From assembly GCA_029861675.1 (NCBI GenBank), contig JAOTYV010000010.1, positions 1 to 34,807 of the forward strand: a DNA stretch of 34,807 nt. Reading direction: 5' to 3'. The notes under the pieces were generated by a model. It did not search any database, had not been told where the DNA came from, and saw nothing but the letters and a program-made list of their open reading frames with translations. The stretch is from Alphaproteobacteria bacterium (GTDB lineage: Bacteria > Pseudomonadota > Alphaproteobacteria > UBA8366). Each line of letters starts with the position of its first letter. The stretch's first letter is position 1. Positions 1-34,807 of this stretch are shown here, one piece after another. The translations under genes were made by a program, and so were the position numbers.

Positions 1-1
1 C

Positions 2-1912
2 GCCGCTACCTCGGCCCGGATCGCCAAGCAGGCGCTCAAGCTGATCGACGTTAAATACGAGGTGCTGCCGCACGTCATCGATGTGCAGGAGGCGATGAAG
101 CCGGACGCGCCGGTGCTGCACGATTTCATCTATACGGACGGTGTCGAGCCGAAACCGAAAAAAGCGTCGAATGTCGCCAAACGGTTTGAATTTGCGATCG
201 GCGACCTCGAAGCCGGATTCGCGGCGGCCGACGTGATCGTCGAGCGCGAGTACACCACCAAACCGGTGCATCAAGCCTATATCGAGCCGCATGCGGCGGT
301 GGCGAGCATCGCGCCGGACGGCAAGGCGACGATCTGGAGCAGCAGTCAGGGCCAATTCATGGTGCGCAACGTCAGCGCCCGGTTGGCCGGCATGAAGATC
401 TCGGCGGTGAAGGCCATTCCGGCGGAGATCGGCGGCGGCTTCGGCGGCAAGACGATTGTCTATCTGGAGCCGCTGGCATTGGCGCTCTCGAAGATATCCG
501 GCCGGCCGGTCAAGATGGTGATGACCCGCGAGGATGTCTTTCGCGCTACCGGACCGACTTCCGGCTCGGCGAACACGGTCAAGATCGGCGCGACCAAGGA
601 TGGCCGCATCACGGCTGCTCAGTCGATCCTCCGGTTCCAGGCGGGCGCCTTTCCCGGGTCGCCGGTGCGCCAGGCCGCGAGCTGCACCTTCGCGCCGTAT
701 GATATCGAGAATGTGGAATCGGTCGGCTACGACGTCGTCATGAACCGTCCGAAGAGCAATTCCTATCGCGCACCCGGGTCGCCGATCGCGGCCTTTTCGG
801 TCGAGAGCGCCATGGACGACCTCGCGGCGGAGCTGGGAATGGATCCGCTCGAATTACGTCTGAAGAATGCGGCGGTCGAAGGAACGCGGGCGGCCTACGG
901 CCCGACCTTCCGCAAGATCGGTTTCAAGGAAACCCTGGAGGCGGCGAAACGGCATCCGCAATACGCCGTGCCGCTCGGCCCCAATCAGGGCCGCGGCGTG
1001 GCGTCCGGTTTCTGGTTCAACGTTGGCGGCGAGGCCAGCGCGGAAGTCCGGGTCAACGAAGACGGCACGGTCACCGTGACCACCGGCAACCCGGATATCG
1101 GCGGCTCGCGTGCGTCCATGGTCAACATGGCGGCGGAGGTTTTGGGAGTCGATACCAGCCAGGTGCAGGCGCTCGTGGCGGATACGGATTCGATCGGGTT
1201 CAGCGCCGTGACCGGCGGCAGCCGCGTGACTTTCGCGGCGGGCACGATGGTGATCGAAGCGGCGCGGTCGGTGATCCAGCAGTTGCGCGAGCGCGCGGCG
1301 AAGATTTGGGATATCGACGTTGACGCGGTCATCTGGGAAGATGGCCAAGCGCGGCCGGCCGGCCCCAATGCGGGTGATTTCGAGCCGATGAGCCTCTCCG
1401 ATCTTGCCGGCAAGGCGGGCTCCACGGGGGGCCCGATCAACGCCAGCAAATCGGCCAACGTGCAGGGGGCGGGACCGGGTTTCGGCACGCATATCTGCGA
1501 CCTGGAAGTCGATCCGGAGACCGGACGCGTCACCATCCTTCGCTATACGGCAATCCAGGACGCGGGCCGGGCGATCCATCCCGACTATGTCGAGGGCCAG
1601 ATGCAGGGCGGCGTCGCACAGGGCGTCGGGTGGGCGCTCAACGAAGAGTACATTTACAATGACGACGGGCAGCTCGAAAATCCGGGATTCCTGGACTATC
1701 GCATCCCGGTCGCCTCGGACCTGCCGATGATCGATACGGTCATTGTCGAAGTGCCGAGCGACATGCACCCCTTCGGCGTGCGCGGGGTGGGCGAGGTGCC
1801 GATCGCACCGCCGCTGGCGGCGGTCGCCAACGCGATCCGGAATGCCACCGGCCATCGTTTTGCGGATTTGCCGATTTCGCCTCCGAAGCTGCTGGCCGGC
1901 CTGGATGGTTAA
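2..1912 (+). CDS. Molybdopterin-binding (large) subunit of a xanthine dehydrogenase/CO dehydrogenase-family hydroxylase, 5' end cut by window
   Basis: The reading frame is open to the left edge, so the true start lies outside; about 636 residues are visible of a family usually 750-800 long. Family knowledge: the large subunit binds the Mo-molybdopterin cofactor and the substrate, and works with a 2Fe-2S small subunit and an FAD medium subunit. Seen in the sequence: the cofactor loop IGGGFGGK near position 430, the SYRAPGSP loop near 760, and the C-terminal GVRGVGEVPIAPP motif near 1780, whose glutamate is the catalytic base in this family. The active-site loop lacks the cysteine of true CO dehydrogenase (form I, AYxCSFR), so it is more likely a hydroxylase of an N-heterocycle, aldehyde or aromatic compound; the substrate cannot be told. 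No FAD or FeS subunit follows, so partners must be upstream. Confidence 0.9.
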   Translation, partial: AATSARIAKQALKLIDVKYEVLPHVIDVQEAMKPDAPVLHDFIYTDGVEPKPKKASNVAKRFEFAIGDLEAGFAAADVIVEREYTTKPVHQAYIEPHAAVASIAPDGKATIWSSSQGQFMVRNVSARLAGMKISAVKAIPAEIGGGFGGKTIVYLEPLALALSKISGRPVKMVMTREDVFRATGPTSGSANTVKIGATKDGRITAAQSILRFQAGAFPGSPVRQAASCTFAPYDIENVESVGYDVVMNRPKSNSYRAPGSPIAAFSVESAMDDLAAELGMDPLELRLKNAAVEGTRAAYGPTFRKIGFKETLEAAKRHPQYAVPLGPNQGRGVASGFWFNVGGEASAEVRVNEDGTVTVTTGNPDIGGSRASMVNMAAEVLGVDTSQVQALVADTDSIGFSAVTGGSRVTFAAGTMVIEAARSVIQQLRERAAKIWDIDVDAVIWEDGQARPAGPNAGDFEPMSLSDLAGKAGSTGGPINASKSANVQGAGPGFGTHICDLEVDPETGRVTILRYTAIQDAGRAIHPDYVEGQMQGGVAQGVGWALNEEYIYNDDGQLENPGFLDYRIPVASDLPMIDTVIVEVPSDMHPFGVRGVGEVPIAPPLAAVANAIRNATGHRFADLPISPPKLLAGLDG

Positions 1913-2008
1913 GACGTGACCGGTCGGGGTGCGGGTTTGGGCGGCGGCGCGGCGGATTGTTGGTTAACGGCCCGGAAGGAATAATTCGAAAGGTGCGCTG
2001 TCGGAGAC

Positions 2009-2037
2009 AAGACAACCGCGCCCGAGCGGACTAGAAT
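2009..2037 (+). promoter_or_regulatory. Candidate sigma70-type promoter for the cupin-metE-like pair
   Basis: A -35-like AAGACA (2009-2014), a 17-base spacer and a -10-like TAGAAT (2032-2037) lie 45 bases before the cupin start at 2082. The -10 matches five of six consensus bases. Assigned by eye only; alphaproteobacterial promoters are loose, so this is tentative. Confidence 0.4.
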
Positions 2038-2081
2038 ACGCTACGAAATTCACCGCCTCGGCGAGAGAGAGGAAGATCCCC

Positions 2082-2858
2082 ATGCAAGCAGTTGCCACTT
2101 CGGAAGCTGAAATCAAGGTAGTCGAACGCCCGGCCGGAGTCGGCGCCCGGCACAACTACGTCGGTGCCCCCGGCCTGATCGACGACAAGGCGCAGGCCTT
2201 TCTTGTTGTGCGGCCCTACGCGGGCGCGCGGGTCGAGCCGCATTTCCACGATGTGGATCAGTTCCAGGTTATCGTCGCGGGCGACGGCCGCATCGGCAAG
2301 AAAGAGGTTCGGCCGATCACATTCCAGTATGCCGACGCCTTTACGCCGTACGGACCGATCGTCGGGCGCGACGACGGCATCTCGTTTTTCACGCTGCGCA
2401 ATGTTTCGAGCGGCGGCCATTGGGCGATGCCGGGCAACAAGCACAACATGCCCTGCCGTGCCGGCCGCAATATCGAAGGCATCTTCGACCTGGGCAGCGT
2501 GAAGGTGAAGGCGAAGGAGACGATTCGCGAGGAGTTGATGAAGCCGCAGGATGATGGTGTTTGGACGGTCGGTATCCGGATGGGTGCGAATGCGACGGCC
2601 GACGGCATTGTGGCCGACCACAACGGTCAATATTACCTGATTTGCAGCGGATCGCTGATTCAGGACGGCAAGGAGCTGCCGAGCAACTCGCTGATCCGCG
2701 TTGACGCGGGTGAGGCGGCGCCAACGCTGACCGCCGGAAGCGAAGGTGCGGAAGTTCTGGCGATGCAGTTCGGGAAACCATCGGAGCGCCCCGGCTCGGA
2801 CCCGAGCAAGCTCGCCAGCCGCGATCCGAACGGATATGTCGAACGCAAGAACGCTTGA
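2082..2858 (+). CDS. Cupin-fold protein, probably bicupin, function unknown
   Basis: A 258-residue protein. Near residues 50-65 it carries a cupin motif 1 (PHFHDVDQFQVIVAGDG) with the metal-type HxH pair, but glutamine stands at the place of the usual glutamate. The second half (about 160-245) also reads as a beta-rich cupin-like half, so a bicupin is likely. The start is supported by a purine-rich GAGAGAGGAAG stretch shortly upstream. It lies 18 bases before the MetE-like gene and is probably cotranscribed with it. Cupins of this kind occur as dioxygenases, isomerases or sugar/acid-binding proteins; nothing here fixes the reaction. No signal peptide is seen, so it should be cytoplasmic. Confidence 0.75.
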   Translation: MQAVATSEAEIKVVERPAGVGARHNYVGAPGLIDDKAQAFLVVRPYAGARVEPHFHDVDQFQVIVAGDGRIGKKEVRPITFQYADAFTPYGPIVGRDDGISFFTLRNVSSGGHWAMPGNKHNMPCRAGRNIEGIFDLGSVKVKAKETIREELMKPQDDGVWTVGIRMGANATADGIVADHNGQYYLICSGSLIQDGKELPSNSLIRVDAGEAAPTLTAGSEGAEVLAMQFGKPSERPGSDPSKLASRDPNGYVERKNA

Positions 2859-2876
2859 GCGACGACTGATCGTCGG

Positions 2877-3908
2877 ATGGCCGACGCCTTGATTCCCACG
2901 ACGCTGGTCGGCAGCTATCCGCAGCCCGACTGGCTCGTGGACAAGGCGGTGCTGTTGGGCAGCGGCCCGCCGCGGGTGCGGATGCGCGATGTCTGGCGGG
3001 TGCCGGAAGCGTATCTCGCGGAAGCCCAGGACGACGCCACGCTGACGGCGATCACCGATCAGGAACGCGCCGGCATCGACATCGTCACCGATGGCGAGAT
3101 TCGCCGCGAAAGCTATTTCAACCGTTTCGCCAACGCGCTCGATGGCATCGACCTCGACCATCCGGCCGAAGTGCCGAACCGGCGGGGCAAAGCGACGCCG
3201 GTGCCGCGCGTCGTCGGGCCGATCCGGCGCACCCGCCCGGTTCAGGTGCGGGACGTGGAATTCCTGCGCGCCCATACGGACCGGCCGATCAAGATCACCA
3301 TTCCCGGCGCCTTCACCATGGCGAAGCTGGCGCTGGATGAGCATTACGGCGACCAGGAAGCGCTGATTGCGGCCTATGCCGCGGCGCTGAACGAAGAAGT
3401 CCAGGATTTGAAGAACGCCGGCGCGGATGTCATCCAGATTGACGAGCCCTATATGCAGGCGAATCCGGAGGAGGCCGACCGTTTCGGCGTCGCCGCGATC
3501 GATCAGGCGCTTGACGGCATATCGGGATCGACCATCGTGCATCTCTGTTTCGGCTATGCCTATGTGGTGAAGGACAAGCCGGAGGGCTATTCCTTCCTGC
3601 CGCAGCTCGACCAGTGCAGCGCCGGCGCGATCTCGATCGAAGCGGCGCAGCCCGAATTGGACCCGGTCATCCTGGAGCGCCTGCCGAGCAAGACCATTTT
3701 GTTCGGGGTCATCAGCCTGGGCACGAACGACGTCGAAACGCCCGCCCTGGTCGCCGAACGGCTGCGCGGCGCGCTTCGCCACATTACGCCGGACCGTCTG
3801 GTCGCCGCGCCCGATTGCGGCATGAAATACCTGCCGCGCGACGTGGCGTTCGGCAAGCTGAAGGCGCTGGTCGACGGCGCCGCGATCGTCCGGAGCGAGG
3901 TTTCTTAG
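2877..3908 (+). CDS. Cobalamin-independent methionine synthase (MetE C-terminal domain) family methyltransferase-like protein
   Basis: At 343 residues it is a single TIM-barrel domain corresponding to the C-terminal catalytic half of MetE, without the N-terminal half found in full MetE (about 750 residues). Seen: the N-terminal TTLVGSYPQPDWL signature, the substrate segment IQIDEPYM (residues 187-193), and the zinc-ligand pattern HLC (H222, C224) with a distal cysteine in APDCGMKYLP (C314). Family knowledge: these proteins transfer methyl groups to a thiol via zinc; short versions in catabolic clusters often act on substrates other than homocysteine. The pairing with a cupin 18 bases upstream suggests a small catabolic or demethylation module (inference). 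The true methyl donor is unknown. Confidence 0.85.
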   Translation: MADALIPTTLVGSYPQPDWLVDKAVLLGSGPPRVRMRDVWRVPEAYLAEAQDDATLTAITDQERAGIDIVTDGEIRRESYFNRFANALDGIDLDHPAEVPNRRGKATPVPRVVGPIRRTRPVQVRDVEFLRAHTDRPIKITIPGAFTMAKLALDEHYGDQEALIAAYAAALNEEVQDLKNAGADVIQIDEPYMQANPEEADRFGVAAIDQALDGISGSTIVHLCFGYAYVVKDKPEGYSFLPQLDQCSAGAISIEAAQPELDPVILERLPSKTILFGVISLGTNDVETPALVAERLRGALRHITPDRLVAAPDCGMKYLPRDVAFGKLKALVDGAAIVRSEVS

Positions 3909-3962
3909 ACCAATTCTTGTTTAAATCGACTCACGTGAAATGGTCTATCTCTTTAGTTTATA

Positions 3963-4008
3963 AGCAAATTCGTCGTCGCGAACCGTTTCGGTTCGCTCGG
4001 GATTTGCT
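3963..4008. repeat. Intergenic two-step inverted repeat (dyad element) between convergent genes
   Basis: Nested inverted repeats: outer arms AGCAAAT (3963-3969) and ATTTGCT (4002-4008), inner arms GCGAACC (3978-3984) and GGTTCGC (3990-3996) around a GTTTC loop. Both arms are perfect. It sits in the 144-base gap between the convergent MetE-like and ABC ATPase genes. The form resembles the dispersed intergenic palindromes common in alphaproteobacteria, and it could also act as a bidirectional terminator, although no clear T-run follows. Only one copy is visible in this window. Confidence 0.6.
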
Positions 4009-4052
4009 CTAGCGCCTCTGCCACCGGGAGCGTGTGTTACGGCGGCGGGCCG

Positions 4053-5027
4053 TTACTCGTTGTACAGGTGGCACGAAACCAAATGACCGGGGGCTATTTC
4101 GCGCAGCGGCGGGTCTTGGGTCGCACACTCCGGCTTTGCGAATGGACATCGGGTGTGGAATTGGCAGCCGCTGGGCGGATCCAGCGGCGACGGCACCTCT
4201 CCCGTGAGCACGATTTCGTCGTTCTGCAAGTCCGGATTGTCCGGGAGCACCGCCGAGAACAGTGCCTTGGTATACGGGTGCAATATCTTCTCGAACAAAT
4301 CTTCGGTGGCGGCATATTCGACGATGCGCCCGAGATACATCACGGCAGTTTGATGCGCCATGTGCCGGACCGTCGCCAAATTGTGCGCGATAAGCAGGTA
4401 GGCGACGTTTTCGCGCTTTTGAATGTCTTTGAGCAGATTCAGGATTTGCGCCCGGATGGAGACGTCCAAAGCGGATACCGGCTCGTCGAGCACGATAAGT
4501 TTTGGTTCCGACGCGAGCGCGCTGGCCAGGGCAACGCGCTGACGCTGGCCGCCGCTGAATTCGTGCGGATATTGCTGCGCGTGTTCCGCCCGCAAGCCGA
4601 CTTGCAGCAGCAAATCCGCCACGCGCTGTGCGATGTCGCTGCGGCTTCCCCATTTGTTCACGACAAGGGATTCGGCGATGATCTTGCCGACCGTCATTCG
4701 GGGGTTGAGCGACGACCACGGATCCTGGAAGACCGCCTGCACGCGGGACCGGTACTCGCGCAGCGCCTCGCCCTGAATGTTGTGGATTGGGTTGCCTTGC
4801 AGCAGAACGTGGCCGCTCGTTGGTTCTTCCAGATGGAGAATCAGCCGGGACGTCGTCGTCTTGCCGCACCCTGATTCTCCGACCAGCCCCAGCGTCTCTC
4901 CCGATCCGATCGAAAAGTCGACTCCGTCGACCGCTTTCACATGACCGATGGTTTTCGAAAACAGGATGCCCTTCGTGTAAGGGAAGTATTTGGACAGACC
5001 TTCGACACGCAGCAAGGGCTCCGTCAT
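4053..5027 (-). CDS. Peptide/nickel-type ABC transporter ATPase (DppF/OppF family)
   Basis: A 324-residue cytoplasmic ATPase that powers import with its partner ATPase. Seen: Walker A GESGCGKT (residues 50-57), Q-loop Q101 in FQDPWSSLNPR, signature FSGGQRQR (157-164), Walker B LIVLDEP (177-183) and switch histidine H215. The C-terminal extension has the cysteine-containing segment CQFHTRCPF typical of the oligopeptide/dipeptide ATPase C-terminal domain, which in some members binds an FeS cluster. Its start overlaps the previous gene by four bases (ATGA), so translation is coupled. It is the last gene of the five-gene importer operon running from 9507 to 4053. Confidence 0.95.
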   Translation of the reverse strand: MTEPLLRVEGLSKYFPYTKGILFSKTIGHVKAVDGVDFSIGSGETLGLVGESGCGKTTTSRLILHLEEPTSGHVLLQGNPIHNIQGEALREYRSRVQAVFQDPWSSLNPRMTVGKIIAESLVVNKWGSRSDIAQRVADLLLQVGLRAEHAQQYPHEFSGGQRQRVALASALASEPKLIVLDEPVSALDVSIRAQILNLLKDIQKRENVAYLLIAHNLATVRHMAHQTAVMYLGRIVEYAATEDLFEKILHPYTKALFSAVLPDNPDLQNDEIVLTGEVPSPLDPPSGCQFHTRCPFAKPECATQDPPLREIAPGHLVSCHLYNE

Positions 5028-6004
5028 GCGGGTTCCTCCAATTTCCAGCAGGCGGCCGTGTGCTCACTGCCGACGGTATAGGTCGCGGGATAGGCCGCTT
5101 GGCAACGGTCGTCGGCGTGCGGACACCGCGGTGCGAAACGGCAGCCTTGCGGCAGGTCGGAGAACTCCGGCGGCTGGCCTTCGATCGTGTGCAGGCGGTC
5201 CACTTGCACCTTCATCTTGGGCACGGAGGCGATCAGCGCCTGGGTATAGGGGTGGGCGGGGTTGTTGAAGACTTCGCGGACCGGTCCGCTCTCGACGATG
5301 CGCCCGGCGTACATGACGGCGACACGGTCGCACATTTTTGCGACGACGCCGAAGTCATGCGTGATGAACAGAATCGCCATGTCGGAGTCTTTCTGGAGCT
5401 CCTTGAGCAATTGCAGGTATTGCAACTGTATCGTCACGTCGAGGGCCGTCGTGGGCTCGTCCGCGATCATTACCTGGGGTTCGCAGCTGATCGCGATGGC
5501 GCCGACCACCCGCTGCTTCATGCCGCCGCTCAATTGGTGCGGATACTGGTGTATCCGTTGTTCCGGCGCGGCCAGCTTGACCTTGCGCAATGCCTCGACG
5601 GCCCGTTGGAACACGGTGTCCGCCGGACCCTCGAAATGCTTGGCGATCGCCTCGCGGAGTTGATTGCCGATCGTGAACACCGGGTTCAGGGAGGTCTGCG
5701 GATCCTGCAGGATCATGGCGATCTTGCGGCCGCGAATTCGGCGCATTTCCTGGTCGCTCTTGGTCAGCAGATCTTCTCCGTCCAGCAGGACCTCTCCCTG
5801 CACCGTGCGCGCCGCCCCTTGCGGGAGCAAGCGGAGCAGCGACAGGGCCGTCACGCTCTTACCGCAGGCCGATTCTCCGACCAGGCCCAACACCTCTCCC
5901 CGCCGCAGCGAAAAACTGACCCCGTCGACGGCTTTCACCACGCCGCGGCGCAAAAAGAAATGCGTGTGCAGGTCGCGCACGTCGAGAACGACGTCTCCCC
6001 TCAT
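5024..6004 (-). CDS. Peptide/nickel-type ABC transporter ATPase (DppD/OppD family)
   Basis: A 326-residue ATPase. The frame stays open further upstream, but the ATG at 6004 is chosen because it has a GGAGAG ribosome site just before it and gives the usual N-terminus (MRGDVVLDVRDLHTHF). Seen: Walker A GESACGKS (43-50; alanine replaces the more usual glycine after ESx), Q-loop Q100, signature LSGGMKQR (158-165), Walker B VMIADEP (178-184), switch histidine H216, and a C-terminal oligopeptide-ATPase domain with CRFAPRCPHAD. It couples by a four-base overlap to the DppF-like gene and follows the DppC-like gene after about 40 bases. Confidence 0.95.
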   Translation of the reverse strand: MRGDVVLDVRDLHTHFFLRRGVVKAVDGVSFSLRRGEVLGLVGESACGKSVTALSLLRLLPQGAARTVQGEVLLDGEDLLTKSDQEMRRIRGRKIAMILQDPQTSLNPVFTIGNQLREAIAKHFEGPADTVFQRAVEALRKVKLAAPEQRIHQYPHQLSGGMKQRVVGAIAISCEPQVMIADEPTTALDVTIQLQYLQLLKELQKDSDMAILFITHDFGVVAKMCDRVAVMYAGRIVESGPVREVFNNPAHPYTQALIASVPKMKVQVDRLHTIEGQPPEFSDLPQGCRFAPRCPHADDRCQAAYPATYTVGSEHTAACWKLEEPA

Positions 6005-6044
6005 GATCGCTCTCCATACGGCTTTTCGTCGATAATTCGGTTCA

Positions 6045-6872
6045 TCACAGTTGCCGCAATTTGGGGTCGAGGCGGTCCCGGAGCCAATCGCCGAACAGGT
6101 TAAAGGCAAGCACGACCAAGGTAATGGCGATCCCCGGAATCAGCGACAGCCACCAGGCGCTGGAAATCTTGCCGCGGCCCTCGGCGACCATCAGTCCCCA
6201 GGATGGGGTCGGCGGTGGAACGCCGGCGCCGAGGAAACTGAGAGAGGCTTCGGCCACGATCACCACGCCGACATGCAGGGTCAGCAGCACCATGAAGGTA
6301 TTCAACACGTTCGGCAGGATATGGGTCGCCATGATGCGCACCGGCGAACATCCATGCACCCTGGCCAATGCGACGAAGTCCCGTCCTTTCACGGCCAGCA
6401 CCTCGCCGCGCACCACCCGGGCGAATCGCGCCCAAAGCAGCAGGCTGATGGCGATGACGATGGTTTGCAGGCCCTGGCCCATGGTCACCGCCAGCAGCAA
6501 GGCGAACAGAATGGTGGGGAAGGCGAGAGCCGCATCGACGATGCGCATGAGCAGACTGTCCAGGCGGCCGCCGACATAGCCGGAGACGATGCCGATCGCC
6601 AGCCCCACACCGCCGCCCACCAAAAGCGCGAGTGCGGTCACGATCATGCTTACCCTGGCGCCATAAAACAGCCGGCTGAGGACGTCGCGCCCGAATATAT
6701 CGGTGCCGAGGATGTATTTTGCCGTCCCGCCTTCTTCCCAGACCGGGGGTATAAGCTTTTCCGGGAGCGATTGGTCGATCGGCGAATGCGGCGAGATCAG
6801 GGGTGCGAAGATCGCCATGAACAGCATGGCCGCGATTATGCCCACTGACAGCCAAGGCAGATTTCGCAACAT
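6045..6872 (-). CDS. ABC transporter permease, DppC/OppC family
   Basis: A 275-residue inner-membrane permease. The N-terminus MLRNLPWLSVGIIAAMLF is the first membrane segment, followed by the family signature LGTDIFGRDVLSR near residues 55-67, which is typical of DppC/GsiD-type subunits. Several more hydrophobic segments follow, and the cytoplasmic EAA coupling loop (EVLAVKGRDFVALARVHG, near 155-172) contacts the ATPases. It starts four bases after the DppB-like gene stops, as expected of a coupled pair forming the translocation pore. Confidence 0.95.
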   Translation of the reverse strand: MLRNLPWLSVGIIAAMLFMAIFAPLISPHSPIDQSLPEKLIPPVWEEGGTAKYILGTDIFGRDVLSRLFYGARVSMIVTALALLVGGGVGLAIGIVSGYVGGRLDSLLMRIVDAALAFPTILFALLLAVTMGQGLQTIVIAISLLLWARFARVVRGEVLAVKGRDFVALARVHGCSPVRIMATHILPNVLNTFMVLLTLHVGVVIVAEASLSFLGAGVPPPTPSWGLMVAEGRGKISSAWWLSLIPGIAITLVVLAFNLFGDWLRDRLDPKLRQL

Positions 6873-6876
6873 CTTG

Positions 6877-7797
6877 TTATTCCGCCAATCGGATGCGCGG
6901 GTCGATATAGGCGTAGAGGATATCGACCATCAGGTTGATGAGGAGGATTAGGACGGCGTCCATGATGATGACGGCCTGCAGGAGCGGGTAATCCCGGAAG
7001 ATCACGGCTTCGAACGTCAGCCGGCCGATGCCGGGCCAGGCGAAGACGGTTTCCGTGACGATGGCGCCGGTTACCAGGCCCCCCATGAACACGCCCCAGA
7101 GCGTGAGCACCGGGATCAGTGCATTTCGCAGACAATGCTTCCAGACCACGGTTGTCTCGCTCAAACCCTTGATGCGGGCGAGCTTGACGAATTCGCTATC
7201 CAGGATATCCAGCATGCTGGATCGGATCAGCCGCATGAACCCGGCGACAAGAAAGGTACCCAAGGTGATGGTCGGCAGGACGTAGTGAAGGGGCGTGCCC
7301 ATGCGCGCGGAGGGCAGCCAGCCCAGTTGCACGCTGAAAACATAGATCAACAGGATTCCGAGCCAGAAGTTGGGCGTGGCGATTCCCAACACGGCGATGG
7401 TTCCCGAGACCCTGTCTATCATGCTACCGCGGCGCACCGCCGACACGATGCCGAGCGGAATGGCCATGATCATGGCGAGAATCATGGCGGCTGGAACGAT
7501 CTTGAGGGTGTTGGGCAGGCGCGAGAAGAATATTTCCACCACCGGTCTGCGATAGCGGTGAGATACGCCGAGGTCGCCTTGCAGGACATTCACGACGAAG
7601 ATGCCGAACTGTTTGTACATCGGGGCGTCCAACCCCAAGGTTTCGATCAGGGCGGTGCGGTCTTCTTCGGTCGCATCTTCGGGCAGCATTAGGTCGACCG
7701 GATTGCCGGTGAGGCGCCCGAGGAAAAAGACGATCGTCGTCACCAGAGCGAGGAGAATGACCCCCTGCCATAGCCGCTGCAAAATATAGCGCCGCAT
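6877..7797 (-). CDS. ABC transporter permease, DppB/OppB family
   Basis: A 306-residue inner-membrane permease. Seen: first membrane segment with LLALVTTIVFFLGRLTGNP, the DppB-type region LGLDAPMYKQFGIFVVNVLQGDLG, several membrane spans, and the EAA loop EFVKLARIKGLSETTVVWKH near residues 200-220. It forms a heterodimeric pore with the next gene. The gap to the binding-protein gene upstream (7798-7857) holds small hairpins that may lower expression of permeases relative to the binding protein. Confidence 0.95.
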   Translation of the reverse strand: MRRYILQRLWQGVILLALVTTIVFFLGRLTGNPVDLMLPEDATEEDRTALIETLGLDAPMYKQFGIFVVNVLQGDLGVSHRYRRPVVEIFFSRLPNTLKIVPAAMILAMIMAIPLGIVSAVRRGSMIDRVSGTIAVLGIATPNFWLGILLIYVFSVQLGWLPSARMGTPLHYVLPTITLGTFLVAGFMRLIRSSMLDILDSEFVKLARIKGLSETTVVWKHCLRNALIPVLTLWGVFMGGLVTGAIVTETVFAWPGIGRLTFEAVIFRDYPLLQAVIIMDAVLILLINLMVDILYAYIDPRIRLAE

Positions 7798-7817
7798 TTA
7801 ATTTTGTCTTTCGGCAA

Positions 7818-7858
7818 GGGGAGTCCCCGCGGCCGCAAAGACCGCAGGGTGAAACCCT
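7818..7858 (-). promoter_or_regulatory. Intercistronic hairpins between binding-protein and permease genes
   Basis: Two short inverted repeats lie in the 60-base gap: AGGGT/ACCCT (7846-7850/7854-7858) around a GAA loop at the binding-protein stop codon, and GGGG/CCCC (7818-7821/7825-7828) next to the palindrome GCGGCCGC. There is no T-run, so they look like partial attenuation or mRNA-stabilising structures rather than a full terminator. Such elements commonly keep the binding protein in excess of the permeases. Confidence 0.4.
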
Positions 7859-9507
7859 TACTTCCAGGCCATTTGCCCAGGCAGAGGCATGCGCTCGAAC
7901 ACGTCGCCGAACTCGTGGCGTCCGGGAATCGGCTTGAACGCACCGACCTTCTTGGGATTGACGGCCCAGTAGCCCATCCCTTCGAGAATCGGAACCGCCA
8001 CCCAGGAATCCGCCACCAACTTGATCATGCGGTTGGTGTTCTTGGTCCGCGTGGCGTCGTCCTGCTCCGCCACGACAAGCTTGTGAAGGCTGTTAAATTC
8101 CTTGCAAAGCGCCGGACAGATATTTTTGTCGCCCTTGGTGTTGCCGAACAGGTGCGACAGGCTCTTGCTGTGAAAGCCCGACATGTATCGGGCGACGGCG
8201 ACCGGCCGTCCTGCGGTGCGATACATGGAAGCGCCGCCCCGCAGTTTCTCTTGTCCCCGCCGCAATGCGCGGAAGGCGCCCCACTCATAGTGCTTGTATT
8301 TGACCTTGACGCCGATCTTGCTCCAGAAGTCGGCGACGGCCAGACCGATCTGGACCATGTACGGGGTCCCGGGCAGGGCGGTATTGGCGAATTTGAGATC
8401 GAAGCCGTTCGGATACCCCGCCTCGGTCAGCAGTTCTTTTGCCCGCGCGGGATCGTAGCGCAGCGCCTTGCGGCTCCACTTCCGCCATTTCTTCGTGTCC
8501 ATATCGACGCTGTATCCGAAGGTGGCGAAGGGCATCGGCCACCGGGCTTCCCCGTTCATCACGTGGTCGATGATTTGCTTACGGTCGATGGCGAGCGAGA
8601 GGGCCTCCCGCACGCGCTTGTCGGCGATCGGATTGTTCTTCTGATCGTCGCGATAGGTGCCCCAGAAATAATAGACCGCCTGCATCGTCGACGGGACCGA
8701 GACCACTTTCAACTTGGCCGATTTGACCTCCTTGAGCGATTCCGGGCTGATGCTGGCAATTGCCGCCTCGCCGGTCCTGACCATTGCGACCCGGGTGCTT
8801 TCCTCGGGCACCAGCAGGATGGTCATCCGTTTGAATTTGGGCGTGCCGCGCCAGTGCGGGTAATCGACCGCTTCGTACTCGACGCGGTCGCCCGGCACGC
8901 TTTTGACGATCTTCCAGGGACCGCTGCCAATCGGTTTCCGGCGGAATTCGGCGACGCCGACCTTCTCGATGTATTTTTTGGGCATCATCTGCCCTTCCTG
9001 GAACACCGCCCGGCTCATGCTTGCGGGAAAGTGGACCTGCACGCCCTTGGTGTTTACGCGCACGGTAAGATCGTCGATCACCTCGATGCTCTTCACGTTC
9101 CGCCGCAACGCCGCCGAACGGGAAGCAACCGATTCCTTCGACATGGTGCGTTCGAGGCTGAATTTCACATCATGCGCGGTGAGGGGATCGCCGTTGTGCC
9201 ATCGCTGGCCTTTTCGAAGATAGAAGGTCCAACTGAGGCCGTCCTTGGCGAGTTCCCAGCGCTCGGCGACACCCGGTCCAATGCCGCCTTTTTCAAAATC
9301 GAACCCGACGAGCGAGTCGAATACGGGCGCTTGAAAATGCGCATGCGACGCCCGGGTTTCCAGGATCGGATCCAGGTTTTGACCGCCCAGGGTGTCGAGG
9401 GCAATGACAAGCGTGCCCTTTTGCTCCGCTGCAATCAGCGGGGTCCAAGTGAAAGTCACAAGTACGAAGGATATCAACAGGCCCGTTAATAGTCCGCGAT
9501 GTTTCAT
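7858..9507 (-). CDS. ABC transporter substrate-binding protein, family 5 (peptide/nickel type)
   Basis: About 549 residues, usual for the family. The ATG at 9507 is preferred over a GTG 12 bases earlier because a GGGAGTGAGG ribosome site precedes it. A signal peptide is visible: MKHR then the hydrophobic LLTGLLISFVLVTF and a cleavage-like LIAA site, so the mature protein is periplasmic. Seen: the family region GGIGPGVAERWELAKDGLSWTFYLRKGQRWHNGDPLTAHDV (read in parts near residues 75-115). No lipobox cysteine is present. First gene of the importer operon. The ligand may be a peptide, amide, glutathione or other small molecule; the sequence does not say. Confidence 0.93.
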   Translation of the reverse strand: MKHRGLLTGLLISFVLVTFTWTPLIAAEQKGTLVIALDTLGGQNLDPILETRASHAHFQAPVFDSLVGFDFEKGGIGPGVAERWELAKDGLSWTFYLRKGQRWHNGDPLTAHDVKFSLERTMSKESVASRSAALRRNVKSIEVIDDLTVRVNTKGVQVHFPASMSRAVFQEGQMMPKKYIEKVGVAEFRRKPIGSGPWKIVKSVPGDRVEYEAVDYPHWRGTPKFKRMTILLVPEESTRVAMVRTGEAAIASISPESLKEVKSAKLKVVSVPSTMQAVYYFWGTYRDDQKNNPIADKRVREALSLAIDRKQIIDHVMNGEARWPMPFATFGYSVDMDTKKWRKWSRKALRYDPARAKELLTEAGYPNGFDLKFANTALPGTPYMVQIGLAVADFWSKIGVKVKYKHYEWGAFRALRRGQEKLRGGASMYRTAGRPVAVARYMSGFHSKSLSHLFGNTKGDKNICPALCKEFNSLHKLVVAEQDDATRTKNTNRMIKLVADSWVAVPILEGMGYWAVNPKKVGAFKPIPGRHEFGDVFERMPLPGQMAWK

Positions 9508-9589
9508 GACGCACCTCACTCCCTGAATGGCAATAAATTCGTTGGTTAGTCAGTCTCCTAAAGATTCTATGCGTGGTGTTCTGTCTAAA

Positions 9590-9618
9590 ATGATGCCTCG
9601 ATATTCAACGCCGGTCAA
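9590..9618 (-). promoter_or_regulatory. Candidate promoter of the ABC importer operon
   Basis: On the minus strand TTGACC (9618-9613) is followed after 17 bases by CATCAT (9595-9590), about 80 bases before the binding-protein start. The -35 matches five of six consensus bases, the -10 four of six. Found by eye; tentative. Confidence 0.3.
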
Positions 9619-9672
9619 CGGCACCCCCTACCGGAGGTGCGTGTCAGTGGGTTTGCTCGGGCATCGCGCCGC

Positions 9673-10887
9673 TCAAATCACTTTCTTTTCCCGGAGATCC
9701 CGGATCCGGGAATCGCTATACCCGAGACGCTGCAGGATGGTGTCGGTATGCTCGCCGAGTTCGGGGGCGACGCCGATCTTGGCGGGGGTTTCGGAGAAGT
9801 GCCAGGGCGAGCCGTGCACCTTCAACCGCTTGCCGTGCTTCGGGTAGTCGACCTCGGTGACGTATTCGTTGGCGAGAACGTCGGGATCGTTGGATGCCTC
9901 AAGCAGGGTGTTGATGGGCGCCGCGACGATGTCGGCGTCGCGTAGCGATGCCACCCATTCGTCGCGGCTTCCCGTGGCGAACAGGTCGTCGAGGGTGGCT
10001 AGCATCGCGGCCCGCTTTTCCTCCGAGGTGACCGCCACGCCAAGGTCGGCGAAGCCCTCTTCCTCCATGCGCGCAAGGAAGCCGAGCGCGGTCATGGCGT
10101 CCCGCCACTTTCGGCCGCCCATCTGAAACACCAGGGGTTTGCCGTCGATGTCGGTGAAGCTGGCGCTGATGGCGGGACGTTCCGCGGTGCCCGTGATGCG
10201 CGCCTGGCCGGTGACCGGGTTCGCGTCCTTCCACATGGTGGTGGTGAACGTCCAGCCCATGAGACGGGTCAGCCCGCCGAGCAGCGAAGTGTCGATCTTC
10301 TGTCCGACACCAGTGGTTTTGGCGCAGTGCAATCCGGCCAGTATGCCGCCGAAGGTGAGTATCGCGCAGGCTTCGTCGGCAACCGACACGACGCCGGTCC
10401 GCAGCGGATTGCCGGGTGTCGAATACGCTTCGGCGATGCCGCCAAGCGCCTGGCCGATGGCATCGGTGCCCGGCAGCGCCGCATGAGGGCCGCGCGGACC
10501 GTAGCCGGAAATCGAGGCGTAGACGATTTTCGGATTGACCTTCTTCAGGTCTTCATAACCGAAGCCGTTCTTCTCGGCCGCGCCGGGCCGGAAATTTTGG
10601 CCGAAGATATCGGCTTGCCTCACCAGATCGTAGAGGATTTCGCGGCCCTCAGAGGCCTTCAAGTTGAGCGTGAAGCTTTTCACGCCACGGTTATTGGTCT
10701 CGAAATAGGTGCTGGGAAAGCCCGGGATCTGACCGCTGTTTCTAGAATTGTCGCCGACGCCCGGCAGTTCGATCTTGATCACCTCGGCCCCCAGATCGGC
10801 CATCAGCATATAGGGAACCGTGCCGGCCTGCGCGGTTGAACAGGCAACCACTTTGACGCCGTCGAGTGGACCTACTGATAGTGCCAT
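9673..10887 (-). CDS. Class III CoA-transferase (CaiB/BaiF/formyl-CoA transferase family)
   Basis: 404 residues, the normal family length. Family knowledge: moves CoA between carboxylic acids through an aspartyl-CoA thioester intermediate, in the cytoplasm. Seen: N-terminal VGPLDGVKVV and ADLGAEVIKIE (30-40), NRGVKSFTLNL (67-76), the SGYGPRGP turn (127-134) and the catalytic aspartate in PGTDAIGQALGG (D142). The C-terminal FSETPAKIGVAPELGEH segment is also typical. The start has a purine-rich AGAGGAAGG upstream. It stands divergently from the dioxygenase-aldolase pair across a 308-base gap. The acid substrate cannot be predicted. Confidence 0.93.
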   Translation of the reverse strand: MALSVGPLDGVKVVACSTAQAGTVPYMLMADLGAEVIKIELPGVGDNSRNSGQIPGFPSTYFETNNRGVKSFTLNLKASEGREILYDLVRQADIFGQNFRPGAAEKNGFGYEDLKKVNPKIVYASISGYGPRGPHAALPGTDAIGQALGGIAEAYSTPGNPLRTGVVSVADEACAILTFGGILAGLHCAKTTGVGQKIDTSLLGGLTRLMGWTFTTTMWKDANPVTGQARITGTAERPAISASFTDIDGKPLVFQMGGRKWRDAMTALGFLARMEEEGFADLGVAVTSEEKRAAMLATLDDLFATGSRDEWVASLRDADIVAAPINTLLEASNDPDVLANEYVTEVDYPKHGKRLKVHGSPWHFSETPAKIGVAPELGEHTDTILQRLGYSDSRIRDLREKKVI

Positions 10888-11195
10888 GATTTCCGACCTT
10901 CCTCTATTTTATCGGAAACGGGCGCACGCTCGGCCGGTGGTTGGAATGGCGTATTGGTCGGTTCCGGGCGGTGCGGTTTCCTCGCGGTTCGAAAATTTTG
11001 ATTGCGGCACGGCATGCGCGGCGCCGCCCTTCGGCGAAAGTATGAACGTGCGCCCCTTCAATTGGCAAGCCGACGGTGCCGCGATCGTCCGGGCCAACGT
11101 GGTCGAACACCAGAATCGCGCCGGGCTTGCTTGCGCCGATTTTCGATTAACGTCATGCTTCGGGGCGTGATCGAAGCCGCCACTGGAACATCGCC
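10888..11195. other. Divergent intergenic region (308 bases), no convincing gene
   Basis: Lies between the oppositely directed CoA-transferase and dioxygenase genes and must hold both promoters. Short open frames exist on both strands (for example 10904-11110 minus), but none has a ribosome site or recognisable motif. I found no strong inverted repeat and no clear consensus promoter; a TAAAAT close to the CoA-transferase start is too near to serve well. Confidence 0.5.
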
Positions 11196-12098
11196 ATGCC
11201 GATTACTGTTTCGCCCCAAAGTCCCAGTTTCTTCGCCGAGGTCCGGGGGGTAGACCTTACCGGGCCGCTCGCTCCCGAAATTCTTGCCGAAATAGACGCC
11301 GCCTTCGATGCCTATGCGGTGCTGGTGTTTCCCGGCCAATCGCTGACCGACGAACAGCAGGTCGCCTTCAGCGCCCATTTCGGGCCGGTCTTCACCGCGA
11401 CGAATTACCACCGGCCGGGCAAGGAACGCCGATTGCGCCCGGAAATGGCAGACATTTCGAATATCGGCCATGACGGCGGACTGCTCTCCGCGGATGACGA
11501 ACGCCGGCTGCACGGCCGCGCCAACCAGCTCTGGCACACCGACAATACCTTCAAGCATATCCCGGCCCGCTGTTCGCTGTTGGCGGCGCACGAGATTCCG
11601 CCGAGCGGCGGCAACACCGAATTCGCCGACATGCGGGCGGCCTACGACGCGCTGCCCGAGGAGCGCAAGCGCGAGATCGATGGTCTGATCGCCGAGCACA
11701 GCATCTTTTATTCGCGCGAGAAGATGGGCTTCACCGGATTTTCCGACGGCGCCCGCGCGGAATTGCCGCCGGTGCAGCAGGTGCTGGTGCGAACCCACCC
11801 GGTTACCGGCCGCAAGGCGCTGTACATCGCGTCGCACGCGTCGCACATCATCGGATGGCCGGTGGAAAAGGGCCGTCAATTGATCGAGGAACTGCTCGAC
11901 TTCGCGACGCAGCCGCAATTCGTGCACGCCCATCGCTGGCATACGGGCGATCTGGTGCTTTGGGACAATCGCTGCACCATGCATCGCGCCCGGCCCTATG
12001 AAGAAATGACCCGGCGGCGGGTGCTGCATCGGACGACCGTGTCCGACGAAATCAACTCGGTCGAGCGCGCGCGTCGGGAACGGACCAGCGCCGCCTAG
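11196..12098 (+). CDS. TauD/TfdA-family Fe(II)/2-oxoglutarate dioxygenase
   Basis: 300 residues. Family knowledge: hydroxylates a substrate using 2-oxoglutarate and O2, often cleaving sulfonate, ether or ester analogues. Seen: the iron-binding HxD in LWHTDNTF (H114, D116), the distal histidine in RCTMHRARP (H263), and the 2-oxoglutarate arginine in RRRVLHRTTV (R274 or R279). N-terminal FFAEVRGVDLTGPL is the usual opening. It resembles the TfdA/alpha-ketoglutarate 2,4-D dioxygenase branch more than taurine dioxygenase in the spacing, but that is an impression. The aldolase gene follows after 24 bases and is likely cotranscribed. Confidence 0.93.
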   Translation: MPITVSPQSPSFFAEVRGVDLTGPLAPEILAEIDAAFDAYAVLVFPGQSLTDEQQVAFSAHFGPVFTATNYHRPGKERRLRPEMADISNIGHDGGLLSADDERRLHGRANQLWHTDNTFKHIPARCSLLAAHEIPPSGGNTEFADMRAAYDALPEERKREIDGLIAEHSIFYSREKMGFTGFSDGARAELPPVQQVLVRTHPVTGRKALYIASHASHIIGWPVEKGRQLIEELLDFATQPQFVHAHRWHTGDLVLWDNRCTMHRARPYEEMTRRRVLHRTTVSDEINSVERARRERTSAA

Positions 12099-12122
12099 AA
12101 TATTTGGGGAGCATTCAGGAAT

Positions 12123-12923
12123 ATGGACGAGTCGCGGAACACGGTGCTGGAAAAACTGCGCGCCGGCGAGGTGGTGCTGGGATTGTCGGTGCGCATGGTG
12201 CGATCCGGGGAAATCGCGAAGGTCGCCAAGGCGTGCGGCCATGACTGGGTCTTTATCGACATGGAGCACGCGCCGATTACGCTGGAGAAGGCCGCCGAGA
12301 TTTCCATCGCGGCCCTCGACACCGGCATCACGCCGATTGTCCGCGTCGCCGGCCATGAGCAGTTTCACATGGCGCGGGTGCTGGATTCGGGTGCGATGGG
12401 CGTCGTCGTGCCGCACGTCAACACGGCCGAAGAGGCGCGCCATGCGGTGGCGTGCTGCCGCTTCCCGCCGGTCGGCCATCGCTCGGTCGCCGGCGGTTAC
12501 GCTCAGCTCGGCTATCGCGGCCTGCCGGCCAAGGAGGCGACCGGCATACTCAATGCCAACACATTGCTCGCCGTGATGATCGAGACGCCGGAGGCGGTGG
12601 AGAATGTCGAGGAAATTGCCGCCGTCGATGGCATCGACGTGATCTATATCGGCAGCAACGATCTTCTGATGGAGATGGGGCTGCCCGGCCAGTTCGGCGG
12701 CAAGGAGCTGGAAAAGGCGGCGAGGCGGATCATCGACGCCAGCCTCGCCAATGGAAAGTTCCCCGGGATCGGCGGTATACGGGATCCCGAAATGGCCACG
12801 AAATTCGTTCGCATGGGCTCGCGTTTCCTGACCACGCACAGCGATTTCGCCTTCCTGATGGAAGCGGCGTCGGCCCGGACCGCGCTGTTGCGGGACGCCG
12901 TGAAGGAAGCGATCGGCGGCTGA
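12123..12923 (+). CDS. HpcH/HpaI-family class II aldolase (2-keto-3-deoxy acid aldolase-like)
   Basis: 266 residues, matching the family. Family knowledge: metal-dependent pyruvate aldolases that split 4-hydroxy-2-keto acids into pyruvate (or a related keto acid) and an aldehyde. Seen: FIDMEHAPI (D46, E48, H49), the pyruvate-binding arginine in PIVRVAG (R74), VVVPHVNTAEEA (96-105), the metal-binding glutamate in MIETPEAVENVEEI (E154) and the second ligand in IGSNDLLMEMG (D180). The pairing with a dioxygenase suggests a hydroxylated acid is made and then cleaved (inference). The convergent dehydrogenase gene ends 18 bases downstream. Confidence 0.9.
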   Translation: MDESRNTVLEKLRAGEVVLGLSVRMVRSGEIAKVAKACGHDWVFIDMEHAPITLEKAAEISIAALDTGITPIVRVAGHEQFHMARVLDSGAMGVVVPHVNTAEEARHAVACCRFPPVGHRSVAGGYAQLGYRGLPAKEATGILNANTLLAVMIETPEAVENVEEIAAVDGIDVIYIGSNDLLMEMGLPGQFGGKELEKAARRIIDASLANGKFPGIGGIRDPEMATKFVRMGSRFLTTHSDFAFLMEAASARTALLRDAVKEAIGG

Positions 12924-12940
12924 TCCGTCTGCCGTTCCGG

Positions 12941-13741
12941 TCAACCGCGCCGGACGTTGGAGCCGCCATCCACCGGCAATGCCACACCGGTGATGAAATT
13001 CGCCTCGTCGGAGGCCAGGAACAGCGCCGCGTGGGCGACATCCCAGGCGGTTCCCATGCGGTGGCGCAAGGGCACCTTCGCATCCCGCTCGGCGGCGACT
13101 TCCTCGCGCGGCTTGCCGAATTCGCGGGCGCGCGTATCGACCGCCATCGAGGTGTCCATGAGCCCGGGCAGGATGACGTTGGCGCGGATGCCGTATTCGG
13201 CGTTTTGCAGCGCGATCTGCTGGGTGAAGGAAATCATGGCGGATTTGGTGGCGGTATAGGTGACGTAGGGATAGCTGGTCCACGCCGCCATCGACGAAAT
13301 GTTGACGATCGCGCCGCTTTCCTGCGCGCGCATGATTGGCAGGGCGTGTTTGCAGGCCATGACCGTGCCGCGCAGGTTGATCGCGACGATCCGGTCGAAG
13401 GCTTCTTCGGTAATTTCGGTGACCGGCGCATCGCCGCCGGAGATGCTGACGCCGACATTGTTGTGCAGTACGTCGACCCGGCCCCATCGTTTTTGGGCCG
13501 AGGTGATGACGTCCGCCAGTTCCGCTTCAACCGTGACATCCGCCTTGCCGGCCACGCAAGTGCCGCCTTCTTCGGCGATCATGGCGGCGGTTTCCTCCGC
13601 CGACGCGATGTCGCGATCGACCGCCACGACCTTCGCTCCTTCGCGGGCGTACAGCATCGCCGCCGCACGGCCGTTGCCGATGCGTTCGCCCGGGCTTTGG
13701 CCCGCGCCCATGACGATGGCAACCTTATCCTCGAGCCGCAT
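12941..13741 (-). CDS. Short-chain dehydrogenase/reductase with an altered glycine-rich loop
   Basis: 266 residues. Start at 13741 is chosen for the strong AGGAGGGA ribosome site upstream; the frame itself stays open far beyond. Family knowledge: NAD(P)-dependent oxidoreductase on alcohols or ketones, Rossmann fold, cytoplasmic. Seen: an expanded cofactor loop with GAGQSPGERIGNG (residues 12-24) in place of the usual TGxxxGIG, NNVG (94-97), serine S149/S150, and the catalytic YTATK (Y162, K166). VDRD (41-44) after beta-2 favours NAD over NADP. It is divergent from a paralogue (13934) that has the same unusual loop ending in IGNGRAAAML. Confidence 0.93.
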   Translation of the reverse strand: MRLEDKVAIVMGAGQSPGERIGNGRAAAMLYAREGAKVVAVDRDIASAEETAAMIAEEGGTCVAGKADVTVEAELADVITSAQKRWGRVDVLHNNVGVSISGGDAPVTEITEEAFDRIVAINLRGTVMACKHALPIMRAQESGAIVNISSMAAWTSYPYVTYTATKSAMISFTQQIALQNAEYGIRANVILPGLMDTSMAVDTRAREFGKPREEVAAERDAKVPLRHRMGTAWDVAHAALFLASDEANFITGVALPVDGGSNVRRG

Positions 13742-13847
13742 AGTCGCTCCCTCCTGATGCACAATCCGCGAGACACCCCCGCATCGAAACCATAGCGCCG
13801 GATGTCGACGTGTCCAGATCGCGGCTGGAAGCGGTGCGCGGTGCAAC

Positions 13848-13871
13848 GACAAGCTTGTCCCGGTGACACCG
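13848..13871. promoter_or_regulatory. Palindromes in the divergent dehydrogenase promoter region
   Basis: A perfect 12-base palindrome GACAAGCTTGTC (13848-13859) is followed at once by an 11-base odd palindrome CGGTGACACCG (13861-13871). They lie in the 192-base gap between two divergent dehydrogenase genes, a common place for a shared repressor operator (GntR, TetR or LysR type). No regulator gene is adjacent, so the binding protein is unknown. Confidence 0.45.
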
Positions 13872-13933
13872 TTGTAAGACCTTTCCGCATCCGGCGGACA
13901 TCGTAAATCGGCAAATAAGGTGGGAGTGCTGAG

Positions 13934-14758
13934 ATGAGTGAGGGAATGGCGTTCGCCGATGATCCGGGGCTCGCGGGGAAAGTCGCCATCGTGACGGGCG
14001 GCGGCGCGGCGGGGGACGATATCGGCAACGGCCGCGCGGCGGCGATGCTGCTTGCGCGGGCGGAGACCCAGGTCCTGGTGGTGGACCGGTCGCAGGAATT
14101 GGCGGAGCGGACGGTCGAAATGATCGCCGCCGAAGGCGGCAGGGCGTCGGCCTTGGGCGCGGACGTTACTGACGAGGCGCAATGCCGCGCGATGGTGGCG
14201 GCGGCGCTCGACCGGTTCGGCCGGCTCGATTTTCTCGACAATAATGTCGGGATCAGCAGCAAGGCCAGCGTGGTTACCGAGGATCCCGAGATTTGGCGCC
14301 GGGTCATGCAGGTCAATGTGGAGACCATGTTCCTCACCTCGAAATACGCCATCCCGGCCATGATCGAGAGCGCCGGCGGCGGCGCGATCGTCAATGTCTC
14401 GTCGATCTCGGCCCTGCGGCCGCGCGGCCTGACCGTCTACTCGACATCGAAAGGCGCGGTCATCGCGCTGACGCGGGCGATGGCCGTGGATCACGGGCCG
14501 GACCGTATTCGTGTGAACTGTGTCGCGCCGGGACCGGTGTTTACGCCGATGGTATCGGCCGGCGGCATGAGCGACGCGGCGCGCGAGGCGCGGCGCACGG
14601 CGTCAGTGCTCGGTGTCGAAGGAACCGGCTGGGACATCGGCGGCGCGGTGCGGTTTCTGTTGTCCGATCAGGCGCGCTACATCACTGGGCAGACGCTGGT
14701 CGTCGATGGCGGCGCAACACTGGTCGGACCGGGACGCGATTCCGGCAGGACGTATTGA
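13934..14758 (+). CDS. Short-chain dehydrogenase/reductase, paralogue of the divergent neighbour
   Basis: 274 residues. Seen: cofactor loop TGGGAAGDDIGNG (21-33), VVDRS (49-53) suggesting NAD, NNVG (103-106), serine S157 in NVSSISA, and catalytic YSTSK (Y169, K173). The C-terminal YITGQTLVVDGGATL is typical of classical family members. The loop and following helix IGNGRAAAML (30-39) are identical to the divergent gene at 12941-13741, which implies an old inverted duplication with later divergence. It precedes a small cupin gene by 52 bases, likely in one operon. Confidence 0.93.
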   Translation: MSEGMAFADDPGLAGKVAIVTGGGAAGDDIGNGRAAAMLLARAETQVLVVDRSQELAERTVEMIAAEGGRASALGADVTDEAQCRAMVAAALDRFGRLDFLDNNVGISSKASVVTEDPEIWRRVMQVNVETMFLTSKYAIPAMIESAGGGAIVNVSSISALRPRGLTVYSTSKGAVIALTRAMAVDHGPDRIRVNCVAPGPVFTPMVSAGGMSDAAREARRTASVLGVEGTGWDIGGAVRFLLSDQARYITGQTLVVDGGATLVGPGRDSGRTY

Positions 14759-14810
14759 TCGGTCGCCGTCGAATGAATGAACGAACCAACAGGGAAAGGA
14801 AGCGTGACCG

Positions 14811-15164
14811 ATGCGCATACACAATCTGTATATGGACGAGGCGGGCGAATCACACTTTCGGGATATCGAGGTCGAATGGGCCGAAGAACGCGGCGCCAGT
14901 AAATATTCCGAGCGGCTCCCGGCGGCGGGCATAATTTTTCGCAAGACTTCCGGCGACTACGATCTCGACTGGCACCCGGCGCCGCGCCGGCAATATATCA
15001 TCAATCTCGACGCCGGCGCCAAATTGACCGCCAGCGACGGTGAAAGCCGCGTCGTCGCGGCGGGAGAGGTCATCCTGGTCGAGGATGTCGCCGGCAAGGG
15101 GCATCTCTCGCAGTCGGTCGGCGGGCAGCTCCGCCATTCGATCTTCGTTCCCATCGAAGATTGA
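14811..15164 (+). CDS. Small cupin-domain protein
   Basis: A 117-residue single-domain protein. It has the turn and strand pattern of a cupin (RRQYIINLDAGAKLTASDGE near 64-83, then AAGEVILVEDVAGKGHLSQ near 85-103), but it lacks the classical HxH metal pair; W-H-P near residue 59 and GHLSQ near 99 supply only scattered histidines. A GGGAAAGGAAG stretch upstream serves as ribosome site. It sits between the dehydrogenase and the cobalt transporter genes. Function unknown. Confidence 0.75.
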   Translation: MRIHNLYMDEAGESHFRDIEVEWAEERGASKYSERLPAAGIIFRKTSGDYDLDWHPAPRRQYIINLDAGAKLTASDGESRVVAAGEVILVEDVAGKGHLSQSVGGQLRHSIFVPIED

Positions 15165-15266
15165 ATGCTCGGCGGCATTTACCGTATCGACAAGCCGCAC
15201 GGCCGAAGGCATCCTATCAATCGAGGAACACGGGACCATTGATCCGCCAGGACGGGGAAAGATTCG

Positions 15267-15461
15267 ATGGAAAGCATGAACAATAATTTGACCGCCGCCG
15301 CACCGGCCGCGGGGCGCGCCATAGACGCCACCCGGCTCGCGGCCGTTGCGGCGATCCTCTTCGGTGCGTTCCTGATTTATGGCGCGGGTTTTGCCCAGCC
15401 GGAGCTGTTGCACACTGTTGCGCATGACAGCCGCCACTCGATGGCGTTTCCGTGCCATTAA
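15267..15461 (+). CDS. cbtB: CbtB-like cobalt transporter small subunit
   Basis: A 64-residue protein with one hydrophobic segment (about residues 23-44, RLAAVAAILFGAFLIYGAGF) and a histidine-rich C-terminal tail HTVAHDSRHSMAFPCH. This is the hallmark of CbtB, the small partner of CbtA, proposed from genome context (B12 regulation) to take up cobalt. ATG at 15267 follows GGGGAAAG; the ATG at 15276 is an alternative. No cobalamin riboswitch box (GCCACTG-type) is visible in the 102 bases upstream, which is unusual for the family. CbtA follows after 26 bases. Confidence 0.88.
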   Translation: MESMNNNLTAAAPAAGRAIDATRLAAVAAILFGAFLIYGAGFAQPELLHTVAHDSRHSMAFPCH

Positions 15462-15487
15462 CCCACATAACATGCTGATATAAAATA

Positions 15488-16201
15488 ATGTTTCAGCGTC
15501 TGGTGATCACGGCATTGCTTGCTGGCATGATCGCCGGTCTGGCGCTTACCGTAGTGCAGCACTTCACGACAATTCCCTTGATCCTTGCGGCGGAAAAATT
15601 CGAGTCCCCCGCAAAATCGGGCAGCGCTGCCTCTTCCGGCCAACACGGGCACGGCCATGACGCGATAACTGCGCCCTTGGGCGGGCTCGAGCGCCTGTTG
15701 CAGACCCTTCTTGCCAATGTGGTGACGGGGGCCGGGTTCGCGTTCATCCTTGCAGGGTGTTTCGCATTGTGGGGGCGGCCGGTCGATGGCGTTTCGGGCA
15801 TGCTCTGGGGAATTTCCGGTTTCGCGATTTTCACCCTGGGGCCCGGATTGGGGCTGCCGCCGGAATTGCCGGGGATGGCGGCGGCCGAGGTCGAAGTCCG
15901 TCAGGTCTGGTGGGCGGCTGCCGCCGGGAGCACGGCGGCGGGGTTATGGCTTTTGGTTTTCCGTCGGGAATATTGGGTAAAAGCCGCGGCAATTGCGGTC
16001 ATGGCGCTGCCGCATCTGGTCGGCGCGCCCCATGCCGATGCGACCAGCGCCCTGGTGCCGCCGGAACTCGCGAGCCGTTTCGCCGCCGCCTCCCTCGTCA
16101 CCTCGGCGATATTCTGGTGCGTGCTCGGTTGGGTCGCCGGTGCCTGCCATCGGCGTCTCGTCGAACGGGAGGCGGATAGCGGCGCGGCGACAAGAGTTTG
16201 A
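15488..16201 (+). CDS. cbtA: CbtA-like cobalt transporter membrane subunit
   Basis: 237 residues with several membrane segments: residues 4-27, 73-93, 98-114, 137-156, 161-180 and 200-225 approximately. Between the first two lies a histidine-rich loop with QHGHGHD (52-58), a likely metal-capture site. This layout matches CbtA. Family knowledge: the cobalt role was inferred from B12-riboswitch control and is weakly tested. It lies 65 bases before a hydantoinase-type metalloenzyme gene, which raises the idea that the metal taken up supplies that enzyme or a B12-dependent one elsewhere. Confidence 0.88.
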   Translation: MFQRLVITALLAGMIAGLALTVVQHFTTIPLILAAEKFESPAKSGSAASSGQHGHGHDAITAPLGGLERLLQTLLANVVTGAGFAFILAGCFALWGRPVDGVSGMLWGISGFAIFTLGPGLGLPPELPGMAAAEVEVRQVWWAAAAGSTAAGLWLLVFRREYWVKAAAIAVMALPHLVGAPHADATSALVPPELASRFAAASLVTSAIFWCVLGWVAGACHRRLVEREADSGAATRV

Positions 16202-16266
16202 GTTTGGGCAATCGCTGCGCGACAATCGATTGCGCGCGCAAACGTTGACAGAGGAGACGGTCCGTC

Positions 16267-17697
16267 ATGCTCGATCTTGTCATTCGCGGTGATCAAGTTG
16301 TCACGCCCCACGGCGTCGATGCGCTGGATGTCGGCATTCAGGGGGACAAGATCGTCACCCTCGCCGCGCCGGGCACGTTAAGCGAGTCCGATATCGGTCG
16401 CACCATCGATGCGACGGGTAAGATCGTGATGCCGGGCGGCATCGACCCGCATGTGCACTGTTTATGGCACCTGCCCGCACCCGACGGCGGCCAAGACATC
16501 GTGAGCGGCCCGCCGGAACAGGTGAGTCAGGCGGCGCTGTTCGGCGGCACCACGACGATCATCGATTTCGCTCAATGGCGGCACGGCCAGACGGTGCAGG
16601 AGGCGATCGAACACCGCGACGGCGATTGGCAGGGCAAGTGCTACTGCGATTATGCCTATCACGTGATGCTGCAGGGCGAAATCCCGGACCAGGTGCTCGA
16701 TCAATTGCCGGAGGCGTTCCAGACCGGCTACGCCAGCCTGAAGATCTTTACCACCGACATCACGCCGAGCCGCAAGGGGCGCATGATCGACTACGGCGAT
16801 ATCTGGGAATTGTTGCAGGTGACCGCGCGCGAGGGCGGTATCGCGGCGATCCACGCCGAGGACAACGACATCGTCATGCATATGTATGACAAGCTGATCA
16901 AGGAAGAGCGGGTCGGCTTCGAGAACATGGCCGAGGTGCACAACACGCTGTCCGAAGATTTGGCTTTCCGCCGCATCATCCGCCTGGCCGAGAATGTCGA
17001 GGGCGCGGCGCTCTATATGATGCATGTCAGCGCCGAGAGCGGGGTCAATGCGGTCATTGAATCACGCGCCAAGGGCTATCCGATCTATGGGGAAACGCTG
17101 CATCAGTACCTGCTGTACAACAAGGAAGACTATCACCGGCCGCATGGTCAGATCTTTCACACCTACCCGTCGCTGAAGGCGGAGTCCGATCAGGCGGCGC
17201 TGTGGGGCGGCATGTTGAACGGCTCGATCAGCACCGTTGCCACGGATGAAATCTGTTGCTCCCTGTCGGTCAAGGTGCAGGGCGAACGGATCGACGACTG
17301 CACCGGCGGCAATTCCGGCGTGGAGCCGCGGATCGGGGTGATGTACACCGAGATGGTGTCGAAGCGCGGCTATTCGCTCGAAAAATTCGTCGAGATGACC
17401 TCCAGCAACTCCGCCAAGATCATGGGCATGTACCCGCGCAAGGGCGCGATCGCGGCCGGCAGCGACGCCGACATCGCCATCGTCGATCCCAGCGAAAGCC
17501 GCACCGTGCGCAAGGAAGATCTGCACAGCACCGACTATACGCCGTGGGAAGGGCACGAGGTGACCGCGTGGCCCGTCATCACGATTCTGCGCGGCAAGAT
17601 CATGGTCGAAAACGGCAAGTTCTTCGGCGATCTCAAGGACGGCGTCTATCTTTCGCGCAAGATCCCCGAATCCATTCGCGGCGGCGCGGCCCTGTAG
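16267..17697 (+). CDS. Dihydropyrimidinase/hydantoinase-family cyclic amidohydrolase
   Basis: 476 residues, the usual length. Family knowledge: opens cyclic amide rings (hydantoins, dihydropyrimidines) with a binuclear metal centre bridged by a carboxylated lysine, cytoplasmic tetramer. Seen: HVH metal pair (H62, H64) in GGIDPHVHCLW, bridging lysine K159 in YASLKIF, H196 in AIHAEDN, H253 in MHVSAESG and D327 in VATDEICC. The last motif differs from the usual STDHCPF, so the substrate pocket may differ from true dihydropyrimidinase. GAGGAGA precedes the start. It follows the CbtBA genes and precedes a TauE-type exporter in the same direction. Confidence 0.92.
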   Translation: MLDLVIRGDQVVTPHGVDALDVGIQGDKIVTLAAPGTLSESDIGRTIDATGKIVMPGGIDPHVHCLWHLPAPDGGQDIVSGPPEQVSQAALFGGTTTIIDFAQWRHGQTVQEAIEHRDGDWQGKCYCDYAYHVMLQGEIPDQVLDQLPEAFQTGYASLKIFTTDITPSRKGRMIDYGDIWELLQVTAREGGIAAIHAEDNDIVMHMYDKLIKEERVGFENMAEVHNTLSEDLAFRRIIRLAENVEGAALYMMHVSAESGVNAVIESRAKGYPIYGETLHQYLLYNKEDYHRPHGQIFHTYPSLKAESDQAALWGGMLNGSISTVATDEICCSLSVKVQGERIDDCTGGNSGVEPRIGVMYTEMVSKRGYSLEKFVEMTSSNSAKIMGMYPRKGAIAAGSDADIAIVDPSESRTVRKEDLHSTDYTPWEGHEVTAWPVITILRGKIMVENGKFFGDLKDGVYLSRKIPESIRGGAAL

Positions 17698-17742
17698 CAT
17701 GGGCGATACGCCCGCCGCGCCGTCACCGGCCTCACCGGCCGA

Positions 17743-18462
17743 ATGACGCCGGACCTGTTCACGGCGCTTGGTATCGCCACTGCCGCCGGGTTGATGCGGG
17801 GCTTTGCGGGTGTCGGTTCGGGCATGCTGATGGCGCCGTTCTTCGTCGTCCTGTTCGGTCCGGTCGACACCGTGGCGATCATCATTCTGATGGAGCTCGC
17901 CGCCACCGCCCAACTCCTGCCGGGAGTCCGGAAGGAAATCGATTGGCGCGTCGTGGGGCCCATGGGCGCGGTTGCGGCCGTCTTCATGCCGGTGGGAAGC
18001 TGGCTGCTGGTGTCGCTCGACGCGGACCATATCGCCCGGGGGGTCGCGCTGCTGGTCCTGGTCTTCGCCGTCGTGCTGATGATCGGATGGCGCTACGAAG
18101 GGTCGAAGCGCCTGCCGATGACCGTCGGGGTGGGGGCGGTCTCCGGCGTGCTGATCGCGTTGACCAGCCTCGGCAACCCGCCGGTGATGATATATCTGCT
18201 GTCGAGCCGCGACAGCGCGGCGACGAACCGCGCCAACTTCACGGGATATTTCGCGATCACGCTGTTGACGTTGATCCTGTGGATGGCGGCGACCGGTTTG
18301 ATTACTGGCGCGGCGCTGCGCCTTGCCGCGGCCCTCATTTTGCCGTTCCTGGCGGCCGTATGGATCGGCAGCCGCCTGTTCCGGCAGTCGAGCGAGCGTC
18401 TCTACCGGCGGATTGCGCTTGGCCTCCTGTTTGGCGCCGGCCTGTACGGGCTGTTGCGCTGA
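17743..18462 (+). CDS. TauE/SafE-family membrane exporter
   Basis: A 239-residue protein with about seven or eight hydrophobic segments. The opening MTPDLFTALGIATAAGLMRGFAGVGSGM (seen in parts) contains the glycine-rich GFAGVGSG turn found in the first half of TauE/SafE proteins, and a second GVGAVSGVL-type turn appears at about residue 130. Family knowledge: these export sulfite, sulfoacetate or other organic anions. No clear ribosome site precedes the ATG, so the start is less certain; the short gap after the hydantoinase suggests coupling. The substrate is unknown. Confidence 0.85.
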   Translation: MTPDLFTALGIATAAGLMRGFAGVGSGMLMAPFFVVLFGPVDTVAIIILMELAATAQLLPGVRKEIDWRVVGPMGAVAAVFMPVGSWLLVSLDADHIARGVALLVLVFAVVLMIGWRYEGSKRLPMTVGVGAVSGVLIALTSLGNPPVMIYLLSSRDSAATNRANFTGYFAITLLTLILWMAATGLITGAALRLAAALILPFLAAVWIGSRLFRQSSERLYRRIALGLLFGAGLYGLLR

Positions 18463-18487
18463 CCGGGCGTTGCGCGCCGGGGTTTTT
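18463..18487 (+). terminator. Possible rho-independent terminator after the exporter gene
   Basis: Directly after the stop codon: stem CCGGGCG (18463-18469), loop TTG, return arm CGC-G-CCGG with one bulged G (18473-18480), then GGTTTTT. The short T-run and the bulge make it moderate. It would end the transcript that includes the hydantoinase and exporter. Confidence 0.5.
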
Positions 18488-18609
18488 CCGCACATTGCAA
18501 ATTTGGTGCAATTGGCCGAACCTGTTTTTCAACCGTCCGGCGGATCGCATGCACGTTCGGCGGTTGCGGCTGGCACCGCGCAATTGCCGACTGGGCAGAG
18601 GAGGAAACG

Positions 18610-19653
18610 ATGAAAGCAGTGGTGTTTCTTGGCGACCGCAAGCTCGAAATGATGGAGTTTCCGGATCCGACGCCGGGACCGGGCGAGGCCGTAATCGAAA
18701 TCAAGGCCTCGGGCATGTGCGGCAGCGATCTGAAATTTTATCGGGTCAAGGGCGGTGCGGCGGCGCTGGGTATGGCCGGCCCCGGTGGGCCGATCATCGG
18801 CGGGCATGAACCCTGCGGCGTCGTCGCCGCCGTCGGCGACGGCGTGCCGGAGGCTTTGGCGAAGGTCGGCGACCGGGTGATGGATCATCACTACAGCGGC
18901 TGCGGCGTTTGCAAGCATTGCCGCGGGGGCTGGTCGCAAATGTGTCTCGATGGGACGACGGTCTACGGCGCCACCGGACATGGCGCGCATGCCAAGTACA
19001 TGAAGGTACCGGCGCATACGCTGGTGAAACTGCCTGACGATTTGTCGTTCAAGACGGGGGCGGCAATTTCCTGCGGCACCGGGACGGCCTATGGCGCCTT
19101 GAAACGGCTCGACCTTGCGGGCGACGAAACGATTGCCATTTTCGGTCAAGGTCCGGTCGGGCTTAGCGCCACGCAATTGGCCAAGGCAATGGGGGCGCGG
19201 GTCATCGCCCTCGATATCGGCGAAGAACGGTTGGCGCTTGCGAAGCAATTCGGAGCCGATGAGGTAATAGACCCGCGTACGAACGATGTTGTTTCGGCGA
19301 TTCGTGATTTGACGCAGGGCGAAGGCGCGCAAAAATCGCTCGACTGCAGTTCGAGCCCCGAAGCGCGGCGGGCGGCGGTTCAATGCGTGCGGACATGGGG
19401 CACGGCGTGTTTCGTCGGCGAAGGCGGCGAGGTTACGATCGACGTATCCAACGACATGTTGCGCCGGCAGGTGACGGTGGTGGGTTCCTGGACCTTCAGC
19501 AAGAACGGTCAAGCCGACTGCGCGCGCTTCGTCGCGGAGCGCAAGATCGACGTGGACGCCCTGTTTACCCATGAATACAAACTCGACCAGGCGGCCGAAG
19601 CCTACGCGCTGTTCGACACACAAACGACCGGAAAGGGCGTGTTCCTGATGTGA
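18610..19653 (+). CDS. Zinc-dependent alcohol dehydrogenase (medium-chain dehydrogenase/reductase)
   Basis: 347 residues. Family knowledge: NAD(P)-dependent oxidation of alcohols, with a catalytic and a structural zinc. Seen: catalytic-zinc residues C37 (GMCGSD) and H66-E67 (GGHEPCG), structural cysteines C98, C101, C104, C112 in [15 protein letters not shown], and the Rossmann motif GQGPVG (179-184) with an acidic residue after beta-2 (IALDIGEER) favouring NAD. An excellent AGGAGGA ribosome site precedes the start. Nothing specific names the alcohol; close relatives include threonine and sorbitol dehydrogenases. The YkvA-like gene overlaps its stop codon. Confidence 0.93.
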
Positions 19654-20090
19654 TCGGTCGGGCGGTCCGTACCGTGTCGCAACGGTGGCGTGAGCACATG
19701 ACCGGCGCCGTCGGTAAACTCAAACGTCGGGCCAGGCTGGTCAAACGGGATTGTTACGCCCTCTACCTCGCGGCACGCGACCCGCGCGTGCCTTGGGTCG
19801 CGAAGGCGCTGGCGCTGATCGTCGCCGGGTACGCGTTCAGCCCGATCGATCTGATCCCCGACTTCATTCCGGTGCTGGGCTATCTCGACGACGCGTTGCT
19901 TCTGCCGCTCGGCATTCTTGCCGCGGTTCGCCTCATTCCACCGGTTGTGATGGCCGAGTTGCGGGCGTCCGCCGCCGCCCGGATCGGCGCCGCGGCGCCG
20001 GTCAGCCGGATCGCGGCGGCGATTGTCGTGCTGATCTGGATCGCCGGCTTGGCGCTCGACTATGCCGCGTTTAGAGCGCGATCGTCTTGA
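19650..20090 (+). CDS. YkvA/DUF1232-family small membrane protein
   Basis: 146 residues. The core [23 protein letters not shown] (read in parts, about residues 58-82) is the DUF1232 signature, flanked by hydrophobic segments at about 48-62 and 82-102 and a C-terminal segment at about 124-142. The GTG start overlaps the dehydrogenase stop by four bases (GTGA), so translation is probably coupled; the ATG at 19698 is an alternative. The 3' end overlaps the convergent cupin gene by 20 bases. The molecular role of the family is unknown. Confidence 0.85.
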
Positions 20091-20454
20091 AGTCGCCCGG
20101 CGCGGTGATCTCGATCAGTTCGAGATCGTCGGAACAACCGATTTCGTCATGCACGATGCCGGGCGGCTGTAAGCAGCTATCGCCGGCCTTGAAGGTGTGT
20201 TCGCCATGGCCGTCATAAGTGAATTTGATCCAGCCCTTCAACACGTAGAACATTTGAAAGTCGAGCGCGTGTTGATGCTGTCCGGTGTCGCGGCCTTCAT
20301 GGGCGATGCCGGGTTTGAGGCGAATGACATGGGCGTTGTAGGCGCCGTTCGTGGCGTCCTTGATGCCGAGGTCGCGGTATTGGAAGAAGCCGCGCGGGCC
20401 GTCTTCCCAGTGTGCATCCGCCGCGTGGCTGGTGCAGAATTTTTGATCGGTCAT
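20071..20454 (-). CDS. Cupin-domain protein with intact metal motif
   Basis: 127 residues, single domain. Seen: motif 1 around [18 protein letters not shown] (HxH at about residues 64-66) and motif 2 [14 protein letters not shown] (about 91-104). A metal-binding small cupin is therefore likely, as in isomerases, dioxygenases or ring-modifying enzymes. It follows the glutathione transferase gene by 36 bases and the luciferase-like gene further upstream, all minus strand, suggesting one operon (22002 down to 20071). Function unknown. Confidence 0.85.
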
Positions 20455-20490
20455 GATGGGCGTCTCCTATTGTCGTGATCAGCGGAACTC

Positions 20491-21141
20491 TCAATACCGC
20501 GGATCGGGCGCCATGTCGGGTTGGTTTTCCGGCGCGCCGGCTTCGAATTCGGGACAGGCGAGGCACGCTTCTTCGATCGTCAACAAGGTGGGGGCGACGG
20601 TCAAATCCACCTCGCGGCGGCGCCAGTTGTAAAGTTGCGCCACCAGAAAGCAGTCCGCCGCCGTCGGCGCATCACCGTGAAAGAAACGGCCGGCCGGGCG
20701 ATCCTCGGCGGCCAATCGCTCGAGGATAGCGACGCTTTCGGCCGACCAGAACTGGAACCATTCGACCAGAACGTCGCGCGAGAAGCGCGATTCGAGATAA
20801 TCGCGCACCCGCTTCTGGGTGCGTCCCTGCACGTCGCCCGCCACCGAATACACGAAGCCGCGCACCCGCAGCCGCCCGCCGCCGTCGCGCGGCACCAGCG
20901 GTTTGTCGGGATAGCGTTCGTCGAGATATTCCATAATCGACAGCGTCTGGCGGATCACCGTCCCCTTGTCGACCACTATCGGCACGAAGCCGTTTGGGCT
21001 GAGACGGCGGTAGGCGTCGCCATGCTGCTCGCCGGCCGCGATGTTGACCGGCACATAATCGTAGTCCAGCCCCTTGAAGTTGAGCATGAGGCGCGCGCGG
21101 TGGCTCGAGGTCGAGCGCCAATAGTTGTATAGCTGCAGCAT
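20491..21141 (-). CDS. Glutathione S-transferase, zeta class (maleylacetoacetate isomerase-like)
   Basis: 216 residues. Family knowledge: zeta-class enzymes isomerise maleylacetoacetate or maleylpyruvate with glutathione. Seen: N-terminal LQLYNYWRSTSSHRARLML with the serine cluster (S10, S12, S13) where the catalytic serine sits, the LSPNGFVPIVVDKG segment with the cis-proline (about 48-60), IRQTLSIMEYLDERYP (64-79) and a C-terminal helical domain. The serine motif is STSSHRAR instead of the usual SSCSxRVR, so exact function is uncertain. It lies 24 bases after the luciferase-like gene. Confidence 0.88.
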   Translation of the reverse strand: MLQLYNYWRSTSSHRARLMLNFKGLDYDYVPVNIAAGEQHGDAYRRLSPNGFVPIVVDKGTVIRQTLSIMEYLDERYPDKPLVPRDGGGRLRVRGFVYSVAGDVQGRTQKRVRDYLESRFSRDVLVEWFQFWSAESVAILERLAAEDRPAGRFFHGDAPTAADCFLVAQLYNWRRREVDLTVAPTLLTIEEACLACPEFEAGAPENQPDMAPDPRY

Positions 21142-21165
21142 CGCGCCGGTCCGCCCTCCTTCGCG

Positions 21166-22002
21166 TCAGCCGAGCAAGGGTGTGTAGTCGTCGAGCAGGC
21201 GCAGCACGGCGTCCCGGTCAGCCGACGGCAATTCGAACAACGCCCGCGTGACGCCCGCTTCGGCGTAGCTGTCCAGCACCGGTTTTTCCGCTGGTGCACG
21301 GAATACGGTGACTGACAGGGATTTCATGTCGCGGCCCGCTTCGTCCGCCGCTGCCTGCAGGCGCGCCATGCTTTCGGCGGCGTCGAAGCCGTGGCTCGCA
21401 CGCGGGAACCAGCCGTCGCAGAACTCTACCACCCGGCGCAGCGTGTATTTGCTCTCGCCGCCGAGAATCACCGGCGGGTGCGGTGTCTGCACGGGTTTTG
21501 GGTAAGACCAGGATTTTTCAAACTGGACAAAGTCGCCATGGTACTCGGCCACTTCTTCGGTCCAAAGCGCCTTCATCGCCAGGATGTGTTCCCGCATTAG
21601 CTTGAAGCGGGTGTCGTACTGCACGCCGTGATCGTTCATTTCCTCGACATTCCAGCCGCCGCCGATGCCGAAGATGAACCGGCCGCCCGACAGCCGGTCG
21701 AGGCTGGCCGCGCATTTGGCGGTGACGATCGGATCGCGCTGCGGCACCAGGCAAATTCCGGTGCCGAGTTCCAGCTTCTCCGTCGCCGCTGCGGCAAAGG
21801 ACAGGGAAACGAACGGATCATAGGTATGGGAATATTTTTTCGGCAGCTCATCGCCGCCGCTCCAGGCGGATTTCCGGCTGATCGGAATATGTGTGTGTTC
21901 CGGCACGAACAGTGAGTCGAAGCCGCGATCCTCCAGGGTACGGGCGAGTTCCGCGATTTCGATGGTGTATTCGGTGGCAAAAATAAAGACGCCGATGCGC
22001 AT
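21166..22002 (-). CDS. LLM-class flavin-dependent oxidoreductase (TIGR03619-like)
   Basis: 278 residues from the ATG at 22002, which is chosen because AGGGGA lies eight bases before it; the ATG at 22008 is too close. Family knowledge: bacterial-luciferase-like TIM barrel enzymes using FMN or F420. Seen: FVPEHTHIPISRKSAW (near 30-45), LELGTGICLVPQRDPI (near 75-90), the LDRLSGGRFIFGIGGGWN signature (near 98-115) and PHPPVILGGESKYTLRR (near 168-185). In alphaproteobacteria FMN is more likely than F420. It heads the small operon with the glutathione transferase and cupin. Confidence 0.9.
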   Translation of the reverse strand: MRIGVFIFATEYTIEIAELARTLEDRGFDSLFVPEHTHIPISRKSAWSGGDELPKKYSHTYDPFVSLSFAAAATEKLELGTGICLVPQRDPIVTAKCAASLDRLSGGRFIFGIGGGWNVEEMNDHGVQYDTRFKLMREHILAMKALWTEEVAEYHGDFVQFEKSWSYPKPVQTPHPPVILGGESKYTLRRVVEFCDGWFPRASHGFDAAESMARLQAAADEAGRDMKSLSVTVFRAPAEKPVLDSYAEAGVTRALFELPSADRDAVLRLLDDYTPLLG

Positions 22003-22138
22003 GTTCATGTTCCCCTGGTGACAGCCGATGTGTTGTCGCGCCACCGTGCCACAGGGCGGGCGGACGACACCAGATTAACATGTTTGGGTGGGAATTTTAG
22101 GCGCTGGGCGGGTTTGCCGCGAGTATCGTGTTGCGCGC

Positions 22139-23335
22139 TTAGGCGGCGCCTTTGCGCTGGTGCGTCGGCCCGTTGTCCCGGGCACGCTCATGGGCCGCGA
22201 AGAACGGCGGAATGTCGTCCGCGGCAATCGGCTTGGAAAAGAAATAGCCTTGCGCGTAATCGCAACCGAAGCTCCGCAGCATCTCCAAGGATGCTTCGTT
22301 CTCGACACCTTCGGCACAGACCTGGAGCCCGAGGTTATGGCCCATGTCGATGACGGTCTTGGCGATAACGGCGTTTTCCTTTGTCTTGTCCATACCGAAA
22401 ACAAACGACTTGTCGATCTTGATTTCCGAAAATGGCAGACGCTGCAATTGGACCAGCGATGAATACCCGGTCCCGAAGTCGTCGATCGACAGGGAAAATT
22501 CCTTGAGCCGGAATCGCGCCAGGACGTCCATCATCTTAGCGGCGTCCCGCATGCTCGCCGTTTCGGTTAGTTCCAACGTAAAATTGTTCGGCTTGAGTCC
22601 CGCCGCATGGCACATCTCCGCCAGCGAATCGGGAAGGCTCAAATCATGCAGATTGGTGGCTGAAATATTGACCGCGAGGTTCATGTCGAAGTCATCCGCA
22701 GCCCATTTCGCCATCTGATCGACCGCGTTTCGCATCACCCAGTTGGTCAGCGGTCCCATCAGGTCATTTTCCTCCGCATAGGGGAGAAAGGTGTCCGGCG
22801 GCATGATCGCACCCGACGGGGGCCGCCAGCGGACCAAAGCCTCGGCCCCGACCGCGGTGCCGGCGCGGACGTCAATCTTAGGCTGATACACCAGGAACAA
22901 TTCGTCGTTTTCGATCGCCTTGCCGAGGCCGTCGACGCCGGCCTTATCCGATCCGGATTTCAGGTTCTCCAGCAATTCGCGTATCTCGGCGAGGCGGACC
23001 GGCTTATTCAACGCGCCGCGCATCTCAAGGCCAAGCTCACTGCCCAATCGAATGGTGGTATCGATGGTTCGGGCATCGATCCCGCTGCAGAGCACTACGT
23101 TGGCGGTGGCGCCTTGGGCGGCCATCGCGCGCAACAATTCGATGCCGTCGGTATCCGGCATTTGCAGGTCGATGATCACCACCGTCGGGCACCAAGTCGC
23201 GAGCCGGTGGAAGAATTCATCCGCCTTGTCGGTGTAGGCTGTGACGTAGCCGGACATCTCGCCGCCCTTCGCGACGATCTTCGCCATTTTCAGCTCGTCG
23301 TCGATGATGAGCAGCCGTTCTTCGCCGTCGCTCAT
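22139..23335 (-). CDS. Response regulator with EAL domain (c-di-GMP phosphodiesterase)
   Basis: 398 residues. Receiver domain at about 5-125 with phospho-acceptor D56 (VVIIDLQMPDTDG) and K111; EAL domain at about 135-385. Catalytic residues appear intact: E165 in AEALVRW, N223 in AVNIS, E255 in LELTET, D285-D286 in IDDFGTG, K306 in EIKIDKS and E342 in AEGVE. Family knowledge: hydrolyses cyclic-di-GMP to pGpG, so phosphorylation would change motility, adhesion or envelope programmes. Its start is one base after the kinase stop, so the two are translationally coupled and the receiver is the likely target of that kinase. Confidence 0.95.
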   Translation of the reverse strand: MSDGEERLLIIDDELKMAKIVAKGGEMSGYVTAYTDKADEFFHRLATWCPTVVIIDLQMPDTDGIELLRAMAAQGATANVVLCSGIDARTIDTTIRLGSELGLEMRGALNKPVRLAEIRELLENLKSGSDKAGVDGLGKAIENDELFLVYQPKIDVRAGTAVGAEALVRWRPPSGAIMPPDTFLPYAEENDLMGPLTNWVMRNAVDQMAKWAADDFDMNLAVNISATNLHDLSLPDSLAEMCHAAGLKPNNFTLELTETASMRDAAKMMDVLARFRLKEFSLSIDDFGTGYSSLVQLQRLPFSEIKIDKSFVFGMDKTKENAVIAKTVIDMGHNLGLQVCAEGVENEASLEMLRSFGCDYAQGYFFSKPIAADDIPPFFAAHERARDNGPTHQRKGAA

Positions 23336-23336
23336 A

Positions 23337-25238
23337 TCAGGCGGCCTTTAGATTGCGTTCGATCACCATCGCCAGTTCTAGGCGGCGATAGGGTTTCATC
23401 AGCAACTCGACATCGGCGTCCGCGGCATCTTCCCAGGTGTCCACGCCGGATGGCCGCGCCGTGAAACCGGAAGTCAGGACGACCGGCAACTTCGGATATT
23501 GATCGGCGATCAGCGCCGCAAGGCCTATGCCGTCCATTTCGCCCGGCATCACAACATCGGAAAACACCAGATCGATGTGGTCTTCCCGCTGCAGGACTTC
23601 GATGGCGGCGGACGCCCTATCGGCCTCAACGACTTGGTATCCCAATTCGATCAATTGCTTGCGGGCGACGCGGCGAATGCCTTCGTTGTCATCGACCAGG
23701 AGAATTGTCTCGCCGGTGCCATGGGGCTCTGGGGTGGCGTCCTCTTCGGCTGTCATGCCCTGCACTTCGCTGCCGTCGCGCGGCAGGTATAGCTGCACCG
23801 TCGTTCCTCGGTCGGGTTCGGAGTAGATGCTAACGTGACCGCCGGATTGCTTGATGAAGCCGTCGACCATGCTCAGGCCGAGGCCGGTTCCCTGACCGAC
23901 TTCTTTGGTCGAGAAGAATGGATCGAAGACGCGCTTCAGAATTTCGGTCGGAATGCCGATACCCCCATCGGTGACCGACAGCACCACGTATTCGCCCGGT
24001 TCGATTTCGAAATTCTGATCGGCCATGGATTCGTCGACCTGCATGTTGCGGGTCTCGAGGGTCAAGTGGCCGCCATTCGGCATGGCGTCGCGGGCGTTGA
24101 CCGTGAGGTTGAGGATTGCCGTTTCGAGCTGACTCGGGTCCACCTTGATCGGCCAGACGTCGGCGTTGCATCGGAGAGCGATTTCGATGTTTTCGCCGAG
24201 CGAACGGCGCAGCAGCTTGGTCATGCCAGTAAGGGTCTCGTTGATGTCGATGACCTCCGGCTTGAGCGGCTGCCGGCGCGCGAAGGCGAGCAATCTCCGG
24301 TTCAGCTCGCGGCCCCGAAGGCCCGCCTCGAGCGCGTCATCGACCAATTCACTCGACGCTTCGTCGTCGGCCAATTGCTCCTTCAACATGTCCAGGTTGC
24401 CGATCAGGATGCCAAGCAGATTATTGAAGTCATGCGCGATGCCGCCGGTGAGATTGCCCACCGTTTCCATCTTTTGCGCATGTTGGAGTTTCTCGAGGGT
24501 TTGCCGCAACTCATCCTCGCGCTGCTCCTTGAGGCGCAGGGCCTCGGCCAGCTTGTCAACGGAACCGCTGAGATTGTGAAGTTCGGATGACCGAAAGCGG
24601 GAAGATCCAAGGTCGACGTTGAGTTTACCCTCGGCGAAATTCGTGAGGCGGCGGCTGATGTTGTTGATCGGGTTGAGCGCCAGATATTCCACCAAGGCGA
24701 TGACGATGACCGCAAACAGGAGCATGCCAATGCCCACGAAGAATTGGATGATCAGGGCGTGCCGCTTAATTTCCGCCCGGACGTTGGAGAAATTCCACTC
24801 AATGTCGATTTCACCGAAGGTTTCCCCTTCGAACACGATGCTTTTTGAAAATTTCACCGGCTCGATCTGCGCCGGAACGATCTTGTTGGCCCACCGGGCG
24901 AGGGTTTGACCGTTTTCGTTCAGGATGTTGATCGCCATCAGGTCGGCTTCTTCGCCTGCTACCTGTTGAACGATCGTTTTCAACAGCGGCTGATCTTCTG
25001 AAATGACGGCTTCCAAGGCAGCGGCCGTGATGATGTGAAAGGTCTGTTCGCTTTGCTGGTGCAGCTTCTGTCGCAGGTAGCTGGTCTCCAGTTTCTGAAC
25101 GACCAGACCGGAGACGAAGGCTACGCCGATCGCCGCGAGCGCCAGTGCGGCCATGATTTGCCGGCGCAACGAAAAATGCCAGGGTTGCGCGGACTTATCT
25201 TTGCGGTTCCTTGAAGTATTAGATGCTTGCATGACCAT
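23337..25238 (-). CDS. Membrane hybrid sensor histidine kinase with C-terminal receiver
   Basis: 633 residues from the ATG at 25238 (AAGGTGG nine bases upstream); a TTG at 25268 is an alternative. Layout: membrane segment 29-47; periplasmic sensor about 48-158 without a recognisable fold; membrane segment 160-185; HAMP about 186-240; phospho-histidine H269 in GGIAHDFNNLLG; ATP-binding region with N381 (NLTVNARDAMPNGG), DGGIGI (424-429) and GTGLGLSMV (450-458); receiver 510-633 with D561 (FSDVVMPG) and K615. Family knowledge: such FNN-type kinases pass phosphate through their receiver to another domain; no histidine phosphotransferase lies nearby. The PhnD-like gene upstream may supply the ligand-binding part. 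Confidence 0.95.
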   Translation of the reverse strand: MVMQASNTSRNRKDKSAQPWHFSLRRQIMAALALAAIGVAFVSGLVVQKLETSYLRQKLHQQSEQTFHIITAAALEAVISEDQPLLKTIVQQVAGEEADLMAINILNENGQTLARWANKIVPAQIEPVKFSKSIVFEGETFGEIDIEWNFSNVRAEIKRHALIIQFFVGIGMLLFAVIVIALVEYLALNPINNISRRLTNFAEGKLNVDLGSSRFRSSELHNLSGSVDKLAEALRLKEQREDELRQTLEKLQHAQKMETVGNLTGGIAHDFNNLLGILIGNLDMLKEQLADDEASSELVDDALEAGLRGRELNRRLLAFARRQPLKPEVIDINETLTGMTKLLRRSLGENIEIALRCNADVWPIKVDPSQLETAILNLTVNARDAMPNGGHLTLETRNMQVDESMADQNFEIEPGEYVVLSVTDGGIGIPTEILKRVFDPFFSTKEVGQGTGLGLSMVDGFIKQSGGHVSIYSEPDRGTTVQLYLPRDGSEVQGMTAEEDATPEPHGTGETILLVDDNEGIRRVARKQLIELGYQVVEADRASAAIEVLQREDHIDLVFSDVVMPGEMDGIGLAALIADQYPKLPVVLTSGFTARPSGVDTWEDAADADVELLMKPYRRLELAMVIERNLKAA

Positions 25239-25290
25239 TTCCAAAACCCACCTTGGGTGCAATCCCAATCTCGAAGTCTATTTTTCCCGT

Positions 25291-25315
25291 GCGGCGGCCG
25301 GCTCTTGGCCACCGC
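25291..25315 (-). promoter_or_regulatory. Intercistronic hairpin between PhnD-like and kinase genes
   Basis: Arms GCGGCGGCC (25291-25299) and GGCCACCGC (25307-25315) pair over nine positions with one G-T wobble in the RNA. It lies in the 92-base gap between the binding-protein stop and the kinase start. There is no T-run on the minus strand, so it probably moderates rather than stops transcription, allowing more binding protein than kinase. Confidence 0.45.
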
Positions 25316-25330
25316 GCCGCGTTTCCACCG

Positions 25331-26221
25331 CTACTTGTTCCTGCGTCGCGCAATGCTCGCCCGTGTCTTGAAAAACAACTGGTTGCCCAAAATCGCTTCA
25401 CGGATGAACGCGTAGTCTTCGTCGCTGCCCACGAGGAACCCATCCTTCGCCAAAGACTTCATCGCCTTTGAGTTGTTCAGGGTAAGCAACGCTTCCCGCA
25501 GCAGTCTGATTTGCAGATCGGGAAGGCCGCCGCGGGCGATCCAGGGCTTGGTAACGTTCGGAAACTTCGCAATGGCCCGCAGGGGTACACCATCTTTGAC
25601 GAGTTTCATGAAGGTGCTTTCTTTCAAGGCACCGGCGGCAAACCGGCCGGCGCCAACCGCGGCACCAACGGCGTCATGGCGCCCGAGATATTCGTAGTGG
25701 CCCAGATCGCCCACCTTCATGCCGTGGCGCAGCAGATGTAACTGGGCGAGATACCGGCCGATCGTCGAACGTTCGTCGCCGAAGGCAAAGGTTCTGCCGC
25801 GCAGCTGCGTGACTTCCGTAATCTCGCTGTCCTTGTCGACGCAGATGACGCCGTTGAAGACCTTGCTGCCGTTATTGCTTTCCACAGCGATGATTTTTAT
25901 GCGCGGATCGCCGTTTTTTGCCTCGATATAGGACGCAGGGCCGAACCGCGCGAAGTCCACCTTGCCGGTAACCAGATCCTTGACGCCCTGCTCGTACGAC
26001 TTCGCGACGTGCATTTGTATCCGGATAGGACCCTTGTGCAGGCCGGCCATTTGCCGCTCGAGCGCGTTCAGCACCGGACGGAACTGCCGTACCATGGAAG
26101 ACGGCTTGTCGGAGGAGTAGACGCCGAAGGAAAGCGTAATCTCGCTTTTGGCGTAAGCATCCAGTGAAAACCCGCCCAACAGCACGATCAAGGAAGTCAA
26201 CCGGATGAGCGACGAGCGCAT
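25331..26221 (-). CDS. PhnD-like periplasmic substrate-binding protein (phosphonate/oxyanion-type fold)
   Basis: 296 residues from the ATG at 26221, chosen because it has an AGGAG site and begins a signal peptide (MRSSLIRLTSLIVLLGGFSLDAYA, read in parts; cleavage near residue 24). Seen: ITLSFGVYSSDKPSSMVRQFRPVL opening, LVTGKVDFARFGPASYIEA (the typical PhnD turn), LRGRTFAFGDERSTIGRY with the SxSG-like anion loop, and GALKESTF. Family knowledge: PhnD-type proteins bind phosphonates, phosphite and similar anions, and PhnD-like domains are also the sensor part of kinases such as TtrS. No permease or ATPase gene is adjacent; a kinase is, so a sensory job is the better guess. Confidence 0.9.
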   Translation of the reverse strand: MRSSLIRLTSLIVLLGGFSLDAYAKSEITLSFGVYSSDKPSSMVRQFRPVLNALERQMAGLHKGPIRIQMHVAKSYEQGVKDLVTGKVDFARFGPASYIEAKNGDPRIKIIAVESNNGSKVFNGVICVDKDSEITEVTQLRGRTFAFGDERSTIGRYLAQLHLLRHGMKVGDLGHYEYLGRHDAVGAAVGAGRFAAGALKESTFMKLVKDGVPLRAIAKFPNVTKPWIARGGLPDLQIRLLREALLTLNNSKAMKSLAKDGFLVGSDEDYAFIREAILGNQLFFKTRASIARRRNK

Positions 26222-26237
26222 GGCGACAACTCCTGCC

Positions 26238-26328
26238 GAATTTTTGCAGCGCATAATGTGTTGATACGCGCCAAGGAGTGAAAAATTCATAAAATTCCGG
26301 GTTTTCGAGCGATCGATAAGATCGATCG
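26238..26328 (-). promoter_or_regulatory. Leader with inverted repeats before the PhnD-like gene
   Basis: Two perfect inverted repeats: CGATCGAT/ATCGATCG (26310-26317/26321-26328) with a three-base loop, and GAATTTTT/AAAAATTC (26238-26245/26281-26288) enclosing 35 bases. They lie between the fusion-gene stop (26355) and the PhnD-like start (26221). The first could be an operator or hairpin; neither is followed by a convincing T-run. The second sits only 17 bases from the start codon and could affect ribosome access. Confidence 0.4.
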
Positions 26329-26354
26329 GTGCCCGAGACGCCATTGCGTTACAA

Positions 26355-29300
26355 TTAAACATTTTTATGCCCTCCCGCCTTGCTCTCAATGGTAGCGGTA
26401 GAGCCTTCCACGTTGCCGTCCGGATCTAAGTCGTCCTCCGAGGGATCGGCGCGTTCGATAACCTCGATCGTGCCATCCAGGTTCAATTGCAGCAGATCAC
26501 CGGTATTGATCCGGAATTCCGCGCCTTTCACCCCGACAATCGTATTGATGTTGTATTCCCGTGCGAGGATCGAAGTGTGGCTGAGCCAGCCGCCGACTTC
26601 CGTCACGATCCCCTTGAGGCGCGGGAAGACGGGCGTCCAGCTCGGATGCATGTATCGCGCAACGGCGACCTCGCCATCCTCGACCATATCGATTTCCTGG
26701 CTGGTCAAAACCCGGGCGCGACCCGTGATTGGGGCACTACCAGCAACCAGCACGCCGCGCAAATCTTCGCCCGCATCGATGTCTTCGTCGGGATCGCCGG
26801 CCGGCGACAAACGCTCTAGCTGACGGAGCGTCAGGCTTGTCGGAAGCGGCGGGAGTGACTCGAACTGTTCGGCGGCGGCACGGCGATAATCGATCAACGC
26901 GACCAATTCATCGTGAGCACCCGTGTCCCGCAGCTTCTCCAATTCATCGATCTTGAGATAGAAGATGCCGCCCTCAAGCTCCAGGCGCCGGTCCAGTTCG
27001 ACCAGCATCTGGCGGATGACCGAGATTTCACGCAAGGAGTGATTCTTTGCCTCTTCCTTGAGATTTTGGAATTTTCGGGCGCGCGATACGGTGATCGCCA
27101 GCGTGGCGTCGTCCGGCAATTCTGCGCTTTCCGGGCTATTGCCGTCCAGGGCGGTCATCGACGCGGCACTCTCGAGCAACTGCTCCATCAATTCCGTATC
27201 GTCGCGGTAGCGCGGCTGCGCCAATTCGTAGTCGATGGTGGCCCGGTGTCCGAAGACCGACAGAAATTCTTCGACCTTTTCGCTGTCCGAGCGGGGTCCG
27301 CCCAGCAGGCTCATGGCATAATGGACGATCGTCTTGGGTCCCTGTCCCAAATACGCACCGGTCGTCAGGCCACGCTTGCTGAGGGCGCGTTCCGCCGCAC
27401 GCATATAGAAGTCGGCGGTAATATTGATAACATCGACCTGAACATGCGATTCATGGAAATACCGGTCGCAGGTGTCGTCGAGCAGATCGACAAGATCGTC
27501 GGTCGGCAGACGCTTGCAATCCATCGCTTCGAGGATCCGCAAATCGGACAGGTAAGCCGGCAGGAAATTCTCGCGGAATTCATGCTCCAGCGTCTCGGCG
27601 CCACGCGACAACCGGAAGGATGCCAGTGGACCAAGTCCCTTGCTGGAACGCCGATGCGTTTCGGGAACATTGACATAGAGGCCGCCGAAAACGGATGCGG
27701 TATACGGGGGCGCGTCTTCGCCGACATTGTAGGGAACGCCGAGTTTACGACATGCCAGATCCACGCTCCCACCGGGCTGCCAGAGGGCTTCCATGAAGGA
27801 CGCGCTCATCGGAGTCGGCCGCGGCAACAGCTCGGACAACTCGTTCTGGGCCAGAATTGTTCCTTCCATGTCGCCGGATCGGGCGATCTCAAGCAAGCGG
27901 TGACGTTCCGCCTCAAACAGGCTGGTCGGGGTCACCTCGCTCTGTGTCCGCGCCAGGACGGTAATATTACGCGCCTGCAGAATGAAGAACCGGCCGTCCT
28001 TAAAGGCCCATTCAATGTCCTGGGATTCGCCGAACAGCTCCTCCACCTGTAGTCCAAGTTCGATCAGCGGCATCAGGTCCATCGGCGGGATCGCATCATC
28101 CAGCGGTTTCCGGCTGATACGGCCGAATGCGAAGGAAGTCGGCTCCTCGGTGCCACTGGCAAGTTTATCGCCAAGGCCGTCGGTCATCTCCACAAGCAGC
28201 GTGCCGCTTTGCATCGGGTGCTCGGTGAACAGGATGCCAGCATACTCCGCATCGACTAATTCCTGGACGATCACGCCGCCGCCCGCAGGCTCGTCATTCC
28301 CGTAAAGTTCGGCATCGTTCGTAATCAGCGACACACGCACTGATTCGATTGCCGAGACAAGCGAGTCGGGATCGACATCCAAGATCGAATCGAAGACGCC
28401 GGCATAGCTATGGTCTTCTCCGTCCTCACCGAGGCCCGAGCTGCGCACCGCCATGCGGAACAGTCCTTGGCGTTGGCTAAGCTGGGCGAGGCGGATCGCC
28501 TCATCCTCTTTGAGCGTCGAGCCTGACCCATTGGTCGCAAAGGCGGCATCCGGAACAATCAATCCACCGGGAACCGGCAGGCCGGCTTCCATCATCAGCG
28601 ACAGGCGTTGCGCCTTGGTGCCGACACCGGCAATGCGATGGGCGTTCTTAATAAACTCGACCCGGGGCGCCAAAGGCCTGGGCGCATTCGCACCGCGCGG
28701 GTCGGATTTGCGCATGGCGAATCTGACGCAGACCGTCTGCAACAGCATGAGCGCAAGGCTAAGGATCAGGTACAGCGTCAAAGCGGATTTAAGGGTCGCG
28801 GTGAGCGCGATGAAGAACACACCGACACCAAGATGGAAGAGGAACAGCTTGGTTGTGTGGCGTACCACGTTGATACGAAGCTGAAAGAAGACCAGCGCAC
28901 CCAGCAAGACCGGCAAGGCGAAGGTCGGATCCGGCAGCCCAATATCGGCGATCCAAAGGAACGGGCCGCTGTTCGGCTGCGCCACCGTCGAGACTGCGGA
29001 AAAGAAAGCGACGAGCAGGATCAATTGGAGGACCAAACCCAGCACGTTGCGGGTGGGCGTCAGGCCATTCTCGCGATAGAGCTTCTTGATCGCGTCTTTC
29101 AGGCGTTGCGGATCCCCCTTGAGCTTTTCCTTCAACTCGGAGATACGGTCGGCAATCCGCCGCTCGACGATTTGATCGCGTTCGCTCTTGATGGTGAAGG
29201 GCAGCAGCAGGAACCTAAGGACGGCGAGCACAAGGAAGATTGCCAGCACCATATTGCCGGTGCGGTGCAGCGTCAGCGACAAACCGGAGTCGAACGGCCG

Positions 29301-30521
29301 GCGGATAATGCTGAATACGTTTCCATCGTTGGCGTCGAGCCAGCGTTGAACATGGGGCTTCGCCGCCGAGGCTTGGTAATATTCGTGCGGGACCGTGTAT
29401 CGGCCGCGGAAATCGAATCCGCGCCGGTGCAGGCGGAGTCCGAGAATCTGGGAATAGAAACAGCTCCGCTTATCGTAACACGGCGCAACGATGGGGCGCT
29501 TCGGCAGCTTGGCGAAGGCGGCATCGATTTCCACACTCGTCATCTTGCGCAACGTCATGTTGACAGCCGAGGGCAAATGCCCGGCCTGAAAATCGTCGGG
29601 ATAGCGGACGTCTACAAAAAGCGCGTTCTCCTCAGCGACAAGGGTCTGGACTTCGGGCGTGTCCAGCAATACGTCGTCGTTCGGAAAGGCGGGCAGCGAC
29701 CGAAGCGCTTCCGTCGATTGCGTTCCCGCGATCTGCGCATTGCGGCCTTCCGCTTTCCATTTCTCGAACCCGCCAACGATGAACCGGCAGTCGATGCCGA
29801 CCTTTTTCAACGCGGCGCAGAGCTCGGAACTGCGGTTGCCGGAATGGCACAACAGCACGTTTTTCTTACCGGCGATCTGCGCCTCCTTGGCGCGCGCGAT
29901 CAATTCCGGATAGGGAATATGCGTGAACCCGCCAAGCTTGCCCCCTTCGAGTTCTTCGGCTTCGCGGACATCAATCAAGGAAATGCCGCCGGCGGCTATG
30001 CCATCCGTCAGATTGATGGATGCCAGGAGGCTGTCCAGCTCCGCGGTGCTGATGCCCTGCGGGTGGCCGACCTGTTCGCTAAATGCCAGCGTTTTGAGGG
30101 AGGTATCGCCGACCTTGTTGCCGGCCTCGGTCGAAGACCGCGTCAGATTGGTCCGCAGACGCGTTTCGGTCGCGTCGCGCTCGTTGGCCCACTGCAAGGT
30201 ATTTATGGCGGCCGATCCGACCAGGGCGACGCAGACCACGCCGAGCACCATGCGGGAGGCGCCACCGGCGGCGGCCGTCCTGCGGCCGCGGCGCTTACGT
30301 CCTTGTTGTGAAAACAGCGCACCGCCGACGGCGAGGGTCAGCAAACCGAATATTTGCGCAATGTTTGAGAAAAAGCTCACCATGACGTCCGGCGACGGAA
30401 TCGCAAGCGCCGGCCGTGCGAGAACGCACAGCGTCAAAACAGCGAGGAGCAAGCGCCAAGAATCTTTTCCACCCGTGTGGAGGCAGCGCTTTATAGCGGG
30501 TATACAGCGTGATTTCATCAT
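26355..30521 (-). CDS. Giant membrane fusion: tandem rhodanese - YidC/Oxa1-like core - PEP-synthase ATP-grasp - phosphohistidine domain
   Basis: 1388 residues. Order: membrane segments 22-40, 50-70, 91-108; rhodanese 1 about 157-262 with cysteine loop CHSGNRS (C225); rhodanese 2 about 288-382 with CYDKRS (C348); YidC/Oxa1-like region about 418-605 with the in-membrane arginine (AVLRFLLLPFT, R436), helical hairpin ending RLKDAIKKLYRENGLTP (473-489) and FLWIADIGLPDP (521-532); PEP-synthase-type ATP-binding domain about 618-858 with GVGTKAQRL, RMAVRSSGLGEDGEDHSYAG and SQDIEWAFKDGRFFILQARNIT (in parts); helical unassigned stretch about 860-1250; swinging domain about 1255-1358 with catalytic histidine H1315 in GGWLSHTSILARE. 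The C-terminal PEP/pyruvate barrel is absent. Positive-inside charges (RKRRGRR at 75-81) put the rhodanese pair in the periplasm and the ATP domain in the cytoplasm. Function unknown; no frameshift is needed, one continuous frame covers all. Confidence 0.9.
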   Translation of the reverse strand: MMKSRCIPAIKRCLHTGGKDSWRLLLAVLTLCVLARPALAIPSPDVMVSFFSNIAQIFGLLTLAVGGALFSQQGRKRRGRRTAAAGGASRMVLGVVCVALVGSAAINTLQWANERDATETRLRTNLTRSSTEAGNKVGDTSLKTLAFSEQVGHPQGISTAELDSLLASINLTDGIAAGGISLIDVREAEELEGGKLGGFTHIPYPELIARAKEAQIAGKKNVLLCHSGNRSSELCAALKKVGIDCRFIVGGFEKWKAEGRNAQIAGTQSTEALRSLPAFPNDDVLLDTPEVQTLVAEENALFVDVRYPDDFQAGHLPSAVNMTLRKMTSVEIDAAFAKLPKRPIVAPCYDKRSCFYSQILGLRLHRRGFDFRGRYTVPHEYYQASAAKPHVQRWLDANDGNVFSIIRRPFDSGLSLTLHRTGNMVLAIFLVLAVLRFLLLPFTIKSERDQIVERRIADRISELKEKLKGDPQRLKDAIKKLYRENGLTPTRNVLGLVLQLILLVAFFSAVSTVAQPNSGPFLWIADIGLPDPTFALPVLLGALVFFQLRINVVRHTTKLFLFHLGVGVFFIALTATLKSALTLYLILSLALMLLQTVCVRFAMRKSDPRGANAPRPLAPRVEFIKNAHRIAGVGTKAQRLSLMMEAGLPVPGGLIVPDAAFATNGSGSTLKEDEAIRLAQLSQRQGLFRMAVRSSGLGEDGEDHSYAGVFDSILDVDPDSLVSAIESVRVSLITNDAELYGNDEPAGGGVIVQELVDAEYAGILFTEHPMQSGTLLVEMTDGLGDKLASGTEEPTSFAFGRISRKPLDDAIPPMDLMPLIELGLQVEELFGESQDIEWAFKDGRFFILQARNITVLARTQSEVTPTSLFEAERHRLLEIARSGDMEGTILAQNELSELLPRPTPMSASFMEALWQPGGSVDLACRKLGVPYNVGEDAPPYTASVFGGLYVNVPETHRRSSKGLGPLASFRLSRGAETLEHEFRENFLPAYLSDLRILEAMDCKRLPTDDLVDLLDDTCDRYFHESHVQVDVINITADFYMRAAERALSKRGLTTGAYLGQGPKTIVHYAMSLLGGPRSDSEKVEEFLSVFGHRATIDYELAQPRYRDDTELMEQLLESAASMTALDGNSPESAELPDDATLAITVSRARKFQNLKEEAKNHSLREISVIRQMLVELDRRLELEGGIFYLKIDELEKLRDTGAHDELVALIDYRRAAAEQFESLPPLPTSLTLRQLERLSPAGDPDEDIDAGEDLRGVLVAGSAPITGRARVLTSQEIDMVEDGEVAVARYMHPSWTPVFPRLKGIVTEVGGWLSHTSILAREYNINTIVGVKGAEFRINTGDLLQLNLDGTIEVIERADPSEDDLDPDGNVEGSTATIESKAGGHKNV

Positions 30522-30596
30522 TTCCCAAGCAGCCGATTTGCGACGCGTTACTCGCGACCTCGTTAATCTTAACCGCTTGATTCCGGAGAATTATTC

Positions 30597-30616
30597 GATG
30601 TAATTTAAATTACATC
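30597..30616. promoter_or_regulatory. Perfect 20-base palindrome, candidate operator
   Basis: Arms GATGTAATTT and AAATTACATC with no spacer, 76 bases before the fusion-gene start. A perfect 20-base dyad in an intergenic promoter region is typical of a dimeric repressor or activator site. The regulator is unknown. Confidence 0.6.
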
Positions 30617-30690
30617 ATTATTTTTATAATTATTATTCTGTATTTCGTAATAAAAGCGACAAATACATTAACAAAATGTAAATTTATATA

Positions 30691-30708
30691 GTTAATCTCT
30701 TAATTAAC
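30691..30708. promoter_or_regulatory. GTTAAT-N6-ATTAAC inverted repeat
   Basis: Six-base perfect arms GTTAAT (30691-30696) and ATTAAC (30703-30708); a related GTTAA-TC-TTAAC occurs at 30562-30573. TTAA words recall the alphaproteobacterial CtrA site, but the required TTAA-N7-TTAA spacing is not met, so this is only a suggestion. Confidence 0.3.
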
Positions 30709-30744
30709 CAATAAATTTTATCGAAAGTCGCCATAATTATTATA

Positions 30745-30774
30745 TTGGCAAATTTAATTTGGCAGCCCTATTGA
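30745..30774 (+). promoter_or_regulatory. Candidate promoter of the glutamate-synthase-like gene
   Basis: TTGGCA (30745-30750), 18-base spacer, TATTGA (30769-30774), preceded by a long AT-rich stretch that could act as an UP element. It would give a leader of about 170 bases that carries the two hairpins at 30800-30856. By eye only. Confidence 0.35.
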
Positions 30775-30799
30775 GGACGCTGACGGGAATTTTATCAAC

Positions 30800-30856
30800 G
30801 CGGATGGGTGTCATCCGCTACAGTATCGAGATGGGCCGGTCGGAATTTTCCGGCCG
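30800..30856 (+). promoter_or_regulatory. Two hairpins in the 5' leader of the glutamate-synthase-like gene
   Basis: Hairpin one: GCGGATG (30800-30806), loop GGTGT, CATCCGC (30812-30818). Hairpin two: CGGTCGGA (30837-30844), loop ATTT, TCCGGCCG (30849-30856) with one wobble pair. No T-run follows either. They could be a structured leader RNA; no known riboswitch class is recognised. Confidence 0.45.
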
Positions 30857-30953
30857 AACAAATGATGCGGGAAGGCGCAAGAGCGTGCGCTAACGACTTT
30901 CGCATGCGTGCCAGCATTTGTTGCATATCCAAAATAACGGGGTGGGCGAACTA

Positions 30954-32489
30954 ATGTCGTGGGACTCAATGGTATCGATGTCGGGACTGAATTTTCTGTC
31001 GGCGCTGTTTATTTTTGCCGCCGGGCTGGTCGTTTTTGTCTTGGTCATGCTCTACATCATCGACGTAACGCAGACCGCCGACGCGGTGCGCCGCAATTAT
31101 CCGGTAATCGGCCGCTTCCGGTCTCTTTTCACGACGCTCGGTGAATTTTTCCGCCAGTATTTTTTCGCGATGGACCGCGAAGAAATGCCATTCAACCGGG
31201 CGGAACGGGACTGGGTCTACCGATCGGCCAGGGGTGTGGACAATACCGTCGCCTTCGGGTCAACCCGAAACCTGAATCCAACCGGGACGGCGATTTTCGT
31301 TAACTGCCCCTTTCCCACGCTGTCCGAGGACGCGACCAACGCGCCAAGCCTGACGATCGGCCCCCACTGCCGCACGCCCTATGAGGCGCAATCGATCATC
31401 AATATTTCCGCGATGAGCTATGGCGCGCTGTCGACGCCCGCGGTCCGCGCCCTCTCCAAGGGTGCGAAGCTAGCCAACTGCTGGCTCAATACCGGTGAGG
31501 GCGGACTCGCTCCCTATCATTTGGAAGGGGGGTGCGACGTTGTCTATCAAATCGGCACCGCGAAATACGGCGTCCGCGACACCGACGGCAATCTATCCGA
31601 CGCGAAACTGGAGGAAGCGGGCGCGATCAGCCAGGTCCGCATGTTCGAATTGAAGCTCAGCCAAGGCGCAAAGCCCGGCAAGGGCGGCATCTTGCCGGCG
31701 GCTAAGGTCAACGAAGAAATCTCCCAAATTCGGGGTATCCCGGTTTTTCAGGATTCGATCTCGCCGAACCGGCATCCGGAGATCGATTCGATCGACGATC
31801 TGCTCGATATGATCGGCCGCATCCGCGACGCGACCGGCAAGCCTACGGGCTTCAAGGCGGTGCTCGGCGCCTATGGCTGGATCGAGAATTTGTGCTTGGC
31901 GATACGCGAACGGGGCATCGAATCGGCGCCCGATTTCATTACCGTCGATTCCGGCGACGGCGGCACCGGCGCCGCGCCGATGCCGCTGATGGACAATGTC
32001 GGACTGCCGATCCGCGAATCGCTCCCGATGGTCGTCGACATCCTGTCAAAGCATGGCTTGCGCGACCGGATCCGGGTAATCGCATCGGGCAAGCTGGTGA
32101 CGCCGGCGGAAGTGGCCTGGGCCTTTTGCGCGGGCGCGGATTTCGTCGCATCGGCGCGCGGCTTCATGTTCGCGCTCGGCTGCATACAAGCCATGAAGTG
32201 CAACAGGAATACCTGCCCGACCGGCATCACGACCCACGACCGGCGCCTGCAAAAGGGGCTCGACCCGGAAGATAAGGCGGTGCGGGTCAAGAATTTCGTC
32301 GAGAAACTCCGCTACGGGGTCGGGTTGATCGCACATTCCTGCGGCGTTAGGCAGCCGCGCGCGCTAAAGCGCTATCACGTGCGCCTGGTGCAATCCAGCG
32401 GCCGCTCGATCCCGATGGATGAGCTGTACCCGCCGATCGAGGCCGGCACCGCGCTGCCGGACCAGACGGAGCACGCCGCACAGTCGTGA
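30954..32489 (+). CDS. Membrane-anchored stand-alone FMN-binding glutamate-synthase-like protein
   Basis: 511 residues from the ATG at 30954 (a GGGGTGGGCG stretch lies before it; a TTG at 30918 is the alternative). One membrane segment at about 13-36 anchors it, followed by the glutamate synthase FMN-barrel domain: INISAMSYGALS (150-160), LNTGEGGLAPYH (178-189), KPGKGGILPAAKV (240-252), FITVDSGDGGTGAAP (328-342) and the 3Fe-4S ligands C410, C416, C421 in the spacing C-x5-C-x4-C. Family knowledge: in GltB this domain turns 2-oxoglutarate plus ammonia into glutamate; here the glutaminase domain and the GltD partner are missing, so electron donor and reaction are open. Divergent from the giant fusion gene. 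Confidence 0.9.
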   Translation: MSWDSMVSMSGLNFLSALFIFAAGLVVFVLVMLYIIDVTQTADAVRRNYPVIGRFRSLFTTLGEFFRQYFFAMDREEMPFNRAERDWVYRSARGVDNTVAFGSTRNLNPTGTAIFVNCPFPTLSEDATNAPSLTIGPHCRTPYEAQSIINISAMSYGALSTPAVRALSKGAKLANCWLNTGEGGLAPYHLEGGCDVVYQIGTAKYGVRDTDGNLSDAKLEEAGAISQVRMFELKLSQGAKPGKGGILPAAKVNEEISQIRGIPVFQDSISPNRHPEIDSIDDLLDMIGRIRDATGKPTGFKAVLGAYGWIENLCLAIRERGIESAPDFITVDSGDGGTGAAPMPLMDNVGLPIRESLPMVVDILSKHGLRDRIRVIASGKLVTPAEVAWAFCAGADFVASARGFMFALGCIQAMKCNRNTCPTGITTHDRRLQKGLDPEDKAVRVKNFVEKLRYGVGLIAHSCGVRQPRALKRYHVRLVQSSGRSIPMDELYPPIEAGTALPDQTEHAAQS

Positions 32490-32516
32490 AATTGCGTTCC
32501 TTCCGCGGGATCGTCG

Positions 32517-33365
32517 TCAAATCTGCGAATAGCCGGAGCCGGCGGTCTCGACGCCACGGCCCACCGCTTTGTCGATCCAGCCGAATTCCTCCAGGATCAA
32601 CTGGCTGTACGTGACGCGGCCGTTGACCTTTTCCGGCGCTTCGGACGCCAGCAGGAGCGTGGCGCGCGCCATCATTTCAGGGGGCTCGCCGCGCGGATCG
32701 TCCATCCCGCTAACCAGATTGTGAAACACGGTCCCCGGCGTCGGGACCACGCGCGATGGGGAGACGGCGGAAACCGAAATCGTGCCGTATTGCGATACCT
32801 CCTGCGCCAGCCCTTGGGTGAACCGTTCCAGCGCGGCCTTGCTGGCGCCATACATGGTGCCGCCCCGTATGGCTTGGTCCTCATAAGGGCCGCGGCCCGG
32901 CCCGATCGCGGCGCCCGAACTGATGTTGACGATGGCGCCGCCACCGCTTGCGATCATGTCGGGCAGCGCCGATTTCGACAGGATGAACGGCGCATGGACG
33001 TTGATGGCAAACGACCGGATCCACCGGTTCGTTTGATAGTCCTCGATCGGGATGTAGTAGTTGAGCGCCGCGTTGTTGACCAACACATCGATCGGCCCGT
33101 AAGCGGCCCGTGCCTGATCGAGCAAGGCGAGGCATTCGGCCTCCTCCGAGACGTTCGCGGTGACGGCGGTGGCTTCGCCGCCCTGGGCCCGGATGTTATC
33201 GACCGTCCGCGTCAGCGACCCTTCAAGCGGATGATCGCCGTCCTTCAAGGTGCGCGCCGCGCAGACGACCCGTGCGCCTTCGGCCGCGAACAGCTCCGCG
33301 ATCGCCTGACCGATACCCCGGCTCGCCCCGGTTACCACCGCGGTCTTTCCGTCCAGTTTCCCCAT
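32517..33365 (-). CDS. Short-chain dehydrogenase/reductase
   Basis: 282 residues. Seen: classical TGASRGIG loop (12-19), NNAA (97-100), serine S149/S150 in NISSGAA, catalytic YGASK (Y172, K176). CAARTL after beta-2 with arginine R38 suggests NADP. AGGGGA ribosome site about ten bases before the ATG. It ends 27 bases from the convergent glutamate-synthase-like gene. It is of a different branch from the two paralogues at 12941-14758. The C-terminus is about 20-30 residues longer than the minimal family fold. Substrate unknown. Confidence 0.92.
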   Translation of the reverse strand: MGKLDGKTAVVTGASRGIGQAIAELFAAEGARVVCAARTLKDGDHPLEGSLTRTVDNIRAQGGEATAVTANVSEEAECLALLDQARAAYGPIDVLVNNAALNYYIPIEDYQTNRWIRSFAINVHAPFILSKSALPDMIASGGGAIVNISSGAAIGPGRGPYEDQAIRGGTMYGASKAALERFTQGLAQEVSQYGTISVSAVSPSRVVPTPGTVFHNLVSGMDDPRGEPPEMMARATLLLASEAPEKVNGRVTYSQLILEEFGWIDKAVGRGVETAGSGYSQI

Positions 33366-33418
33366 ATCGATCGTTCCCCTGCGGTGCCGCCGCTTTGGCG
33401 TGATGTGAATATGCCCTC

Positions 33419-33449
33419 ACTATAGCAAAGCCGGGCCTTGAAATCGCAA
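33419..33449 (-). promoter_or_regulatory. Candidate promoter of the dehydrogenase gene at 32517-33365
   Basis: On the minus strand TTGCGA (33449-33444), spacer of 19 bases, TATAGT (33424-33419), about 54 bases before the start codon. The -10 is good; the spacer is long. Tentative. Confidence 0.3.
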
Positions 33450-33544
33450 GACGCTCTCCACATTCCGGTGCGATCCCCCTATGCTTCCGCCCCGTGTGGC
33501 CGGGATCCCGCCGGCCGTTGCAATGAACCGAGGAAGCCACCGAT

Positions 33545-34732
33545 ATGACCGTCCGAAACGGCCGCGAATTCCTGAGCATTCCGGGCCCCACCACGGTGCC
33601 CGATGAGGTGCTGAACGCCATGCACCGCCCCGCGATCGAGATCTATTCGGGCGCGCTGGTCGATATCACCGAGACCTGTCTTGCCGATCTCGGCCGGGTA
33701 TTCCGGACCGACGGCAGCACCTACATCTACGCCGCCAACGGACATGGCGCCTGGGAAGCGGCGCTGGTCAACGTCCTGTCCCGGGGCGACAAGGTTCTGA
33801 TCCTGGCCAGCGGCCGCTTCGCCGTCGGCTGGGGCGAGATGGCGGGGATGCTCGAGCTCGAAGTGGATACCCTGCCGGGGGATTGGCGGCACGCGGTCGA
33901 TCCGGGGGCGTTGGAAACGCGCCTGCGCGAGGACGCGGCGGGTGAAATCAAGGCGGTTCTGGTGGTGCAGGTCGATACGGCGTCCGGTGTGGTCAACGAC
34001 ATTCCGGCCATCCGCAAGGCCATGGACGCCGCCGGGCACGGCGCACTGCTGATGGTCGATACGATTGCGTCGCTCGGCACGATGCCGTTTGAAATGGACG
34101 GCTGGGGCGTCGATGTCAGCGTGACAGGCTCGCAGAAAGGGTTGATGACGCCGCCCGGTCTGGGTTTCGTCGCGGCCGGTAAGCGCGCGGCGGCCGCGCA
34201 TCAGAACGCCGGGCTGCGCACCCGCTATTGGGATTGGACGCAGCGGGATGGCGACCAGCATTATCAGAAATACTGCGGTACGCCGCCGGAACATATGCTG
34301 TTCGGGCTCCGCAAGGCGCTGGATATGCTGCTCGAGGAAGGGCTCGAGAACGTTTTCGAGCGGCATCGCCTGCTGGCCGAGGCGGTGCGGCGCGCCGTCG
34401 CCGTGTGGGCCGAGGGCGGCGAACTGGAATTCAATATTCTCGAGCCTGCGGACCGTGCCAATTCGGTCACGACGATCCGGCTGCGCGAGGGGCTCGATCC
34501 CCGGCTGATTTCGGATTTTTGCGATCGCCAGTGCGGCGTCGTGCTCGGCGTCGGCATCGGCGGCCTGACCGGCAAGGCGCTGCGGATCGCGCATATGGGG
34601 CATGTCAACGCACCGATGATCCTCGGCACGCTGGGCGCGGTGGAAATCGCGTTGCAGGCGCTCGGAATTCCGCATGGCAAGGGCGGTGTCCAGGCCGCCA
34701 TCGACTGGCTCGGGGAATCGGTGCCCGCCTAG
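33545..34732 (+). CDS. Class V aminotransferase, alanine-glyoxylate/serine-pyruvate type
   Basis: 395 residues. Family knowledge: PLP enzyme moving amino groups between alanine or serine and glyoxylate, or acting on sulfonated amino acids such as taurine-derived compounds. Seen: opening SIPGPTTVPDEVLNAM (11-26), the glycine-rich YAANGHGAWEAAL (62-74), PLP aspartate D172 in MVDTIASLGTMPF, the Schiff-base lysine K198 in TGSQKGLMTPPGLGF, and IGGLTGKALRIAHMGH near the C-terminus. A GAGGAAG site precedes the ATG. The exact amino donor is not predictable. The 75 bases after its stop hold no further gene. Confidence 0.93.
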   Translation: MTVRNGREFLSIPGPTTVPDEVLNAMHRPAIEIYSGALVDITETCLADLGRVFRTDGSTYIYAANGHGAWEAALVNVLSRGDKVLILASGRFAVGWGEMAGMLELEVDTLPGDWRHAVDPGALETRLREDAAGEIKAVLVVQVDTASGVVNDIPAIRKAMDAAGHGALLMVDTIASLGTMPFEMDGWGVDVSVTGSQKGLMTPPGLGFVAAGKRAAAAHQNAGLRTRYWDWTQRDGDQHYQKYCGTPPEHMLFGLRKALDMLLEEGLENVFERHRLLAEAVRRAVAVWAEGGELEFNILEPADRANSVTTIRLREGLDPRLISDFCDRQCGVVLGVGIGGLTGKALRIAHMGHVNAPMILGTLGAVEIALQALGIPHGKGGVQAAIDWLGESVPA

Positions 34733-34807
34733 CCCACACTTCACCTACTCTCCGTGGCCTGCGTCGCGCCCAGGCGGCCGTCCGCGGCGTCGCGGCCCTC
34801 AACCGTA

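Follow-up and report, generated by a model that had tools for sequence, protein, structure and literature searches.

The minus strand of the window (the whole 34,807-nucleotide stretch of DNA that was analysed) carries at positions 26355..30521 a single frame, open from ATG to stop, which encodes a protein of 1388 amino acids that joins two rhodaneses, a YidC/Oxa1 core and a phosphotransfer half in one chain. The fusion is genuine and is widely conserved among bacteria. Each of its modules has a textbook job; for their combination no earlier description was found, an open-library literature search having returned none of a rhodanese-YidC-dikinase protein. The same composition had been proposed in an earlier note on this DNA, and the profile search which that note recommended bears it out. 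All four families pass their Pfam-A cut-offs: PPDK_N at 98.1 bits (cut-off 27), 60KD_IMP over residues 425-599 at 90.2 bits (cut-off 35), Rhodanese in two stretches at 70.7 bits (cut-off 22.2) and PEP-utilizers over residues 1281-1347 at 63.1 bits (cut-off 23.1). The residues that it singled out (C225, C348, the arginine of the YidC core and H1315) are also correct; the arginine is R436 and lies in the first helix of the conserved core.

Conservation of the fusion

Homologues with the same families, which the earlier note had suggested seeking, were found: all four families are present in 119 of the 120 relatives listed, the remaining one (P0017) lacking only the rhodanese, and all four were recovered on rescanning in each of 33 aligned members. 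Among plasmids, 196 records match the query, and 81 of them contain 80% or more of it at a single place. In the face of these counts and of the invariant catalytic residues, an assembly chimera or pseudogene is so improbable that it can be set aside. A phage or virus origin was also rejected; 15 phage records match, none of them at 80% coverage, and viral contigs gave one partial match.

Over 121 sequences, R436, K445, D449, W523, D531 and Y584 of the core are kept in all 121 and Q499 in 120, and the dikinase residues K636, R693, E837, Q849, R851 and H1315 are likewise kept in 121. The presence of near-invariant residues in each module argues that every module is used. In the roseobacters Phaeobacter, Leisingera and Ruegeria the annotation of the fusion goes no further than ‘PEP/pyruvate-binding domain-containing protein’; the window and Phaeobacter proteins are 36% identical. 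Within the phylum of genome G003 the fusion occurs in 2 of 245 genomes, and since these belong to one family, they amount to no more than a single event. Phylum samples around G006 (0/297) and G001 (0/240) were empty at E 1e-150, with mostly two or fewer candidates scored per genome, so that these zeros are uninformative on absence. A scan of genome contigs with the window protein turned up 28 relatives, all of them partial.

When the rhodanese-YidC half was used alone as the query, 38 proteins were returned, 32 with a rhodanese and six that are ordinary YidC. The ends of four of the 32 were inspected; three run into tails that are out of register, shortly after the core or near it, and one ends inside the core, so that these four half-length proteins look like frameshifts or contig ends. 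With four of 32 ends inspected, a true split form of the fusion may exist.

Membrane core, rhodaneses and dikinase

The YidC/Oxa1 core (residues 425-599; 28725..29249, minus strand) was located by Pfam, NCBIfam, structure alignment and conservation. It scores 92.8 bits against the NCBIfam model yidC_oxa1_cterm (TIGR03592), above the cut-off of 84.3, and PF02096 (60KD_IMP) is present in 33 of 33 aligned members. The lack of a YidC match, named in the earlier note as a finding that would undo its proposal, is not what was seen, the stretch matching both YidC profiles and solved YidC structures. R436 (29214-29216) aligns to the groove arginine of YidC, which we take to be R366 in E. coli and R72 in B. 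halodurans, and is arginine in 121 of 121 sequences. With the YidC/Oxa1/Alb3 proteins (E. coli YidC, 5mg3 and 3wvf; B. halodurans YidC2, 3wo6) the fusion shares the core membrane domain, the predicted C1 hairpin, the groove arginine and the glutamine; the tryptophan and aspartate of the FLW...DP segment and the final LY are also kept, and the scores exceed the cut-off. Unlike those proteins, it carries an additional hydrophobic hairpin at its N-terminus, a dikinase of about 770 residues instead of a short tail, and two rhodaneses in the place of the periplasmic P1 domain, a domain that belongs to Gram-negative YidC only and that gave no Pfam match in the window protein or in the 33 members. 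An ordinary YidC is also encoded in both fusion genomes of the G003 phylum (2 of 2 tested), and the fusion is therefore an extra copy.

Where YidC proteins have five core membrane helices, the core of the fusion has hydropathy peaks at residues 424-442, 493-511 and 535-553, followed by a merged run at 556-604 that is long enough for two helices. In 33 sequences the net charge of the predicted inside loops is +5.1 (70-89), +5.7 (C1), +2.2 (553-562) and +1.7 (603-634), and that of the predicted outside stretches is -0.9 (41-47), -1.7 (110-417) and -2.1 (516-534). Hydropathy and charge predict an inner-membrane protein with the rhodaneses outside, at the P1 position of Gram-negative YidC, and the dikinase on the cytoplasmic side. 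Near the N-terminus lies a hydrophobic stretch (residues 23-41; 30399..30455, minus strand), predicted from hydropathy to be a signal peptide or first membrane helix and ending ALA/IPSPD; IPSPD is found in 115 of 121 sequences and IPSPE in three, with gaps in the other three. Hydropathy and charge then predict a membrane hairpin (residues 46-109, with segments 46-64 and 91-109; 30195..30386, minus strand) around a positively charged loop. Confidence in the predicted structure models of the protein is modest (mean pLDDT 63.8 and 67.3).

Rhodanese 1 (residues 173-258; 29748..30005, minus strand; from Pfam and alignment) has its catalytic Cys225 at 29847-29849, in a loop C225-H-S-G-N-R that fits CxxGxR; the cysteine is kept in 120 of 121 sequences, with one gap. 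Rhodanese 2 (about residues 285-380; 29382..29669, minus strand) comes from the second Pfam stretch, with limits from the alignment, and has Cys348 at 29478-29480, kept in 116 of 121 sequences. The earlier note had taken both loops as intact rhodanese loops; the first is standard, but the second reads CYDKRS and lacks the G of CxxGxR. A tandem rhodanese (6mxv) and a single one (3gk5) match the fusion by profile and fold, and are alike in the cysteine loop of domain 1, whereas the domains of the fusion differ in the loop of domain 2, in being predicted to be periplasmic and in being tied to an insertase core.

Judged from its sequence, the phosphotransfer half is a small-molecule dikinase of the rifampin-phosphotransferase (RPH) type. 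It has the domain order, ATP-site residues and C-terminal swivel histidine of that type: an ATP-grasp domain (about residues 634-855; 27957..28622, minus strand; Pfam, alignment and conservation), a predicted RPH-like substrate-binding domain (about residues 870-1255, limits approximate; 26757..27914, minus strand; alignment and fold search) and a phosphohistidine swivel domain (residues 1281-1347; 26481..26681, minus strand; Pfam and conservation) with His1315 at 26577-26579. The best PDB profile match of this half is a rifampin phosphotransferase (239 bits), and such enzymes hold ranks 1-8 in a fold search, at low TM-scores of 0.25-0.29 over the whole chain. Lys22, Arg117, Glu297 and His825 of RPH-Lm (5hv1, 5fbs) correspond to K636, R693, E837 and H1315. 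RPH-Lm phosphorylates a small molecule with ATP through its swivel histidine and has an Arg/Glu pair, 666/667, at the substrate site, according to PMC4844700. In the fusion K1155/E1156 stand at the 666/667 place, as positioned by alignment to one RPH-type relative rather than directly to RPH-Lm over that stretch, with a spacing to the histidine of 159 against 158; K1155 likely replaces the arginine of this second catalytic pair. The same domain order is found in the phenol dikinase HpeHI (HpeI, 9goj; PMC12167813). Unlike RPH-Lm and HpeHI, the dikinase of the fusion is joined to a membrane protein.

Two other assignments were rejected. The rifamycin-inactivating phosphotransferase family (NF041857) scores 157.5 bits against a cut-off of 999, and PEP synthase (TIGR01418) scores 116.4 against 739.75. 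PEP synthase and pyruvate phosphate dikinase do share the ATP-grasp and phosphohistidine domains (8a8e matches at 201 bits), but the histidine domain of the fusion is C-terminal and no PEP/pyruvate-binding barrel was matched by Pfam in 33 members; the PEP-synthase label of the earlier note is replaced by RPH-type. In PEP synthase that barrel follows a central histidine domain (see also PMC4844700).

Neighbouring genes and links to c-di-GMP

The next gene to the fusion in the window encodes a PhnD-like periplasmic binding protein (25331..26221, minus strand; PF12974, 162.9 bits), whose frame opens at 26389 and whose start at 26221 was set by comparison with Phaeobacter. Beyond it lie a membrane hybrid histidine kinase (23337..25268, minus strand; Pfam, NCBIfam and further search) and a response regulator with an EAL domain of the c-di-GMP phosphodiesterase family (22139..23335, minus strand; Pfam and further analysis). 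The earlier note mentions neither the recurrence of the binding protein nor the kinase or the connections to c-di-GMP. Rfam and tRNA scans of the window gave no matches.

The binding proteins of the window and of the Phaeobacter locus are 50% identical, more than the two fusions. The binding-protein gene is adjacent and divergent to the fusion in six of six roseobacter plasmid loci (L029-L032, L048, L050), which were selected by the presence of a fusion gene or of a binding-protein gene from Tritonibacter, and lies likewise beside it in a seventh plasmid record (W06). Between 120 listed fusion matches and 120 listed binding-protein matches, 12 equal-length contigs are common, where shifted comparisons (n=400) average 0.31 with a maximum of 4; from the equal lengths, the two genes apparently share a contig in 12 further cases. 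Of 245 genomes in the G003 phylum, only the two with a fusion score above 200 bits for the binding protein (243 and 231), the next best being 124. These observations come from roseobacter plasmids, the two G003-phylum genomes and the 12 equal-length contigs; they show that the PhnD-like protein recurs with the fusion, with which it likely works.

A SoxY-like gene is found close to the binding-protein gene in both G003-phylum genomes, joined in one of them by a PF03601 gene, of what we take to be the sulfate-exporter family; these neighbours hint at sulfur. The kinase of the roseobacters adjoins an operon for a metal ABC transporter, complete with a zinc binding protein, so that a statement of no permease nearby rests on annotation. 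The window kinase, sought in G320 and G329, gave generic kinase matches only.

The AioX/ArrX three-component systems also place a PF12974 protein next to a membrane histidine kinase, and the best solved relative of the partner binding protein is PtxB (80.9 bits; ArrX, 35.3). Unlike AioX/ArrX and PtxB/PhnD, a fusion protein belongs to the set here. In AioX the As(III)-binding cysteine is Cys108, according to PMC7533571. As(III) sensing of this type was rejected for the partner, no cysteine being conserved in seven aligned partner binding proteins (AioX itself was outside this alignment).

A PilZ tail is present in 44 of the 120 listed relatives, 37 of which have both of what are presumably the c-di-GMP binding motifs, RxxxR and [DN]xSxxG, and some relatives have GAF domains fused at the C terminus. 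The fusion of the window has no PilZ match in Pfam; its link to c-di-GMP is the nearby EAL regulator.

Possible functions

We tentatively place first, with confidence clearly below even, a reading in which the fusion and its binding protein couple periplasmic ligand capture to cytoplasmic phosphorylation through the YidC-type core. The probable ligand would be an oxyanion of the sulfur or phosphorus type, or else a group carried by a rhodanese cysteine. The binding protein, which has no matching permease next to it, would hand over the ligand or signal its presence. Sulfur would sit on the cysteines of the rhodaneses, and the groove, open to the cytoplasm, could give the ligand or its carrier access to the inner side, where it would receive a phosphoryl group from the swivel histidine, itself charged from ATP. 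The neighbouring kinase (in the window and roseobacters, with the EAL regulator in the window) could tune expression and c-di-GMP to the same ligand, and in the PilZ-bearing relatives c-di-GMP may act on the fusion itself. Such vectorial phosphorylation would follow the logic of the PTS with other parts. PTS group translocation uses a phosphohistidine domain, of the same family as here, and a membrane part; the fusion differs in having an ATP-grasp domain instead of PEP and an insertase core instead of a sugar permease, and for it vectorial phosphorylation is only proposed.

The earlier note had imagined a membrane machine of this general kind. Its sulfur-handling outer part and ATP-dependent inner phosphotransfer are supported by the profiles, the positive-inside topology prediction and the near-invariant catalytic residues, whereas its ‘PEP-type phosphoryl transfer’ is not, the barrel being absent from the 33 members and the best solved relatives being rifampin phosphotransferases; passage of a ligand via a YidC-like channel or groove is what we infer. 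Several observations stand against the coupling. The kinase might be the only protein that the binding protein serves, and a Pseudorhodobacter turbinis plasmid carries binding protein and kinase with no fusion on that plasmid (the chromosome lay outside the search). In the two G003-phylum genomes the binding protein is on a different contig from the fusion, with no histidine kinase among its scanned neighbours, and 15 further genomes of that phylum have binding proteins at 30-36% identity and no detected fusion. We also know of no YidC homologue with demonstrated small-molecule transport.

Nearly as likely, though itself doubtful, is that no substrate crosses the membrane: the binding protein and rhodaneses would sense a signal in the periplasm, of sulfur or oxyanion kind, the core would only relay it and the dikinase would make or remove a phosphorylated signal molecule in the cytoplasm. 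Support comes from the signalling nature of the partner kinase and EAL regulator, with which the C-terminal PilZ and, in some members, GAF domains fit, and from the pairing of PF12974 proteins with kinases in AioXSR-type systems (PMC7533571). Signalling alone leaves unexplained the insertase groove residues, which are invariant in 121 sequences; a further point against it is that the G003-phylum binding protein has no kinase beside it.

Alternatively, the core could insert particular client membrane proteins on whose cysteines the periplasmic rhodaneses would act, with the dikinase phosphorylating or energising the client or a lipid-linked cofactor. The YidC score above the curated cut-off and the kept hallmark residues agree with this, and the ordinary YidC of both genomes tested would leave the fusion copy free to specialise; it is nevertheless unlikely, since no client gene is linked, the inner module is of a small-molecule dikinase type and the binding protein would have no obvious role. 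Fusion proteins frequently unite enzymes of one pathway, and on that general ground a periplasmic sulfurtransferase and a cytoplasmic dikinase might simply share a borrowed membrane domain, but R436, Q499, W523 and D531 would be needless in an anchor and their retention in 120-121 of 121 sequences makes this improbable.

The strict upkeep of all active sites across distant bacteria means that the join itself has a function. With the fusion, the small-molecule dikinases gain a branch that is bound to the membrane. It also makes it possible to test directly whether protein insertion is all that the YidC/Oxa1 fold can do, and the marine laboratory strains of Phaeobacter, Leisingera and Ruegeria provide a testable system. 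In its fullest form the vectorial phosphorylation reading would make of the insertase fold a group translocator fed by a binding protein, with rhodanese persulfide handover, passage along the YidC groove, trapping by the phosphohistidine and control by c-di-GMP; this is unlikely, but if true it would be a principle of coupled uptake apart from ABC importers and the PTS, and such coupling of external capture to internal phosphorylation would be new to biology.

Domain composition and predicted topology of the fusion protein

The fusion frame lies on the minus strand (26355-30521) and is open over 1388 codons, so that the single uninterrupted frame claimed by the earlier note is borne out. The four Pfam families it had proposed were all matched above their curated cut-offs and in order: Rhodanese (two stretches), 60KD_IMP, PPDK_N (two stretches) and PEP-utilizers. 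With NCBIfam, the YidC C-terminal model scored 92.8 (cut-off 84.3); within the best 25 of 56 families, the models for full-length PEP synthase, rifamycin phosphotransferase and prodigiosin ligase scored far under their own cut-offs.

By profile, the core aligned with YidC of E. coli (5mg3, 105.8 bits) and YidC2 of B. halodurans (3wo7, 75.9 bits); the core arginine, the third-stretch glutamine, the W and D in the FLW...DP motif and the final LY were all in register. R436, K445, D449, W523, D531 and Y584 occur in every one of the 121 sequences, Q499 in 120 of them. A model of residues 41-622 had a mean pLDDT of 63.8 (around 75-85 in the core); a PDB fold search with it placed YidC structures first (3wo6, E 1.2e-8, TM 0.74 over the target), the tandem rhodanese 6mxv ranking next after them. 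An ordinary YidC is also present in both of the genomes tested.

Hydrophobic stretches fall at residues 23-41, 46-64, 91-109, 424-442, 493-511, 535-553 and 556-604 (33 sequences). The first terminates ALA/IPSPD, and right behind this predicted signal stretch (30387-30401) the motif reads IPSPD in 115 of 121 sequences and IPSPE in 3, with a gap in 3, which points to an unusually strict and strongly constrained mature N terminus. The net charges fit the positive-inside rule with the rhodaneses outside and the C1 hairpin and dikinase inside, and this is the topology we predict. Gram-negative YidC carries a P1 domain on the periplasmic side, and a C-terminal tail follows its core; because of the charge pattern, the rhodaneses of the fusion would stand in place of the P1 domain and the dikinase in place of the tail.

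The assignment of the phosphotransfer module to the PEP-synthase type did not hold: besides the low score of the full-length model, the top PDB profile matches of the dikinase half are rifampin phosphotransferases (RPH; 239 bits), with PEP synthases scoring lower (8a8e, 201 bits). In alignment to RPH-Lm, K636 corresponds to Lys22, R693 to Arg117, E837 to Glu297 and H1315 to His825, residues whose roles we take from excerpts of PMC4844700. When residues 618-1360 were modelled (mean pLDDT 67.3), the fold search placed RPH structures at ranks 1-8, HpeI at 9 and a PEP synthase at 10, which supports the predicted domain types; because the whole-chain TM-scores are low (0.25-0.29), this support does not extend to their arrangement. 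The middle domain carries the family signatures ELSELLPRPTP, GHRAPxDYELAQPRY and LKEEAKHH, which a stand-alone RPH-type protein from Rubrobacter shares in outline only. According to PMC12167813, RPH-type enzymes act on small-molecule substrates, and the known enzymes often target phenolic groups.

Relatives and their distribution

Homologues with the same four families, which had been sought in support of the fusion, were found in number. Of 7993 candidates scored in a protein database search, 390 were retained; all four families stand in one protein in 119 of the 120 listed, and the remaining one is without the rhodaneses only. The fusion is thus a member of a family with many relatives sharing its architecture, among them names from Planctomycetota, Rhodospirillales, Gammaproteobacteria, Deltaproteobacteria and the cyanobacterium Lusitaniella coriacea. 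Of the 120, 44 carry an added PilZ domain, 37 of them with both c-di-GMP motifs, and GAF is present too in 2 of 6 relatives scanned (P0069 and P0104, behind PilZ). PF27448 is precomputed on many relatives, such as P0012, P0018 and P0101; the local Pfam copy gave no match in P0012, and none was seen in the window's protein.

Plasmid records matching the fusion number 196, with at least 80% of the query held in 81; in the rows shown these are about 35-37% identical to it and come from Phaeobacter, Leisingera, Ruegeria, Parasedimentitalea and others. Among phage records none reached 80% of the query. In the G003 phylum, in which one locus is titled Thermodesulfovibrionia, the fusion occurs in 2 of 245 genomes, both of one family, and samples round two other centres gave 0 of 297 and 0 of 240 (E 1e-150, at most two candidates scored per genome in most rows).

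The PhnD-like binding protein and other neighbours

The next gene downstream of the fusion (25331-26221, minus strand) encodes a PF12974 protein (162.9 bits) whose closest solved structure is PtxB (80.9 bits), ArrX being more distant. It is 50% identical to its Phaeobacter counterpart, which exceeds the value for the fusion (about 36%). Six plasmid loci that were retrieved (L029-L032, L048 and L050) have the binding-protein gene transcribed divergently from the fusion and followed by a hybrid kinase; in Leisingera M658, a seventh record, fusion and binding protein lie at opposite ends of a circular sequence, and an eighth, a Pseudorhodobacter turbinis plasmid, has binding protein and kinase, the fusion being absent from that record. 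Counted separately from two full lists, 82 plasmid records hold a close binding protein and 81 the fusion. In Ruegeria sp. TM1040 the DNA encodes a binding protein (L029, 10778-11563; 55% identity) for which the distributed gene table has no entry.

In the G003 phylum the binding protein scored 243 and 231 bits in the two fusion-bearing genomes and at best 124 bits in the other 243; 17 of the 245 matched at E 1e-30. Twelve longest-contig sizes are identical between the 120 listed fusion and 120 listed binding-protein matches, against a mean of 0.31 and a maximum of 4 when the lists were shifted by 1 to 200 bases, from which we infer that the two genes share these contigs. In five genomes (G525, G494, G375, G421 and G371) relatives of the binding protein (33-36% identity) sit in frames of 567-599 codons, and because of this greater length may be fused to a further domain.

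Beyond the binding protein, the window encodes a CckA-like hybrid kinase (23337-25268, minus strand) and then a response regulator with an EAL domain (22139-23335, minus strand). The roseobacter kinase is 26% identical to the former over 625 columns, the sensor region being covered, but differs in its receiver arrangement. An F420-type luciferase-like oxidoreductase gene (21166-22044, minus strand; TIGR03619 270.5 bits, cut-off 166.9) starts 94 bases past the regulator gene on the same strand. Elsewhere in the window are a TauD-family dioxygenase (11196-12098, plus strand) and an ABC operon of the oligopeptide type that includes a binding protein of its own (5024-9519, minus strand). In both fusion-bearing genomes of the G003 phylum, HlyD-type, OEP-type and SoxY-like genes lie near the binding-protein gene, the last beside it (L046, 6995-7477; L047, 2144-2617), and in one of the two a PF03601 gene and a protein kinase are also near.

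Possible function and novelty

It is established that the protein is composite, that its active sites are invariant and that it recurs together with the binding protein. As a tentative proposal, the single most likely scheme is vectorial phosphorylation linked to the binding protein, preferred because every conserved part is given a job: the binding protein would feed or inform the fusion, sulfur would be held on C225 or C348, something would pass the YidC-type groove, and the dikinase would phosphorylate whatever had passed. A sensor-transducer would use the same parts with no transport; it is only slightly less likely, and on present data it is indistinguishable from vectorial phosphorylation. 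A role as dedicated insertase ranks third after these two and is improbable.

No study of the combined modules was found in the open-access PMC literature, any papers listed being unrelated by title and abstract. Database entries for the relatives bear automatic names, and the architecture was already visible to annotators, since the name of one relative (P0053) lists all the modules.
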